A model generated the notes under the pieces. That model was not told the origin of the DNA. It ran no database searches and was given only the letters and a program-made list of their open reading frames with translations. From positions 1 through 64,000 of the forward strand of contig JAKLIY010000014.1 in assembly GCA_022709365.1 (NCBI GenBank): a stretch of DNA of 64,000 bases, read 5' to 3'. Within the stretch, counting starts at the first letter, position 1, and every line of letters starts with the position of its first letter. Shown here piece after piece: positions 1 to 64,000 of this stretch. Source of the stretch: Pseudomonadota bacterium. GTDB lineage: Bacteria; Pseudomonadota; Gammaproteobacteria; Competibacterales; Competibacteraceae. The translations under genes were made by a program, and so were the position numbers.

Positions 1-2
1 GC

Positions 3-125
3 AAGATTCGTGCACGTATAATTGACTGGCGTGCTAATCAAATATTGAACGTATTGCTGTTTGGTTATCATGTCGAGATTATACCAAAACAATCAACAAC
101 CTGGAACTCCAAGCGAAAGTCCTGA
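3..125 (+). CDS. C-terminal fragment of an unidentified protein
   Basis: An open frame enters from the left edge and ends at a TGA, giving about 40 residues with a hydrophobic middle (ILNVLLFGYHVEIIP) and a basic tail. I do not recognise the family. It is AT-richer than the genes to the right and lies directly before a decayed insertion sequence, so it belongs to the same accessory patch. It could be the end of a real gene upstream or another remnant. Confidence 0.25.
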   Translation, partial: KIRARIIDWRANQILNVLLFGYHVEIIPKQSTTWNSKRKS

Positions 126-139
126 ATTGAAGAAAAATA

Positions 140-988
140 TTGAAAGAATTCGCTCATTTTTCAAGCTTCCCACGACTCAGTATGCCAATCTCGAAGAGGC
201 CCCTGTGTAAGGTATGTCTGGATATCTATTGGATAAACTACGGTACCGTCTGGGCCGGCACCCACTACTCCTGCGCAAAGATCATGCTGATTCTGAGAGG
301 ATTTACCCAAGGGATTCCCACGTTACAACTCGCTGACGAATTATAATGTGACTATGGAACATTAATAAACTATCGTTATCAGATCCAAGGGGCAGCGCTG
401 CGAAACTTGGACCGCTCGCCTTTAGTCGATACCGTCACCGAAGGAGATGAGATGTTCCAGAATGCCGGTGAAAAAGGGGATCCACATTGAGATCCAGCCG
501 ATCCGCCCCGCACTCGCGCCCATCAACAGCGTGGGCGTGGCACGATGGCCAACGACCGTCCACCCATTCAGGGCGTCCTCGGGCGGGAGACCGGTGAAAT
601 CCGCTGGACGGTTTGTGAGGATACCCGGCCAGTCACCGTCCAGCCTGAGGTGGAGTCCAAGACCCAGGAAGGTGTGATGCTTTATAGTGACGAATCCTCC
701 GCTGACAACCCGGTAGAAGCTTCAGGACGGCCTCACAGCACGGTTTGCCATTCACAGCATGAGTACGCACGCGATGAGGATGGCGATGGCGTCCGTGAAG
801 TGCATTGCAACACGATGGAGGGAATTTGGACCGGGTTGCGGAATTTTCTACGGCCTTTTCGAGGGGTCCACAACGGGTATCTGGCGCAGTACGTCGCCCT
901 GTTTGAGTGGGCACATCCTCTCAAACGAGTCACTCACGGGTTCCTGCAAATTCTGATAACGCCTCCCTTCATCCAATTACCAACATGA
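140..988 (+). pseudogene. Decayed IS1595-like transposase
   Basis: One reading frame carries a recognisable transposase but is broken by TAA at 344-346 and TGA at 488-490. The N-terminal part has the region after the zinc ribbon (GTVWAGTHYSCAKIMLILRG). The middle has the block DEMFQNAGEKGDP followed by an Arg-rich stretch and NDRPP. The C-terminal part has the DDE-domain segment REVHCNTMEGIWTGLRNFLR, with the family's conserved Asn-Glu-Gly-Trp pattern. About 282 codons remain in a single frame, so decay is by point mutation rather than frameshift. No intact product is expected. I could not define the terminal inverted repeats. The family call rests on remembered motif order. Confidence 0.7.
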
Positions 989-1317
989 GCGAAGAATTTT
1001 GCATCAATGCCGGTCGCCCAAATGCCGTTATTCGCATTGCTTGCTGCGAACTGGAAAGTTTCTATTTGGCCGATCTGGCGGCCGTCGAACAGGGGCTGGG
1101 CATTACCGGGATTGCCAAGCGCCAGACCCACCAGAAATTTCGCACTCCAGACCGGTTGGGTTCCCCATCACAGGAATTGAAGAAATTGACCAAGGGGCAG
1201 TATCAGAAAATCAATGGCTCGCGTGCTATCGGACTCCATCTTGATACCGAGAATACCCGTTCCCATAGCTTCAAGATGCTGGTCGAAGCCCTACGACGAA
1301 TCAACGTTGAAGAATAA
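985..1317 (+). pseudogene. Truncated DUF4276 protein (C-terminal part)
   Basis: The frame encodes the C-terminal part of a DUF4276-type protein: an IRIACCELESFYLADLAAVE segment, then a KFRTPD...SPSQELKKLTKG segment and a SRAIG.HLD.ENTRS.SF ending. The N-terminal half normal for this family is missing. The available ATG overlaps the stop codon of the transposase remnant, so the truncation point coincides with the insertion-sequence boundary. DUF4276 proteins are often encoded beside an AAA-type ATPase in defence-like pairs; no ATPase is visible here. Possibly translated, but more likely a relic. Confidence 0.6.
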
Positions 1318-1329
1318 AATACCGCACCA

Positions 1330-2145
1330 TCAATTCGTAAACCGTGCGGGCCGTTTCTGCATGGCCGCCGCCACCGCCTCGCGGGTATCGTCCGACAGCA
1401 GCATGGCGGCGTTCCAGGTGGCGACATACTCCAATCCGTCGGCAACTCCATGGTCGCGGCTATAATTCAGCACCTGCTTGATGCCGCGCACCGTCAACGG
1501 CGACTTGGCGGCGATGCCCGCAGCAATGATTCGCACACTCTCCCCAAGCTGCGCCGCGTCGGCGAACACCCGGTTCACCAGTCCCATGGCCTGCGCTTCG
1601 GCGGCGTCGAACTGGCGCGCGGTGAACGCCAGCTCCCGCACCCGGCCCTCGCCGATCAGGTACGGTAGCCGCTGCAAACTGCCGACATCAGCGACGATAG
1701 CCAAATCCGCTTCTTTCAGCGAAAACGCCGTATCCGCCGTCGCATAGCGCATATCACAGGCGGCGATCAAATCCAGCCCGCCGCCAATGCACAAGCCCTG
1801 AATCGCCGCCAGCACCGGCTTGCGGCAGGTTTCCAGCGCCGTGAATGCCGCCTGTAAATCGAGAATGATCCGCCGCAACCGCTCCTCCCGCCGCCCCGGC
1901 TTCATCTCCCCGACTTTGTCCAGCAATTCACCCATCAACTCAAAATCAATGCCCGCGCAGAAATGCCGGCCTGCACCACTCAATACCGCGACCCGCGCTT
2001 CCGGCGTTTCATCCACCCAGCGAAACGCCTCGCCGATTTCCCGCCAGAGCGTTCCATTTAACGCATTCGCCTTGTCAGGGCGGTCGAGTTCGATCTGCGC
2101 GATATGGTCAGTCAGGGTCAGATTCAGACCGGCAAATTCCGGCAT
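1330..2145 (-). CDS. Enoyl-CoA hydratase/isomerase family protein, probably dienoyl-CoA isomerase
   Basis: A 271-residue crotonase-fold protein of normal family length. The oxyanion-hole segments are visible as GAGRHFCAGIDF (about residues 57-68) and IQGLCIGGGLDLIAACDMR. The following block SLKEADLAIVADVGSLQRLP keeps the acidic pair (Glu of KEAD, Asp of ADVG) that in rat ECH1-type enzymes catalyses delta3,5-delta2,4-dienoyl-CoA isomerisation. That favours a dienoyl-CoA isomerase in unsaturated fatty-acid oxidation over a plain hydratase. It is the last gene of a minus-strand run (fumarase, CorA-like protein, this gene), 15 bp after the CorA-like stop. Substrate specificity is inferred from the motif only. 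Confidence 0.85.
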   Translation of the reverse strand: MPEFAGLNLTLTDHIAQIELDRPDKANALNGTLWREIGEAFRWVDETPEARVAVLSGAGRHFCAGIDFELMGELLDKVGEMKPGRREERLRRIILDLQAAFTALETCRKPVLAAIQGLCIGGGLDLIAACDMRYATADTAFSLKEADLAIVADVGSLQRLPYLIGEGRVRELAFTARQFDAAEAQAMGLVNRVFADAAQLGESVRIIAAGIAAKSPLTVRGIKQVLNYSRDHGVADGLEYVATWNAAMLLSDDTREAVAAAMQKRPARFTN

Positions 2146-2160
2146 GGCAGTTCTCCAACA

Positions 2161-3828
2161 TCAGGATCGGAACGATTTACCGCGCAGCCACCACGCTTTC
2201 ACCAAAGCAACCAACTTGCGACTAAGGTTCTGGCGTTCATCCGCCATCATCTCCAGAAAATCGGACAAGGCTTTGGACTTGTTGATGGTGTACAGAGTCA
2301 AGGCGGTGGACAGCGCGAACATAAACGCGAACAGCAGCAGGCGATACCCACCCGGTTCGCCCGCATCATCAAACAAGTTCATGCCCAGAATACCGGTCGT
2401 GATCGTCCCGATCATGCCAAAAGTGGTCACCACGGTCAGCCGGATGACGGTATTGGCTTGCCGCCGCAGACCGTCGCTATCCAGATATTGGTGCATGTCA
2501 TAGACCGATTGCCGCACCTCAGTAAACAGGCGCGGCGTATCCAGATGCCGGACGCACATTTGATAAAGGTCCTTCATCTGCATCTGGTTGGTAATTTCGT
2601 GGAACCAGTAACGATGGGTAAAGCGCAGGAAGATTTCCATCGTGTGGCGAATTTCCCGCTTGAAATGCTTGACCGATTCCAAATTGCCGATTTCCAACTG
2701 GCTAAGCGCCACCACCAGCCGGTCGGACAGCATGAGCAGTGCGGTCTTGTGGGTATGGGCGATCAGGAACAGCAGGAAATACTGGTGGCGGAAATGACTG
2801 AGCAGGCCGCTTTCGGGATCGGTGAAATAGCGGTCGCGGGCGTTGCCGACGAAGATGAAGGCATGGCCGCAACAGATGGTGCGCGTGTCGATCCAGTCGA
2901 GACCGTCACGGTCTTCGCGGTAGCGGTCGTAGCAGTAGCGGGTTTCGAAATCCTCCAGGAAATGGGATGAGTACGGCAGTGTCCGGGAATCGCCCGGCCC
3001 GGTCGCCAGCCCCAGCCGTACATAATCGCCCCGGGTCAACTGGCGCAGATCGTCGACCGCCAGATACCCCATGATCGGCATACGGTGATACTCAATCTGC
3101 CGATAGCGCAACGGACCTTTCCTATCGGAAAAATGCAGCACCATCGGCTGCAACAAATATTCCCAGTGCGCCGCCAGACGCGGCGTGCGGTGCTGGCAGG
3201 CGAAACTCAGGAATTTCTCCCGATTCTCGTAATCGGACGCCGCTAGCACTTCCCCGCCCGGCGACAACCATTCCACTTTGCTGAAACAGCGTCCAGCTTG
3301 CCCGTCCGGCTCCCAATGCGGTGGATAGGCGCGTCCAAACCGGAACAGCGCGTCCTGAGCCTGCTCCAGGCACAAATCGCTGGCGTAAACCTCCACGACC
3401 AGAATAGCGATGTCGAGATCGAAGAAGAAATACAGATCGACATGGGCGATGTCGAAGAGAACGGGCATTTCACCCCGGTTGAACGTGACTCGCGCCTGGG
3501 CGACATCTGTACGGCGGAAGACCTTGATCGGCGATTCCCCGTAGCCCACATGGTCACTCGCGCCGCGCCCACTGCCCTCGCCGTAGAGAAAGCGCTGTAC
3601 ATAGGGCAGGAAGGTGATGAATTCGGCGTAATGCCGCTCCTTGAATTCGCTGGGGTCGCTGGGAAATTCGTCGGCTAATTCTACCCAGGGATTGTCCGGC
3701 GCCAGCTTCAGCAATTCCCAGTGCTGCTGGATTTGCGAACTCTGGAACGGCATCAGTTGCAGCGGCCAGAGCAGGATTTGCCGAAAGTGTTTAATTTGAG
3801 CTGGCTTGTTTTTTTCGATGTCGCTCAC
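2161..3828 (-). CDS. CorA-like divalent cation transporter family protein
   Basis: A 555-residue protein whose C-terminal end has the CorA architecture: a long helical region, a first membrane segment ending in a GMN motif (TTGILGMNLFD) and a second hydrophobic segment (about YRLLLFAFMFALSTALTLYT) followed by a basic tail. CorA channels usually have 310-370 residues, so the soluble N-terminal part is about 200 residues longer than usual. It contains an acidic and aromatic-rich portion with no motif I recognise. The GMN motif is the ion-selectivity signature for Mg2+ or Co2+ uptake. The gene lies between fumarase and the crotonase on the same strand. Transport role likely, ion uncertain. Confidence 0.75.
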   Translation of the reverse strand: MSDIEKNKPAQIKHFRQILLWPLQLMPFQSSQIQQHWELLKLAPDNPWVELADEFPSDPSEFKERHYAEFITFLPYVQRFLYGEGSGRGASDHVGYGESPIKVFRRTDVAQARVTFNRGEMPVLFDIAHVDLYFFFDLDIAILVVEVYASDLCLEQAQDALFRFGRAYPPHWEPDGQAGRCFSKVEWLSPGGEVLAASDYENREKFLSFACQHRTPRLAAHWEYLLQPMVLHFSDRKGPLRYRQIEYHRMPIMGYLAVDDLRQLTRGDYVRLGLATGPGDSRTLPYSSHFLEDFETRYCYDRYREDRDGLDWIDTRTICCGHAFIFVGNARDRYFTDPESGLLSHFRHQYFLLFLIAHTHKTALLMLSDRLVVALSQLEIGNLESVKHFKREIRHTMEIFLRFTHRYWFHEITNQMQMKDLYQMCVRHLDTPRLFTEVRQSVYDMHQYLDSDGLRRQANTVIRLTVVTTFGMIGTITTGILGMNLFDDAGEPGGYRLLLFAFMFALSTALTLYTINKSKALSDFLEMMADERQNLSRKLVALVKAWWLRGKSFRS

Positions 3829-3860
3829 GGGGTTCGACTCTCGCTCAATCCGTCACTAAT

Positions 3861-3889
3861 GGGCAGGACCGCGCGATGCGGTCCTGCCC
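3861..3889 (-). terminator. Hairpin downstream of fumarase
   Basis: A perfect 12-bp stem (GGGCAGGACCGC with its complement) closes a 5-nt loop 11 nt after the fumarase stop codon. A long U tract is lacking, so it may act as a weak terminator or an RNA-stabilising end between the fumarase and CorA-like genes. Confidence 0.5.
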
Positions 3890-3900
3890 GGTCTTGCTGC

Positions 3901-5457
3901 TTAAGCGGCTTCCACCACCGGAATCTTGCCGATCCGGGCTTGCCACTCTTTCGGGCCGGTCTTATGGACGCTGGAACCCTGGGAATCGACCGCCACGGTT
4001 ACCGGCATATCCTTGACCTCGAATTCGTAGATCGCCTCCATGCCCAAATCCGCGAAGGCGAGAACCCGTGCGGCCTTGATCGCCTTGGAGACCAGATAGG
4101 CCGCGCCGCCGACCGCCATTAAATAAACCGCCTGGTTGTCCTTAATCGCGTCGATAGCAATTTGCCCCCGTTCCGACTTGCCGACCATGCCCAGCAGGCC
4201 GGTCTGCTCCAGCATCTGCCGGGTGAATTTGTCCATGCGAGTCGCGGTGGTCGGGCCGGCGGGGCCGACGACTTCATCGCGCACCGGATCGACCGGGCCG
4301 ACGTAGTAAATAAAGCGGTTGGTGAAATCGACCGGCAATTTCTGGCCAGCGTTGAGCATGTCGGTCATGCGCTTGTGGGCGGCATCACGACCGGTCAGCA
4401 ATTTGCCATTCAGCAATAGCACCTCACCGGTTTTCCACGTTGCGACATCGGCGCGGGTCACGGTGTCGAGATCCACCCGGCGGGCGTTGGTCGGCGCATA
4501 GGTCAGCTTCGGCCAGTCGTCCAGACTCGGCGGAACCAGCTTGGCCGGGCCGCTGCCGTCGAGATGGAAATGGGCGTGGCGGGTCGCGGCACAGTTCGGC
4601 ACCATCGCAATCGGCAGGTTGGCGGCGTGGGTCGGATAATCCAGCACCTTCACATCCAGCACCGTGGTCAGGCCACCCAGCCCCTGCGCGCCGATACCCA
4701 GCGCATTGACCTTCTCGTACAGTTCGATGCGCAACTCCTCGGCGCGATTCTTCGGGCCACGGGCGATGAGTTCCTGAATATCAACCGGAGCCATCAACGA
4801 CTCTTTCGCCAGCATGAACGCCTTTTCCGGCGTGCCACCGATGCCGATGCCGAGAATGCCGGGTGGACACCAGCCCGCACCCATCTGTGGCACGGTCTTC
4901 AACACCCAATCCACCAGATCGTCGGAGGGATTGAGCATGGCGAACTTGGATTTCGCTTCGGAACCGCCGCCCTTGGCCGCGCAGATCACTTCGACATGGT
5001 AGCCGGGGACAATTTCGTAATGCACGACGGCCGGGGTGTTGTCTTTGCTGTTCTGACGCTTGCCGGCGGGATCGAGCAGCACCGAGGCGCGCAATTTGTT
5101 ATCCGGGTTGAGGTAAGCGCGGCGCACGCCCTCGTTAACCATGTCCTGGACGCTCATCGTGGCGTCCCAGCGCACGTCCATGCCGATTTTCAGGAACACC
5201 AGGGCAATGCCGGTATCCTGGCAAATGGGCCGATGACCTTCGGCGCACATCCGGGAGTTGATCAGGATTTGTGCGATAGCGTCTTTAGCGGCGGGCGATT
5301 GTTCCCGATCATAGGCCGCCGCGAGCGCCTTGATGTAATCAACCGGGTGGTAGTAGCTGATGTACTGGAAGGCGTCAGCGATGCTCTGGATAAAGTCGTC
5401 CTGGCGGATGGTGGTCGCGATGCTGTGGACCAGATCTTCTTGGCGGATGTTGGTCAT
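3901..5457 (-). CDS. fumA: Class I fumarate hydratase (Fe-S dependent)
   Basis: A 518-residue class I fumarase catalysing fumarate to malate in the TCA cycle. The three cysteine contexts expected to ligate the labile [4Fe-4S] cluster are present: MCAEGHRPICQDTG, GAGWCPPGILGIGIGG and VPNCAATRHAHFHLDGSG. The C-terminal beta domain has GPTTATRMDKFT and KSERGQIAIDAIKDN. The length is close to the family norm. The start ATG opens an unusual N-terminus in which the first 11 conserved residues are repeated (residues 4-14 and 17-27). The gene heads a minus-strand run with the CorA-like and crotonase genes. Confidence 0.93.
   Translation of the reverse strand: MTNIRQEDLVHSIATTIRQDDFIQSIADAFQYISYYHPVDYIKALAAAYDREQSPAAKDAIAQILINSRMCAEGHRPICQDTGIALVFLKIGMDVRWDATMSVQDMVNEGVRRAYLNPDNKLRASVLLDPAGKRQNSKDNTPAVVHYEIVPGYHVEVICAAKGGGSEAKSKFAMLNPSDDLVDWVLKTVPQMGAGWCPPGILGIGIGGTPEKAFMLAKESLMAPVDIQELIARGPKNRAEELRIELYEKVNALGIGAQGLGGLTTVLDVKVLDYPTHAANLPIAMVPNCAATRHAHFHLDGSGPAKLVPPSLDDWPKLTYAPTNARRVDLDTVTRADVATWKTGEVLLLNGKLLTGRDAAHKRMTDMLNAGQKLPVDFTNRFIYYVGPVDPVRDEVVGPAGPTTATRMDKFTRQMLEQTGLLGMVGKSERGQIAIDAIKDNQAVYLMAVGGAAYLVSKAIKAARVLAFADLGMEAIYEFEVKDMPVTVAVDSQGSSVHKTGPKEWQARIGKIPVVEAA
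5378..5455 (-). repeat. 39-bp tandem duplication at the fumarase 5' end
   Basis: Two 39-bp units (5378-5416 and 5417-5455) are near copies, adding 13 codons directly after the start codon. The translated units are IRQEDLVHSIA and IRQDDFIQSIA. The reading frame is preserved. Confidence 0.8.
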
Positions 5458-5631
5458 GGGGTTACCTCACGGGCAAGGAAGGGCGCAGCGCTGCACCCGG
5501 AAGTGATAATACGAGCGATATTTTAGCAGTATTCCGGTGGGCGGCGCTGATCTGGTCTGCGCCGGGCGCTGCTGATGAACGTAGGTTAACGCGACCCACC
5601 AGGAATTGACCTTGCCGAATTTGCGCCTCGT

Positions 5632-5704
5632 GTAAATTTTCCTGTAATGACGAGAGTTCGGGAGGTTGGGGTTCCATGATGCGGCGGATCACAGGAAAAT
5701 TTAC
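5632..5704. repeat. Perfect 14-bp inverted repeat between fumarase and ABC permease genes
   Basis: GTAAATTTTCCTGT at 5632-5645 is exactly complementary to 5691-5704, separated by 45 bp. It lies just after the 3' end of the minus-strand permease pair and about 170 bp before the fumarase start. It could be a transcript-end structure, a small miniature element or a regulator site pair. The rest of the 255-bp gap holds no gene I trust. Confidence 0.6.
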
Positions 5705-5712
5705 CGGAGGAA

Positions 5713-6600
5713 TTAATGCTGGCGATGCCGGCCCAATCGGTGTTCTAAACGTCGGAACAGCCGCGCCAAGCCAAAGCACAACAGAAAATACAGCGCCGCC
5801 ACGGTCAGCCAGACTTCGAACACCCGCCCGGAAGACACCGCCAGCTCTGTTCCGGTAAATGTCAGTTCCTGAATGGAGATCAGCGAAATTAATGACGAAT
5901 CCTTGATCAGCGAAATGAACTGGCCGGCCAGCGGCGGGATCATCTTCTCTATCGCCTGTGGCAACACCACGTTACCCAGCACCTGGCCAGAATGCATCCC
6001 CAGCGCCTGGGCGGCTTCCGACTGTCCTTTGGGAACCGCCTCGATGCCGGCGCGGACGATCTCGGCCACATAGGCACCCTCGAACATCGCCAAGCAAATC
6101 AGCCCGGACAGGAAGTTCGGCAGCAATTCCGGCGGGCCAAACAGCCAAGCCAGAATCCTCAAGGTTTCCGGGTCAGTTGCGGCGATCCGCTCTTCCACAT
6201 TCAGCACCGGCATGATCTGACCGCTGATGAAAAAATAGAAAATGAAGATGAACACCAACGGCGGAATATTGCGGATCAACTCGACATAAACGCGACTGAT
6301 CAAACGCAGAAACAGGCTGCGTGCGACCCGGCACACCCCCACGACCCCGCCGATCAACGCCGCCAGCAATCCACCCCACACGGTCAGCCGCACGGTCGCC
6401 AGAAAGCCTTGACCGAGCAGATTCAGTACCCAGCGCCCCGAATCGGCATCCTGGCGAATCAAGTAACCGGGGATTAATTGCCAGTTCCAATTGTAATGGA
6501 AATGGAATTGCGCCCGATAGAAAACATAACCGACCAGGCCCAATCCAATCGCCAGAATCAACGCATCCAGCCAGCCAAAACGCCGTTTTTGTAGCGGCAT
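5713..6600 (-). CDS. Polar amino-acid ABC transporter permease (HisM/GlnP type)
   Basis: A 295-residue inner-membrane permease. The EAA loop that docks the ATPase is clear: EAAQALGMHSGQVLGNVVLP. A conserved VRNIPPLVFIFIFYF-type segment and several hydrophobic helices are present. The N-terminus is long, with an ELIPGYL-like periplasmic stretch also seen in its partner gene, as in permeases of the glutamate/aspartate or general L-amino-acid group. It follows the partner permease by 3 nt and would pair with it as a heterodimer. No ATPase gene is adjacent; the likely binding protein lies across the divergent neighbour. Substrate unknown. Confidence 0.87.
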   Translation of the reverse strand: MPLQKRRFGWLDALILAIGLGLVGYVFYRAQFHFHYNWNWQLIPGYLIRQDADSGRWVLNLLGQGFLATVRLTVWGGLLAALIGGVVGVCRVARSLFLRLISRVYVELIRNIPPLVFIFIFYFFISGQIMPVLNVEERIAATDPETLRILAWLFGPPELLPNFLSGLICLAMFEGAYVAEIVRAGIEAVPKGQSEAAQALGMHSGQVLGNVVLPQAIEKMIPPLAGQFISLIKDSSLISLISIQELTFTGTELAVSSGRVFEVWLTVAALYFLLCFGLARLFRRLEHRLGRHRQH

Positions 6601-6603
6601 GAT

Positions 6604-7437
6604 TTAATGTCCGGTGCCAGGACTGGGCAAACGGCGCTCCAGCCAATTCACTACCAGCGACAGGCTGGTCGTCAATGCCAGATAAAGCGCGGCAACGGTG
6701 AACCACAGCTCAAAGGTCATAAACGTGTCGGCGATCAGATTGCGCCCCTCGGTCGTCAAATCAGCGACGGCGATGACGCTGACCAGGGCGGAGTGCTTGA
6801 TGAGCGAAACCGCCAGTCCGGTTAACGGCGGCAGCACCAGACGGATGGCCTGCGGCAAAATGACGAAGCGATGAATCGCATGGGATGACAGACCGAGGGC
6901 GCGTCCTGCTTCCCATTGGCCACGGGGAACCGCTTCGATGCCGGCGCGGAATATTTCCGCAGCAAAAGCGCCCTCGAAAAGGGCCAGCGCCAAGACTGCG
7001 GCGACAAAGCGGTCGAGGTCGAGGATCGGCGCCAGGATGAAGTAGACCAGATAGAGCTGCACCAACATCGGGGTATTACGGACGATCTCGACATAGAGGC
7101 GCGCGGCGGCATGGCCGGCCCAGGATGTGGAGCGTTGCAACAGTGCAGCGGTCAGCCCAAAGAAGACCGTCAACAATAAACTCCAGCCGGTCAGTTCCAG
7201 CGTGACGCCCATCCCGTACAACAGCGGGCCTGGATAAAATGCGCCATCCTCGATGCGGTAGAGATACTGGGGAATCCGGTACCATTGCCAGTTATAGTGC
7301 AGAGCGCCGGCGCCCTCGACGATCAACCAGCTCAGTCCCAACAGGACCGCCAGAAACGCCAGGGTATCGAACACCCGCCGCCAACGGCGTCGACGCCGGC
7401 ACAAACGGTGTATCGTGGTTATGCTCATGGCTGGCAA
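6604..7437 (-). CDS. Polar amino-acid ABC transporter permease (HisQ type)
   Basis: A 277-residue permease, first of the minus-strand pair. It has the EAA loop EAGRALGLSSHAIHRFVILP and the family segment VRNTPMLVQLYLVYF. Its N-terminal region after the first helix (HYNWQWYRIPQYLYR) resembles the same region of the second permease (HYNWNWQLIPGYLIR), which suggests duplication of one ancestral gene. It is transcribed divergently from the D-lactate-dehydrogenase-type gene across 169 bp, so the two units may share regulation. The cognate ATPase is not in the window. Confidence 0.87.
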   Translation of the reverse strand: MPAMSITTIHRLCRRRRRWRRVFDTLAFLAVLLGLSWLIVEGAGALHYNWQWYRIPQYLYRIEDGAFYPGPLLYGMGVTLELTGWSLLLTVFFGLTAALLQRSTSWAGHAAARLYVEIVRNTPMLVQLYLVYFILAPILDLDRFVAAVLALALFEGAFAAEIFRAGIEAVPRGQWEAGRALGLSSHAIHRFVILPQAIRLVLPPLTGLAVSLIKHSALVSVIAVADLTTEGRNLIADTFMTFELWFTVAALYLALTTSLSLVVNWLERRLPSPGTGH

Positions 7438-7606
7438 GGATACCGATCCCGTCCACGGCTGTCATGGCTGGCGGCTTCTTGCTGGTTTGCGCCGGGATTC
7501 ATGATAAATTCCAACCAAAACAACCAGTCTTGGTGTAAAAACCCGGAAAACCAAAAAACATCGCGCCGTCCTGGGCGCAACCACCGCGCGAGGCGAAAGA
7601 ACTCCC

Positions 7607-10435
<2,829 letters not shown>

Positions 10436-10484
10436 TCTATCGAATATCCTTGCCTGACACTTATCACTCTTCGAGGCTGATCTG

Positions 10485-11315
10485 ATGAAAAACCGTCTAT
10501 TGACATTGCTGACAACGATTGCGCTGGCGCTGCTCCTGTCGCCCTTGGTGAACGCCCAGAAATTTAATCAGGAACTGGCCACGGGCAGTGTGCTGGAAGT
10601 GATCAAGAAACGCGGCGCGGTCAAAATCGGTATGTCCACTTTTATCCCTTGGGCGATGCGCGACAAAAACGGCCAGTTGATCGGCTATGAAATCGACGTC
10701 GCCACGCGACTGGCTGAAGACATGGGCGTTAAAGCCGAATTCGTCCCGACCGCCTGGGACGGCATCATTCCCGCACTGCTCACCGGCAAATTCGACATCA
10801 TCATCGGCGGCATGTCCATCACCCCGGAACGCAATCTGACGGTCAACTTCACCGCGCCCTACGCCAATTCCGGTACGCAAATGGTCGCCAATAAAGAAGT
10901 CGCCGCCGGTTTCAACTCCCTGGACGATTTCAATAAACCCGAAGTGGTGCTGACGGCGCGGCGCGGCGCAACTCCAGCGACTGCCGCGAAACGATTGATG
11001 CCTAAAGCCACGCTCCGGCAATTCGATGAGGATGCACTGGCTCTGCAGGAAGTATTGAATGGTAAGGCTCATGCCTTTGTCACCAGCACGCCGACCCCAG
11101 CGTTCGAGGCGTTGAAGCATCCTGACAAACTATTTCTGCCCATCGCAGAACCGTTCGTTCAGGGCGCAGAAGGTTTTGCACTGCGCAAGGGCGACCCCGA
11201 CGCGCTGAATTTCTTCAATAACTGGATTCTGTTGCGTCAGCAGGACGGCTGGCTGAAGGAACGTCACGACTACTGGTTCAAGACCCGCGACTGGGCCGGG
11301 CAGGTGGTCGAATAG
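10485..11315 (+). CDS. Periplasmic amino-acid-binding protein of an ABC transporter
   Basis: A 276-residue family 3 solute-binding protein. The N-terminus is a signal peptide (basic MKNR, hydrophobic core, cleavage near VNAQ). The mature part has KIGMSTFIPWAMRDKNGQLIG, EIDVATRLAEDMGV and a DIIIGGMSITPERNLTVNF segment typical of the polar amino-acid group. It is the probable receptor for the two permeases encoded divergently upstream of the oxidoreductase. A ribosome site (GAGGCTGA) precedes the ATG. The gene ends in TAG, after which the same frame stays open for 36 codons. Confidence 0.87.
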   Translation: MKNRLLTLLTTIALALLLSPLVNAQKFNQELATGSVLEVIKKRGAVKIGMSTFIPWAMRDKNGQLIGYEIDVATRLAEDMGVKAEFVPTAWDGIIPALLTGKFDIIIGGMSITPERNLTVNFTAPYANSGTQMVANKEVAAGFNSLDDFNKPEVVLTARRGATPATAAKRLMPKATLRQFDEDALALQEVLNGKAHAFVTSTPTPAFEALKHPDKLFLPIAEPFVQGAEGFALRKGDPDALNFFNNWILLRQQDGWLKERHDYWFKTRDWAGQVVE

Positions 11316-11426
11316 GAACAGATATTCAGTTACGAAGCCGCGATCCAGGATAAACACGGCACCCGGTTGAAACTGCGGACTCATGCTGTGGTGAGTATCG
11401 ATCTGGCGCGTTTGGTGTGGGAATAA
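11316..11426 (+). other. Open in-frame tail after the binding-protein stop
   Basis: Immediately after the TAG of the binding protein the same frame continues for 36 codons to a TAA and encodes a well-formed sequence (a FSYEAAIQDKHG stretch and a final VSIDLARLVWE). The binding protein is already full length without it, so this is more likely the 3' remnant of another gene fused to the end of this one than a readthrough extension. I do not recognise the family. Confidence 0.3.
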
Positions 11427-11444
11427 GCCGGCAGGATGCCGGCT
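11426..11444. terminator. Hairpin between convergent genes
   Basis: A 7-bp stem, AGCCGGC paired with GCCGGCT around a 5-nt loop, lies between the binding-protein end and the convergent oxidoreductase end. No T tract follows, so it may equally be one of the dispersed GC-rich palindromes of this genome. Confidence 0.35.
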
Positions 11445-11464
11445 CTACGGTTTGGGAAAGTCGA

Positions 11465-12514
11465 CTAGGAAAACGCAACAGTGCGTTTTTCTGCGTTGCT
11501 CTGCACAGCTAATTCAATGATGCGGATCGTATTTCGCGCTTCTTCCGGTTTGACGATCAGCTCGGCTTCTCCCCGGATCGCCTGGTAGACATTCTCATAG
11601 TAGGCCGGATAACTCCCCCGTGCCGTTTCGATTTTTCCCTGAAAATGCAGGTCGCCGATCTGGGTATTGAGGGTTCCCCACGCATCCTCCGGCTCCATGC
11701 CCCACTCTGGCTCCTGCGGCGACCGCCCGCCCTTTAGTGCGTCTTCTTGCGGATCAACCCCGTATTTCACGAAAGAGCCTTCCGTGCCATGCAAGGCAAA
11801 CCGGGGACCGGGCTGGCGCACCAGCAACCCGGCCTTCAGGGTCACTTTCAGGTCGTCATAATGAAGGATCAGTTCAAACTGATCGTCAGCTTTTCCGGCG
11901 TCTCGTTGACTGCGGATATCCGCGGTGACCCTCCGGGGCAACCCGAACAACACCTGCGCCTGATCAATGAGATGCGGACCGAGATCGAACAGGACACCGC
12001 TTCCGGGCCCCGCCGTTTCCCGCCAGGCGCGCTCCGGGCTGAAATAGTTCCGAAAGCGGTCGAAATGCGATTCATACTCGACCAGCCGCCCGAGATAGCC
12101 CTGTTTCACGATCTGGCTGACCGTCTGAAAGTCGCCATCCCAGCGCCGGTTTTGAAAGGCGCTGACGACTTTGTGCTGTTGACGCGCCAGATCAATGAGT
12201 TCCTGCGCCTGCGCCGATGTCAGGGTAAAGGGTTTGTCCACCACGACATGCTTGTCGGCCAGAAGCGCCTGGCGAGCCAATTCAAAGTGGGAGCTGCTGG
12301 GCGTGGCGACTACGATCAATTCGATCTTGTTATCCGCGAACAGGGTAGCGGCTTCGCTGGCAACCTCGACCCACGGATACCGCTCACGCGAGGTCTGACC
12401 GCGCCGCTCCACGACCCGGCTGAGTTGTAAGTGAGGAACGGCCGTGATCACCGGCGCATGAAAAACCCGTCCGGCCATCCCGTACCCAATCAAGCCTACT
12501 TTCATCTCGTGCAT
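11465..12514 (-). CDS. Gfo/Idh/MocA family NAD(P)-dependent oxidoreductase
   Basis: About 349 residues from the chosen ATG. That start follows GGAGGAAATACC and places the Rossmann motif GLIGYGMAGRVFHAP near the N-terminus; an upstream in-frame ATG would add 42 non-conserved residues. Further family marks are VVATPSSSHFELA, VVDKPFT (the E/DKP motif) and a C-terminal dehydrogenase domain with FDLGPHLIDQA. The closest remembered relatives are the YdgJ/IolW group acting on sugars or inositols. It stands alone, convergent with the binding-protein gene. Behind it lies a scar of the uronate regulatory locus, so a sugar role is plausible but unproven. Confidence 0.83.
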   Translation of the reverse strand: MHEMKVGLIGYGMAGRVFHAPVITAVPHLQLSRVVERRGQTSRERYPWVEVASEAATLFADNKIELIVVATPSSSHFELARQALLADKHVVVDKPFTLTSAQAQELIDLARQQHKVVSAFQNRRWDGDFQTVSQIVKQGYLGRLVEYESHFDRFRNYFSPERAWRETAGPGSGVLFDLGPHLIDQAQVLFGLPRRVTADIRSQRDAGKADDQFELILHYDDLKVTLKAGLLVRQPGPRFALHGTEGSFVKYGVDPQEDALKGGRSPQEPEWGMEPEDAWGTLNTQIGDLHFQGKIETARGSYPAYYENVYQAIRGEAELIVKPEEARNTIRIIELAVQSNAEKRTVAFS

Positions 12515-12544
12515 GGTATTTCCTCCGCCAGCAATTTCATGGTC

Positions 12545-12845
12545 CGCAAAAAACGATAGATGGTCGCCTTGGGCATGGCATGGCAAGCCGTACCGAGAGT
12601 TCGGAGATGTCCGCGGGCAGGATTTTACCATCTCGGGCACGATGAACTTGTAGATCGTGCGCCGGTTGCTGGTGTTATCACGATGCTCCAGGGGTCGACG
12701 ACCTGGGTGCGACCAAAATTTTTGAAACGACGTTTACACTTTTCAATACGCTATTCTATAGTTTAAAAAATGGTTTCGATTGGGTACGGATATTTTTTCA
12801 GCATACCGCTTTTCCGAAACTCTAACCCAAGAAATCCAGAGCGTA
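12545..12845. repeat. Collapsed partial copy of the iclR-kduI-promoter locus
   Basis: Three consecutive fragments match, in order and orientation, pieces of the locus at 21.26-23.31 kb. 12545-12610 resembles the iclR segment at 21263-21328 (shared core GGTCGCCTTGGGCATGG). 12628-12680 resembles the kduI segment at 22634-22690 (shared GATCGTGCGCCGGTTGCTGG). 12705-12845 resembles the kduI/kdgF intergenic region at 23175-23305 (shared TTTTTGAAACGACGTTTACA). The copy lacks kduD and most of both flanking genes. This explains most of the roughly 415-bp gap between the oxidoreductase start and the next small gene; 12846-12929 shows nothing recognisable. Confidence 0.8.
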
Positions 12846-12929
12846 TGGAAGTTCCGTCACGCGCTGAATCTGCTCGCTGTCGTACCACCTGCCGCGCATC
12901 GCGCGGATCGACTGAGGTAGTGAGGAATT

Positions 12930-13175
12930 ATGATGACTCTCCGCATCGGACCTTGGACTGGAAAAAGGTCGCATCGCCGCAGCGATAGACTTCCCACGCC
13001 CGTTCCGCCGAAATTCGACGACAAGCTCATCGCTAACGAGGCTTGCCCACACTGCCAGCGGGATTTGACTGAGTATCGATTCACCACCGGCGATGGCCTG
13101 CCCATCATCACCTATCATTGTGCAGAACACGACGACGTGATCCCCATGCATGGCACCATCGTGCATGACCTATAA
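12930..13175 (+). CDS. Small hypothetical protein upstream of aceE
   Basis: An 81-residue reading frame preceded by GTGAGG and ending 15 nt before the aceE start. The C-terminal half has CPHC followed after about 22 residues by YHCAEHDD, which could hold one metal ion, but a full zinc ribbon would need another pair. The N-terminal 30 residues are basic and low in complexity. I do not recognise a family. Its tight position at the head of the pyruvate dehydrogenase operon supports it being translated. An alternative is a shorter protein starting further in. Confidence 0.45.
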   Translation: MMTLRIGPWTGKRSHRRSDRLPTPVPPKFDDKLIANEACPHCQRDLTEYRFTTGDGLPIITYHCAEHDDVIPMHGTIVHDL

Positions 13176-13190
13176 CGAGGAGGAGAAACT

Positions 13191-15848
13191 GTGGAAATAA
13201 ATCGTGATCTGGATCCGCTGGAAACCCAGGAATGGCTTGACGCCCTGCGAGCCGTTCAGCAACACCTAGGCCCGGAACGGGCCAACTTTCTGGTCGACAA
13301 GCTGGTACAGGAGGCACGACGCGAAGGCATCTATATCCCCGCGTCGCTGACCACCGCCTACCGCAACACCCTGGTTCCCGAGAAAGAGGAACGTTCTCCG
13401 GGCGACCGGGACATCGAGCACAAGATCCGCTCCGCCATCCGCTGGAACGCAGTGGCCATCATCCTGCGCGCCAATAAAGAATCGTCCGAACTGGGTGGCC
13501 ACATCGCCAGTTTCCAGTCATCCGCGCTGCTCTACGACATCGGCTTCGGCCACTTCTGGCACGCGCCGACCGAGGACCATGGCGGCGACCTGATCTACTT
13601 CCAGGGCCACATCGCACCGGGCATCTACGCCCGGGCGTTTGTCGAAGGCCGGCTGACCGAGGAACAACTGCTCAATTACCGCCAGGAAACCGAAGGCAAG
13701 GGCATCTCCTCCTACCCGCACCCGTGGCTGATGCCGGAGTTCTGGCAGTTCCCCACCGTCTCCATGGGGCTGGGGCCGCTGATGGCCATCTATCAGGCCC
13801 GGTTTCTGAAATACCTCGATGGGCGTGGACTGGCCAAAACCGAAGGGCGAAAAGTGTGGGCGTTCCTGGGCGACGGCGAGTGCGACGAGCCGGAATCGCT
13901 GGGGGCCATCTCGATGGCGGGCCGCGAAAAGCTGGACAATCTCATTTTCGTCATCAACTGCAATTTGCAGCGTCTGGACGGTCCGGTGCGCGGCAACGGC
14001 AAGATTATCCAGGAACTGGAATCGGTATTTCGCGGCGCCGGCTGGAATGTGATCAAGTCGGTCTGGGGCCGGGGCTGGGATCGCCTGCTGGCCAAGGATC
14101 AGACCGGACTGCTGTTGAAGCGCATGGAGGAATGCGTCGACGGCGAGTACCAGGACTTCAAGTCCAAGAACGGCGCTTACGTCCGCGAACACTTCTTCGG
14201 CAAGTATCCGGAATTGCGGGAACTGGTTGCGGACATGACCGATGACGATATCTGGGCGCTGCGCCGTGGCGGCCACGACTCGACCAAGGTGTTCGCCGCC
14301 TATGCCGCGGCGGTGAAGCACCAGGGTCAGCCGACGGTGATTCTCGCCAAGACGGTCAAGGGCTATGGCATGGGCGAGTCGGGCGAAGGGCAGATGATCG
14401 CCCACCAGGCCAAGAAGATGACCAGCGACGCGCTCCGGCAATTTCGCGATCGCTTCGAGATCCCCGTTACGGACGAGCAACTGGCGGAGATCCCGTTCAT
14501 CCGGTTCCCGGAAGGCAGCCCGGAACTGAACTATCTGCGCGAGCGCCGCCAGGCGCTGGGCGGCTATCTGCCCAGCCGCCGGGTCAAGTCCACCGCACTC
14601 GAAATTCCGCCGCTGGCGAACTTCACGCGCTTGCTCAAGGCGTCGGGCGAACGCGAAATCTCGACGACCATGGCCCTCGTCCAGATGCTCGGCACGCTGG
14701 TGCGGGACAAGGCCCTCGGCAAATACGTCGTGCCCATCATGCCCGACGAGTCGCGCACCTTCGGTATGGAGGGTATGTTCCGGCAACTCGGCATCTATTC
14801 CGCCGTCGGCCAGCTCTACAAGCCGCAGGATGCCGACCAGCTCATGTATTACCGTGAGGACAAGTCGGGCCAGGTGTTGCAGGAAGGCATCAACGAGGCG
14901 GGCGCCATGTCGTCCTGGCTCGCGGCGGCGACGTCCTACAGCACCAACAATCTGCCGATGATCCCGTTCTACGTCTACTACTCGATGTTCGGCTTTCAGC
15001 GGTTCGGCGACCTGGCCTGGGCGGCGGGCGATCTGCGCGCGCGCGGCTTCCTGATCGGCGGTACGGCGGGCCGCACCACGTTGAACGGCGAAGGTCTGCA
15101 ACACGAGGACGGCCACAGCCATGTCCTGGCTTCGACCATTCCCAACTGCGTCGCCTACGATCCAACATTTGCCTACGAAGTCGTGGTCATCATCCGCGAA
15201 GGCTTGCGCCGCATGGTGCAAGAGCAGGAAGACGTCTATTTCTACCTCACTGTGATGAACGAGAACTACGCGCACCCCGAAATGCCGGAGGGCGCGGAGG
15301 CGGGCATCGTCAAGGGGATGTATCTGTTCCAGGACGGCGGCAAGTCCCAGGCGCTCCGCGTGCAACTGCTCGGCTGCGGCGTCATCCTGCGCGAGGTGAT
15401 CGCTGCGGCGGAGCTGCTGCGGGAGGACTTCAACATCACCGCCGACGTCTGGAGCGTCACCAGCTTCAACGAACTGCGACGCGACGGTCTCAGCGCCGAA
15501 CGCTGGAATCTGCTGCACCCGTCGCAACCGCCCCGGAAGAGCTATATCGAAACCTGTCTGGAAGGACACACGGGGCCGGTGGTCGCGTCCACCGACTACA
15601 TGCGCACCTTCGCCGATCAGGTTCGTGCCTACATCCCGAGGCGCTACATCACCCTGGGCACCGACGGCTTCGGTCGCAGCGACTACCGGGTCCAGTTGCG
15701 CCGCTTCTTCGAGGTGAACCGGTACTACGTTGCCGTCGCCGCTCTCAAGGCGCTGGCCGACGAGGGCCAGATCAAGGTCGAACAGGTCGAGGAAGCCATC
15801 CGCAAATACGGCCTCGATACCGAGCGGCCTGATCCCTGGACGGTTTGA
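13191..15848 (+). CDS. aceE: Pyruvate dehydrogenase E1 component, homodimeric type
   Basis: An 885-residue E1 that decarboxylates pyruvate with thiamine diphosphate and transfers the acetyl group to AceF. The ThDP motif begins GDGECDEPE at residue 227 and ends about 28 residues on with INCNLQ. Other landmarks are the N-terminal block HIASFQSSALLYDIGF, a SYPHPWLMPEFWQFPTVSMG segment and the pyrimidine-domain stretch EGINEAGAMSSWLAAATSYS. The length equals that of E. coli AceE. The start codon is GTG, placed behind a strong site (GAGGAGGAG). It is the first enzyme gene of the operon, 39 nt before aceF. Confidence 0.97.
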   Translation: MEINRDLDPLETQEWLDALRAVQQHLGPERANFLVDKLVQEARREGIYIPASLTTAYRNTLVPEKEERSPGDRDIEHKIRSAIRWNAVAIILRANKESSELGGHIASFQSSALLYDIGFGHFWHAPTEDHGGDLIYFQGHIAPGIYARAFVEGRLTEEQLLNYRQETEGKGISSYPHPWLMPEFWQFPTVSMGLGPLMAIYQARFLKYLDGRGLAKTEGRKVWAFLGDGECDEPESLGAISMAGREKLDNLIFVINCNLQRLDGPVRGNGKIIQELESVFRGAGWNVIKSVWGRGWDRLLAKDQTGLLLKRMEECVDGEYQDFKSKNGAYVREHFFGKYPELRELVADMTDDDIWALRRGGHDSTKVFAAYAAAVKHQGQPTVILAKTVKGYGMGESGEGQMIAHQAKKMTSDALRQFRDRFEIPVTDEQLAEIPFIRFPEGSPELNYLRERRQALGGYLPSRRVKSTALEIPPLANFTRLLKASGEREISTTMALVQMLGTLVRDKALGKYVVPIMPDESRTFGMEGMFRQLGIYSAVGQLYKPQDADQLMYYREDKSGQVLQEGINEAGAMSSWLAAATSYSTNNLPMIPFYVYYSMFGFQRFGDLAWAAGDLRARGFLIGGTAGRTTLNGEGLQHEDGHSHVLASTIPNCVAYDPTFAYEVVVIIREGLRRMVQEQEDVYFYLTVMNENYAHPEMPEGAEAGIVKGMYLFQDGGKSQALRVQLLGCGVILREVIAAAELLREDFNITADVWSVTSFNELRRDGLSAERWNLLHPSQPPRKSYIETCLEGHTGPVVASTDYMRTFADQVRAYIPRRYITLGTDGFGRSDYRVQLRRFFEVNRYYVAVAALKALADEGQIKVEQVEEAIRKYGLDTERPDPWTV

Positions 15849-15887
15849 ATTCATCAGGATCGCCCAACGCCTCACGAGGAAGAACTA

Positions 15888-17450
15888 ATGAGCCAAACAG
15901 TCGAAGTCAAAGTCCCGGACATCGGCAACTTCACCGATGTGCCGATCATTGAAGTGCTGGTCAAGCCGGGTGACACCGTCAAGGCCGAAGATCCGCTGAT
16001 CACGCTGGAATCCGACAAGGCCACCATGGAAGTGCCTTCACCCGCCGCCGGAATCGTCAGGGAGATCAAAGTTCAAGTCGGCGACAAGGTGTCGGAAGGC
16101 ACACTGGTGTTGCTGCTCGCCAATGCGGATGCCGCCGCTACGCAGCCGATTCTGACCATAGCAACGGCGCCCGCACCGGTCAGCGCGCCGGGTGGGGTCG
16201 CCGAGGTTCGCGTCCCGGACATCGGCGATTTCAAGGATGTGCCGGTGATCGAAATCCTGGTCAAGCCGGGCGACACGGTGAAGGCTGAAGATGCGTTGAT
16301 CACGCTGGAATCCGACAAGGCGACCATGGACGTGCCCGCGCCGTTGGGTGGCGTGGTTGGAGAGATCAAGGTGCAAGTGGGTGAGAAAGTATCGGAAGGC
16401 ACGATCCTTCTCACGCTGGCCACTGGCGCTGCGGGTGTCGCGATCCCACCGGCGGTGGCCAGCGTGGCTCCAGCCGCTCCCACGCTCGCGGCGTCCGCGG
16501 TGGCCGCGCCCTCGACTGGATTCGACGAGGCCGTTTTCAAACTGGCTTACGCCGGACCGGGCGTGCGCAAGCTGGCGCGCAAACTGGGCGTCGATCTGGG
16601 CAAGATCAGGGGCAGCGGCAACAACGGCCGCATTCTCAAGGAGGATGTGGAGAGCTTCGCCAAGGGCGGCGCAGCGGCAGTCGCGCCGAGTGCGGTCGCC
16701 GGTGCTGGCGCGGGTCTCGACCTGCTGCCGTGGCCGCAGGTGGACTTCAGCAAGTTCGGGCCGGTGGAAAGCAAGCCGCGCTCGCGCATCAAGAAGATCT
16801 CGGCTGCCAATCTGCATCGCAACTGGGTGATGATTCCGCATGTCACCAATCACGACGAGGCCGACATCACCGATCTCGAAGCGTTCCGGGTCCAGCTCAA
16901 CAAGGAGATCGAGAAGAGCGGCGTCAAGGTGAGCATGCTCTCGTTCATGATCAAGGCAGCCGTCGCAACGCTGCAGAAATTCCCCGAGTTCAACGCCTCG
17001 CTCGACGGCGACAATCTGATCCTCAAGCAGTATTACCACATCGGCTTTGCCGCCGACACGCCCAACGGCCTGGTGGTGCCGGTCATCCGCGACGCCGATA
17101 AAAAGGGTGTGGTGGAGATCGCCAGGGAAATGGGCGAACTCGCCAAGCTGGCGCGCGAGGGCAAGCTCAAACCCGATCAGATGCAGGGCGGCACCTTCAC
17201 CATCTCCAGCCTGGGTGGGATCGGCGGCACCTACTTCACCCCGATCATCAACGCCCCGGAAGTGGCGATCATGGGGGTATGCCGGTCCTACTGGAAGCAG
17301 GTATCGCCGGATGGCCAGCAGTCGGCGTGGCGGTTCATCCTGCCGTTGTCGTTGTCTTGGGATCACCGGGTGGTCGACGGCGCGGGCGCGGCGCGCTTCA
17401 ACGTCCATTTCGCTAACCTGCTCGCCGATATGCGGCGCATCCTGATCTGA
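15888..17450 (+). CDS. aceF: Pyruvate dehydrogenase E2, dihydrolipoamide acetyltransferase
   Basis: A 520-residue E2 core. Two lipoyl domains are visible, with the lipoylated lysines in ESDKATM at residues 44 and 144, each followed by an Ala/Pro/Val-rich linker. Then comes the peripheral-subunit-binding domain (GVRKLARKLGVDL...GRILKEDV) and the catalytic domain ending with SLSWDHRVVDGAGAARF, whose His-493 and Asp-497 are the expected catalytic pair. Two lipoyl domains rather than one or three is a common number. The gene lies between aceE and the E3 gene, with the E3 ATG 12 nt after its stop. Confidence 0.96.
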   Translation: MSQTVEVKVPDIGNFTDVPIIEVLVKPGDTVKAEDPLITLESDKATMEVPSPAAGIVREIKVQVGDKVSEGTLVLLLANADAAATQPILTIATAPAPVSAPGGVAEVRVPDIGDFKDVPVIEILVKPGDTVKAEDALITLESDKATMDVPAPLGGVVGEIKVQVGEKVSEGTILLTLATGAAGVAIPPAVASVAPAAPTLAASAVAAPSTGFDEAVFKLAYAGPGVRKLARKLGVDLGKIRGSGNNGRILKEDVESFAKGGAAAVAPSAVAGAGAGLDLLPWPQVDFSKFGPVESKPRSRIKKISAANLHRNWVMIPHVTNHDEADITDLEAFRVQLNKEIEKSGVKVSMLSFMIKAAVATLQKFPEFNASLDGDNLILKQYYHIGFAADTPNGLVVPVIRDADKKGVVEIAREMGELAKLAREGKLKPDQMQGGTFTISSLGGIGGTYFTPIINAPEVAIMGVCRSYWKQVSPDGQQSAWRFILPLSLSWDHRVVDGAGAARFNVHFANLLADMRRILI

Positions 17451-17462
17451 GGAGAAGTAACC

Positions 17463-19241
17463 ATGGCAAATCTCGTCGAAGTCAAGGTACCCGATATTGG
17501 CGATTTCAAGGACGTGCCAGTCATCGAGATCCTAGTCAAGCCAGGCGATGCGGTGAAGGCCGAGGATGCGTTGATCACGCTGGAATCCGACAAGGCCACC
17601 ATGGACGTGCCTTCGCCCGGCGCGGGCGTGGTCGCGGAGATCAAGGTCAAGGTCGGCGACAAGCTCTCCGAAGGTTCGCTGATTCTGATGCTCGATGCGC
17701 AAGCGGGCGCTGGCGTGCAAACCGTGGCGCCCGCTGCCGCCCCGCCCGCCGCGCCAGTGACCGCGCCAGTGGTCGCGCCCGCTGCCGGCGCTTATACGGG
17801 CAGCGCCGACGTAGACTGCGAGATGCTGGTGCTCGGCGCGGGTCCAGGCGGTTATTCCGCCGCGTTCCGATCCGCCGATCTCGGCATGAAGACGGTGCTG
17901 GTGGAGCGTTACGCCACGCTGGGCGGCGTGTGCCTGAACGTCGGTTGCATCCCGTCGAAAGCGCTGCTGCACACCGCGGCGGCGATGGACGAGGTCAAGA
18001 TCATGGCGCACCACGGCATCGAGTTTGGCCCGCCCCGGGTGGACATCGACAAGCTGCGCGGCTTTAAGGAAGGCGTGGTCAAGAAGCTCACCGGCGGACT
18101 CGCAGGCATGGCCAAGGCGCGCAAGGTCGAAGTGGTGCGCGGCGTGGGCCGGTTCCTCGATCCGCACCATGTCGAAGTCGAACTGACCGAGGGAAACGGC
18201 CAGGACAAGACCGGGGCTAAAAAAGTTGTGCGCTTCCAGAAGGCGATCATCGCCGCCGGTTCCCAAGCCGTGAAGCTGCCCTTCATGCCGGAGGACCCGC
18301 GCGTGGTGGATTCCACTGGCGCGCTCGAACTCATGGGCATCCCGAAACGGATGCTGGTGGTGGGCGCGGGCATCATCGGCCTGGAGATGGTCACCGTCTA
18401 CTCCGCGCTCGGCGCCCGCATCGACGTGGTGGAAATGCTGGATAACATGATGCTCGGCGCTGATCGGGATCTGGTCAAGGTGTGGGAGAAGATGAACGCC
18501 CACCGCTTCGACCATGTCATGCTGAAGACCAAGACCGTGTCCGCCGAGGCCACTCCCGAGGGTATCCGGGTGGGCTTCGAGGGCGAGAAGGCACCGAAGG
18601 AGCCGCAGGTTTACGACCTGGTGTTGGTGGCGGTAGGGCGCAGTCCCAACGGCGGGAAGATCGCCGCCGATAAGGCGGGCGTGGCGGTGAGCGAGCGCGG
18701 GTTCATCGCGGTGGATAACCAGATGCGCACCAACGTCCCGCATATCTTCGCCATTGGCGACATCGTCGGTCAGCCCATGCTCGCCCACAAGGCAGTGCAC
18801 GAGGCGCACGTGGCGGCGGAAGCCGCCGCCGGACACAAGGCCTATTTCGACGCACGCCAGATTCCCTCGGTGGCCTACACCGATCCGGAGGTCGCTTGGG
18901 CAGGCAAGACCGAGGAGCAGTGCAAGGCTGAAGGCATTAAATACGGCAAGGCGGTGTTCCCGTGGGCCGCTTCGGGCCGCGCCATCGCCAACGGCCGCGA
19001 CGAGGGCTTCACCAAGCTGCTGTTTGACGAGGCGACGCACCGTTGCATTGGCGGCGGCATCGTCGGCACCCACGCCGGCGATCTGATCGGCGAAGTCTGC
19101 CTGGCGGTGGAAATGGGCTGCGATCCGGTCGATATCGGCAAGACCATCCATCCGCATCCGACGCTCTGCGAATCGGTCGGCATGGCCGCCGAGGTGTTTG
19201 AAGGCGTCTGCACCGACTTGCCGCCGGCGAGGAAGAAGTAG
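17463..19241 (+). CDS. lpdA: Dihydrolipoamide dehydrogenase E3 with N-terminal lipoyl domain
   Basis: A 592-residue E3. Residues 1-80 form a lipoyl domain (lysine 44 in ESDKATM), followed by an Ala/Pro linker. The flavoprotein then begins with [13 protein letters not shown] (FAD), the redox-active disulfide [13 protein letters not shown] with Cys-157 and Cys-162, an NAD-binding [13 protein letters not shown] and the C-terminal [15 protein letters not shown] carrying the catalytic His-Glu pair. It reoxidises the lipoyl arms of the pyruvate dehydrogenase complex. The added lipoyl domain is known from some Neisseria-like and related E3 enzymes. It is almost the same as the second lipoyl domain of AceF, which implies duplication or gene conversion. 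Confidence 0.96.
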
Positions 19242-19436
19242 GGTACGGGAACCAGCTTGCGGACGAGGATCCCCCGCAGTCCGCGTCTGGATTTTGACGA
19301 GGCATGCAAACTGTATGTGAGGGCTGATGATTCTTTGGTGGTGACAACGTGGGGCAACGAGTCCCACCCTCCTTCCCACGGCCAGCGCAAATGCCGTCCG
19401 TGGTTTTTTTCATAAATTCAAGCGAGGTTGTTCCTC

Positions 19437-20039
19437 ATGAAGGCTCAAAAAAACATCGCGCTGGTTGCGCACGACAACCGTAAGAAAGACATGATCGAAT
19501 GGGTTGAATGGAATGTTAAGATTTTGCTACACCATCGTTTAACGTGTACGGGCACGACCGGCAGACTGGTTGAGAAAGCCATTCAGGGAAAACACACGGA
19601 TTTGGAAATTCCCGATGATTTCACGATTGAGAAGCTCCGCTCCGGTCCTCTAGGGGGAGATCAACAATTGGGCGCCCTGATCACGGAAGGGAAAATCGAT
19701 TTGATTGTCTTCTTCTGGGATCCGATGCAGCCTCAACCCCACGATGTGGATGTCAAGGCACTGTTAAGAATCGCGGTGTTGTACAACGTCCCAATCGCCT
19801 GTAACCGCTCGACGGCGGATTTCATCATTTCATCACCCTTGATGACCGAGGAATATATGCCCACTTTGAGAAGTTATGACGACTATTTACAGAGAGAATT
19901 CTTCATGGATGAAGGCGCACACCGGAGAACCGATCTTGCCGCTAAGAGCGAAGTTGTCAAAGACGATAGCAAAGTTGAAATCGTAGCCGATGAGGACAAA
20001 GCTGACATTGCGGACAACAACAAGGTCAACATCGTTTAA
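19437..20039 (+). CDS. mgsA: Methylglyoxal synthase with C-terminal extension
   Basis: A 200-residue protein converting dihydroxyacetone phosphate to methylglyoxal and phosphate, a bypass of lower glycolysis. The core has ALVAHDNRKKDMIEW, the phosphate site TGTTGRL, SGPLGGDQQLGALI with the catalytic Asp, and FFWDPMQPQPHDVDVKALLR. The core matches the roughly 150-residue E. coli enzyme. About 45 residues follow, mostly charged (DDSKVEIVADEDKADIADNN), with no known fold. ATG is preferred over an upstream TTG because AGCGAGG sits 9 nt before it. The gene stands alone about 195 bp after lpdA. Confidence 0.93.
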   Translation: MKAQKNIALVAHDNRKKDMIEWVEWNVKILLHHRLTCTGTTGRLVEKAIQGKHTDLEIPDDFTIEKLRSGPLGGDQQLGALITEGKIDLIVFFWDPMQPQPHDVDVKALLRIAVLYNVPIACNRSTADFIISSPLMTEEYMPTLRSYDDYLQREFFMDEGAHRRTDLAAKSEVVKDDSKVEIVADEDKADIADNNKVNIV

Positions 20040-20107
20040 TGTTATGTTGAAAGATATCGTCAATCTACCCCCTGGCGGGTCGAATTCGCAATCGGGGATG
20101 ATAGCTG

Positions 20108-20185
20108 ATGAAAATCGCCGTGTTCAGCAGCAAATCCTACGACCGCCAGTCGCTGAAATGCTATATAGGTCGCCTGTTTAATTGA
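20108..20185 (+). pseudogene. ldhA: N-terminal stub of a fermentative D-lactate dehydrogenase
   Basis: A 25-codon frame starts MKIAVFSSKSYDRQSL, which is the opening of LdhA-type D-2-hydroxyacid dehydrogenases, and then runs into unrelated codons and a TGA. Nothing of the rest of the enzyme follows. This looks like the 5' edge of an ldhA gene left after a deletion that joined it to the DNA ahead of the next small gene. Recognition rests on 16 residues. Confidence 0.5.
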
Positions 20186-20215
20186 TTAATCCAGTTCATA
20201 AAAGGTGAATTGACC

Positions 20216-20563
20216 ATGACCGAGTACATCAAAGCATGGCAGTGCATCGGCTGTGGAAAAGTTGACGTGCCGCAGCCTCCCTGTATTGGGGTCTGCCAGG
20301 ATCGCAAGGTCGAGTTCGTGTATGCCTCCGAACACGAGGAAGCCCTCGCGCGGGCGGCGCTCGCGCTCCAGCGAGCGCGGACTCTTGAGGCGCTGGTGCG
20401 GCGGATGGCGTGGACGATGCCGCGCGATGGCGAATGGGAACGCTCTTACCGAGTCTTGCAGGACCAGGCGCGACAGACTTTGGCGACGCTTGCAAGCGAG
20501 GTTTCAAACCTCGACTGCTCCGTGGTGGCTGAAGGCAGGGCAGGGGCGACATCCGTCAGTTAA
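20216..20563 (+). CDS. Small conserved hypothetical protein
   Basis: A 115-residue protein with an N-terminal cysteine cluster (WQCIGCGKVDVPQPPCIGVC), four cysteines able to form a small metal site, then a charged helical part (EHEEALARAALALQRARTLE) and a MAWTMPRDGEWERSYR segment. I recall homologous small proteins in other proteobacteria but no assigned function. The ATG follows AAAGGTGA at 8 nt and is preferred over a TTG two codons earlier. The last residues after EVSNLDCS look unconserved. It lies between the ldhA stub and the convergent IclR gene. Confidence 0.6.
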   Translation: MTEYIKAWQCIGCGKVDVPQPPCIGVCQDRKVEFVYASEHEEALARAALALQRARTLEALVRRMAWTMPRDGEWERSYRVLQDQARQTLATLASEVSNLDCSVVAEGRAGATSVS

Positions 20564-20624
20564 GCGCCCAAATCCTCAATTTACCCGAATGAACGCTTAA
20601 CGTATGGGACCCAACCAAGGAAGG

Positions 20625-21428
20625 CTAGCCTTCGTCGAGCGGATAGGACGGGCACCCCAACTCCAACGAAACCGCGCGGCCGGCCGCGATGACCAGCGCG
20701 GCATACTCGTCCTGCCGGGCCGGATCGAAGCGAAATGCCGGGAACGAGACGCTCAACGCGGCCACGACACTATTCCAGTGGTCGAAAATAGGCGCCGCCA
20801 TGCAGATCATGTGCTCCTCGAATTCTTCATAATCCAGGCCGTACTTGCGCTCGCGGGTGCGCACGAGTTCCTCCAGGAACTGTGTCGGGGTGGCAATGCT
20901 GTTCTCGCGAAACCGGGTAAAACACATCCCAGCTATGATGGCGTCGCGCCGCTCCGGTCTCTCCCAGGCCAACAGCGCCTTGCCTAGCGCGGTGGCGTGG
21001 ACCGGCGCGCGCCTGCCGATCCGGGAATACATGGCAAGGCTGTACTTCGCGTCGACCTTGTCAATGTAGATGACCTCATGATCGACCAGAACGCCGAGAT
21101 GAACGGCCTCCCCGATTTGGTCAGACAGAATCCGCATCTGATGTCTGGCTAGCTCGGTCAGGTCCAAGTGCTGCATCGCCTGGGTCCCCAGCTCGAACAA
21201 CTTCAGTGTCAGGCTGTAGCGCTCGCTCTCGGACTCCTGGCGGACGAAACCCAGCTCTTTCATCGTCTGCAGGAAGCGGTAAATGGTCGCCTTGGGCATG
21301 GCCAGTCGTACCGAAAGTTCGGAGATGCCGGTTTCCTTCCGCTCACCCAAGGCCGCCAGGAGACCAAAAACCCTGAGCACGGCGGCGACGGGTTCGGGTG
21401 GATTGCGATGATGGCTATCTTCATCCAT
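20625..21428 (-). CDS. IclR-family transcriptional regulator of uronate catabolism
   Basis: A 267-residue IclR protein. The winged-helix N-terminus reads AAVLRVFGLLAALGERKETG then ISELSVRLAMPKATIYRFLQ, and the effector domain contains GEAVHLGVLVDHEVIYIDKV and LGKALLAWE. KdgR, the regulator of 2-keto-3-deoxygluconate metabolism, belongs to this family, and the gene directly follows kduD and kduI on the same strand. I infer it represses the surrounding uronate genes in response to a keto-deoxy sugar acid. The start has AAGGAAGG upstream. A shrunken piece of its HTH-coding region recurs near 12.55 kb. Confidence 0.88.
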   Translation of the reverse strand: MDEDSHHRNPPEPVAAVLRVFGLLAALGERKETGISELSVRLAMPKATIYRFLQTMKELGFVRQESESERYSLTLKLFELGTQAMQHLDLTELARHQMRILSDQIGEAVHLGVLVDHEVIYIDKVDAKYSLAMYSRIGRRAPVHATALGKALLAWERPERRDAIIAGMCFTRFRENSIATPTQFLEELVRTRERKYGLDYEEFEEHMICMAAPIFDHWNSVVAALSVSFPAFRFDPARQDEYAALVIAAGRAVSLELGCPSYPLDEG

Positions 21429-21513
21429 TTGAGTTTCCTTCCTTGATTCTGAAAAGTTTGATTACCGAATTCGCGCCGCTGACCGTCGCGGCGTCACTCA
21501 CGCCAGGGGCCAC

Positions 21514-22272
21514 TCAGCGCGCCAGCCAGCCGCCGTCCACTGCAAGCGTGTAGCCGTTCACATAGTCCGATGCCGGCGAGGCAAGGAAGACCACCGGACC
21601 GGCCAGATCTTCCGGCAGGCCCCAGCGGTTCGCGGGAATGCGCCCCAGGATTTCTGCGTTGCGCTGCTCGTCCGCACGTAGTGCCGCCGTGTTATCGGTG
21701 GCCATGTAGCCGGGCGCAATCGCGTTGACGTTGATGCGTTTCGACGCCCATTCGCAGGCGAGCAGGCGGGTCAGCCCCACGACCCCGCTCTTTGATGCGG
21801 TGTAGGATGGTACCCGGATGCCGCCCTGAAACGACAGCATTGAGGCGATGTTGATGATCTTGCCAGGCGAATCCCGGGCGATGAACCGGCGTGCGGCGGC
21901 CTGGGACAGAAAAAACACCGCCTTGAGATTGAGGTTGACGACATCATCCCAATCTTTTTCCGAGAAATTCAGCGAATCCTCGCGCCGGATGATCCCGGCA
22001 TTATTCACCAGGATGTCAAGGCGTCCGAACGCCTGGCAGGCTTCCTCAACGACGGGCTGCACGCACGAAGTATCCGCCAGGTTGGCGCGGATGGCGTGGA
22101 ACCCACGCCCGAGGGCCGTCACCGCCGTGGCTGTCGCGGTCGGCGCCGAAGTGTTGACGCCCACAATGTCTGCACCCGCCTGGGCCAGCGCGACCGCCAT
22201 GCCCTGCCCCAGCCCGGTACTGCATCCGGTGACTATCGCCACCTTTCCAGACAAGTCAAAGAGTTTCAGCAT
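21514..22272 (-). CDS. kduD: 2-dehydro-3-deoxy-D-gluconate 5-dehydrogenase, SDR family
   Basis: A 252-residue short-chain dehydrogenase, equal in size to E. coli KduD. It has the cofactor loop IVTGCSTGLGQGMA, the NNAGIIRRED segment, the catalytic PSYTASKSGVVGLTRL and the C-terminal VFLASPASDYVNGYTLAVDGGW. KduD reduces the diketo acid formed by KduI to 2-keto-3-deoxygluconate. The ATG chosen follows GGAGG by 8 nt; a GTG further out would include that ribosome site in the coding sequence. It is 36 nt downstream of kduI and 85 nt upstream of the IclR start. Confidence 0.92.
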   Translation of the reverse strand: MLKLFDLSGKVAIVTGCSTGLGQGMAVALAQAGADIVGVNTSAPTATATAVTALGRGFHAIRANLADTSCVQPVVEEACQAFGRLDILVNNAGIIRREDSLNFSEKDWDDVVNLNLKAVFFLSQAAARRFIARDSPGKIINIASMLSFQGGIRVPSYTASKSGVVGLTRLLACEWASKRINVNAIAPGYMATDNTAALRADEQRNAEILGRIPANRWGLPEDLAGPVVFLASPASDYVNGYTLAVDGGWLAR

Positions 22273-22308
22273 TCTGTTTACCTCCACATCAGGAGAAAAG
22301 GGGATCCA

Positions 22309-23145
22309 TCAATAGAGGTCGGTCATCGCGACCGGGTCCATATCGTCGAACGTCTGGTTCTCACCGACCATGCCCCAAATGAAGGTGTAACTCCGGGAGC
22401 CGACCCCCGAGTGAATCGACCAACTGGGGCTGATGACCGCCTGCTCGTTCCGAACCACGAGGTGGCGCGTCTCGTTCGGCCTGCCGAGGAGATGGAACAC
22501 CACCGCATCCGGCGCCATATCAAAGTAGAAATACACTTCCATCCGCCGTTCGTGAGTATGACACGGCATCGTGTTCCACACGCTGCCCTCGTCCAATACG
22601 GTCATGCCCATGGTCAGTTGGCAGGACTTGACCACCTCGGGCACGATGAATTTGTAGATCGTGCGCCGGTTGCTGGTGTTGGCGTGCCCCAGGGTCGTGG
22701 GGAAAGCCTGTTCGAGCGTGATCTTGCGGTGTGGAAAGGCGCAATGCGCCGGTGCGCTGTTGAGATAGAGCCTGGCGGGATGGTTGGCGTCCACGCTGCG
22801 GAAGCTGAGTTCCCTCGCTCCAGCGCCGACATACAGAGCCTCGCGCGTTTCCAGCGCGAAGCATTCGCCATCCACCTGGACCTGGGCCGGCCCGCCGATG
22901 TTGATCAAACCGAGTTCGCGCCGGGCCAGAAAATACTCCGCGCCGATCTGCCTGGCGATGCGGGTGTCGAGCGTGACAAGCTGGCGCACCGGCATCACGC
23001 CGCCGACGATGATACGGTCTATGTGGCTGTAGGTGAACGAGATCTCGTCGGGCATAAACAACCCCTCGACGAGAAACTCACGGCGCAGCCCGCCGGTGTC
23101 GAGGGTCCTGAAATGGTCGCTGTGGATTGATTGTCTGACTTCCAT
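22309..23145 (-). CDS. kduI: 5-dehydro-4-deoxy-D-glucuronate isomerase
   Basis: A 278-residue cupin isomerase, the same length as E. coli KduI. The metal site is visible as [19 protein letters not shown], and the N-terminus [17 protein letters not shown] is typical. It converts 5-keto-4-deoxyuronate, released from pectin, alginate-like or glycosaminoglycan oligomers, to the diketo acid used by KduD. The ATG behind AGGAG is preferred over an upstream start that adds 13 residues. It is the first gene of the minus-strand unit kduI-kduD-iclR and divergent from kdgF. Confidence 0.94.
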
Positions 23146-23184
23146 CACGATTCTCCTGGGGTCAGCGATCTGTGCGCCACCCAA

Positions 23185-23240
23185 ATTTTTGAAACGACGT
23201 TTACATTTTTCAATACGCTATTCTATAGTATAAAAAGCTG
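23185..23240. promoter_or_regulatory. Divergent promoter with a candidate KdgR-type operator
   Basis: The kduI-kdgF gap holds an AT-rich block in otherwise GC-rich DNA. At its core, GAAACGACGTTT contains the odd-centred palindrome AAACG-A-CGTTT flanked by T runs, of the kind bound by KdgR-like IclR regulators. Beside it, TATTCTATAGTATAA could supply a -10 element. A near copy of the block lies at 12718-12772. Operator identity is inferred from context and symmetry. Confidence 0.5.
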
Positions 23241-23309
23241 ATTTCGATCCAGCAGGCTGATTTTCTCAGCGTACCGATTTTCTGGAACTCCAACCGAAAA
23301 AAGTGATGT

Positions 23310-23648
23310 ATGAAAGACTGCTTTTACGAGGATGCGCGGTGCCCGTGGATCGACATTGAACCGGGAATCCGCCGGAAGATCGTCGGCCACACACCGAACC
23401 TGCTGGCCGCCGTAGTGCTGTTCGACAAAGGCGCGGTCGGCACCGTACACGGTCATGCCGGGCACGAGCAGATCGCCTATGTACTGGCCGGCGCGTTCGA
23501 AGTGGAGGTGGAAGGCGAAAAGCGCGTCTTGCGGGCGGGTGACGCCTTCATAGCGGATAAAAACGTCAGGCATGGCGTGGTTGCGCTTGAACAGGGCAGC
23601 CGGTTGCTGGACGTCTTCTCCCCCCGGCGGGACGACTTTATCGAATGA
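23310..23648 (+). CDS. kdgF: KdgF-type cupin, unsaturated uronate linearisation
   Basis: A 112-residue single-domain cupin. The metal-binding motif is HGHAGHEQIAYVLAGAFEVE and the second motif is GDAFIADKNVRHG. KdgF proteins speed the opening of 4,5-unsaturated monouronates to the linear keto form that KduI uses, so its place opposite kduI across the shared promoter fits well. The length matches the family. It leads the plus-strand catabolic run, with uxaB beginning 16 nt downstream. Other small cupins share this fold, so the exact activity rests on context. Confidence 0.82.
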   Translation: MKDCFYEDARCPWIDIEPGIRRKIVGHTPNLLAAVVLFDKGAVGTVHGHAGHEQIAYVLAGAFEVEVEGEKRVLRAGDAFIADKNVRHGVVALEQGSRLLDVFSPRRDDFIE

Positions 23649-23664
23649 ATTGAGAGAGGTTGCC

Positions 23665-25161
23665 ATGTTCGCGCTCAACCGTTCCACGCTGCCCGATCCG
23701 CCGAGGCCGACTGACGCTCCACCGAAGACCGGGGTGCTGCAAATCGGCGATGGTAATTTCCTGCGCGCTTTCGCCGACTGGATGATCGATATCGCCAACG
23801 AAGCCGGCGTACTTGACGCTGCCGTGATCCTCGCGCCGCCACGGTCCGCCGGCATCATCGACCCGCTCAATGCCCAGGATGGCCTGTTCACCGTTCTATC
23901 CCGTGGCGTGGTAGCGAGCACGCCCACCACGTCGGTGCGGATCGTGCGCTGCGTGACGCACGGCGTCGATCCGCGCCAGGATCCCGCAGCCCTGTTCGCC
24001 GGCGCACGCGACCCGAAGACGCGCTTCGTGATCTCCAACACCACCGAGGCGGGTATTGTCTATCGCGAACAGCCGCGTTCTCCCGGCGAATGGCCGCGCA
24101 GCTTTCCCGCACAGGTCGCGGCGCTGTTGTTCGAGCGGTTCCAGGCGCTGGGCGGCCAGCCGGAAACTGGACTCGTGTTCCTGCCCTGCGAATTGATCGA
24201 AGCGAACGGCGCCACCCTGCGCGACATCGTGCTGCGGCATGCGCGCGACTGGGCGCTACCCCAGGAGTTCAGCGACTGGGTCACGCGACACAATGATTTT
24301 CTCAACACTCTGGTCGACCGCATCGTGCCGGGTTATCCGGCGACCGAGGCCGATAAGCTGTTCGCCGAATTCGGTTACACCGATGCCCTGCTGGTGGCCG
24401 CCGAACCCTTTCATCTGTGGGTCATCGAGGGGCCGGAGCGCCTCGCCAACGAGTTCCCGCTCCACAAGGCCGGCCTCAACGTGGTGTGGACCGACGACCT
24501 GCAACCCTACCGTGCGAGCAAGGTGCGCATCCTCAACGGCGCGCATACCGCCAGCGCCTTGGCAGCGTTTTGCGGCGGACTGGACACGGTTGGCGAAATG
24601 ATGAACGACAGCGTGACGTCACGTTTCCTCCAACATGTGGTGTTCGATGAGATCGTACCCTTCGTGCCCCTGCCCGAAGCCGAACGTCGGCGCTATGCCG
24701 AGAGCGTACTGGAACGTTTCGCCAATCCCTACATCCGCCACGAACTGCTCTCGATCACGCTCAACTCGGTGTCGAAGTGGAAGGTGCGGGTATTGCCTTC
24801 GCTGCTGGACTATGCTCATACCCATGGCCGGGTGCCGGCTGGACTGGCGTTTTCGCTGGCTGCGCTGTTGTGGTTTTATCGAGGCCGGTTCGACGCGGCG
24901 GGTGAATTCGTCGGCCAGCGTGAAGCTGGGAGCTATCCGATCCGCGACAGCCACGACGTGCTGGACCTCTTCGACGCCGCCTGGCGTGACCCAGCCAACG
25001 TCCGCCCAACCGACGCGGCACCGGCGCTACTCGCCGATGCGCGGCTGTGGGGCATGGATCTTAATGCAGTGCCCGAACTCGCGTCGCGGGTCGCGAACGC
25101 GCTCGACCGGATCGAGGCGGTCGGGATGCTGCCGGCGCTGGCCGAAACGCTCACCCGCTGA
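23665..25161 (+). CDS. uxaB: Tagaturonate reductase (altronate oxidoreductase)
   Basis: A 498-residue member of the polyol-specific long-chain dehydrogenase family. The N-terminal Rossmann part begins GVLQIGDGNFLRAFADWM and continues with VISNTTEAGIVY. The catalytic segment is NSVSKWKVRVLPSLLDY with the expected lysine. UxaB reduces tagaturonate to altronate after UxaC acts on galacturonate. The FLRAFADWM form points to tagaturonate rather than fructuronate reductase. The ATG after GAGAGG is chosen; the open frame extends further upstream through kdgF without conservation. It precedes kdgK by 29 nt. Confidence 0.9.
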   Translation: MFALNRSTLPDPPRPTDAPPKTGVLQIGDGNFLRAFADWMIDIANEAGVLDAAVILAPPRSAGIIDPLNAQDGLFTVLSRGVVASTPTTSVRIVRCVTHGVDPRQDPAALFAGARDPKTRFVISNTTEAGIVYREQPRSPGEWPRSFPAQVAALLFERFQALGGQPETGLVFLPCELIEANGATLRDIVLRHARDWALPQEFSDWVTRHNDFLNTLVDRIVPGYPATEADKLFAEFGYTDALLVAAEPFHLWVIEGPERLANEFPLHKAGLNVVWTDDLQPYRASKVRILNGAHTASALAAFCGGLDTVGEMMNDSVTSRFLQHVVFDEIVPFVPLPEAERRRYAESVLERFANPYIRHELLSITLNSVSKWKVRVLPSLLDYAHTHGRVPAGLAFSLAALLWFYRGRFDAAGEFVGQREAGSYPIRDSHDVLDLFDAAWRDPANVRPTDAAPALLADARLWGMDLNAVPELASRVANALDRIEAVGMLPALAETLTR

Positions 25162-25190
25162 CCCACTGAAAAACCAACCCGGAGGCTGGA

Positions 25191-26159
25191 ATGACCTCAC
25201 TCCGTCGAATCGCGCTGTTTGGCGAATGCATGATCGAGCTGCGCGGCCAGGTTTTCGGCGCGATGCAGCAGGGCTTCGGCGGCGACACCCTGAATACCGC
25301 CATCTATCTGGCCCGGCTGTGCCGCGACCAGGACATCCGGGTTTCCTACGCCACCGCGCTGGGTATCGATGTTTTCAGCGACTACATGATCGCTGCCTGG
25401 CAGGCGGAGGGCATCGATACCTCGCTGGTCCGCCTGCTCAGCAACCACCTGCCTGGCTTGTACGCCATTCAGGTCGATCCCTCTGGAGAGCGCCATTTCT
25501 TTTACTGGCGTGACACCAGCACCGCACGCAGCTATTTCGATGCCCCGAACACCCCTCTGGAGGATGCGGTCAGCGAGCTGTCGGCGTTCTATCTCAGCGG
25601 CATCAGTCTGGCGATCCTGCCACCCGAAGGCCGGGAGCGGCTGCTGGCCACGATGGCGCGGGTGCGCGCCAACGGGGGCATGGTGGCGTTCGACAACAAT
25701 TTCCGTCCCCGCTTGTGGCCAAACCTCAGCGAGGCCCGGACGCTCTATGACCGCGCGTATGCCCTGAGCGACCTGGTGCTCATCACGCTGGACGACGAGA
25801 TGGCGCTGCGGGGCGAAATCGACGCCGACCAGGCGCTGGCTAATGTGCTTGCACTCGAAGTCCCGGAAGTGGTCATCAAGCGCGGCGTTCAGCCCACCCT
25901 CGTCAGAATCGCCGGGACGCCGCCCCTGGCCGTCCCGGTCGAAACCGTCCCCCGCGTCGTCGACACGACGGCGGCGGGAGATTCCTTCGCCGGCGCCTAT
26001 CTGGCCATGCGCTTGACCGGAACGCCCCCCGCGACCGCCGCTCGCGCCGCCAACCGCATGGCGGCGGTGGTCATCCAACATCCCGGCGCCATCATTCCGG
26101 CGGAGGCCATGCCCACCCCAACCGTCCTTCTAACTACCGAAGCCACACCCCCTGTTTAA
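25191..26159 (+). CDS. kdgK: 2-keto-3-deoxygluconate kinase, PfkB family
   Basis: A 322-residue PfkB sugar kinase. The start [15 protein letters not shown] and the substrate loop [16 protein letters not shown] are typical of KDG kinases. The catalytic and anion-hole motif reads [15 protein letters not shown], with the base Asp in GDSF. It phosphorylates 2-keto-3-deoxygluconate to KDPG, the substrate of Eda. It sits between uxaB and uxuA with strong Shine-Dalgarno sequences on both sides (GGAGG; GAGGAGG). A second PfkB kinase of the same pathway is encoded at 37.0 kb. Confidence 0.92.
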
Positions 26160-26185
26160 GCCTGTCCACCCGAGGAGGATACATA

Positions 26186-27235
26186 ATGAAAATGTCATTT
26201 CGATGGTACGGTGATTCCGATCCAGTGTCACTGGATTACATCCGCCAGATTCCCGGAGTAGAGAACATCGTGTCCGCGGTCTACGACGTACCCGTGGGCG
26301 AAGTCTGGCCGGTTGAAAACATCCAGGCGCTCAAGGCCAGGATCGAATCGCACGGCCTGCGCTTTGAGGTGGTCGAGAGCGTGCCGGTACATGAAGACAT
26401 CAAGCTGGGCAAGCCCAGTCGCGACCGCCTGATCGAAAATTACTGCCAAACGCTGCGCAATCTGGCCCCCTGCGGCATCAAGGTGGTCTGCTACAACTTC
26501 ATGCCGGTGTTCGACTGGACCCGCACCACGCTGGAAATGGAGTTGCCGGACGGCTCGAAAACGCTGGGGTTCGACATGGCGACCGTCAACCAGATCGATC
26601 CCTCGGAGGGCATCCAGTTGCCCGGCTGGGATACTAGCTACAAGCCCGACGAACTCAAGGCCCTGCTGGCCGAATACGCCAAAATCGACGAAGAAAAACT
26701 GTGGTCGCATCTCGAATACTTCCTGCACCGGGTGATCCCGGTCGCCAAGGAAGTCGGCATCAAAATGGCGATTCATCCAGACGATCCGCCCCGCCCCATC
26801 TTTGGCCTGCCGCGCATCGTCAAGAACCGGGATGACCTGGCCCGCCTGCTGGCTATCGAGGACACCCCCGCCAACGGCCTGACCTTGTGTTCGGGTTCGC
26901 TGGGAGGCGATTTTTACAACGACATCGCCGCCATGGTGCGCGAGTTCGCTGGCCGGGGCCGCATTCATTTCGCCCACCTGCGCAACGTCAAGGTCAACGA
27001 AGCCGGCGACTTTTACGAAACCGGCCATCGTTCCGAGGATGGTTCGCTCGATATGGCCGAAATCGTGCGGGCCTACTACGAGGCCGGCTACGAGGGCTAT
27101 GTCCGCCCGGACCACGGCCGGATGATCTGGGGTGAAACCGGCAAACCCGGCTACGGCCTCTACGACCGGGCGCTCGGCGCGGTGTACCTGAACGGCCTGT
27201 GGGAAGGCATCGCTAAAGCGGAAAGCCGCCAATAA
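26186..27235 (+). CDS. uxuA: D-mannonate dehydratase
   Basis: A 349-residue TIM-barrel dehydratase turning mannonate into 2-keto-3-deoxygluconate. The N-terminus [20 protein letters not shown] is diagnostic, as are [18 protein letters not shown], the metal-site stretch [13 protein letters not shown] and [13 protein letters not shown] near the end. The size fits the shorter, Bacillus-like form rather than the roughly 394-residue E. coli one. Next in line, 14 nt on, is an SDR gene that likely makes its substrate mannonate. Confidence 0.96.
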
Positions 27236-27249
27236 GCGTGGAGAATCCA

Positions 27250-28104
27250 ATGAAACTGCCATTCAAAATTGACCTGAGCAACAAGGTGGCCGTGGTAACG
27301 GGCGGCAGCGGCGTGTTGTGTTCGGAACTCGCCGCGGCGCTGGCGGCGAACGGCGCCAAGGTCGCGGTGCTGGGTCGCAACGCCGAGGCGGCGGAAAAGA
27401 CTGCGGCTCGACTAAGAGAGTTCGGCACCACTGCCATCGGCATCAGCGCCAATGTACTCGAACGTGGGGAACTGGAAGCTGCCGCCGAACGGGTGGCGAA
27501 GGAACTGGGTCCCTGCGATTTGCTGGTGAACGGTGCCGGCGGCAATAATCCCAAGGGCACCACCAGCAGGGACTGGTTCGAGCCGGCAGATCTCTTCGAT
27601 AAATCGCTGACGACCTTCTTCGATCTCGATCCCAAGGGCGTCGAATTTGTCTTCAACCTGAATTTCCTGGGCACGCTGTTGCCCACCCAGGTCTTCGCCC
27701 AGCAGATGATCGGCCACACTGGCTGTTCGATCATCAATATCTCGTCCATGAGCGCCTTTTGCCCGCTGACCCGGATCCCGGCTTACAGCGGCGCCAAGGC
27801 GGCGGTCAACAATTTCACCCAGTGGCTGGCCGTCCATTTCTCGAAAGTGGGCATCCGGGTCAACGCCATCGCGCCCGGCTTTTTCCTGACCGCGCAGAAC
27901 CATAAGTTGCTCATCGACGAAGCCACGGGCGAGTTCACGGCGCGCGCCAAAAAAATCGTCGAGTACACGCCGATGGGCCGCTTCGGCGAATCTCACGAAC
28001 TGGTCGGCGCGTTGCTCTGGCTGGCTTGCGAAGAAGGCTCGGGTTTTGTCAACGGCGTGGTCGTGCCGATTGATGGCGGGTTCTCCGCCTACTCGGGCGT
28101 CTGA
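27250..28104 (+). CDS. SDR-type D-mannonate oxidoreductase (fructuronate reductase)
   Basis: A 284-residue short-chain dehydrogenase with VAVVTGGSGVLCSELAAAL, VNGAGGNNPKGT and the catalytic IPAYSGAKAAVNNF. This larger SDR group, often next to uxuA, reduces fructuronate to mannonate in place of the MDR-type UxuB. Tight coupling with uxuA here supports that role. The ATG preceded by GTGGAG is chosen; a GTG four codons earlier overlaps that ribosome site. It ends the first enzyme run, and the TRAP transporter begins 56 nt later. Confidence 0.85.
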   Translation: MKLPFKIDLSNKVAVVTGGSGVLCSELAAALAANGAKVAVLGRNAEAAEKTAARLREFGTTAIGISANVLERGELEAAAERVAKELGPCDLLVNGAGGNNPKGTTSRDWFEPADLFDKSLTTFFDLDPKGVEFVFNLNFLGTLLPTQVFAQQMIGHTGCSIINISSMSAFCPLTRIPAYSGAKAAVNNFTQWLAVHFSKVGIRVNAIAPGFFLTAQNHKLLIDEATGEFTARAKKIVEYTPMGRFGESHELVGALLWLACEEGSGFVNGVVVPIDGGFSAYSGV

Positions 28105-28160
28105 TCCATCGAGAATTCTTTTTTTACCCCCGACATAACTAATCCAAAGGAGAATCCATC

Positions 28161-29144
28161 ATGCTTCGTCCGTTATTGTCCAAACTTTGTGTGTGTGCAT
28201 GGGCAGCGGGTCTGATCGCTGCCCCGGTCATTGCCCAAAGCGCCACAGCCTTCAAGGCCGCCGATGTCCATCCGAAAGGCTATCCGAACGTCGTGGCCGT
28301 CGAGAATATGGGCAAGAAGCTCGATGCTGCCACGAACGGCCGCCTGAAGATCCAGATGTTCCCCGGCGGCGTGCTCGGCGACGAGAAGGTGATGATCGAG
28401 CAGACCCAGATCGGCGCGATCCAGATGCTGCGGGTTTCCCTGGGCGGGATCAGTCCGGTCGTTCCCGAAGCCAACGCCTTTAGCCTGCCCTATCTGTTCC
28501 GCAACCAGGAACACATGCGCAAGGTGATCGACGGTCCGATCGGTCAGGAACTGCTCGACAAGATCACCGCCAGCCCCGGCAAGCTGGTCGGGCTGGCCTG
28601 GATGGATAGCGGTTCGCGCAATGTCTACACCAAAAAGCCGATCAAGACCCCGGCCGACCTGAAGGGCCTGAAGATCCGCATGCAAGGTAACCCAATGTTC
28701 ATCGACACCATGAACGCCATGGGCGGCAACGCCATTGCCATGGGCTTCGGCGAACTCTACAGCGCCTTGCAGACCGGCGTGGTGGACGGCGCCGAAAACA
28801 ATGAACCCAGCTATTTCACCCAGAATCACTTCACGGTGGCCAACGTTTACTCTCTCACCGGCCACCTCAGCATTCCCGAGATCCTCGTGTTCTCCAAGCC
28901 CGCGTGGGACAAGCTCGCCAAAGAAGATCAGGAACTGATCAAGAAGCTCGCCCGTGAGGCGCAGATGGAACAGCGCACCCTCTGGGATCAGAGCGTCGCG
29001 GACGCGACCACCAAGCTCAAAGCCGCCAACGTGACCTTTGTGGAAGTCGATAAAAAACCTTTCATCGAGGCCACCGCTCCGGTTCGCGAGAAGTACGGCG
29101 CGCCCTTCGCTGACCTAGTCAAGCGTGTCCAGGCCGTCGAGTAA
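28161..29144 (+). CDS. dctP: TRAP transporter substrate-binding protein
   Basis: A 327-residue DctP-family periplasmic protein. A signal peptide is clear (MLRPLLSKLCVCAWAAGLIA, cleavage near VIAQS). The family segment KGLKIRMQGNPMFIDTMNAM carries the arginine that pairs with the substrate carboxylate, and GFGELYSALQTGVVDGAENN follows. In this setting the likely ligands are hexuronates such as glucuronate or galacturonate, as known for related DctP proteins. It begins the DctPQM unit. A strong site, AAAGGAG, precedes the ATG. Confidence 0.93.
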   Translation: MLRPLLSKLCVCAWAAGLIAAPVIAQSATAFKAADVHPKGYPNVVAVENMGKKLDAATNGRLKIQMFPGGVLGDEKVMIEQTQIGAIQMLRVSLGGISPVVPEANAFSLPYLFRNQEHMRKVIDGPIGQELLDKITASPGKLVGLAWMDSGSRNVYTKKPIKTPADLKGLKIRMQGNPMFIDTMNAMGGNAIAMGFGELYSALQTGVVDGAENNEPSYFTQNHFTVANVYSLTGHLSIPEILVFSKPAWDKLAKEDQELIKKLAREAQMEQRTLWDQSVADATTKLKAANVTFVEVDKKPFIEATAPVREKYGAPFADLVKRVQAVE

Positions 29145-29167
29145 CAGCGTTTAAAAGTTGTTCACTC

Positions 29168-29250
29168 CCCTCTCCCGCCAGCGGGAGAGGGATAAGGGTT
29201 ACAGTCTCAAAGGCTACACCCTAACCCTTTCCCCTGCGCCAAGGAGAGAG
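29168..29250. repeat. Palindromic GC-rich repeat between dctP and dctQ
   Basis: A perfect palindrome with 11-bp arms (CCCTCTCCCGC, spacer CA, complement) occupies 29168-29191. A second, partly complementary half follows (AACCCTTTCCCCTGCGCC...GAGAGGGG), so the whole 115-bp gap can fold back. It belongs to the dispersed repeat group seen throughout the window and may tune the relative expression of dctP over dctQM. Confidence 0.7.
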
Positions 29251-29258
29251 GGGACTGA

Positions 29259-29837
29259 ATGATGACTTCTGGATCTGCTCAAAAGGATTCCAAAATGGTC
29301 GAGAAATTTATACGGTTTTTAGACTCTGTCTATCTCGCGTGCATCTGGATTTCGGGCGCGGCCCTGTTCACGATGACGATTGTCATTCCCTGGGGCGTTC
29401 TCAATCGCTACGTTTTCGGCGCCGGTTCGGACTGGCCGGAACCGATGGCGATTCTATGCATGGTCTTGTTCACGTTCATCGGCGCCGCGGCCAGTTACCG
29501 CGCCGGCGCACACATCGCGGTGACGATGTTCACCGATCGCGTTCCAGCCTCCTGGCGTACCCCGCTGATGTGGATTGTCGATATCTTGATGGCGCTGCTG
29601 GCCCTGTTCATCATGATCTGGGGCGCCCAGTTGTGCATCGGAACCTGGCACCAGTCGGTCGCCGAGTTCCCCGTGTTGAGCGTGGGCTTCACCTATCTGC
29701 CGCTGCCGATCGGCAGCGCACTCACCCTGCTGTTCATCATCGAACGGATGATCGCCGGCCCGCAGACCGGTCGGGCCGTGGTCCAGTTCGATCATGATCA
29801 AACGAATGTCGCCGCCGATTTGAAGGGGGAAATCTGA
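29259..29837 (+). CDS. dctQ: TRAP transporter small permease
   Basis: A 192-residue four-helix DctQ subunit. Hydrophobic stretches include WISGAALFTMTIVIPWGVLN, then the conserved FGAGSDWPEPMAILCMVLFT and AASYRAGAHIAVTMF. It bridges DctP and DctM in the inner membrane. The first ATG follows GAGAGGGG contributed by the palindromic repeat. A second ATG 12 codons in follows AAGGATTCC and is an equally plausible start. It overlaps dctM by one base (TGATG), indicating translational coupling. Confidence 0.9.
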   Translation: MMTSGSAQKDSKMVEKFIRFLDSVYLACIWISGAALFTMTIVIPWGVLNRYVFGAGSDWPEPMAILCMVLFTFIGAAASYRAGAHIAVTMFTDRVPASWRTPLMWIVDILMALLALFIMIWGAQLCIGTWHQSVAEFPVLSVGFTYLPLPIGSALTLLFIIERMIAGPQTGRAVVQFDHDQTNVAADLKGEI

Positions 29838-31120
29838 TGGACGCCTTGGTCTTGCTGGGTAGTTTGTTCGTGCTGGTAGCGATCGGCGTTCCGGTCGCCT
29901 ACGCCCTCGGTCTGTCCGCAATCGTCGGCGCGATCTGGGTCGATCTGCCGCTCGACGCGGTGATGATCCAGATCGCGAGCGGCGTCAACAAGTTCTCGCT
30001 GCTCGCCATTCCGTTCTTCGTGCTTGCCGGCGCGATCATGGCGGAAGGCGGCATGGCGCACCGGCTGGTCTCGTTCGCGGCGGTGCTGGTGGGATTCATT
30101 CGCGGTGGCCTGTCGCTGGTCAACATCATGGCCTCGACCTTCTTCGGCGCCATTTCCGGTTCCTCGGTGGCCGATACCGCATCGATCGGCAGCGTGCTGA
30201 TCCCGGAAATGGAGAAAAAAGGCTACCCGCGTGCGTTCGCCACAGCGGTGACGGTCAGCGGTTCGGTGCAGGCGATCCTGATTCCGCCGAGCCACAACGC
30301 CGTGATCTATTCGCTCGCCGCCGGCGGCTCGGTGTCGATCGCCAGCCTGTTCCTCGCCGGGGTCGTGCCCGGTCTGCTGCTCGGGTTCACCGTAGCGATG
30401 CTCTGTCTCTACATAGCCCACAAGAAAAATTACCCGAAGGGTGAAAAGATCCCGTTCCAGCAGGCGCTCAAGATCGCCGTCGATGCCCTGTGGGGCCTGA
30501 TGACCATGGTGATCATTCTCGGCGGCATCCTGTCCGGTGTCTTCACCGCCACCGAATCGGCGGCGATCGCCTGCGTCTGGGCCTTCTTCGTCACCATGTT
30601 CATCTATCGCGACTACAAGTGGAGCGATCTGCCGAAGTTGGTTCACCGGACCGTGAAGACGGTCACGATCGTCATGATCCTGATCGGTTTCGCCGCCAGC
30701 TTCGGCTACATCATGACGATCATGCAATTACCGGATCAGGTCACAACCTTCTTCACGACGATCTCGGACAACAAGTACGTGATTCTGTTCTCCATCAACA
30801 TCATGCTGCTGCTGCTCGGCACCTTGATGGACATGGCGCCACTGATCCTGATCCTGACGCCGATCCTGCTGCCGGTGGTTAAAGACCTCGGCGTGGACCC
30901 GGTGCATTTCGGCATGATCATGATGGTGAATCTGGGAATGGGTCTGATCACTCCGCCCGTCGGTTCGGTGCTGTTCGTCGGCAGCGCCGTTGCCAAATTG
31001 CCGATTGAAACGGTGGTTAAGGCGCTCTATCCGTTTTTCGTCGCCCTGTTCCTGGTACTTATGCTGGTCACCTATGTCCCGGGCTTGTCACTCTGGTTAC
31101 CGCGCGCCTTCGGACTCTGA
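29837..31120 (+). CDS. dctM: TRAP transporter large permease
   Basis: A 427-residue DctM subunit, normal for the family, made almost entirely of membrane helices. Family segments are GVPVAYALGLSAIVG, the NIMASTFFGAISGSSVADTA loop, IPPSHNAVIYSLAAGGS and the late MVNLGMGLITPPVGSVLFVG. It carries the sodium-driven transport channel. Its start overlaps the dctQ stop. The MFS carrier gene begins 73 nt downstream, giving two possible uptake systems in one cluster. Confidence 0.94.
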   Translation: MDALVLLGSLFVLVAIGVPVAYALGLSAIVGAIWVDLPLDAVMIQIASGVNKFSLLAIPFFVLAGAIMAEGGMAHRLVSFAAVLVGFIRGGLSLVNIMASTFFGAISGSSVADTASIGSVLIPEMEKKGYPRAFATAVTVSGSVQAILIPPSHNAVIYSLAAGGSVSIASLFLAGVVPGLLLGFTVAMLCLYIAHKKNYPKGEKIPFQQALKIAVDALWGLMTMVIILGGILSGVFTATESAAIACVWAFFVTMFIYRDYKWSDLPKLVHRTVKTVTIVMILIGFAASFGYIMTIMQLPDQVTTFFTTISDNKYVILFSINIMLLLLGTLMDMAPLILILTPILLPVVKDLGVDPVHFGMIMMVNLGMGLITPPVGSVLFVGSAVAKLPIETVVKALYPFFVALFLVLMLVTYVPGLSLWLPRAFGL

Positions 31121-31193
31121 CGTGCGCCACCGAATGATTCGAACGCATTGAACCTACCCACAACAATATTCAAAACATTTTGAGGATCGCAGC

Positions 31194-32927
31194 GTGAAAC
31201 TCAAAGGCATACGCTGGTACATGGTGGCCCTGCTGATGGGTGCCAACATCGTCAATTATCTGGACCGCAACTGTTTGTCGGTGGCGGCCCCCACCTTCAT
31301 GAAAGATCTCGACATCAGCAAGATCGAGTACTCCTACATCGTCAGCGGCTTTTTAGTCGCCTACATGATCAGTCAACCCGTCATGGGCCGGTTCATGGAC
31401 TGGATCGGCACGCGCATCGGCTTCATGTTCTCGGTGGGTTGGTGGTCCATCGCCAACATGCTGCACGCCTTGGCCGGAAGCTGGGTCTCCTTCAGCTTCT
31501 TCCGCTTCCTGCTCGGCATCGGTGAAGGGGGCATGTTCCCAGGGGCGATCAAGACCATATCCGAGTGGTTTCCGGCCAAGGAACGCACCGTCGCCACCGG
31601 CTTCATGAACATGGGATCTTCCGTGGGCGGGATGATCGCGCCGCCCCTGATCGCGTTCATCATCCTGACGTGGCACTGGCAAGCGGCGTTCGTCATCACG
31701 GGCGCGGTGGGCGTCGTCTGGGTCGCGTTATGGTTCCTGTTCTACCAGCCGCTGGACAAACACAAACATGTCACCCAGGAGGAAGCCGATCACATTCGGG
31801 CCGGACAGGCCGACCAGCGCGCGGCTGAGCAGGTGACTGCCCAGGACAGCAGCGTGTGGGGGATGGTGCTGCGCCAGCGCAATTTCTGGGGCATGGGTAT
31901 AGCCCGGTTCCTCTCCGAACCCGCCTGGCAGTTCTTCGTCTTTTGGATTCCCGTCACCCTCATGGACACACGCGGCCTGGACCTCAAGGGCATCGCCATT
32001 TTCGCGTGGATGCCGTTCCTGGCCAGCGACCTGGGTTGCATCTTCGGCGGCTACCTGTCGCCCTTCTTCATACGTCTGGGCATGCCCGTGCTCACCGCGC
32101 GCAAGGCGGCGGCCACCGTATGTGGCATCCTCATGATGACCGCTATCTTCATCGGTACGGATCCGCCCGCCTGGATGGCGCAGATGTTGGCCAAGCCGCA
32201 GGCGACGGTAACCAGCATTGACGCATCCCGCACCTTGGTGGGAATGCACCTTAAGGATGGAGGCATGATTGATATGGCGGTAGCCCGCCCCGGCGCGACC
32301 GCGACCGCGACCGAGCGGCTGACTCTGTCGCAGGATCAGTTGGTGGCCAAAATGCAGGAGCTGGCCAAGGACAACGTGGGCAAGGTAGAGGTGGGGTTAC
32401 CGTCTGGCGATAGCACGCGGAATTTACGCAAGCTGCTGGATGATAAATCCCTCGCCGATGCCAAACTCCATATCACCGTGGTGCCGGCTAAGTTCCTGCC
32501 GCACGTGGCGAGCGCCGACTCTCAGGCCCAGGGCAACGCGGTCATGCTGGTCGATGGCCTGCGTCAGGATGCGCTGGGTTCCATGGTCATGCTCTCGGCC
32601 GGATGGGCGGTTTTGTTCTTCTGCATCGCGGCTTTCACGCATCAGGCGATGTCGAGCACCCTGCTCACGCTGCCGGCTGATCTGTTCCCTCACCGCGCCG
32701 TGGCTACGGCCTACGGACTCGGCGGAACCATTGGCTACATCGGTGGCTGGCTGTTTACCCTGATGGTGGGCTGGCTGGCCACGAATGTTGGGTATGCGCC
32801 GATCTTTGTCACCATTGCCTTCCTGGATTTGATCGCGGCGGGAGTCCTCTGGGTCTTTTTGCGTGCGCCACAAGAGATGGCGGCTGAAGCAAGCGGGATG
32901 GGCGCGCCGGTCCTGCGGGGCCACTAA
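31194..32927 (+). CDS. MFS transporter of the hexuronate/anion:cation group with an inserted domain
   Basis: A 577-residue major facilitator. The N-terminal half is typical of ExuT/GudP-like carriers: [39 protein letters not shown] and [20 protein letters not shown]. ExuT-type proteins have about 430-450 residues. The excess lies at about residues 327-456, between helices of the C-terminal half, and is hydrophilic (a [19 protein letters not shown] stretch and a later TVVPAKFL part) with no family I recognise. The start is GTG. The gene sits between the TRAP transporter and uxaC, so a uronate or aldonate substrate is likely. Confidence 0.82.
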
Positions 32928-33007
32928 ACAGGAACGCCATCAGCAACCTGAAACTTTCCCGCTGCCGGAGTACTCGGCGGCGGGATTCCACTGAACTGGA
33001 GGGCAAC

Positions 33008-34420
33008 ATGGCCAAGCCGTTTATGGACGAGGATTTCCTCCTCGAAACCCCGACTGCACTCACGCTGTACCACGAGTACGCTGCGCCGCAACCGATTCTC
33101 GATTACCACTGCCATCTCCCACCGGCGGAAATCGCTGGAAACAAGCAATTCCGCAACATCACCGAGATCTGGCTCGGCGGTGACCATTACAAGTGGCGCT
33201 TCATGCGCTCCGCCGGGGTGCCCGAGGAGTTCATTACTGGCAATCAGCCAGACCAGGAAAAATTCCGCCGTTTCTGTGAAGTGCTGCCGCTGGCCGTCGG
33301 CAATCCGCTTTACCACTGGTGCCATCTCGAACTGCGTCGCTTTTTTGGCCTTGACACCCTGGTCAGCGCCGAAACCGCCGATTCGCTGTGGGACGCCTGC
33401 AACGCCAAGCTCGGCACACCCGAGTTCTCTACCCGCAGCCTGATGGTGCGCGCGAAGGTGCGCGCGGTCTGCACGACCGACGATCCCATCGACGATCTGG
33501 CGAATCACCAAGCCATCGCCGCCGACAGCAGCTTCACGGTCAAGGTACTGCCCACTTTCCGCCCCGACCGGTCCTTCAACATCGACCGCGCCGAATTCGC
33601 GGATTACATCGGCAAACTGGGCGACGTGAGCGGCGTCAGGATCAACCGCTTCGCTGATGTGTTGCGGGCGCTCGATGCGCGTATGGACCACTTCGCCCGG
33701 CACGGCTGCCGTCTCTCGGATCACGGCGTGGACGTGACCTTTTTTGCCGAGGCGACCGAAGCGGAACTTGATGCCATCCTGGCGCGGCGGCTGAGCGGCG
33801 AGACGCTGACTCCGAAGGAAGTCGAGCAGTACAAGACTGCCGTGCTGCTGCATCTCGGTCGCGAGTACGCGAAACGCGACTGGGCCATGCAACTGCACAT
33901 GGGCGCGCTGCGCAACAACAATACCCGGATGTTCAAACAGCTCGGCCCCGATACCGGATGGGATTCCATCACTGACAGTCTGGTGGCGAGCAATCTTTCA
34001 CGCTATCTCGACGCGCTCGACCGCGATGGCTTGTTGCCCCGCACCATTCTCTATTGCCTCAACCCGGCCCAAAACGAAGTGCTGGGCACCATGATCGGCA
34101 ATTTCCAGGATGGCCGCGTGTTCGGCAAGATGCAGTTCGGTTCCGGCTGGTGGTTCAACGACCAGAAGGACGGCATGATCCGCCAGATGACCGCCCTGGC
34201 GTGCCTGGGCAATCTGGGCGCGTTCGTCGGCATGCTCACCGATTCGCGCAGCTTCCTGTCCTATACCCGCCACGAATACTTCCGCCGGATTCTGTGCAAC
34301 CTGATCGGCGGTTGGGTCGAGAACGGCGAATACCCGCAAGACTGGGCGCAACTGAAGCGGGTGGTGGAAGGCATTTGCTACGGTAACGCCAGCCGCTACT
34401 TCGGCCTCGGCACTGACTAG
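33008..34420 (+). CDS. uxaC: Uronate isomerase
   Basis: A 470-residue amidohydrolase-fold isomerase, identical in length to E. coli UxaC. The metal-site start is [16 protein letters not shown], followed by FKNLTEIWL-like [25 protein letters not shown]-like [11 protein letters not shown] and [14 protein letters not shown]. It interconverts glucuronate/fructuronate and galacturonate/tagaturonate, the entry step of both branches found here. The ATG follows CTGGAGGG. It is preceded by the MFS gene and followed by a repeat-rich 190-bp gap before uxaA. Confidence 0.96.
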
Positions 34421-34434
34421 GAAGCTGTATAGAT

Positions 34435-34518
34435 GTAGGGCGGGTTAGCGGAGCGTAACCCGCCTTTAACGGGGATTCGGCCCATGGCGGGTTACGGCTC
34501 ACGCCTAACCCGCCCTAC
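34435..34518. repeat. Palindromic repeat after uxaC
   Basis: GTAGGGCGGGTTAG at 34435-34448 is exactly complementary to 34505-34518; the inside also pairs in part (GTAACCCGCC with GGCGGGTTAC), so the element folds into a long hairpin. It could end the uxaC transcript or limit read-through into uxaA. Confidence 0.75.
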
Positions 34519-34561
34519 GATGGGTCTTTGCAAAAACCAACCTATTGATTATGCGAGATAG

Positions 34562-34586
34562 GTAGGGTACGCAATGCGTACCCTAC
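34562..34586. repeat. Perfect 12-bp palindrome upstream of uxaA
   Basis: GTAGGGTACGCA and its complement flank a single A. It lies about 15 nt before the uxaA ribosome site. Another copy type of the dispersed palindromes; a terminator-like role is possible but there is no U tract. Confidence 0.65.
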
Positions 34587-34615
34587 TGCTCTGATCCTTT
34601 GAGGAGGAAATGGAT

Positions 34616-36199
34616 ATGCATCTCTATGAAGAGCAATCCCTGGAAAATGCGCCCGTGGACCCATCAGGGATGCCTATCTCTCCCGTTATCCGGCTCCATC
34701 CCCACGATGATGTGGTGATCGCGCGCCGCCAGTTGGTCGGCGGCACACGCATTCCCGAGGAAAATCTGGTGGTGGCGGGTTTGATCCCGCCGGGTCACAA
34801 GGTAGCGACCCGGCGCATCGCCTCGGGTCAGCCGGTACACCGATATAACCAGATCATCGGCGTCGCCACCCAGGATATTGAAGCCGGCCAGCATGTGCAT
34901 ACCCACAACCTGGCAATGGCTGAATTCACGCGCGATTACGCCTTCTGCGCCGACGTGAAACCCACTGACCCGGTTTCCGCGCCGGCGACGTTCATGGGCA
35001 TCGCGCGGTCCGACGGGCGCGTAGCCACGCGCAACTACATCGGCATTCTGAGCAGCGTCAACTGTTCCGCCACGGTGGTGCGCGCCATCGCCGACTATTT
35101 CCGGCGCGATATTCATCCGGAGGCACTGGCCGCTTATCCCAACGTGGACGGCGTGGTCGCGCTGAGCCACAGCGGCGGCTGCGGCATCGATCCGCAGGGT
35201 CCGGGGTTGGCGCTGTTGCGCCGCACGCTGGCCGGCTACGCCCGCCATCCCAACTTCGCCGCCGTGCTCTTCGTCGGCCTGGGCTGCGAGACCAATCAGA
35301 TCGGCGGCATTTTCCAGGCGCATGGTCTCAAGGAAAACGAACGTCTGCGGGCGTTCACCATTCAGGATACCGGCGGCACGGCGAAAACGGTGGCGCGCGG
35401 CATCGAAGCCGTCCACCAACTGCTGCCCGAGACTAATACCGTAACGCGCCAGCCGGTATCGGCCAGCCATCTGACCGTCGGTCTTCAGTGCGGCGGCTCG
35501 GACGGTTATTCCGGCATCACCGCCAATCCAGCGCTGGGCGCGGCGGTGGACCTGCTGGTGCGGCATGGCGGCACGGCGATTCTGTCGGAAACGCCGGAAA
35601 TCTACGGGGCCGAACATCTGTTGACCCGCCGCGCCGTCTCACGCGAAATCGGGGAAAAGCTGATTCAGCGCTTGGACTGGTGGGAAGAATACTGCGCGCG
35701 CAACCACGCCGAACTGAACAACAATCCTTCCGCCGGCAACAAGGCGGGCGGGTTGACCACGATTCTGGAAAAGTCGCTCGGCGCGGTCGCCAAGGCCGGC
35801 ACCACCAATCTGGTCGAAGTCTACGAATACGCCGAACCGGTCACCGCCAAGGGCTTTGTGTTCATGGACACGCCGGGCTATGACCCGATGTCCGCTACCG
35901 GCCAGGTGGCGGGAGGAGCCAATCTGATCTGCTTCACCACCGGCCGCGGTTCCGCCTACGGCTGTCAGCCGTCTCCCTCGCTGAAGCTGGCGACCAACAC
36001 CGCGCTCTGGCAGCGTCAGGAAGAGGACATGGACCTCAACTGCGGCGAGATTCTCGACGGGACGGCCACGATTCAGGACGTCGGCGCCCGTTGCTTCCAG
36101 ATGATGCTCGACTGCGCGTCGGGCCAGCCATCAAAGAGCGAGTTGCACGGCTATGGACAGAACGAATTTGTCCCCTGGCCGATTTCGGTCGTGACCTGA
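34616..36199 (+). CDS. uxaA: Altronate dehydratase
   Basis: About 527 residues. The N-terminal SAF-like domain (VIRLHPHDDVVIARRQLV...) is followed by the UxaA catalytic region: GRVATRNYIGILSSVNCSAT, ALSHSGGCGID, LGCETNQIGG, and GLQCGGSDGYSGITANPALG. Cysteines in these motifs suit the Fe-dependent dehydratase. It removes water from altronate to give 2-keto-3-deoxygluconate. The second ATG is chosen because GAGGAGG sits 8 nt before it, whereas the first ATG is only 2 nt away. It is somewhat longer than the E. coli enzyme. Confidence 0.94.
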   Translation: MHLYEEQSLENAPVDPSGMPISPVIRLHPHDDVVIARRQLVGGTRIPEENLVVAGLIPPGHKVATRRIASGQPVHRYNQIIGVATQDIEAGQHVHTHNLAMAEFTRDYAFCADVKPTDPVSAPATFMGIARSDGRVATRNYIGILSSVNCSATVVRAIADYFRRDIHPEALAAYPNVDGVVALSHSGGCGIDPQGPGLALLRRTLAGYARHPNFAAVLFVGLGCETNQIGGIFQAHGLKENERLRAFTIQDTGGTAKTVARGIEAVHQLLPETNTVTRQPVSASHLTVGLQCGGSDGYSGITANPALGAAVDLLVRHGGTAILSETPEIYGAEHLLTRRAVSREIGEKLIQRLDWWEEYCARNHAELNNNPSAGNKAGGLTTILEKSLGAVAKAGTTNLVEVYEYAEPVTAKGFVFMDTPGYDPMSATGQVAGGANLICFTTGRGSAYGCQPSPSLKLATNTALWQRQEEDMDLNCGEILDGTATIQDVGARCFQMMLDCASGQPSKSELHGYGQNEFVPWPISVVT

Positions 36200-36248
36200 C
36201 CAGGCGCATTCATCATCGACGAAAGCTGATTTTGTCGTTAACCGTTCA

Positions 36249-36303
36249 CACCCCCTCCCCCCAACCCCCTCCCACGAGGGGAGGGGGTTGGGGGGAGGGG
36301 GTG
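36249..36303. repeat. Long perfect palindrome before eda (25-bp arms)
   Basis: The arms at 36249-36273 and 36279-36303 are exact complements built of C runs and G runs around a 5-nt loop. It is the strongest hairpin in the window, 40 nt upstream of the eda start. The G-run strand could also form a quadruplex. It would be expected to stall or end transcription from uxaA or to shield the eda message. Confidence 0.85.
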
Positions 36304-36343
36304 AATGCTTATATTTTGTCTTTACCAAAAAGAGAGAAACTCC

Positions 36344-36970
36344 ATGAACGTACTGGACGTCATGCGCACTGGCCCGGTCATCCCGGTCATCGTCATCGAA
36401 GAACTGGCGCAAGCAGTTCCCTTGGCCAAGGCGCTGGTCGCCGGCGGGGTGCGGGTGCTGGAAGTGACCTTGCGCACCGCCCCGGCGCTGGAAGCGATCC
36501 GCCTGATCGCCCGCGAAGTGCCGGACGCCATCGTCGGGGTGGGCACCCTCACCCGTCCCCAGGATTTCAAAGATGCTCTGGATGCCGGCGCCAAGTTCGG
36601 TGTCAGCCCCGGCCTGACTCCGGCGATGATTCAAGCCGCTCACGAAACGGGGTTGCCCCTGCTGCCCGGCGTGATGACGCCATCCGACGTGATCGCCGCC
36701 CGGCTGGCCGGATTTAGCGAATTGAAGCTGTTCCCCGCCCAGCAGGCGGGCGGCATCGGCATGTTGAAGGCGCTGGGCGGGCCGTTCCCGGATGTGACCT
36801 TCTGCCCGACCGGCGGGGTTTCGGTGGAAAACGCCCCGGATTTTCTGGCGCTGCCCAACGTCGCCTGCGTCGGCGGTTCCTGGCTCGCGCCCAAGGCCGC
36901 GCTGGTCGCTGGCGACTGGGACAGGATTACCGCGTTGGCGAAAGAAGCGAGCGCCTTGAAGGCGCGTTGA
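36344..36970 (+). CDS. eda: 2-keto-3-deoxy-6-phosphogluconate aldolase
   Basis: A 208-residue class I aldolase cleaving KDPG to pyruvate and glyceraldehyde-3-phosphate. GGVRVLEVTLRT carries the catalytic glutamate, VGVGTLTRPQDFKDALDAGA follows, and ELKLFPAQQAGG carries the Schiff-base lysine. The ATG after AGAGAGAAA is chosen over an upstream one that adds 13 residues. It is the common last step for both uronate branches and, with glucose oxidation genes elsewhere, could serve the Entner-Doudoroff route. Confidence 0.95.
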   Translation: MNVLDVMRTGPVIPVIVIEELAQAVPLAKALVAGGVRVLEVTLRTAPALEAIRLIAREVPDAIVGVGTLTRPQDFKDALDAGAKFGVSPGLTPAMIQAAHETGLPLLPGVMTPSDVIAARLAGFSELKLFPAQQAGGIGMLKALGGPFPDVTFCPTGGVSVENAPDFLALPNVACVGGSWLAPKAALVAGDWDRITALAKEASALKAR

Positions 36971-36974
36971 TCGC

Positions 36975-37010
36975 CCCCACCCCAACCCTCCCCCGCGAGG
37001 GGGGAGGGAG
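36975..37010. repeat. Palindromic repeat between eda and the second kinase
   Basis: CCCTCCCCC and GGGGGAGGG form a stem around a GCGAG-like loop, with extra C-rich flank at the left. Same repeat group as those before eda and after the kinase. Confidence 0.65.
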
Positions 37011-37025
37011 CCTGAGGAAAAGAAA

Positions 37026-38126
37026 ATGGCTGAATTGATGATCAAATCTGCGGCGGAAGCGAAGTGGGACTGCGTATCCTTCGGCGAAGTGATGCTGCGT
37101 TTTGATCCCGGCTTTGGCCGGGTGCGCAATGCCCGTTCCTTCCAAGTCTGGGAAGGCGGCGGCGAGTACAACGTCGCCCGAGCCATGCGCAAGTGCTGGG
37201 GCAAGCGTGCCGCTGTGGTCACGGCCCTGCCCAAAAATGACCTAGGCTGGCTGGTGGAAGATTTCATCATGCAGGGCGGCGTGGATATGTCCCATGTCAT
37301 CTGGCGCGATTTCGACGGTCTGGGCCGCAATACCCGCGTCGGCCTGAACTTCACCGAGAAGGGCTTCGGCATTCGCCCGGCGCTGGGATGCTCCGACCGG
37401 GGTCACTCCGCCGCGTCGCAAATTCGCCCGGGGGAAGTGAACTGGGAAAAACTCTTTGGTGAGGAAGGCGTGCGCTGGTTCCAGACCGGCGGCATTTTCG
37501 CCGCGTTGGCGTCCAACACCGCCGAAGCCGTGCTTGAAGCGGTGCAAGTCGCCAAGAAGTACGACACGGTCGTCGCTTATGACCTGAACTTCCGCGCTTC
37601 CCTGTGGAAGAGCCAGGGCGGCAAGGACGGCGCACAGCGGATCAATCGGGAAATCGCCAAATATGTCGATGTAATGATCGGCAATGAGGAAGACTTCACC
37701 GCCTGTCTGGGCTTCGAAGTGGAAGGCGCTGACGAGCATCTGACCCAGATCCAGACCGAATCCTTCGCCAATATGATTAAGACAGCGGTCAAGGAATTCC
37801 CGAACTTCAAGGTCGCCGCCACCACTCTGCGCAACGCCAAGACTGCGACGATCAATGACTGGTCCGCCATCGTCTGGTACGACGGCCAGATTTATGAATC
37901 GATGAAGCGCGACAACCTGGAAATCTACGACCGGGTTGGCGGCGGCGACGGTTTCGCCTCCGGCCTGGCTTATGGCTTCCTGGAAGGCAAGGGTCCACAA
38001 GCGGCTGTTGAATACGGCGCGGCCCACGGTGCGTTGGCCATGTCCACGCCGGGCGATACCTCCATGGTGCGCGTGGAAGAAGTCGAAGCGGCGATGAAGG
38101 GCAAAGGCGCTCGCGTCATCCGCTGA
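37026..38126 (+). CDS. PfkB-family sugar kinase, second putative KDG kinase
   Basis: A 366-residue PfkB kinase starting with WDCVSFGEVMLRFDPGFG and the substrate loop VWEGGGEYNVARAMRK. The catalytic end is YDRVGGGDGFASGLAYGFL, with the base Asp in GGDGF. It is longer than the kinase at 25.2 kb and the two are clearly different subfamilies. Its place just after eda suggests 2-keto-3-deoxygluconate or a related keto-deoxy acid as substrate. The residues around QTESFANMIKTAVKEFPN form a cap-like part seen in this longer group. Specificity is inferred from location. Confidence 0.82.
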   Translation: MAELMIKSAAEAKWDCVSFGEVMLRFDPGFGRVRNARSFQVWEGGGEYNVARAMRKCWGKRAAVVTALPKNDLGWLVEDFIMQGGVDMSHVIWRDFDGLGRNTRVGLNFTEKGFGIRPALGCSDRGHSAASQIRPGEVNWEKLFGEEGVRWFQTGGIFAALASNTAEAVLEAVQVAKKYDTVVAYDLNFRASLWKSQGGKDGAQRINREIAKYVDVMIGNEEDFTACLGFEVEGADEHLTQIQTESFANMIKTAVKEFPNFKVAATTLRNAKTATINDWSAIVWYDGQIYESMKRDNLEIYDRVGGGDGFASGLAYGFLEGKGPQAAVEYGAAHGALAMSTPGDTSMVRVEEVEAAMKGKGARVIR

Positions 38127-38136
38127 AGGTAACGCT

Positions 38137-38176
38137 CTCACCCCCAACCCTTCTCCGCTGGGCGAGGGGGGGGTTT
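38137..38176. repeat. C/G-run palindromic repeat after the second kinase
   Basis: A degenerate fold-back (ACCCCCAACCCTTCTCCGC opposite GGGCGAGGGGGGGGTT) of the dispersed family. It could weaken transcription into the following TTG-started gene. Confidence 0.5.
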
Positions 38177-38213
38177 TGTACAGCCTCAGCGAATGAACCC
38201 ATAAGGACGCCCC

Positions 38214-39077
38214 TTGAACGCTTCAACTCCGAATCCAGTCTTTGCCATCGCGCCAGGAGCGGGCGATCTGCCCAAGCTGACGCTCACCGCCCCCGACGGC
38301 GCACGGGCAGAAATCTACCTCCACGGTGCGCAGGTGACCTCCTGGGTTCCTGCCGACGGTCAGGAACGGCTGTTTCTGAGCCAGGCTTCCCAGTTCTGTC
38401 CAGGCGTGCCCATTCGCGGCGGCATCCCTGTTGTATTCCCGCAATTCGGCATGTCCGGGCCGTTGCCCCTGCATGGGCTAGCGCGTCTGATGCCATGGGA
38501 ATTCGCCGGCACGGAAGTCGTGAACGGGCAGGCGTCCGCGACCTTCCGCCTGCGCGATACCGAGGACAGCCAGCGGCTGTGGGCCTTCGCCTTTTTGGCG
38601 GAACTGACGGTCTCCATTGGCGGGAACCAGTTAGCGGTCACGCTCACCATCACCAACACGGGTCCTGAGCCGTTCACCTTCACTGCGGCGCTCCATACCT
38701 ATCTCGCGGTGGCTGACCTCGCCGCGACCCGCGTTGAGGGACTGACCGGCCTGCTTTATCGCGATGCCGCCGCTGGCTGGACTGACCATCAACAGGTTGT
38801 CCCGTGCATCGACTTTACCAGCGAGGTCAACCGGATCTACTTCGATGCCCCGGCTGAAACGCGCCTGATCGAACCCGGCCAGACGACCCGCATTCAGACT
38901 GCCGGCTTTCGAGATGCGGTGGTGTGGAATCCGGCGGCGGACAAATGCGCCACTATGTCTGACCTGAAACCGGACGACTATCAGCGATTTGTCTGTGTTG
39001 AGGCGGTCACGGTCGGTACGCCCGTCAACCTGGCACCCGGTGAACGCTGGCAGGGTACGCAGCGGTTAGTCGCTTGA
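38214..39077 (+). CDS. yeaD: Aldose-1-epimerase/hexose-6-phosphate mutarotase family protein
   Basis: A 287-residue galactose-mutarotase-fold protein of the YeaD group. Recognisable segments are IYLHGAQVTSWVPADGQERL, PIRGGIPVVFPQFG, HGLARLMPWEF and ALHTYLAVADL with the catalytic histidine, followed by VVWNPAADKCATMSDLKPDD. Such proteins interconvert anomers of phosphorylated hexoses. It is started by TTG behind AAGGACG. It lies at the end of the uronate island and may handle anomers of incoming sugars; a direct uronate role is not shown. Confidence 0.87.
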   Translation: MNASTPNPVFAIAPGAGDLPKLTLTAPDGARAEIYLHGAQVTSWVPADGQERLFLSQASQFCPGVPIRGGIPVVFPQFGMSGPLPLHGLARLMPWEFAGTEVVNGQASATFRLRDTEDSQRLWAFAFLAELTVSIGGNQLAVTLTITNTGPEPFTFTAALHTYLAVADLAATRVEGLTGLLYRDAAAGWTDHQQVVPCIDFTSEVNRIYFDAPAETRLIEPGQTTRIQTAGFRDAVVWNPAADKCATMSDLKPDDYQRFVCVEAVTVGTPVNLAPGERWQGTQRLVA

Positions 39078-39127
39078 GCGGAGGCTAACCCCTTCGCACC
39101 GGCAACCCGCCGAAAATCCCCCTAACC

Positions 39128-39146
39128 CTCCTCTTTCAAAGGGGAG
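39128..39146. repeat. Short palindromic repeat upstream of the YhcH-type gene
   Basis: CTCCTCTTT faces AAAGGGGAG with one mismatch, set in the C-rich context CCCCCTAACCC typical of these dispersed elements. Confidence 0.5.
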
Positions 39147-39174
39147 AACTGAACCGATACCGTGGGAGATTCCC

Positions 39175-39621
39175 TTGATCGTCGATCACATTAGCCACGC
39201 CGACCGCTATACGGCGCTCGGTCCGCTATTCAAGCAAGCCTTCGATTTTCTGCGCACTACCGACCTGAAGACCCTGGAAACGGGTCGCTATCCCCTGGCG
39301 GGCGATGCGCTCTTTGCTCTGGCGCAGGTCTACCACACCAAACCCTTGAGCGAGGGGTTCTGGGAAGCCCATCGTCGCTACATCGATTTACAGTTCATCG
39401 TTCAGGGCACCGAGCGGATCGGTTACGCTCCCCTGCACCGGATGCAGTTGGCATCGCATGACGAACAGCGCGATCTGTCCGTGCTGAATGGCGAAGGCGA
39501 CCTGCTAACCCTGACCGAGGGTTGTTTCATGCTCCTGTGGCCCGAAGACGCGCATCAGCCCGGCTTGCAAACCGATCAATCCGGGCCAGTGCGCAAGATC
39601 GTGTTCAAAATCGCCATCTAA
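39175..39621 (+). CDS. YhcH/YjgK/YiaL family protein
   Basis: A 148-residue cupin-like protein (DUF386). The family signature is in HRRYIDLQFIVQGTERIGYAPL and LTEGCFMLLWPEDAHQPGL, which includes the metal-binding His and Glu residues. Members occur with sugar acid and sialic acid pathways, and some act as anomerases. It has a TTG start after GTGGGAG. As the final gene of the uronate island it probably assists conversion of uronate anomers; this is inference. Confidence 0.87.
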   Translation: MIVDHISHADRYTALGPLFKQAFDFLRTTDLKTLETGRYPLAGDALFALAQVYHTKPLSEGFWEAHRRYIDLQFIVQGTERIGYAPLHRMQLASHDEQRDLSVLNGEGDLLTLTEGCFMLLWPEDAHQPGLQTDQSGPVRKIVFKIAI

Positions 39622-39651
39622 TTTTTCACTTTACCCAATTTAATTAAAATC

Positions 39652-41697
39652 ATGCAGATATTCTATTTTATTCCAACCCGGCAGAATGTCGGCCTGACCT
39701 CCGTCACCCTGGGCGTCGTTCGCGCCCTGCAACATCAGGGCTACCGGGTGGGCTTCGCTAAACCGGTGGCGCAGGAGGATACGGCTAACGAACACTCGGT
39801 CCACTTTGCTCGCGAGATCTGTCTGATCGACACTCCTGCTCCATTATCGATTATCCAGGCCGATGACCGGCTGGCAGCGGGTCAGGAGTCGGAACTGCTG
39901 GAAGACGTGGTCAGCCTGTGTATGCGCGCCGCCGAAGACGCCGATGTGCTGGTGATCGAGGGGATGCACACCGATACCATCCATCCCTTCACGCCGCGCC
40001 TGAACGCCGAAATTGCCCGCAGCCTGAAGGCCGAGATTATCCTCGTGGTCAGCGCCAAAGGCGGCAACGCGGTCGAAGAGATCAGCCACATGGCGATGCG
40101 CATGGGTAAGGTCGGTTGTCATATCGCCGGGGCGGTGATCAACAAGGCTCCTGCGCGATTTAACGCCGAAGCCGCTCACGAGGCGCTGGGCAATGTTGCG
40201 CTCTGGGGCATCATCCCTTACGACCCGGCCCTGCTGGCGCCGCGCACACTGGATGTGGCGCGCTGCCTGAACGCCCGTGTGCTGGTCGAGGGCGAGATCG
40301 CGACCCGCCGGGTGCTGGAAACCGCGATCGCCGCCCGTTCCGCCGCCGAGATGATTCATCGTTTAACTGCCGGCGCACTGATCATGGCGGCAGGCGACCG
40401 GGACGACATCATGCTGGCCACCGCGCTGGCGGCGAGTAAGGGGGTGCAACTGGCCGGGTTGGTGCTGACGCATGGTTCGGAAATCGATCCGCGCATTCGC
40501 CGGCTGGCCTCGCACGCCTTCGAGAGCGGCCTGCCGATCCTCAGCGTGGCCAATGACAGCTTTATCACCGCCACCCAAATCGACCATCTTCCGGGCGCTG
40601 TCCCCGCTGACGACACGGTGCGCATGAACACCGTGCTGGATATGGTAGCCGAACATCTCTCAACCAATGTGCTCAACGCCAGCGTTCGGATACCCGCCTC
40701 GACCCAGATGTCGCCGCCCGCCTTCCGCTACCGGCTGATCCAGAAAGCGCGTGCCGCTAATAAGCGTATCGTGCTGCCGGAAGGCAATGAACCCCGTACC
40801 CTTCGCGCGGCGGTCATTTGTGCGGAAAAGGGTATCGCACGCTGTGTGCTGCTCGGCCAGCGCGCAGTCATCGAAGCGGTAGCCGCCGCGCAGGGCGTGG
40901 CCTTACCGCCGACATTGGAAATCATCGATCCTGAAGCGGTCTGCGACCAGTATGTGGAACCCATGATCGAACTGCGCAAGAGCAAAGGCCTCACTCCCGG
41001 TCAGGCGCGTGAACAACTGCAAGACACCGTCGTACTCGGCACGATGATGCTGGCGGTGGATGATGTTGATGGCCTCGTCTCCGGCGCTGTACATACCACG
41101 GCCAACACGGTGCGTCCGGCCCTGCAACTCATCAAGACCGAACCCGGCTCGTCAATCGTGTCTTCGGTGTTCTTCATGCTGATGCCGGACCAAGTGTTGG
41201 TTTACGGCGACTGCGCCATCAATCCCAACCCCAATGCTACGGAGTTGGCTGAGATCGCGTTGCAGAGCGCCGCCAGCGCGCAGGCGTTCGGCGTCGAACC
41301 CCGAGTCGCCATGATCAGCTATTCCACCGGCAGTTCCGGCGCTGGCGCTGACGTTGACAAGGTGCGCCAGGCGACCGCTCTGGCCAAAGCCAAGGCCCCT
41401 GAACTGCTCATCGATGGCCCGCTGCAATACGACGCCGCTTCCGTGTTCGAAGTCGGCCAACAAAAAGCGCCAGGTTCCAAAGTGGCTGGTCAAGCGACGG
41501 TGTTCGTGTTCCCCGATCTCAATACGGGCAACACCACCTACAAGGCCGTCCAGCGCAGCGCCCACGTCATCTCCATCGGCCCCATGCTGCAAGGCTTGCG
41601 CAAACCGGTGAATGACCTGTCGCGCGGCGCGCTGGTGGATGACATTGTGTTTACTATTGCCCTGACCGCCATTCAGGCCAACGCCCGCAAGGTGTGA
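39652..41697 (+). CDS. pta: Phosphate acetyltransferase
   Basis: A 681-residue long-form Pta. The N-terminal part is a P-loop-like domain (FIPTRQNVGLTSVTLGVVRA), followed by a DRTGG domain. The C-terminal catalytic part begins near FRYRLIQKARAANKRIVLPE and has SGAVHTTANTVRPALQLIKT, VYGDCAINPNPNATELAEIA and MISYSTGSSGAGADVDKVR. It converts acetyl-CoA and phosphate to acetyl phosphate. No acetate kinase gene adjoins it; the neighbours are the YhcH-type gene and a convergent reductase. It links the pyruvate made by uronate breakdown to acetate overflow or uptake. Confidence 0.95.
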   Translation: MQIFYFIPTRQNVGLTSVTLGVVRALQHQGYRVGFAKPVAQEDTANEHSVHFAREICLIDTPAPLSIIQADDRLAAGQESELLEDVVSLCMRAAEDADVLVIEGMHTDTIHPFTPRLNAEIARSLKAEIILVVSAKGGNAVEEISHMAMRMGKVGCHIAGAVINKAPARFNAEAAHEALGNVALWGIIPYDPALLAPRTLDVARCLNARVLVEGEIATRRVLETAIAARSAAEMIHRLTAGALIMAAGDRDDIMLATALAASKGVQLAGLVLTHGSEIDPRIRRLASHAFESGLPILSVANDSFITATQIDHLPGAVPADDTVRMNTVLDMVAEHLSTNVLNASVRIPASTQMSPPAFRYRLIQKARAANKRIVLPEGNEPRTLRAAVICAEKGIARCVLLGQRAVIEAVAAAQGVALPPTLEIIDPEAVCDQYVEPMIELRKSKGLTPGQAREQLQDTVVLGTMMLAVDDVDGLVSGAVHTTANTVRPALQLIKTEPGSSIVSSVFFMLMPDQVLVYGDCAINPNPNATELAEIALQSAASAQAFGVEPRVAMISYSTGSSGAGADVDKVRQATALAKAKAPELLIDGPLQYDAASVFEVGQQKAPGSKVAGQATVFVFPDLNTGNTTYKAVQRSAHVISIGPMLQGLRKPVNDLSRGALVDDIVFTIALTAIQANARKV

Positions 41698-41743
41698 GCG
41701 AGACAGCCAACGCCTGGCGCTTGAGTATGTGGAAACCTGACGC

Positions 41744-42520
41744 CTACCAGTAATTCTCCACCGCCAGGTTTCCCGGTTTGCCGCGCAAGCTGACCGTCAA
41801 CCCCCGGTCGGTGAGGATTTGCCGGGTTTCCTGCACCATGTCAGGATTGCCGCAAATCATGACCCGAGACCGCTCCCGGTCAATCGGCAACCCGACATGC
41901 GCTTCCAGTTCGCCATTCGTCAGCAGGTTCGTGATCCGGTCATTGAGCATCGACCGCTCGGCCTGGTCACGGGTCACCAGCGGCACATACTTCAGCTTGT
42001 GGGCGTACTCAGTGAACAGCTCATTTTCCTTAAACGAGTGGATAAACTCCTGGTAAGCCAGCTCATGCCGATAGCGGACGCTATGCACCAGCACGATGTT
42101 TTCGTACTTTTCCCAGGTATCAAACTCCTGAAGAATAGACAGGAACGGGGCCAGCCCCGTACCTGTGGACAGCAGCCAGAGATCCTTGCCGCATTCGAAG
42201 CGGTCGGTCGTCAGATAGCCGTAGTTCTTCTTCTCCACCAGTACCTGATCGCCTACCTTGAGTTGCGCCAGCCGTGAGGTGAATGCGCCATCGGGAACGA
42301 CGATGGAGTAGAACTCCAGAAACTCGTCATAAGGCGCTGAACAGATCGAATAAGCCCGCCACACCAACTCGCCATGATCACCCTCGACGCCCAGTCGGGC
42401 AAACTGGCCGGCGATGAAGCGATAAGACTGGCTACGGGTGGTCTTGAAGGAAAACAGATTAGGGGCCCAAGTGTAGAGTTCCGTAATCGTTTCCGCAGTG
42501 TACTTGTCGCTGGCTTTCAT
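41744..42520 (-). CDS. fpr: Ferredoxin-NADP reductase
   Basis: A 258-residue flavoprotein of the bacterial Fpr type. The FAD motif is WRAYSICSAPYDE, the NADP segment is LLSTGTGLAPFLSIL, and the C-terminal VMICGNPDMVQETRQIL and RGKPGNLAVENYW endings are typical. It moves electrons between NADPH and ferredoxin or flavodoxin. It stands alone, convergent with pta. A perfect FNR-type palindrome lies about 20 nt before its start codon, suggesting control by oxygen through an FNR/ANR regulator. Confidence 0.95.
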   Translation of the reverse strand: MKASDKYTAETITELYTWAPNLFSFKTTRSQSYRFIAGQFARLGVEGDHGELVWRAYSICSAPYDEFLEFYSIVVPDGAFTSRLAQLKVGDQVLVEKKNYGYLTTDRFECGKDLWLLSTGTGLAPFLSILQEFDTWEKYENIVLVHSVRYRHELAYQEFIHSFKENELFTEYAHKLKYVPLVTRDQAERSMLNDRITNLLTNGELEAHVGLPIDRERSRVMICGNPDMVQETRQILTDRGLTVSLRGKPGNLAVENYW

Positions 42521-42540
42521 TGCGGTCGATCCTGTTCATG

Positions 42541-42554
42541 TTGATTTAAATCAA
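42541..42554. promoter_or_regulatory. Perfect FNR/ANR box upstream of fpr
   Basis: TTGATTTAAATCAA is an exact match to the FNR consensus TTGAT-N4-ATCAA. It is 20 bp from the fpr start in an AT-rich 231-bp divergent gap shared with the SulP gene. Being so close to the fpr start it would overlap the promoter core, more consistent with repression of fpr, while distance to the SulP gene would allow activation. Direction is not decided by sequence. Confidence 0.65.
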
Positions 42555-42751
42555 TTAATTGCCAATTGGCTTGCATCAATTCCTGAGTAATTTACTAGGT
42601 TTAAAAGTGAGTTTAAGGGAAAATTGACTTATAAAAAAGGAATAAAAAATTATTTATTTATATCTAAAAATCATCTTTGATCTTCCGCTACAACGCATAG
42701 CTATGGATTCGCTATGCTTTTGACGAACTCTCCATAACCAGGCCCAATGTT

Positions 42752-44938
42752 GTGATCTCCCAGGATTTCATCCAACGAGCTGCATCGACCATAAAAATTC
42801 CGACGGCGTTGCTCACTGACCTGCGCGGCGGCCTCGTTGCGGCAGCGGTCGTGCTGCCACAGGCCACCGCTTTCGGCGTGACCGTATTCGCACCCTTTCT
42901 CGGCGCAGCTTCGGGCGCACTGGCCGGCCTGATCGGCGCCATCCTTCTGCTGTTCATCTCCGGCGTGGTCGGCGGCGCGGTCGGAGTGATCAGCGGTCCG
43001 ACGGGTCCGAGCATGGCATTGCTGACGGGTACGACCGTTATTCTCACGGCTTCCGGTTTGCCGCCCGCCACCTTGGTTCTCGCCCTCCTGGCCGTGACCC
43101 TGCTGGCCGGCTTGCTCCAGTTGCTGATCGCCCTGGCTGGCGGAGGGCGGTTGATGAAATTTATCCCCTACCCGGTCATCGCCGGTCTCGCTACTGGCAC
43201 TGGCCTGCTGCTGATGCAGTCTCAGATCAAGCCGTTGCTGGGTCTTCATCACCAGACCACCTGGAGCCAGTGGCATTGGCTGCCGGTCACCGTCACGGTC
43301 GTAGCCTTTGGCGCCGCCCGGCTGATTCCCCGGCTCCTGCCACGCATTCCCGGCCCTATTGCCGGTTTACTGGCGGGTACGGCGCTCTTCCAGTTGATCA
43401 TCTCCAGCGCCCGCCTGCCCGCCATGCCGGAACACTGGGTCGTCGGTGCGCTGCCCGCACTGTCTGAATTTCATCTCACCGCGCTTCCGCGTGAGGCCTG
43501 GTTAACTCTCCCCTGGCCAGTCATCCTTCACGCCGCCTTTGCGTTAGCGATTCTTTCCTCGCTGAATACCCTGCTGGCCTCGGTGTTGGCGGACACGACC
43601 ACCGGTTTACGGCACAACGCCCGCCGCGAGTTGTTGGCGCAGGGCGTAGGCCAAATCGCGGTCGGCTTGGCGGGCGGTCTGGCCGGTTCCGCCAGCGTAG
43701 GGGCCACCGCGACTGCCGTTCAGGCGGGTGCCCGCCGCTGGGCGGCGTTTACCGCTGGTCTGCTCCTGCTCCTGATCCTGTTGTTCTCTGGTCCTGTAGG
43801 GCAATGGCTGCCGACCAGCGCGCTGGCCGGGATCATCATCGCCTCAGCGCTCAACCTGCTGGAGACCGATATTATTGCCTGGGCGAGGCGACCAAGAACG
43901 CGCCTGGACGCTGTAGTGGCGGTACTGGTTGCCGGCGTTACCGTGGGTTATGACCTGATGGCGGCGGTGCTGGTCGGTTTGAGCATCGCCATTTTGCTGT
44001 TCATCCGCGCCCAAAGTCAGTTGCCGATCATCCATCGCCGGTTGACCGCTATCGAGCGGCCCTCGGTGCGGCAACGACCCTCGGAACAAGCCGGGCGGCT
44101 GGCCCAGCACGGCGACCGCATTGTGATGTACCAACTGCGCGGCACCCTGTTCTTTGCCAAAACCGATCAACTGTTTGAAGAAATGTTGCCCGACCTTGAC
44201 CGTTCGGCCTGGGTGATCCTGCACTTGCGCCGGGTGATGCAAATTGATTTGTCCAGCGTCCGCCTGTTACAACAAATCGCGGCGCGGCTGGAAGCCCATG
44301 GTGGAGAACTCCTGTTCTGCGAAGTCCGTCAGGATTTGGGGTTGGGCCGGGATGTCGAGCGCACGCTGCGCAAGATCAGCCTGCGCCCCGGACGGCTGAA
44401 CGTTCACACCTTTACCAGTGCTGATCAGGCCTTGGAATATGCCGAGAACGCCCTGTTGAACACGCTGGGCGTCGCCACTACGGTCCTGGAGCGGCGCATC
44501 GATCTGGCGGAAATGGATTTGTGCCGCGACATGCAGCCTCTCGAACTAGCTGAATTTGCCGCAGTGCTGCGACCGCGCGAGCTGGACAGCGGCGAACGGT
44601 TATTTGCCGCCGGCGATGGCGGTGCGGAATTGTATCTGGTGCTGCGTGGGCGGATTGATATTCGCCTGCCGGCCACCGTGGATCGCTATAAACGACTGGC
44701 GATTTACGGGCCGGGGACGGTGTTTGGCGAAATCGCCTTCCTCGATCCCGGTCCACGCGCTGCCGAAGCTGTGGCGGTCCGACCGACCGAGCTACGTGTG
44801 TTGAACCGGGCAGATTTTAACCAGTTGCGGAAAACCCACCCGGACGCGGCGATTACACTGCTGCTGGCCCTCGGTCGACTGCAAAGCCAGACATTACGGT
44901 GGAGCGCCAGGGAAATCCAGCGGCTCATTCAATGGTAG
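42752..44938 (+). CDS. SulP-family anion transporter with STAS and cyclic-nucleotide-binding domains
   Basis: A 728-residue, three-part protein. Residues about 20-420 are the SulP membrane domain, with repeated hydrophobic helices and the early TDLRGGLVAAAVVLPQATAFG segment. About 465-570 is a STAS domain (YQLRGTLFFAKTDQLFEEML, LHLRRVMQIDLSSVRLLQQI). The C-terminal 130 residues form a cNMP-binding fold (GERLFAAGDGGAELYLVLRG and FGEIAFLDPGPRAAEA). SulP proteins carry sulfate, bicarbonate or dicarboxylates. The added sensor suggests gating by a nucleotide or similar ligand. The start is GTG with only a weak ribosome site. Confidence 0.9.
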   Translation: MISQDFIQRAASTIKIPTALLTDLRGGLVAAAVVLPQATAFGVTVFAPFLGAASGALAGLIGAILLLFISGVVGGAVGVISGPTGPSMALLTGTTVILTASGLPPATLVLALLAVTLLAGLLQLLIALAGGGRLMKFIPYPVIAGLATGTGLLLMQSQIKPLLGLHHQTTWSQWHWLPVTVTVVAFGAARLIPRLLPRIPGPIAGLLAGTALFQLIISSARLPAMPEHWVVGALPALSEFHLTALPREAWLTLPWPVILHAAFALAILSSLNTLLASVLADTTTGLRHNARRELLAQGVGQIAVGLAGGLAGSASVGATATAVQAGARRWAAFTAGLLLLLILLFSGPVGQWLPTSALAGIIIASALNLLETDIIAWARRPRTRLDAVVAVLVAGVTVGYDLMAAVLVGLSIAILLFIRAQSQLPIIHRRLTAIERPSVRQRPSEQAGRLAQHGDRIVMYQLRGTLFFAKTDQLFEEMLPDLDRSAWVILHLRRVMQIDLSSVRLLQQIAARLEAHGGELLFCEVRQDLGLGRDVERTLRKISLRPGRLNVHTFTSADQALEYAENALLNTLGVATTVLERRIDLAEMDLCRDMQPLELAEFAAVLRPRELDSGERLFAAGDGGAELYLVLRGRIDIRLPATVDRYKRLAIYGPGTVFGEIAFLDPGPRAAEAVAVRPTELRVLNRADFNQLRKTHPDAAITLLLALGRLQSQTLRWSAREIQRLIQW

Positions 44939-44972
44939 GACAGGATTTTCAGCAGCGGCGGGCGACGCGGCA

Positions 44973-46385
<1,413 letters not shown>

Positions 46386-46402
46386 TCATTTTAATCCGGC
46401 TG

Positions 46403-47257
46403 TCAGCGCCTTGCCCGGAAAATCACCGCGCCCAGAATGATCGCCCCACCGACGATAGCCCATGGACTCGGCTGCTCACCCATCATCAGGAACACCCAGA
46501 CCGGATTCAGCACCGGTTCGATCATCGGGATCAAAATGCCTTCTACCGCCATGACATGGCGCAACGCCAGCGCGTACAGGATATACGGCAGACCCAGTTG
46601 CACCACGCCCAACAGGATGAGGCCGATCCAGCTCGACAGATCCGGCATGGACTGGAACATGAACGGCAGGCCAATCATGCCGGCCAGCAGATTGCCGAGC
46701 AGCAGCGAGGGCAAGGCGGAACCGTCCTTCTGTCGGCGCAGAAACAGGGTCAGCCAGGCGAAGCACAGTCCACTTAACAAGGCGATGCCATTGCCCAGAT
46801 AGCCATCCAGCGTCAGCTCATCGAGGAAAAACAACACCATGCCGCCCATCATGATCAACAGAATCAGCCAATCGCGGCGACTGACTCGTTCACCCAGAAA
46901 CCACGGGCTGAACAGAACGACGTAAACCGGCGCGGTGTATTGCAGCAAAATAGCGTTCGCGGCGGTGGTCAGCTTGTTAGCGATCACGAACAGCACGACC
47001 GTGCCAGCATAGGCCAGCGCACCGCCGATCTGTTCAAACGACCAGGTGAAGCGCAATTCATGGCGGAAAGCGATGCCGATGAGCGCCGCGCCGATCAGGC
47101 TGCGGGTTCCGGCAATCGCGACCGGATGCCAGTCCACCCATTTGATCAGCACCCCGCCCAGACTCCACAACACGGCGGTTGCTACCAGCATCCATACCGC
47201 ACGGCGGTGCAGGGCGGCGGAATCAGTCGTTTTCAAGACGGGCGGCAGCGTAGACAA
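46403..47257 (-). CDS. EamA/DMT-superfamily transporter
   Basis: A 284-residue membrane protein with two EamA repeats and about ten hydrophobic helices, the first marked by LVATAVLWSLGGVLIKWVDW and the second half by LPYILYALALRHVMAVEGIL with PMIEPVLNPVWVFLMMGEQP. Such carriers export amino acids or other metabolites. The start is TTG, placed 3 nt after the livF stop with its ribosome site inside the livF end, so it is co-transcribed with the branched-chain amino-acid uptake genes. An amino-acid role would fit but the substrate is unknown. Confidence 0.85.
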   Translation of the reverse strand: MSTLPPVLKTTDSAALHRRAVWMLVATAVLWSLGGVLIKWVDWHPVAIAGTRSLIGAALIGIAFRHELRFTWSFEQIGGALAYAGTVVLFVIANKLTTAANAILLQYTAPVYVVLFSPWFLGERVSRRDWLILLIMMGGMVLFFLDELTLDGYLGNGIALLSGLCFAWLTLFLRRQKDGSALPSLLLGNLLAGMIGLPFMFQSMPDLSSWIGLILLGVVQLGLPYILYALALRHVMAVEGILIPMIEPVLNPVWVFLMMGEQPSPWAIVGGAIILGAVIFRARR

Positions 47258-47260
47258 AAG

Positions 47261-47977
47261 CTATTTCCCGGCCCCGCCCAGATAGGCGTCGCGGACTTCG
47301 GGATTGGCCAGCAACGCTTCGGCGCGATCCTCCAGCACGATCCGCCCGACCTCCATCACATAGCCGCGATGCGCCAGCTTCAACGCGGCGCGGGCATTCT
47401 GTTCCACCAGCACGATGGTGACGCCGGCTTCGTTGATTTCCCACAGGGTCTGAAAAATCGCCTTGACCAACAGCGGCGCCAGTCCCAGGCTCGGTTCGTC
47501 CAGCAGCAAGATGCGCGGCTGGGCCATCAATGCCCGGCCAATCGCCAACATTTGCTGTTCGCCGCCGCTCAGCGTACCGGCCAGTTGTTCACGACGGTCC
47601 GCCAGCACCGGGAACAGTTCATGAATCCAGCGCAGGGTTTTAGCCATCCGGGGACGGTCGGTCTGGGTGAACGCGCCCAGATTCAGATTTTCCTGGACGG
47701 TCAACGTCCCAAAAATCCGGCGACCTTCCGGGGCCTGGGCAATACCCATCCCGACCAGTCGATGCGCGGGCGTTTTGTGAATCGGGCGACCCTCAAAGCG
47801 GATTTCGCCCCCCGCTGGACGCAGCAGGCCACTAATAGCGCTCAACGTCGTGGTTTTCCCGGCGCCGTTTGCGCCAAGCAGGGTCACGATTTCGCCCTGA
47901 CGGACGGACAGGTTGACGCCGTGCAACGCTTCAACATTGCCGTAGCGGACGTGCAGATTTTCGACTTCAAGCAACAT
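47261..47977 (-). CDS. livF: Branched-chain amino-acid ABC transporter ATPase LivF
   Basis: A 238-residue ATPase with Walker A GANGAGKTT, signature LSGGEQQMLAIGRALM, Walker B ILLLDEPSLGLAP and the switch region IVLVEQNARAALKLAHRGYV. It energises the LivHM permease with LivG. Normally livF follows livG within a few bases. Here 6.8 kb of restriction-modification genes stand between them, ending 15 nt before the livF start. Confidence 0.95.
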   Translation of the reverse strand: MLLEVENLHVRYGNVEALHGVNLSVRQGEIVTLLGANGAGKTTTLSAISGLLRPAGGEIRFEGRPIHKTPAHRLVGMGIAQAPEGRRIFGTLTVQENLNLGAFTQTDRPRMAKTLRWIHELFPVLADRREQLAGTLSGGEQQMLAIGRALMAQPRILLLDEPSLGLAPLLVKAIFQTLWEINEAGVTIVLVEQNARAALKLAHRGYVMEVGRIVLEDRAEALLANPEVRDAYLGGAGK

Positions 47978-47992
47978 CGGTGTGTTCCGGGA

Positions 47993-50900
47993 TCAGGCTA
48001 TTTTGGAAGATGCCAGCGGTTTAATTTCTTCGATCACTGTTTGCGGGTTCCTGCAAGCGTGAAACGCCCACTGCCCCAATTGTCCCCAATGGTTCACCGC
48101 GCTGACCCAGCGTTGCGCCGCCTGATGCTTGGCCCGATCTTTTTCCCGCTCTTCGCCCTTGATCTCCAGCAGCAGGGTCAGGCCGCTGGTCAACCGGACG
48201 ACGAAGTCAGGGAAATACGCATGGGTGATGCCGAGATATTCGTAGGGAATCGACAGTTCCAGATGGTCATTGCGCGCGTAGCAAGCTACCACGTTCGTGG
48301 CTTGCTCCAGCCGGAAAACCGTTGCCTGCTCCCATGAACCGGTGTCGGCGACCACTTGATTGATGTGGCTGCGGATCGTCGGTACACAGGGTCGCGTGGT
48401 TTTGAAGTTGACCTCACCGGTGTTGCCTATCGGCTTATAGCGGTTCAAACGCGGCAGCAACGGTGGTTCCCCGCCACTCGTATCGGGTTCAATGGCGGCT
48501 GTCAACCGCTCGACAATCCGGCGGACGTAGGTTTCGAGGCCCAGCTCACAGGGATGGCAACCGTTAAAATTGACCCGTTGCGTGACATAGGCATCGACGA
48601 TCCGAAACACTTGGGGAAAGAGTTGATGTCGCCCCTGCAACCGCAGCTTGGGCGTTGCGCCTTCAATTCCCTCGCTCAGGGCTGCAACGATCAGGCGCGT
48701 GATCTCGAACTGGATGGTTTGGAGATGGGTGCTGGCGTAGTACGCCTCGCGATCCTGCGTAGCGGTGGCGAAACCGCCAGCGACCGAGGGATTGCCCACC
48801 TGATAGCCGACCTGGGGCTTCACGAAGACCGCAGTGGGCGTCAAGTCCGGCGCGAGCGACAGCGGTTCTATCGCTCCAACTTTGGCGGTGACGATGTTGT
48901 TGCGCAAGGCAAACGCATAGCCCTCGACGATGGGAAAACGAATTTCGTAGTGCTGATGCGCTTCATCGGCGTGGACATGGTTCTTCGGTTGATCTTCGGG
49001 CGCAGCGGCCTGAGTCTGGCGACCCCGGAACGGAATCACCGAGAACGGAACGCCGTAGATGTCCACATATTCCTCGGTGAGCAGGCCGGTTTCCGGATCA
49101 ACGGTGTAATCCATCCGGCGCAAACCCCGGCCCACCACCTGCTCACAGAGCAACTGACTGAGGAAGGCGCGCAGGCCGAGAATTTGCGTGACGTTGTTCG
49201 CATCCCAGCCCTCGGTCAGCATCTGCACCGAAACCACGCAGCGCACCTGCTCGCCCGGCTGACCGATCTTGCCAACGGTATCAATGATCTGGCGCAACGC
49301 TTGGGCCGCTTCCTTTCTGGACGTTTTTGCATCGTCCGACTCGGCCTCGGCCAGCAACCTGGAGTCGATGCGCAGGGTGGGCCGAAAGCCCTCACGGTTC
49401 GAGAACAGTTCCGGGAACAACTGACCCGTGCCGTAGACCGTCCGGGTCCTGGGCTTCTTTTTCCTGCTGGCCGTTCCCTCCTCGTCGTCAGTGCTTTCCG
49501 CTTCGTCGTGGGCTTCAACGATTTCCATAGTCTGCTCGCCGGAAATATTCCGGTAGAACAATTCGGCAATCTGAGTATTGTCGGCCACGATGATCATGAC
49601 CGGCGGCGCCTGTTCCTGTCCGGGCTTGGCGTCCTGCAAATAGCTGGCGCGCTCCTGCCACTGGCTGGCCAGCGTGGTCAAGGCATCCTGGGCTTCGCGC
49701 CAGATTACCTCGGGTTTGGGCTTGCCGCCGGGCAGTTTTTCACCCGGCTGTAGCTGGCTGACGATGGCTTGCCACAGGCGGAAGAATTTTGGCTCCGGCT
49801 TGCCGGTGGTGTCCGACACGGGCAGGCGGGGAATCTTGACGATGCCCGACTCAATCGCATCGACCAGCCCGAAGTCGGAAACCAGCCACGGAAACGGCGA
49901 ACCCTCAATGTAGCCACTGCCGCCCAGATAAAACGGCGTGGCTGACAAATCCACGACGAATTTCACGCCGCACGAGGCCTTCAGCCGATCCAGGCCGGAT
50001 ACCCAGACCGTCGCCTCCTCACGTTCCACCTTTTCCTCGGCGGTCAGCGCGCTGGTTTCCTCGACCGGTTTGGGTCGATAGGCATGGTGCGCCTCGTCAT
50101 TCAGCACCATGATCGGCGCTCGTTCATACAACTCGCCCAACACGCGGCGGGCGAACGCATCGGGGCTTTCCTCGCCCTTGTCGACCACGAGCCAGGTTTT
50201 GCCGCCTTCGGCGTGCGGACTTTCCGGGGCAAATTTGTGCCAGTTGGTGATCAACACCCGGCCCTTGAGCAACTCGGGCATCAGTTGGGACGGCACGATG
50301 TCGAACTGGCGGTAATAATTGTCGTCCCGATCAGTGCGCAAGACTTGCAGGCGCTCGTAGATGGTCAGGTTCGGACACACTGCCAACACCGCGTTCGGAA
50401 AGCGCGCATCGCCCGGTACGCGACCGCGATTGCAAAAGGCCCAAGCGATCAGCATCGCCATCACCACCGTTTTGCCGCTGCCGGTAGCCATTTTGCAGCC
50501 GTAGCGCAGCAGGGCTAACCGTTCAGTCCCCCCTTTTGAAAAAGGGGGGTTAGGAGGGATTTGTGACTGAGGGTCGCTCAGGGTCGGGAAAACCCTCGGT
50601 TCACTTTCGGTGATGAAGGAGGGCCGGAGGCCGGCAAGCAGCGCGTGGTAATCCTGCGGCGACAGACGCGGCGCGAAGCCGGTCTTGTGTCCCGAGGCCA
50701 GAATTTCATTGAGATAGATGATGGTCTCAACGGCTTCCTGCTGGCAGAAAAACAGCCGACGCGGGCGGTCGGTACGCCCCCAGTGCGCTAACAATTGTCG
50801 GGTTACTGGCGTCGCGTTGCGGTAGTTCGAGTCCCGCCAGCGGCGCACATCCTCACGCAGCAGGTTCACCAGGGGCAAATCGTCGCGTTCTTCTTCTGCC

Positions 50901-51163
50901 AGCAGCGAGCGCTGGGTCGAACCGGTGCGCTGGGTGCGATACCAGTAGGACGCGGGCCGACGCCCCGCTTCTTCCCGAGCATCGCCAGTTTGCGTGTCGT
51001 ACACCCAATGCCGGTCCGGCTCCAGATAGGGACTGCACAGGATCGGTTTGGAAACCGGTTGAATTGGAATCTCTTGCTGGGCCGGGTCGGCAGCTTTTTT
51101 ACGATAAGACTCCCTCCCCCCTTGTGGGGTCGGGTCGGGGTGGGGGGTGGAATTACGCGCCAT
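47993..51163 (-). CDS. res: Type III restriction enzyme Res subunit
   Basis: A 1056-residue helicase-nuclease. Walker A is MATGSGKT at residues 225-232, the DEAD-like box is LNDEAHHAYR, a VSVQMLTEGWDANNVTQILG motif VI region is present, and the C-terminal nuclease core reads PDFVVRLTSGLTLLLEIKGE, a PD...ExK site. It cuts unmodified DNA with the partner Mod after ATP-driven movement. Two stretches derive from genomic palindromes read in frame: residues 3-18 (PHPDPTPQGG) and about 200-215 (PNPPFSKGG), the latter just before Walker A. The start overlaps the mod stop by 11 nt. Confidence 0.92.
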   Translation of the reverse strand: MARNSTPHPDPTPQGGRESYRKKAADPAQQEIPIQPVSKPILCSPYLEPDRHWVYDTQTGDAREEAGRRPASYWYRTQRTGSTQRSLLAEEERDDLPLVNLLREDVRRWRDSNYRNATPVTRQLLAHWGRTDRPRRLFFCQQEAVETIIYLNEILASGHKTGFAPRLSPQDYHALLAGLRPSFITESEPRVFPTLSDPQSQIPPNPPFSKGGTERLALLRYGCKMATGSGKTVVMAMLIAWAFCNRGRVPGDARFPNAVLAVCPNLTIYERLQVLRTDRDDNYYRQFDIVPSQLMPELLKGRVLITNWHKFAPESPHAEGGKTWLVVDKGEESPDAFARRVLGELYERAPIMVLNDEAHHAYRPKPVEETSALTAEEKVEREEATVWVSGLDRLKASCGVKFVVDLSATPFYLGGSGYIEGSPFPWLVSDFGLVDAIESGIVKIPRLPVSDTTGKPEPKFFRLWQAIVSQLQPGEKLPGGKPKPEVIWREAQDALTTLASQWQERASYLQDAKPGQEQAPPVMIIVADNTQIAELFYRNISGEQTMEIVEAHDEAESTDDEEGTASRKKKPRTRTVYGTGQLFPELFSNREGFRPTLRIDSRLLAEAESDDAKTSRKEAAQALRQIIDTVGKIGQPGEQVRCVVSVQMLTEGWDANNVTQILGLRAFLSQLLCEQVVGRGLRRMDYTVDPETGLLTEEYVDIYGVPFSVIPFRGRQTQAAAPEDQPKNHVHADEAHQHYEIRFPIVEGYAFALRNNIVTAKVGAIEPLSLAPDLTPTAVFVKPQVGYQVGNPSVAGGFATATQDREAYYASTHLQTIQFEITRLIVAALSEGIEGATPKLRLQGRHQLFPQVFRIVDAYVTQRVNFNGCHPCELGLETYVRRIVERLTAAIEPDTSGGEPPLLPRLNRYKPIGNTGEVNFKTTRPCVPTIRSHINQVVADTGSWEQATVFRLEQATNVVACYARNDHLELSIPYEYLGITHAYFPDFVVRLTSGLTLLLEIKGEEREKDRAKHQAAQRWVSAVNHWGQLGQWAFHACRNPQTVIEEIKPLASSKIA
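50519..50565. repeat. Palindromic repeat inside res
   Basis: The core palindrome at 50528-50549 has 10-bp arms (CCCCCCTTTT and complement) around GA, with the flank GGTTAGGAGGGAT typical of this repeat. It is read in frame as PNPPFSKGG without breaking the gene. Confidence 0.8.
51109..51155. repeat. Repeat at the res start/mod end
   Basis: A C-rich/G-rich fold-back (CTCCCCCCTTGTGGGG and GGGTCGGGGTGGGGGG). It supplies codons 3-18 of res and lies against the 11-nt overlap with mod. Confidence 0.65.
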
Positions 51164-54100
51164 AAGTCGCTTGCCCCTCCAGCCGCAACACGCGCATGAC
51201 TTCGTTGCCGCGTGGATCGATCACTTTGACCGCGACGCGCTGATGTTTACCCGCCGCAAAAGGCAGGGACTCCGTGCCCGACAGCGCTTCAAAGGCGGAT
51301 TCATCGACGACCGATTTCAGCGCTTTTGCCAGCTTTTCCCACGCGCTCTTGTCCGGGAAGAACGCCTGGGTGATGCAGAACACCCGCCCGTCGTAGTCGG
51401 TATCGACGAACCACGCGGCGACCTTGTCCACCTTCGTAGCCAGAATGGTGTTTTCGACCGGGTTATAGATATCGACGCCTTCCAGCGTCACGGTGAACAG
51501 GCTGTCGTCGGCGGGGTTCAAAGCCACGCGCGGGCTGCCGAACACTGAGAACAACTGGGCGTTGGGCGTGTCCTTGAGCAGATTGCCCATGTTGACATCG
51601 GGGCGGATATGGGCCAGATGGCAACGGACTCGCGGGTTCGGATCGTCCTGAATCGTGGCCTGGGCGGCGGCATCGAACGAGAAGCCGGCAAATACCAGAT
51701 TGTCAAAGCCGCGTCTGGCCGCGTAGAACAGCGCGTTTTCCACCTGCCAGGCGGTCACCGGCCCAAACTCCGGCCCGATTGACACTGCCACCGACGCTTT
51801 ACTCCCCTCTCCTGTCGGTGGGAGAGGGGCCGGGGGAGAGGGCAACTCCCATTCCCCTTCGGCGTGCAGGAACTCCTCGCCCATCGGGGACAGCCGGGAA
51901 AACACCGCGACCTTGTTGTTGGGGAAGCGCACGCCATCGGCGGCCAGCAGCCGGATCATCTTGTCGAGGAACGCCTCGGTATTCTGCGGCGCATCGGCGA
52001 CTGATTCCGCCGCGAAGCCGTCCAGGTCCTCATCCGCGCCAGCCATCGGCGAAGGCTCGTCGAGCGTCAGTTCCGACGGCATCACCGCTTCCATGGTGAA
52101 CGGCCCGGAGACGCGCACGACGTTCTTGCGAATGCGTGGCTTGTCCACCAATTCCTCGTTGTCGGCATTGGCGGCGATGGCGGCGTTGACCTCGTCCATC
52201 TTGGCGCGCCAGGCGGTGCGGTAAGCGGTCAGTGCGGTTTGCAAGTCTTGCGGCCAGTCCGGGTCAGTATCGAAAGGCGCTTCCCATTCATACCAGCCGG
52301 GGAAAGCGGCATCGACGGTCAGCTTGATCTTCGGATCACGGTTCGCCGGCGGCAACAGCCAGCGGCGACGATCCGCTTCGGTAATGGCCCGTTTGCCTTC
52401 GGTTTTCTGCTTGGCGGCGAGCTTGGTAGCCAGTTTCTGGCGCAGGTCTTTGCCAACCTTGCCCACTTCGGCATTCAACGCCACTAGCGCCGCATCCAGT
52501 CCCGGTTGATGACGGGCAAAAATGGCGTCAAGGGCGCTGTTCTGGGCGATAGATTTCAGCGTGACGTGGGGGACGGTTTCACAATCGAGCGTGGCAATGC
52601 CGCCCGATGCGGTTTTCAGCCACTGACCTTTGGGATTGCGGCGGCGGTCATCGTCGTTGAGTTCGCGCAGGGCAAAGTAATCGAATTTTGCCGTCAGCAG
52701 GCGTTGACGGGCCAAGGCCAAGGCAACGCGGGAGGTGTCTATCGTGATCCAACGTCGGCCCCATTGCTCGGCGACGTAGGCGGTGGTGCCGGAACCGCAG
52801 GTCGGGTCGAGGACGAGATCGCCGGGGTCGGTGGTCATCAGGAGGCAGCGTTCAATGACCTGACTTGATGTTTGAACGACATACCGTTTGGGATCGGAGC
52901 GTGACTGAACTCCCCAGGTGTCTTCCCAGAAACTCGATAAAGGATAAACGGGAAAGTCCTCAAGGTATCGAACAAACGCGATCGACCGACCCTCTTGAAC
53001 TATACGGCGCGCACCGATTAGTCGTGCGATCCCGGACTGGTTTGTTTTCCAGTAACCACTTCTTGGGACGCATACCACACCCTCAAAGTCGACATCGAAT
53101 GCGGAGTTTTCGCCACCGCTTTGTGAAACCATCGGACTCGGCCTGAATCGCTTACCGTCTGCGAACACGGATGCCGGCCCTCGCTCCCCGGAGGCACATT
53201 CAACGCTTGTATATTTTGAGGCACCCTCACCGCCAATTTCCTTTCCAGAAAACAACTGGCGAAACTTGACGCGCTGACGGTCACGAGCAAACCAGAGCAA
53301 GTAGTCGTTGGTCCTTGATAACAAAATGCTGGTTTGACTACTTGTGGTCACAAATGGGATCACCGCGCAGAAATTCTCCGCCCCAAAAACCTCATCCATC
53401 ACCATTCGCACCCGATGCAGATTCTCATCCGAAATCTGCACGAAGATCGAGCCGCTGTCCGCCAGCAACTCCTTCGCCACGATCAACCGGTCGCGCAAAT
53501 AAGCCAGATAGGAATGCACGCCCAGCGTCCAGGTATCGCGGTACGCCTTGACCATTTCCGGCTCGCGGGTCAGGTCAGATTCCTTGTCTTTGACATCCCG
53601 CTTGCCCACTTCCGGCTGGAAGTTCGACGCGAATTTGATCCCGTAAGGCGGATCGACATAAATCATCTGCACTCGCCCGGCCAGGTTCTCACGCCGCGCC
53701 AGTGACGCCATCACCTGCAAGCTGTCGCCCAGGATCATACGATTGGCCCAGTCGATATCGTGCTGATAGAACTGCACCGCCTCGCGGTAGCTCAACTTGG
53801 GATCAGCAAACAGATCGCGCTGCACATCCTGCCGCGCCGCCACCTTGACGATAGCCTGCGCCGCAATGCGCTCATGCATGTGCAGGGCCACCGGCTCCAC
53901 CTCGAACCCGCGCTTTTCCCGCTTGCCGGCCCACTCCAGCCACGGCTGTTGTTGACGCAGCGCCTCAGCCAACAGCGCGATTTCTTCACGGGTCAGCGCC
54001 CGCTGTTGCGCCGTGGTGAGCAGTTCCGGCCACTGATCTGCCGCGCCGGAGTTATCGAAACGCAACACCGGCGGGCGGTGCGGGTCGTAGGCATAGCGAA

Positions 54101-54272
54101 TGCGCCGAGATTCTTCCAGCTTGCCCTGCGCGGCCAAACCCGCCGGTGGAATGTTGGTGCGCTTGGCGTCAAAGCGGTAATCAGCAATCAACTCCGGGGC
54201 TGGCGCGGGATCTTCAGCTTTTTTCCTGCCGCGTGCGGCCATGAATTCTCCCTGTTCAGTTTTTATGCCCAC
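51153..54272 (-). CDS. mod: Type III-like DNA methyltransferase Mod
   Basis: A 1039-residue adenine methyltransferase. DPPY is at residue 207, with motif I DPTCGSGTT at residue 489; this order is the beta class used by type III enzymes. The target-recognition part lies between them. The C-terminal 450 residues are an extra domain of unknown role, making the protein longer than classical Mod (about 650). A repeat-derived stretch (PPAPLPPTGEGS) occurs near residue 815. It overlaps the upstream Uma2 gene by 10 nt and the downstream res gene by 11 nt, so all three are translationally coupled. Confidence 0.92.
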   Translation of the reverse strand: MGIKTEQGEFMAARGRKKAEDPAPAPELIADYRFDAKRTNIPPAGLAAQGKLEESRRIRYAYDPHRPPVLRFDNSGAADQWPELLTTAQQRALTREEIALLAEALRQQQPWLEWAGKREKRGFEVEPVALHMHERIAAQAIVKVAARQDVQRDLFADPKLSYREAVQFYQHDIDWANRMILGDSLQVMASLARRENLAGRVQMIYVDPPYGIKFASNFQPEVGKRDVKDKESDLTREPEMVKAYRDTWTLGVHSYLAYLRDRLIVAKELLADSGSIFVQISDENLHRVRMVMDEVFGAENFCAVIPFVTTSSQTSILLSRTNDYLLWFARDRQRVKFRQLFSGKEIGGEGASKYTSVECASGERGPASVFADGKRFRPSPMVSQSGGENSAFDVDFEGVVCVPRSGYWKTNQSGIARLIGARRIVQEGRSIAFVRYLEDFPVYPLSSFWEDTWGVQSRSDPKRYVVQTSSQVIERCLLMTTDPGDLVLDPTCGSGTTAYVAEQWGRRWITIDTSRVALALARQRLLTAKFDYFALRELNDDDRRRNPKGQWLKTASGGIATLDCETVPHVTLKSIAQNSALDAIFARHQPGLDAALVALNAEVGKVGKDLRQKLATKLAAKQKTEGKRAITEADRRRWLLPPANRDPKIKLTVDAAFPGWYEWEAPFDTDPDWPQDLQTALTAYRTAWRAKMDEVNAAIAANADNEELVDKPRIRKNVVRVSGPFTMEAVMPSELTLDEPSPMAGADEDLDGFAAESVADAPQNTEAFLDKMIRLLAADGVRFPNNKVAVFSRLSPMGEEFLHAEGEWELPSPPAPLPPTGEGSKASVAVSIGPEFGPVTAWQVENALFYAARRGFDNLVFAGFSFDAAAQATIQDDPNPRVRCHLAHIRPDVNMGNLLKDTPNAQLFSVFGSPRVALNPADDSLFTVTLEGVDIYNPVENTILATKVDKVAAWFVDTDYDGRVFCITQAFFPDKSAWEKLAKALKSVVDESAFEALSGTESLPFAAGKHQRVAVKVIDPRGNEVMRVLRLEGQATYGA
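51804..51829. repeat. Palindromic repeat inside mod
   Basis: CCCCTCTCC and GGAGAGGGG flank an 8-nt loop. The element with its flank is read in frame near residue 815 of Mod and inserts a Pro/Ala/Gly-rich stretch between otherwise ordinary sequence. Confidence 0.8.
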
Positions 54273-54832
54273 AGGTCAGCCAGTGGAAACGCAATCGCGT
54301 CGAAAGGAACCGCGCTGACTTGATCAGCTTCCTGATGAACGCCTTCCAACTGCCAGCGCCCGTTGCTCAATACAAACACTTCCAGCGTATGCAGCGCGGG
54401 GTCAATCAGCCATAGAAAGGGAATGCCCTGTTGGGCGTAAATCGGCATCTTGTCCACCCGGTCGGTGCGCGCCGTACTGGGCGAGAGAATTTCACAGACC
54501 CAGTCCGGCGGCAGGGTGAAAAAGGCGATATCCGGGATGACCGGCAAGCGTTCCCGCCGCCAACCGGCTAAATCGGGTACGAGGATGTGCGGCCCCAGAT
54601 GCAATTCCGGTTCATCCAGAATCCACCAACCACCTGGACCCCCGCGCCCTTTATGAAATGGCCCAACCAATTCATCGCCGAGAGCAGAACTGGTTACCGC
54701 ATGTTTGGGCGCCGGGCGTGGATGGGTAATCAATTGGCCGTGAATGATCTCCCCAACAAGGTTATCGGGCAGATCAAACAGGTCTTCGTAAGTTGCGAAT
54801 TGATGAGAGGGCGTCTTAATGTCAGGGTTCAT
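54263..54832 (-). CDS. Uma2-family (DUF820) PD-(D/E)XK nuclease-like protein
   Basis: A 189-residue Uma2 protein. The family core is TYEDLFDLPDNLVGEIIHGQL, then the active-site-like ILVPDLAGW, PDWVCEILSPSTARTDRVDK and YAQQGIPFLWLIDP. These proteins share the restriction-endonuclease fold; their natural role is unclear. The ATG lies inside the end of livG (an 11-nt overlap, ATGAACCCTGA) and the stop overlaps the mod start, so it is locked between a transport gene and a methyltransferase. Whether it takes part in the restriction system is unknown. Confidence 0.88.
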   Translation of the reverse strand: MNPDIKTPSHQFATYEDLFDLPDNLVGEIIHGQLITHPRPAPKHAVTSSALGDELVGPFHKGRGGPGGWWILDEPELHLGPHILVPDLAGWRRERLPVIPDIAFFTLPPDWVCEILSPSTARTDRVDKMPIYAQQGIPFLWLIDPALHTLEVFVLSNGRWQLEGVHQEADQVSAVPFDAIAFPLADLWA

Positions 54833-55589
54833 CTTCAGCGCCTAAATACGCCTCGATCACTTTCGGATCATGGCGCACCTGTTCCGGCGGCCCTTCAGCG
54901 ATTTTGCCGCCGTATTCCAGCACCACCAGTTTCTCGCAGGCCCGCATCACCAGACGCATATCGTGTTCAATCAACAAGATCGTGACGCCGCGCTGCTGAA
55001 TTCGCCCGATCAGTCCAATCAACGCCTCGGTTTCTTGTTCATTCATGCCGCCCGCCGGCTCGTCGAGAATCAGCAGGCGGGGTTCCGTCGCCAGCGCCCG
55101 GGCGATTTCCAGCCGGCGCTGATCGCCATACGCCAGATTCCGCGCCATGGTCAGCGCCTGCGAGCCGAGGCCGACGAATTCCAGTTCCTGCAACGCCCGA
55201 TCCGTCGCTTCCTGCTCTTCGCGGCGTTGGGCCGGCAACCGCAACATGGCGCTCAAAATGCCGGAATGCATCCGATAATGGCGACCCGCCAACACATTCT
55301 CCAAGGCGGTCAACCGCTGAAAAAGCCGAATATTCTGAAAGGTGCGGGCGATGCCCAAGGCAATGATGCGGTGGGTGCGCAGGTCAGATAGCGATACGCC
55401 ATCAAACACCATGTCGCCCTGGTTAGGTCGATAATGGCCGGTAATCAGATTAAACACTGTGGTCTTACCCGCGCCGTTGGGACCGATCAGCCCCACCACC
55501 GCGCCCTTCTCGACGGTGAATGAGACCTCCTTGACCGCAGTCAGTCCGCCGAAGGTTTTTGTCAGGTGATGCAGGGTGAGCAGGTCCAT
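54822..55589 (-). CDS. livG: Branched-chain amino-acid ABC transporter ATPase LivG
   Basis: A 255-residue ATPase with Walker [10 protein letters not shown], the LivG-type signature [16 protein letters not shown] and Walker [16 protein letters not shown], followed by [20 protein letters not shown]. It pairs with LivF on the LivHM permease. The stop codon is shared in an 11-nt overlap with the Uma2 start. Upstream, 52 nt separate it from the DUF2283 gene. Confidence 0.95.
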
Positions 55590-55641
55590 GGTCGGGATGT
55601 CAGCGATTTAGGATAGGCTTATGTGGAAAAATCCATCCGGG

Positions 55642-55917
55642 CTATGCGGCCTGAAGTAATGGCGCCAACTCAATATCATCCATCGGCAATAAGTCCAAAT
55701 CGCTGAGTACATGATTAATATCCGCTACGGTGACTTTCGTAGGCGCTGTGATTTCAATTCCAATGGGATTTCCGCTTGGACCAAAATCAATGACTATGCC
55801 TGGTTCAACTTTTAACGTGCGGCAACTTTTCTCCCCGGTCTTCCTCGGTAAATAGAGGTATGCAGCAATCGGCTGGCCATGACGAAACGTGACTTCCAAA
55901 TATAATTTTTTCATCAT
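55642..55917 (-). CDS. DUF2283 family small protein
   Basis: A 91-residue protein with the DUF2283 pattern: a beta-rich start (EVTFRHGQPIAAYLYLPR), VIDFGPSGNPIGIEI, and ITAPTKVTVADINHVL. DUF2283 proteins are often the second member of two-gene sets with a DUF4258-like partner and behave like antitoxin-type genes by arrangement, though no activity is established. Its start overlaps the stop of the upstream small gene by one base (TAATG). It lies in the livM-livG gap with lower GC than its neighbours. Confidence 0.8.
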   Translation of the reverse strand: MMKKLYLEVTFRHGQPIAAYLYLPRKTGEKSCRTLKVEPGIVIDFGPSGNPIGIEITAPTKVTVADINHVLSDLDLLPMDDIELAPLLQAA

Positions 55918-56126
55918 TAATCATTCCAAACTGGGTAGGCAGTTACAACCACAAGTAGCCTGCTAATTACATCCGGTTCAACGATAATTTCCCAAGCTTG
56001 TTCTTTATACCGCGTCCCTATCACCCAGCGGCTTTCGACAATATTTTTTCGGTATGAACAAGCATGCTGCAACATTGCTCTTAAATCGACTTCATTAAAC
56101 TGACGATCCTCCATGCGCTTGATCAA
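55917..56126 (-). CDS. DUF4258-like small protein with uncertain start
   Basis: At least 69 residues from a TTG, with HLIKRMEDRQFNEVDLRAML, WVIGTRYKEQAWEIIVEPD and a final VVVTAYPVWN, the pattern of DUF4258-like/RelE-shaped partners of DUF2283. The same frame reads upstream as PEWWDWELEFTP, which looks like the true conserved N-terminus, but no ATG, GTG or TTG precedes it before the stop that ends livM. The N-terminus may have been lost when the pair was joined to livM, or a rare start is used. Confidence 0.7.
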   Translation of the reverse strand: MIKRMEDRQFNEVDLRAMLQHACSYRKNIVESRWVIGTRYKEQAWEIIVEPDVISRLLVVVTAYPVWND

Positions 56127-56192
56127 GTGTGGAGTGAATTCCAGTTCCCAATCCCACCATTCTGGCCACCTTTTTTCAAAACCGCCTCCGAA

Positions 56193-57152
56193 TTATCGGC
56201 CCCGCGCCGGCAACAATCCCTGGGGCCGAACGATCATCATGATCATCATGACCAGGCCGAACACCAGCATCCGGGCGCTGGAAAATTCCCGGAACAGTTC
56301 CGGCAGGCCGATCACCAGAAATGACGCCAGCAGCACACCGGCCATATTGCCCGCTCCGCCGAGAATGACGATCATGAACAAGACGACCGATTCCCAGAAA
56401 CTAAATGATTCCGGGGAAATAATCGTCATTTTGGCGGCGAATAAAGTCCCTGCCATTCCCGCCCAGGCCGCGCCCAAACCAAAAACCGCCAGCTTGTAAT
56501 AAGCCGTGTTAACGCCGCTACCCTCCGCCGCGACCTCATCCTCGCGCAAATAATTCAGCGCCCGGCCAAACCGTGACTGCTTCAGGCGATAGAACAGGAA
56601 AATCGTCAGGGCAACGAAGCCCCAAATCAGGTAATAGAAATGCTGCGGCTGGCGAATCACGAAGCCAAATAGCTTAGGGCGGCTGATGCCAAAAATGCCG
56701 TTCGCGCCACCGGTAATACCAAAGACATCATTCACCAGCGCAATGCGCACAATCTCGCCGACGCCGATGGTGACAATGAGCAGATAATCGCCGCGTAAAT
56801 GTACAACGGGCCGCGCCACCGCCAGCGCAAACAGGCCGGCCACTAATCCACTCAACGGTAAAGTCCACAGAATGGGAATCTGATAGCGGGTGTTCAAAAT
56901 CGCCGCCGTATAAGCGCCCATGGCGTAAAAAGCGGCGTGACCCATATTAAACAATCCGGCCTCGCCCAAAATCAGGTTCAAACTCAGCGCCAGCAGTGCA
57001 TACAGGCCAATGCTGTTGAGTACGTCCACATGATAGGCATTCAGAAATAGCGGCGCGATAGTCATTAACACGGTGAACGCTACCACGAACGGCAGATCGA
57101 GACGGCCCATGATTTTATGGTGATATCCTGTTAAATATTCTATTTTTTTCAT
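56193..57152 (-). CDS. livM: Branched-chain amino-acid ABC transporter permease LivM
   Basis: A 319-residue membrane protein. LivM marks are LNLILGEAGLFNMGHAAFYAMGAYTAAI, the ATPase-contact segment LNYLREDEVAAEGSGVN and GGAGNMAGVLLASFLVIGLPE; the end is MIVRPQGLLPARGR, typical of this subunit. It forms the channel with LivH. A DUF4258-like gene begins within about 65 nt of its stop, and the AlbA_2 gene ends 57 nt before its start. Confidence 0.95.
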   Translation of the reverse strand: MKKIEYLTGYHHKIMGRLDLPFVVAFTVLMTIAPLFLNAYHVDVLNSIGLYALLALSLNLILGEAGLFNMGHAAFYAMGAYTAAILNTRYQIPILWTLPLSGLVAGLFALAVARPVVHLRGDYLLIVTIGVGEIVRIALVNDVFGITGGANGIFGISRPKLFGFVIRQPQHFYYLIWGFVALTIFLFYRLKQSRFGRALNYLREDEVAAEGSGVNTAYYKLAVFGLGAAWAGMAGTLFAAKMTIISPESFSFWESVVLFMIVILGGAGNMAGVLLASFLVIGLPELFREFSSARMLVFGLVMMIMMIVRPQGLLPARGR

Positions 57153-57209
57153 GATTTGCTTTTGAGCGTTTCCCCGTCTGCATACACTAACAAACTGAAC
57201 CCGCCAACA

Positions 57210-58412
57210 TCAAACATCCATTTTTAGCGCCTGCTTTGCCCAAATCCGCACTCGTAACTCTTCCCCCACCAACTCGAATTCCGGTTCCCGCCCGGACAGC
57301 AGGCGCGACAGGCGGATAATCAGCCGGGGAATGCCGGTACCGATGGCGCTCATGTAGCCCAGTTGAGTCAGCAAGGTGGCCAACCGTCGATTACGTTCCG
57401 CATGGACCCCCAGTCGGATGTTGTCCAGCGTGATCGAATTGGGTAATCGCCCGGGACTCCGTACCTCCACGCGATCGGCAAACACGAACAGGCGGATTTG
57501 CGAACCGCTCAGACTGTAATCACGATGAGCAACGGCATTCACTACGGCTTCGCCCAAAGCCTTGCGGTCATATAATGGGAGATCTTCCCGCTGGAATCCC
57601 AGTTCCCGCGCCGGCTGGCGGATATTTCGCTCCAGGAACAGGCGGGCGTCAGTGATGACCTGCGGCAACCGTCCGGTGATCTCGCGCCGATCCAGAATAT
57701 CGGCGTCTTCATCAAACCCGGCAAACGCCACCGCGGACAGCCGACTCTGCGGCATGAACCGTTGCGGATCAGCGCCGAAGACCAACAAGCCAGCGACGGT
57801 CAACCGCCATTCACCATCGACGTTGTCGGCCAGTCGCAGGTTTCTCAGCAAGGCTTCCACCGATAATTGGCTTTGTTCAAGATGATCGGCCAGCGGTAAA
57901 CCAAATTGGGCCTCGTGATAGGCCGCGAACGCCTCCAGCGCTAAATCATGCAGCGTCGTCTCCCAAACCGGGCTTTCATCGTAGTGCAACTCGCCAGCCG
58001 CCTGGGCGATGCGCATTAATTCTCGACCCGTTGCGTCTTTCTTGTCTTGGCCGACCCGGAGGTAAAACCGGCCACCTGCCGTGCGATACGGCTTCAAGCG
58101 GTTCAGGGCCGGCATTACGGTCAGGGCGACGATGTCGCGGTCTTCAACCGTGTGCTGCTCTAATACCGGGCTGATCGGTGGAATGCAGCGATCCCGGCAG
58201 AGATGGCTCAGTGTTTGGAAAACCTCGGCGCTGTTGGTTAAACCCACAATGGAACCGTTATCATCCACGCCGACATACAAACAGCCCCCCTCGCTGTTCG
58301 CAAAGGCGACGATCTCACCGGCGATACTTTCCAGATTTTCCAACTGGCGCTTAAATTCGCGGCACGGGCCTTCGCCTTGGGCAATGTCGGCCAATAGGTC
58401 ATGCGTGTTCAT
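57210..58412 (-). CDS. AlbA_2/Schlafen-type ATP-binding protein
   Basis: A 400-residue protein. The N-terminal AlbA_2 (Schlafen AlbA) domain has GPCREFKRQLENLESIAGEI then VAFANSEGGCLYVGVDDNG, and YRTAGGRFYLRVGQDKKDA. The C-terminal part has ALGEAVVNAVAHRDYSLSG, the HATPase_c_4-like segment, then GRLPNSITLDNIRLGVHAER and a winged-helix-like tail. These proteins bind nucleic acid and are widespread in accessory DNA; some relatives take part in RNA or phage responses. It is inserted in the liv operon between livH and livM, with 29 nt to the livH stop. Confidence 0.85.
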   Translation of the reverse strand: MNTHDLLADIAQGEGPCREFKRQLENLESIAGEIVAFANSEGGCLYVGVDDNGSIVGLTNSAEVFQTLSHLCRDRCIPPISPVLEQHTVEDRDIVALTVMPALNRLKPYRTAGGRFYLRVGQDKKDATGRELMRIAQAAGELHYDESPVWETTLHDLALEAFAAYHEAQFGLPLADHLEQSQLSVEALLRNLRLADNVDGEWRLTVAGLLVFGADPQRFMPQSRLSAVAFAGFDEDADILDRREITGRLPQVITDARLFLERNIRQPARELGFQREDLPLYDRKALGEAVVNAVAHRDYSLSGSQIRLFVFADRVEVRSPGRLPNSITLDNIRLGVHAERNRRLATLLTQLGYMSAIGTGIPRLIIRLSRLLSGREPEFELVGEELRVRIWAKQALKMDV

Positions 58413-58441
58413 TCAATCCTGCTCTTCCATCACCGGCGCAT

Positions 58442-59347
58442 CTAAACCTTGTCCGCCACTCGTTCGCCCAATAATCCCGTAGGCCGAACAATGAGAATCA
58501 GAATCAGCACCAGAAAGGCAATAGCGTCTTTCCAGGCAATAGAGATGTACGCCGCGCCTAATGCCTCGATCACTCCGAGTAATAAACCGCCGACCATCGC
58601 GCCGGGAATGTTGCCGATGCCGCCGAGAATCGCCGCAGTGAACGCCTTCATGCCGTAGACCCAGCCCATGGTGAAATTGATCTGGCCGTAATACAGCCCG
58701 ACCATCAGGCCCGCGACGCCGCCCAGCGCCGGCCCTAGCAGAAACACCAGCAGGATCACCCGGTTTACATCAATACCCATCAACCGCGCCGCGCCCTGAT
58801 CAATTGCCGCCGCGCGAATCGCCGTACCAATTTTAGTCTTCTGAATAAACAGATACAGGGCGATCATGATCAGCACCGAAGCCAGCACAATGAGAACCCG
58901 CATCAATGGCAGGTACAGGCCGAACACATGCAGCGTCGCTGCCGGCAGGATGTCATCGGGGTAAACCTGAAAGCGTGCGCCGTAAATCAGCATCAGGGTG
59001 TTTTGCAGGAAAATCGACGCGCCTAATGCGGATACCACCGCCGACAATCGGGGCGATTCCCGCAACGGGCGATAGGCGGCCCGTTCCAGAATCGCCCCCA
59101 GCACCGCAACTAATCCCATGACCATGAGCACCAGGACCAACACGCCCAGAGCAAATCCAAGTCGGTCGGTGAGCGCCAAAGAGGTCAGCAGGGTCAGGCC
59201 CAGATAAGCGCCGTAAGTGAATAAATCGCCATGAGCGAAATTGATCAGCTTGAGTACGCCATAAACCATGGTGTAGCCCAGGGCAATCAAGGCATAAATG
59301 CCGCCCACCGCCAAGCCGTTAGTGAGTTGCTGGAAAAATTCTTCCAT
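58442..59347 (-). CDS. livH: Branched-chain amino-acid ABC transporter permease LivH
   Basis: A 301-residue permease. It starts EEFFQQLTNGLAVGGIYALI with ALGYTMVYGVLKLINFAHGD and has the C-terminal coupling stretch FTAAILGGIGNIPGAMVGGL. The ATG is chosen by homology; an upstream TTG would add 18 unconserved residues, and neither start shows a good ribosome site. It pairs with LivM. A palindromic repeat separates it from livK. Confidence 0.93.
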   Translation of the reverse strand: MEEFFQQLTNGLAVGGIYALIALGYTMVYGVLKLINFAHGDLFTYGAYLGLTLLTSLALTDRLGFALGVLVLVLMVMGLVAVLGAILERAAYRPLRESPRLSAVVSALGASIFLQNTLMLIYGARFQVYPDDILPAATLHVFGLYLPLMRVLIVLASVLIMIALYLFIQKTKIGTAIRAAAIDQGAARLMGIDVNRVILLVFLLGPALGGVAGLMVGLYYGQINFTMGWVYGMKAFTAAILGGIGNIPGAMVGGLLLGVIEALGAAYISIAWKDAIAFLVLILILIVRPTGLLGERVADKV

Positions 59348-59455
59348 GAGAGGGTCGGAAAGCTTCAGATTGAAGGAAAAGAAATGCCGAGTTGCCGACA
59401 AATGCCCGCAGCCGTGAAATCGTTGATTTAGCGCTATTTTGCAACGAGACCTTCG

Positions 59456-59492
59456 GCCCCTCTCCCAGGGGTCGGCATGACCGGAGAGGGGC
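59456..59492. repeat. Palindromic repeat between livK and livH
   Basis: GCCCCTCTCC at 59456-59465 is exactly complementary to 59483-59492. It lies directly behind the livK stop codon and would form a hairpin that lets livK message outlast the rest of the operon, a usual pattern for abundant binding proteins. Confidence 0.75.
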
Positions 59493-59502
59493 TGACCATG
59501 CC

Positions 59503-60633
59503 CTACAACTTCTGCATCACGAAGTTGCCTTCCGCATCGACCTTGTAAACCCGATACACCTCACCCTCGCGGTCGCCCTTGGCGTCAAAGGAGATGGGAC
59601 CGCTCAGGCCGGAATAGCCCTTGAGGTTCTTATGCAGGTATTCAGCGACCTTGTCGCCGTCGACAGATTTAGCGCCCGCAATGCCGGCGGCCGCTACCCG
59701 GAAGCCATCACCGGCCAGCACCACCCAGATCGACGCCGGGGCTTCGTGGTACTTCTTCTGGTAATCCGCCAGGAATGCCTTGGCCTCCGGGGTATCGAGA
59801 TCTTGCGGTTGCGGCGGGCTGAGGAAATAAAAGCCTTCGGCGGCTTCCTTACCCGCACTCTTGACCAAATCCGGATTGTTGGTGGCGTCACCACCGATAA
59901 ACGGCACCGGCCAACCCATGCTCCGCTTTTGCCGCAGCAACAAGCCCGCTTCGGGGTAGTAACCAGTGAACAGCACAACGTCCGGGTTAGCGCCCTTGAG
60001 CTTGGTCAGAATGGCGGTGTAATCGCGCTCGCCGGGCGTCAGGGCGTCAAAGAACACCACTTCCGCGCCCTGCTTTTTCAATAGCGCGTTGGCTTCGTCA
60101 GCCAAACCTTTGGCGTAGGAGGTGCTGTCATGCAGGATGGCAATCTTCTTGAAACCCAGTTTCTCAATGGTCTGCGCCGCCATGCGGCCCTGCTCATCAT
60201 CGCGGGGTGCGGTGCGGAAGAAATGCTTGAAGCCCTTTTCCGTCAAACGGATCGCGGTAGAGCCGTTGGCGATCTGCGGAATGCCGGCCTCGTCGTAAAT
60301 GGTCTGGCTGGCTTCGGTCACGGAGGAGCCATAAGTGCCGATCACGGCGACGACGCCTTTGGTGGTCAGGCGCTGGGCAGCCAGCGAGGCGGTGCGCGGA
60401 TCGCCGCCGTCGTCCTCGGTCACGACCTCGATCTTCCGGCCCAGCACGCCGCCCTTGGCGTTCTGCTGCTCGGCCAGCAGTTCGACGATCTTTTTCATGC
60501 CCTGCCCTTCACTGGCCCAGGAGCCGGTCAACGGGGCCATCAGACCGATTTTCACCGGATCCGCCGCCTGGACCACACCGCCGCCCAGCGCCAGACCGAC
60601 CGCGGCAACCAGCGTTAAAATTTGCTTTTTCAT
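59503..60633 (-). CDS. livK: Branched-chain amino-acid-binding protein LivK
   Basis: A 376-residue periplasmic binding protein of the Leu/Ile/Val group. A signal peptide is present (MKKQILTLVAAVGLALGGGV, cleavage near QAADP). The mature part has KIGLMAPLTGSWASEGQGMK, VVTEDDGGDPRTASLAAQRL and VVAVIGTYGSSVTEASQTIY. It delivers amino acids to LivHM. It is the first gene of the operon; the region before it to ttcA contains a palindromic repeat. Confidence 0.95.
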   Translation of the reverse strand: MKKQILTLVAAVGLALGGGVVQAADPVKIGLMAPLTGSWASEGQGMKKIVELLAEQQNAKGGVLGRKIEVVTEDDGGDPRTASLAAQRLTTKGVVAVIGTYGSSVTEASQTIYDEAGIPQIANGSTAIRLTEKGFKHFFRTAPRDDEQGRMAAQTIEKLGFKKIAILHDSTSYAKGLADEANALLKKQGAEVVFFDALTPGERDYTAILTKLKGANPDVVLFTGYYPEAGLLLRQKRSMGWPVPFIGGDATNNPDLVKSAGKEAAEGFYFLSPPQPQDLDTPEAKAFLADYQKKYHEAPASIWVVLAGDGFRVAAAGIAGAKSVDGDKVAEYLHKNLKGYSGLSGPISFDAKGDREGEVYRVYKVDAEGNFVMQKL

Positions 60634-60740
60634 CGATGTCCTCGTTCAAAAATTTTGGGTAATGCGTAACGATAGCAGCGAAATTGACAGCGTCAAACCC
60701 GCCTTGTTGGATAGCACTCCATTGAGTAACCGTAGTAACC

Positions 60741-60822
60741 GTAGGTCGGGCAAAAGCGGAGCGTTGCCCGACGAGTTCCGGGGCACACCGGGTCATGTCG
60801 GGCACGTCCTGTGCCCGACCTA
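60741..60822. repeat. Palindromic repeat overlapping the ttcA stop
   Basis: GTAGGTCGGGCA at 60741 pairs with TGCCCGACCTAC ending at about 60822, with inner complementary parts (CGTTGCCCGACG, TCGGGCACG...GTGCCCGA). The right arm includes the ttcA stop codon (TAG on the minus strand), so it could act as the end of the ttcA message. Confidence 0.65.
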
Positions 60823-61698
60823 CTGGACTACCGGCTCTTCTTCCTCATCCTGCTCAATCTCCTCATGCCCACCGGGCAACCAGCTCGGCGTCGGGCCGCC
60901 ATTGCGCGTTCCCAGTCCGGTGAAATTGAACAGTCCGGCATCGGCCAGGTGCGAAGGAGCCACGTTGCCCAGCGCGGCAAAAATAGTGTCCACCCGCCCC
61001 GGAAACTGCTTTTCCCATTGCTGCAACATCGCCTTAATCGCTTGGCGTTGCAGATTTTCCTGCGAGCCACACAGGTTGCAGGGAATGATCGGGAACTGGC
61101 GGGCTTCGGCGTAGGCGGCCAAATCGCGCTCCTTGCAGTAAGCCAGCGGACGGATCACTACATGTCGGCCATCGTCGCTCAACAGCTTGGGCGGCATGGC
61201 CTTGAGCTTGCCGCCGTGGAACAGATTCAGAAACAGCGTTTCCACAATATCGTCGCGGTGATGACCTAGGGCGATCTTGGTCATACCGTGTTCGGCGGCG
61301 AAGGTGTAAAGAATTCCGCGCCGCAGTCGTGAACACAGCCCACAGGTCGTTTTTCCCTCCGGGATCACCCGCTTGACGATGCGGTAGGTGTCCTGCTCGA
61401 TGATATGAAAAGGGACGCCGACACCGCGCAGATAGTCCGGCAACACCTGTTCGGGAAAACCCGGCTGTTTCTGGTCGAGATTGACGGCGATCAGTTCAAA
61501 ACGCACTGGCGCCCGTGCTTGCAGGTTGCGCAGAATATCGAGCAGGGCGAACGAATCCTTGCCGCCAGACAGGCAGACCATCACCCGGTCGCCATCCTCA
61601 ATCATGTTGAAATCCTGAATGGCCCGGCCCACGTTGCGCCGCAACCGCTTCTGAAGCTTATTAAAATTGCACTGCTGTTTCCTGACCGCCGCCGTCAT
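60820..61698 (-). CDS. ttcA: tRNA 2-thiocytidine biosynthesis protein TtcA
   Basis: A 292-residue tRNA thiolase making 2-thiocytidine at position 32. The PP-loop is [13 protein letters not shown] near residue 40, and the Fe-S cysteines are [11 protein letters not shown] and, later, [29 protein letters not shown] is the usual central block. The length fits TtcA plus a short acidic tail ([11 protein letters not shown]). It stands alone, with the small YdcH-like gene diverging upstream. Confidence 0.95.
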
Positions 61699-61892
61699 CG
61701 CTTGCTCTCCGGGAATCCTTTGCAGGGTTGGGAACTTTACCCGAAATCTGGCCCGGTTGCGTCAGGCTGATTCGCTTGCCGCCCGTGCGCTGGCGGACTA
61801 GACTGCTTTCATGACCACGGTGAACGCCGCGCGTTGGGAACCGGTCCGGTTCCAGACCTACAATCCCCGCCCTTTTTCGGAGAACCCTGCCT

Positions 61893-62099
61893 ATGGAGAC
61901 GAATGACGTAGAACACTACAAGCGCCGGCTCGTCGAGCTGCGCATTGAGCATCGCGACCTGGATGATGTGATTGCCCGCCTGGTGAAAGACCCGCTGGTC
62001 GACGAACTCGAATTGAAGCGGCTTAAAAAACGCAAGCTGATGATCAAGGATCAGATCACCCGCCTGGAAAGCAAGGTCATTCCCGATCTAAACGCCTAG
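61893..62099 (+). CDS. YdcH-like (DUF465) small protein
   Basis: A 68-residue, highly charged helical protein with the DUF465 pattern: RIEHRDLDDVIARL, then DELELKRLKKRKLMIKDQI and a short RLESKVIP tail. It is of normal length and probably forms a helical hairpin. Its function in the cell is unknown. It faces the phasin-type gene, with a terminator hairpin in between. Confidence 0.87.
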   Translation: METNDVEHYKRRLVELRIEHRDLDDVIARLVKDPLVDELELKRLKKRKLMIKDQITRLESKVIPDLNA

Positions 62100-62114
62100 C
62101 CGATCAGAAAAAAA

Positions 62115-62150
62115 CAGAGCCGCCGGGCCTTGCGGCGTGCGGCGGCTCTG
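62115..62150 (-). terminator. Rho-independent terminator of the phasin-type gene
   Basis: A 10-bp perfect stem (CAGAGCCGCC and complement) with a GC-rich 16-nt loop. On the minus strand it is followed by seven U residues (A run at 62108-62114), as expected for intrinsic termination of leftward transcription from the phasin-type gene. It also lies 16 nt after the YdcH-like stop but lacks a T run in that direction. Confidence 0.8.
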
Positions 62151-62180
62151 GAATCCAGAATCTACTGATCTGCAACGATT

Positions 62181-62813
62181 TTACAACGACTCACCGTATT
62201 TCCGGGCGTGGAGTTCCCGAGCTTGAGCAACCCAGTCATCCCGGCGAATACGCCCGTTGAAATGGATCACCGCAGATTCCAGATGATCGATATCGGCGTC
62301 GGTCAAAATCGCAATCTGTCGATAGTAGTGAATGCCGGCAGCGTGCAACTTGCCTTCCAGCACCGGCCCAATACCACTGATCAATTTCAAATCATCCTTC
62401 TCCGCCGCCGCCGGCGCAGTCATGGCTGCCGCTTGTTGATCATGAGCCAGCGCCTTGATGTTCTCGTTGATTTCTTCCAGACGATGGGCAATGCCCCGCA
62501 AATCATCGCGGGTGGGCACACCCAGTCGCTTCAGCGCCCGCGACACCCGATCCTCAAAAATCTGTTCCAGATGATCGAGCGTATCGCTCGCCTTACCTCG
62601 GACGCCCTCAACCATCTCGCGGACTTCTTCCATACGCTCTTGCGCTTCATGGACCGTTTCCCCAGCCAGTTTCAGGGTCTGGTCGCGGAGTTTTTCACTC
62701 TCCTTGACCAATGAACCCATCAGCTTGCTGGTTTCATCCTGCGCCCGGTCCATCACCGCCTTGACCTGATCAGCCATAACTTCGGGAACGCTTTTACGGT
62801 TTTCTTCGCTCAT
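62181..62813 (-). CDS. Phasin-like protein fused to a helix-hairpin-helix domain
   Basis: A 210-residue protein. Residues 1-130 are long amphipathic helices of the PHA granule-associated type (KSVPEVMADQVKAVMDRAQD, then repeated Glu/Arg-rich heptads). After an Ala/Pro hinge (AAAMTAPAAAEKDD) a C-terminal helix-hairpin-helix domain begins: LISGIGPVLEGKLHAAGI followed by IAILTDADIDHLESAV. Phasins coat polyhydroxyalkanoate granules; the helix-hairpin-helix part usually binds DNA non-specifically. The fusion could tie granules to the nucleoid. It has its own terminator. Confidence 0.72.
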   Translation of the reverse strand: MSEENRKSVPEVMADQVKAVMDRAQDETSKLMGSLVKESEKLRDQTLKLAGETVHEAQERMEEVREMVEGVRGKASDTLDHLEQIFEDRVSRALKRLGVPTRDDLRGIAHRLEEINENIKALAHDQQAAAMTAPAAAEKDDLKLISGIGPVLEGKLHAAGIHYYRQIAILTDADIDHLESAVIHFNGRIRRDDWVAQARELHARKYGESL

Positions 62814-63019
62814 GACGATGCTCCTTTGGGCGATTGCCCGGATTTTGTCCTAATATGGATCGTTAATTGTTATTAATCTAGCAGGCAAAACTAGTGCAAA
62901 CACCCTAACAGCAACCCGGTCCGCGGCCCGGTGTGCTAAAGTAATTTATCCGCAGACGAGTCGATCCGGCCTCCGCCGGCAAAGCCTCCCCTCCACCCCT
63001 AAATCATACCGATCGCCCC

Positions 63020-64000
63020 ATGATCCTGAGCCGTTTCCTCAAGCCCAAGTGGCAACACACCGATCCTGAAACCCGTAAACCGGCTTCGCAGGAACTGGAA
63101 AGCCCCGATCCTGCCCTCCGCCACACGGCGCTGGAACGCCTCAGCGATCTCGACCGACTGCAAACTATCGCCAGCGAAGATGCGGACTCCGGGGTGCGAG
63201 CTACCGCGCTGGAGCGTTACCAATTCTTGTTGACCGGCAAGGCCCCGGATAGCCCGCCGCTGGCCGACCGCCTGGAACGACTGCGCCAGGACGCCGATCC
63301 TCAGTTGATCGACTTCCTGTTGCACCACGCCGTGGAGCCGGAGTTACGACTGGCCGCGCTGGAGCAAACGACTGCTGAACCGACGCTGATTGAGATCGCA
63401 GTCCATGATCCGCACATGGATCTACGCCTGGCTGCACTGGAACGGGTCGACGAATCCGAATCGCTCGATCAGATCGCCCGCCAAAGTCGCAATCGCGACA
63501 AGCGAGTCTACCGCCGGGCGCGGGAACGGCTGGATGCACTGGTTGCTGAAAAAATCCGCGCCAGCCACATTGAGCGGTTATGCACCGAAATGGAGAACCT
63601 GCGCTGGGACGGAGAAAGCAGCCTGAACGCCGGACGATTTCCCAAACTGGAACAGGAATGGCGCGACCAGGAAGCCGCAGCACCCCCGGAATTGCAGGAA
63701 CGCTACACCCAGGCGCGCGCCCGGTTCCTGGCTGAACGGCAGGCCAGCGCGGGCCGCCGCTCACAGCGCCTGGAACTGGTGGCCTCGCTGGAAACCTTGC
63801 TGGAACGGTTGCGCCAGGCCGGCGAGTCCAGTCCCGAACTGGACGCCTCAGTGCAGTACGCCACCCGCGAAGCACCCGCCGCCTGGGCCTATTTCGGCCC
63901 GGTTCAGGACAGTGAAGGCCGGCGACTGGAACAGCAATTCCAGCAGTTAGTCGAGGAGATTCAGGAACAGCAGCGCGTTCTTCATCGTAACCAGGCTCGG
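63020..64000 (+). CDS. DUF349-containing protein, partial (5' part)
   Basis: An ATG-started frame stays open for 327 codons to the window edge. The first 170 residues look like HEAT-type helical repeats (ALRHTALERLSDLDRLQTIA; VRATALERYQFLLT; LRLAALERVDESESLDQIAR). After about residue 190 come DUF349-like stretches: a FPKLEQEWRDQEA segment and YTQARARFLAERQASAG with long charged helices. The gene likely continues well beyond the edge, as DUF349 proteins contain several repeats. Function unknown; some DUF349 proteins affect envelope or ribosome regulation. Upstream, 62814-63019 holds no gene I can see. Confidence 0.75.
   Translation, partial: MILSRFLKPKWQHTDPETRKPASQELESPDPALRHTALERLSDLDRLQTIASEDADSGVRATALERYQFLLTGKAPDSPPLADRLERLRQDADPQLIDFLLHHAVEPELRLAALEQTTAEPTLIEIAVHDPHMDLRLAALERVDESESLDQIARQSRNRDKRVYRRARERLDALVAEKIRASHIERLCTEMENLRWDGESSLNAGRFPKLEQEWRDQEAAAPPELQERYTQARARFLAERQASAGRRSQRLELVASLETLLERLRQAGESSPELDASVQYATREAPAAWAYFGPVQDSEGRRLEQQFQQLVEEIQEQQRVLHRNQAR

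Follow-up and report, generated by a model that had tools for sequence, protein, structure and literature searches.

In the 64,000-bp window analysed here (the whole stretch, positions 1 to 64,000 of contig JAKLIY010000014.1, from a member of the Competibacteraceae), a short block resembling pieces of an iclR-type regulator gene, of kduI and of the kduI promoter is located between an oxidoreductase gene and an accessory pyruvate dehydrogenase (PDH) operon, 10 kb from an intact version of the same genes. This raises the question of what the block represents, how two copies came to flank the PDH operon, and whether the promoter that it carries still controls the adjacent genes.

Composition and limits of the block

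The intact locus consists of kdgR-kduD-kduI (20625..23145, minus strand), of the bidirectional kduI/kdgF promoter (23146..23309), and of a cupin gene in the kdgF position (23310..23648, plus strand), which is the first gene of a uronate operon; its regulator was identified as KdgR by NCBIfam NF011671 (305 bits, cut-off 275). The block is a direct repeat of this locus, which lies beyond the PDH operon, and contains between 12528 and 12834 three pieces that correspond, in order and orientation, to kdgR, kduI and the kduI/kdgF promoter at 21251-23302, with 80-93% identity. When the window was compared with itself, the kdgR remnant (12528..12609, minus strand; codons ~34-60, HTH region) matched 21251-21327 at 66/82 positions (80%), with one frameshifting 5-nt insertion, and the kduI remnant (12610..12676, minus strand; codons ~156-178) matched 22613-22680 at 90-93%, with a 61-nt core at 93%. 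The third piece, 12677-12834, matched the kduI start and promoter at 23144-23302 at 129 of the 159 positions (81%), with three differences in a 58-nt core; it begins with a kduI leader remnant (12677..12711, minus strand), whose start codon was destroyed at the junction (ATG to ATA). The gene kduD is wholly absent, and the reading frames are broken by the deletions, by the insertion in the kdgR piece and by the loss of the kduI start.

The three matches have BLAST E-values of 8e-36, 1e-17 and 7e-14 within the window. When aligned with the 4-kb intact locus, the kdgR, kduI and promoter pieces score 68, 81 and 141 bits; the highest score among 2000 other 326-nt stretches of the window is 52.5 bits, which excludes identity at chance level. 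No further copy was found in the 4.16-Mb genome beyond the scar and the intact locus. The collinear homology, the broken frames and an intact counterpart in a relative (see below) make it near certain that the block is the deletion scar of a collapsed second copy of a kdgR-kduD-kduI-kdgF locus. The sequence-only reading had already proposed a collapsed copy of the iclR-kduI locus flanking the pyruvate dehydrogenase region, with its fragments in this order and orientation, kduD missing and the promoter as the best-kept part, and on all these points it was borne out; the extent that it gave, 12545-12845, needs correction, as the scar starts at 12528 and ends at ~12882, for a total size of ~0.35 kb.

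The scar runs on to ~12882 because the kdgF leader is followed by the kdgF start codon (12846) and by a second kdgF piece corresponding to codons ~25-35 (leader, start and piece together 12770..12882, plus strand). This second piece matches at 22/33 nt, with its best placement at kdgF nt 72 in three genomes; it is short and moderately significant, 6 of 5000 random 33-mers scoring as well. It is followed by the 34-nt 3' end of a pyruvate kinase gene (12887..12920, plus strand, 88% identity). In the relative G042 this gene (Pfam PK) ends in an ATGA overlap with the start codon of znrib, a small gene upstream of aceE, and pyruvate kinase, znrib and aceE form an overlapping run, of which the window retains the pyruvate kinase tail only. 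The kdgF piece and this tail thus define the block as the joint of an old uronate locus with a pyruvate kinase/PDH operon, trimmed on both sides.

Intact counterparts and history of the two copies

kduI is rare in the family (4/39 genomes). The same-genus genome G002 carries on contig C650 an intact kduI-kduD-kdgR-oxidoreductase run, whose genes share one strand and whose last two are 36 nt apart; the oxidoreductase is orthologous (84-85% aa) to the window gene starting at 12517. Since this window gene adjoins the scar, the scar is the positional counterpart of the intact G002 locus, and the search among relatives did find an intact version of the second locus, beside the same oxidoreductase. 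The G002 contig starts inside kduI, and the kduI/kdgF promoter is not on it. The KdgR protein of this locus (L045, 1327-2133) is only 66% identical to that of the window, while the adjacent kduD and kduI show 87-88%; the G002 regulator alone looks replaced or fast-evolving. On the intact side, the window encodes from 20624 to 39077 a large uronate cluster, largely collinear with G002:C22, which contains kdgR-kduD-kduI, the kdgF-like cupin, uxuB, kdgK, uxuA, an SDR, TRAP and MFS transporters, uxaC, uxaA, a second PfkB-type sugar kinase and an aldose epimerase-like gene.

Compared with the intact genes, 12 of the 15 codon changes in the two coding fragments are synonymous, while random change predicts ~27% (P ~3e-5). 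The copies therefore diverged mostly while both encoded proteins, and the collapse was late; the differences are not spread over the codon positions as in a recent, neutrally decaying duplicate. The block is thus an older copy, displaced or retained for a long time, whose collapse came late, and not a young decaying duplicate; the arrival of a homologous locus that ousted the resident one is no less likely than a local duplication. The past duplication proposed by the sequence-only reading holds insofar as the second copy is real, but plain duplication with decay is not well supported, since the codon changes are mostly synonymous. A simple tandem duplication in place, with one of the copies then decaying gradually, would account for the direct-repeat layout around the PDH operon, and the remnant matches its own intact promoter at 142/181 positions, compared with 120/178 between the latter and that of G021 and 98/161 between it and that of L052. 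Such a history would nevertheless require a long phase with both copies working, because at most ~4 of the codon differences arose after the loss of coding function, and the kdgR fragment is as distant from the intact copy as the sequence of another genus (65/77 vs 66/77); we consider it unlikely.

Assigning the remnant to the G002 or the G021 lineage was attempted and abandoned, the sequence being too short to resolve them (kdgR piece 65/77 with its own copy, 61/77 with G021 and 61/77 with G002). Window positions 20624-28972 are collinear with G021 at 84.5%, and rpoB with its flanks shows ~81% between the same two genomes; as rpoB separates the genera poorly here (same-genus values of 79-84%), we make no claim on which lineage donated which copy. 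The record of L052 (G041:C395) is titled 'Phycisphaerales bacterium isolate GAO1', yet the genome is placed in the family of the window, and the name looks wrong. No tRNA gene, looked for as a test of tRNA-linked integration, was found in the window. Relatives of the accessory PDH operon are present in G005, G042, G044 and G046 (82-88% nt), and in the stretches read near them no orthologs of kdgR, kduD or kduI were found, with one distant SDR match in G042.

The promoter block and its neighbouring genes

The operator-promoter core of the scar (12712..12769) is identical to the intact copy at 55/58 positions and contains at 12723-12738 a KdgR-type operator, TGAAACGACGTTTACA, which is the same in the core of both copies. 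This operator includes GAAACGNCGTTT, the KdgR core published for gammaproteobacteria (Table 1, PMC8222616). Exactly two full operator sites are present in the 4.16-Mb genome, one in the intact promoter and one in the scar; matches with one mismatch occur on contigs C67 and C109. A perfect TGAAACAGCGTTTCA on C78 was rejected as a KdgR site: it lies inside a coding sequence, a reversed control pattern also gives two matches, and it was taken as chance. The operator overlaps sigma-70 hexamers, so that the site combines a consensus operator core and promoter elements in a genome that encodes the cognate KdgR. A kdgF-type promoter, TTTACA-18-TATAGT (12733..12762, plus strand), faces znrib-aceE and is conserved in G021, L052 and G044, and a weak kduI-type candidate (12718..12746, minus strand) faces the oxidoreductase; the promoter scan found two sites against 1.0 expected in shuffled sequences, which is weak evidence when taken alone. 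No Rfam families were found in the window, and the leader at 12769-12945 folds no better than shuffled sequences.

The core differs from the intact copy at 3/58 positions and the flanks at 35/111 (Fisher 7e-5), a contrast to which constraint on the intact copy is expected to contribute; with the flank rate halved to allow for this, P is 0.014. Among the columns invariant in three genera the scar retains 38/38 in the core and 31/35 in the flanks (P 0.05). The remnant core is closer to the intact core of the window than are the promoters of G021 (46/58) and L052 (45/58). Given the constraint on the intact copy and the possibility of a recent collapse, the pattern is suggestive of, but not decisive for, continued selection on the scar core after the collapse; the kduI fragment, which is surely non-functional, is kept nearly as well over its 61 nt.

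On the minus strand, the scar is directly followed by the oxidoreductase gene (11465..12517; Gfo/Idh/MocA family, PRK11579/YdgJ subfamily), which has its own GGAGG ribosome site. In G002 this gene closes the kduI-kduD-kdgR-oxidoreductase run, so the deletions leave it downstream of the same promoter, now at ~200 nt. On the plus strand follow znrib (12930..13175), which encodes an 81-aa protein with cysteine and histidine residues (CPHC and HCAEH motifs) and no Pfam or NCBIfam match, and the aceE-aceF-lpd operon (13191..19241); a second aceE (67% aa) is located on contig C68. Relatives of znrib occur in 21/39 genomes of the family, with a fixed position upstream of the accessory aceE in G042, G044 and G046. 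The lpd product has an N-terminal lipoyl domain and that of aceF has two, so that three lipoyl domains with 75-78% nt identity lie within 2 kb (15888-19241). With the pyruvate kinase gene lost, the scan detected a single promoter-like site on that strand upstream of znrib-aceE-aceF-lpd, the kdgF promoter; G044 and G046 also lack pyruvate kinase upstream of znrib, and a separate promoter of znrib-aceE could have escaped detection.

We propose, with a probability of about 0.6, that the block is a promoter-retaining deletion scar of an older uronate locus, whose spared promoter may drive the neighbours on both sides. The starting point would have been a kdgF-promoter-kduI-kduD-kdgR-oxidoreductase locus, with a second, homologous kdgR-kduD-kduI-promoter copy later, or still, present as a direct repeat beyond the accessory PDH operon, a layout that would result from single-crossover integration of a DNA circle or from unequal crossover. 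Deletions would then have removed all of kduD and the greater part of kdgR, kduI and kdgF from the older copy and, on the PDH side, the pyruvate kinase gene that stood upstream. The bidirectional promoter was probably spared because it continues to transcribe the oxidoreductase to the left and, in its new setting, also znrib-aceE-aceF-lpd to the right, and KdgR would repress both directions until a KDG-type uronate intermediate appears. Uronate breakdown yields pyruvate through KDG. A regulatory role of the scar promoter is plausible, and the influence on nearby genes suggested by the sequence-only reading can now be specified as acting on the oxidoreductase on one side and on the znrib-PDH operon on the other, with regulation as such predicted from the site. 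More tentatively, the deletions and the pyruvate kinase loss may have placed the accessory PDH operon and the oxidoreductase under KdgR in this lineage only, coupling pyruvate oxidation to uronate breakdown.

The same displaced-locus remnant could also be an inert scar that controls nothing important, its collapse being so recent that the operator has merely not yet decayed. The little-diverged kduI piece (93%), the mostly synonymous differences, which imply a late collapse, and the marginal P of the invariant-column test all agree with this. What makes us regard it as rather unlikely is that the core is better kept than its flanks, that the deletions stop on either side of the promoter, that after the pyruvate kinase loss the block is the one promoter-like site that the scan detected upstream of znrib-aceE on that strand, and that a promoter was retained in parallel in G044. 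There the kdg locus has collapsed around its promoter: the operator is kept, kduI and most of kduD are lost, and of uxuB no more than the end was detected; this fragment and one from the end of kduD lie on either side (L163, G044:C28, 6560-7560). Two operators, at 7017-7032 and 7336-7351 and ~320 nt apart, flank a short stretch similar to the end of a sodium/calcium exchanger (Pfam E 2e-4, below the Pfam cut-off). The promoter has thus been retained with loss of its genes at least twice, independently, in the family. The operator identity has also suggested a decoy, which would sequester KdgR from the intact promoter. This is very improbable because there is just one extra site, which would bind one KdgR dimer or tetramer with little titration expected, and the operator forms part of a complete promoter directed at genes on either side; with two full sites in the genome, the decoy proposed by the sequence-only reading finds poor support.

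Comparison with known systems

If the promoter is dead, the block is an ordinary pseudogene scar. If the proposed rewiring is true, KdgR control would link the formation of acetyl-CoA to uronate breakdown, and a regulon may gain members by gene loss around a kept promoter, not by a new operator arising through point mutation. As the intact promoter 10 kb away provides a built-in control, this rewiring is directly testable.

The operators of the gammaproteobacterial KdgR regulon have the form RWWGAAACGNCGTTTCAKKA (Rodionov 2004, as tabulated in PMC8222616). The scar site resembles them in its core, in the presence of KdgR in the genome and in the uronate genes that adjoin the operator; it differs in its right half, GTTTACA and not GTTTCA, in being a predicted site, and in that the neighbours of the site at 12723 are an oxidoreductase gene and a PDH operon. 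With the G002 locus on C650 the scar locus shares gene order, orientation and oxidoreductase, whereas the G002 locus is intact and no PDH operon is seen on its contig, which starts inside kduI. Deletion-born rearrangements and promoter capture are known in bacteria (e.g. abstracts of PMC12803068 and PMC5526668), and in such cases deletions join a promoter or gene piece to formerly more distant genes. In contrast to them, whole genes were removed here around a kept bidirectional promoter and the outcome is fixed in a natural genome, by a presumed mechanism. The kind of event is already known, and represents ordinary evolution with a testable regulatory twist.

Follow-up and report, generated by a model that had tools for sequence, protein, structure and literature searches.

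The question raised by this locus is why a sugar acid carrier of a familiar kind contains a large soluble block between two helices of its second half, and how such a carrier came to stand in its operon. The locus lies in a stretch of 64,000 nucleotides from a Competibacteraceae genome (contig JAKLIY010000014.1), which is called the window here. The carrier gene (31194-32927, + strand) is a single open reading frame with a GTG start that encodes an MFS protein of 577 residues; its assignment is based on the reading frame, profile matches, a homologue tree and conserved positions. As the best explanation we tentatively favor an ExuT-type proton-coupled hexuronate carrier that was added to a TRAP-type uronate operon and that possesses a private periplasmic α/β domain between transmembrane helices TM9 and TM10.

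The carrier matches the Pfam family MFS_1 (PF07690; E 5.1e-55, 187.2 bits against a curated cut-off of 33.4). Its best NCBIfam model is TIGR00893 (E 5.9e-83), aligned in two stretches that are split by the insert; since the score of 279 bits is below the cut-off of 395, the carrier was not assigned to this family. In the homologue tree (FastTree, midpoint root), the carrier and E. coli ExuT (locus L055) belong to one clade of 72 members with support 1.0, in which the carrier forms a long, deep branch with no close sister. It otherwise looks like an ordinary ExuT-type MFS protein, sharing with the ExuT-type hexuronate carriers the MFS core as well as the uxaC and uxaA neighbors. A sequence-only reading of this DNA had called it a uronate-type MFS carrier, and the MFS_1 match, the best NCBIfam model and the clade with E. 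coli ExuT all agree with that call.

The closest solved structure is that of DgoT from the SLC17/ACS family (6e9n; E 5.2e-44), and the cores of the two proteins align. The DgoT residues D46, R47, Y79 and E133 correspond in this alignment to D24, R25, Y57 and E111 of the carrier, all of which are present. Among 137 homologues, the same residue is found at these positions in 97 (D24), 136 (R25), 109 (Y57) and 131 (E111) proteins. According to two studies of DgoT, proton-coupled flux requires D46 and E133, whereas the carboxylate of the substrate is paired with R47 (PMC6532931, PMC10149257). The residues matching D46, R47 and E133 suggest that the carrier is proton-coupled as well. Judged by its conserved positions, the core is intact: the carrier keeps 46 of the 47 positions at which at least 90% of the 137 homologues share one residue, and 43 of 44 when the same test is applied to an alignment of 158 rows.

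The alignment with DgoT stops at residue 320 of the carrier (DgoT 345) and restarts at residue 477 (DgoT 359), so that the aligned blocks are separated by 156 residues in the carrier versus 13 in DgoT. Hydropathy and this alignment place TM9 at about residues 300-321 and TM10 at about 463-485, with the insert between them. Carrier residues 313 and 474 enclose 160 residues, whereas E. coli ExuT has 17 at this place and the homologues usually have 14-18; therefore, the extra length amounts to ~143 residues, at ~323-465 (32160-32588, + strand). This is close to the soluble block of ~130 residues (327-456) that the earlier reading had located in the second half of the protein. In the MFS fold both ends of the chain are cytoplasmic, and the loop between TM9 and TM10 is periplasmic. 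Given this established topology of MFS carriers and DgoT, the insert is probably exposed on the periplasmic side, at the outer face of the inner membrane; an earlier suggestion of a periplasmic or cytosolic sensing part is thus narrowed, through family topology, to its periplasmic half. The short loop preceding TM9 has the basic residues R294, R303 and K304, and the insert itself is near neutral (15 K+R and 16 D+E over residues 322-462).

At the DNA level, the insert is real coding sequence, in frame with the rest of the gene and with host-like codon usage. It comprises 140 codons without a stop, a stretch that remained likewise open in 49 of 5000 base shuffles. By a codon score derived from 16 genes of the window, the insert reaches 0.41 per codon, the part of the carrier gene before it 0.50 and the part after it 0.38; the other two forward frames of the insert have clearly negative coding scores and contain 5 and 7 stops. 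GC and GC3 of the insert match those of the C-terminal part of the carrier gene. The genome of the window yielded no further copy of the insert DNA, comparison with plasmids, phages and the genus returned only short chance pieces, and the search of the flanks for direct repeats or footprints of mobile elements yielded only short, mostly imperfect repeats. Long open frames also run antisense to the carrier (32424-32924, - strand) and to other genes, which the GC content here would lead one to expect; none of these frames was taken as a gene.

The distribution of the insert was surveyed in homologues from named plasmids and contigs and from whole genomes, which covered the order, the class and the phylum as well as a second class with three of its orders. 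The counted homologues are up to 30 loci per search from among the matches listed, plus 8 extra stretches, and residues were counted in a MAFFT alignment over the columns between carrier residues 313 and 474. The final alignment has 158 rows, from which a truncated homologue (L129) and the window's own gene (L215) were dropped before counting. Among the matches listed, the 156 complete homologues have 17 residues between TM9 and TM10 in 122 cases, 18 in 31, 14 in two and 33 in one; smaller earlier sets of homologues gave the same result. Thus, none of these 156 proteins carries the insert, which is unique within the sample, and the rarity of such a block, anticipated from the sequence, is borne out at this scale. 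The sole other lengthening, to 33 residues, is found in an ExuT-like protein (L201, G1457:C13). In the plasmid collection, none of the 1107 records with a match spans 80% of the carrier query. Literature searches, aimed only partly at this point, listed no carrier of the ExuT type that bears an insert like this one. With a single known example, a function of the insert draws no support from conservation.

Searches with the insert alone agree with this picture. Against 398 genomes of the phylum nothing rose above chance (best non-self E 0.0035), and the same was true for plasmids (best E 0.5). Pfam, NCBIfam and PHROGs gave no family up to E 10, in line with the earlier remark that the block belongs to no recognizable family. 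Pattern scans, which detect close relatives only, returned three relatives in genomes and none in viruses. A BCCT match in Roseobacter (E 0.5) was set aside as chance level. The N-terminal domain of GspF was also rejected as a candidate; it appeared in weak matches of the phylum scan, with single-genome E values from 0.0035 to ~0.03. A profile built from six GspF-type matches gave the insert 19.7 bits, a score reached by none of 3765 scored shuffles; this test is circular, because the six proteins had been chosen from the 398 genomes for their likeness to the insert, and the likeness is not claimed.

Structure prediction of the insert, proposed earlier as a check, gave a low-confidence βββαβα(β) order. 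The AlphaFold models were made from a single sequence with no alignment. Mean pLDDT is 45.6 for the full-length model, in which the insert ranks with the better-scored regions, and 52.6 for the low-confidence model of the insert alone (pTM 0.45). Both models predict the order β-β-β-α-β-α at similar positions (347-417); a final strand at 426-431 appears only in the full-length model, extending the predicted layout over residues 348-431. A Foldseek search of the PDB with the insert gave the IS621 recombinase as the best match (E 9e-4), followed by Tex. PDB matches to DsbG and N-acetylmannosamine-6-phosphate epimerase (E 0.4-1.2) were discarded as chance level. In VIA-align, where by the tool's own note a Z below 8 may reflect merely a common arrangement, the insert model scored best against the pantothenate kinase CAB1 (Z 8.6), with many ribonuclease H-like folds at Z ~6-7 and TolR (5by4) at Z 7.2 over 81 residues (3.3 Å). 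The full-length model reached a Z of 7.4 at best and matched TolR 5by4 at Z 6.5 over 82 residues (3.0 Å). Neither VIA-align comparison produced a match clear of the background; what emerges from the low-confidence models is a series of many middling ribonuclease H-like matches (Z up to 8.6).

In the published description of the TolR structure, the periplasmic domain has the order β2 β3 β4 α2 β5 α3 β6 and is called ribonuclease H-like, and its DALI neighbors include pantothenate kinase 2f9t as well as Tex 3bzk (PMC4646322). Both of these neighbors are also among the fold matches of the insert. The fold neighborhood of the insert model is therefore coherent, yet with scores in the common-background range the predicted fold may serve as a lead only. 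The sequence comparisons gave a different result. Against our own TolR/ExbD HMMs, built from the ORFs of 26 of 30 loci, scored shuffles equalled or exceeded the insert in 323 of 4738 and 699 of 4482 cases, so that by sequence TolR/ExbD was rejected as no better than shuffles; hhalign gave no match of the insert to TolR/ExbD, and neither did the Pfam TolR/ExbD models up to E 10.

The genomic context points to hexuronates as the probable substrate of the carrier, in agreement with its placement in the ExuT clade, and the neighbors on both sides are annotated as genes of uronate breakdown. The order begins with a KdgR-like regulator (20625-21428, - strand; NF011671, 305 bits, above the cut-off), KduD and KduI, followed on the + strand by a reductase of the mannitol dehydrogenase family (uxaB/uxuB-like; 23572-25161; profile search), a KdgK-like sugar kinase (25191-26159; below the equivalog cut-off), and the mannonate dehydratase UxuA (26186-27235; profile search), and then by an SDR enzyme. 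The TRAP system, encoded on the + strand, comprises the solute-binding protein DctP (28161-29144; Pfam DctP, E 3.7e-78), the small membrane subunit DctQ (29259-29837; assigned by its position between dctP and dctM and by the same order in relatives) and the large membrane subunit DctM (29837-31120; Pfam DctM, E 4.7e-118), which is the upstream neighbor of the carrier. Downstream of the carrier, the + strand encodes the uronate isomerase UxaC (33008-34420; Pfam UxaC, E 5.6e-205), a UxaA-like protein of the altronate/galactarate dehydratase family (34610-36199; SAF plus GD_AH domains), and the KDPG/KHG aldolase Eda (36305-36970; profile search); a kinase of the PfkB type and an aldose epimerase come next. 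Elsewhere in the window, two long adjacent genes resemble a type III restriction-modification pair (47993-54272, - strand): the gene at 51153-54272 has an N6_N4_Mtase domain, and its neighbor at 47993-51163 a ResIII domain. The genes for E1, E2 and E3 of a pyruvate dehydrogenase complex are found at 13191-19241 (+ strand), and the E3 has an N-terminal lipoyl domain.

This UxaC is found in 6 of 40 genomes of the order, counting that of the window; the copies in the five relatives are closely related, and one of them is 92% identical to the UxaC of the window. In all five, dctM is followed directly by uxaC with the carrier gene absent and the surrounding order the same. The dctM-uxaC stretch (31121-33007) is 1887 bases long in the window versus 93 in G021, 90 in G002 (same genus), 83 in G1116 and 19 in G1119; in G1120, whose DctM piece shows just 44% identity and is truncated at the end of the contig, it measures 136 bases. 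Comparison of the loci of these relatives (L223, L224, L225, L226 and L227) with positions 23572-39077 of the window shows the carrier gene between dctM and uxaC in the window genome only, and in L224 (G002) the SDR gene of the operon had no match, though its neighbors matched. No close carrier homologue was found elsewhere among the 40 genomes of the order; besides the window's own genome, only G012 and G1116 have homologues, with identities of 24-36% (E up to 1e-20). Gain of the carrier gene in the genome of the window is the simplest reading of these comparisons, with repeated loss as the alternative. Since an intact carrier of the ExuT clade stands in a uronate operon from which it is absent in relatives, the gene was probably added to the operon.

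Absence of the gene from relatives, together with a genome in 141 contigs, might also be produced by faulty assembly or binning. We consider such an artefact scarcely credible, given that the insert is in frame at both ends within one long gene, that the contig runs on into a uxaC 92% identical to a relative's, and that the insert DNA has no second copy in the genome. It is very improbable, too, that the insertion broke the carrier and that the gene is now decaying. A large insertion in a single copy, in an operon that relatives manage without the gene, would fit such a history, but stops and frameshifts are absent, codon bias is uniform, and nearly all of the conserved positions are kept.

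A serious rival, and one that we regard as quite possible, is that the insert is a tolerated passenger. In this case a short periplasmic loop that is permissive to additions would have gained the stretch, which may or may not be structured and which would affect neither transport nor regulation. Its occurrence in a single protein fits this explanation, as does a precedent from the mycobacterial MFS protein Rv1410/MHAS2168 (8pnl). According to PMC10576003, this protein also has a periplasmic element between TM9 and TM10, although there it is a small β-hairpin in a lipid transporter of another MFS family, and the hairpin can be removed with lipid transport kept. Additions at TM9-TM10 can thus be dispensable, and for this reason the passenger explanation stays strong; against it, the frame, codon usage and secondary-structure order of the insert resemble those of a maintained domain. 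In another rival explanation, the predicted βββαβαβ layout of the insert is that of a TolR/ExbD-like domain that might bind peptidoglycan or dimerize the carrier. The predicted strand and helix order, the middling fold score and the shared structural neighbors would suit this assignment, but such a Z may be mere common arrangement and the sequence comparisons lend no support. Moreover, the TolR/ExbD domain is C-terminal after one TM helix, whereas the insert is a loop between two TM helices, and we hold the assignment to be rather improbable.

Under the favored explanation, in which the periplasmic domain is private to this ExuT-type carrier, the protein would import hexuronate into the cell by proton symport. 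The insert might fold independently and sit above the periplasmic mouth of the C-terminal half, where it could modulate substrate access or link carriers or envelope partners, taking no part in the transport path itself. A role in substrate capture, gating or assembly and docking is our guess, and the sensing function proposed earlier is likewise conjectural. That a single-chain secondary carrier has gained a periplasmic domain of its own for capture, gating or docking, in an operon otherwise relying on a TRAP system whose binding protein is separate, seems unlikely; if true, it would represent a hybrid of two symporter types, one working independently of a binding protein and one assisted by it. 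How important the insert is depends on relatives carrying it or on experiments. The carrier is of a known kind and, through its insert, a new variant. The locus offers a clean before/after pair, with the operon with and without the gene and carriers with and without the loop. The examined MFS uptake carriers of this family have very short TM9-TM10 loops, and a folded domain at this place would show that the loop accepts one.
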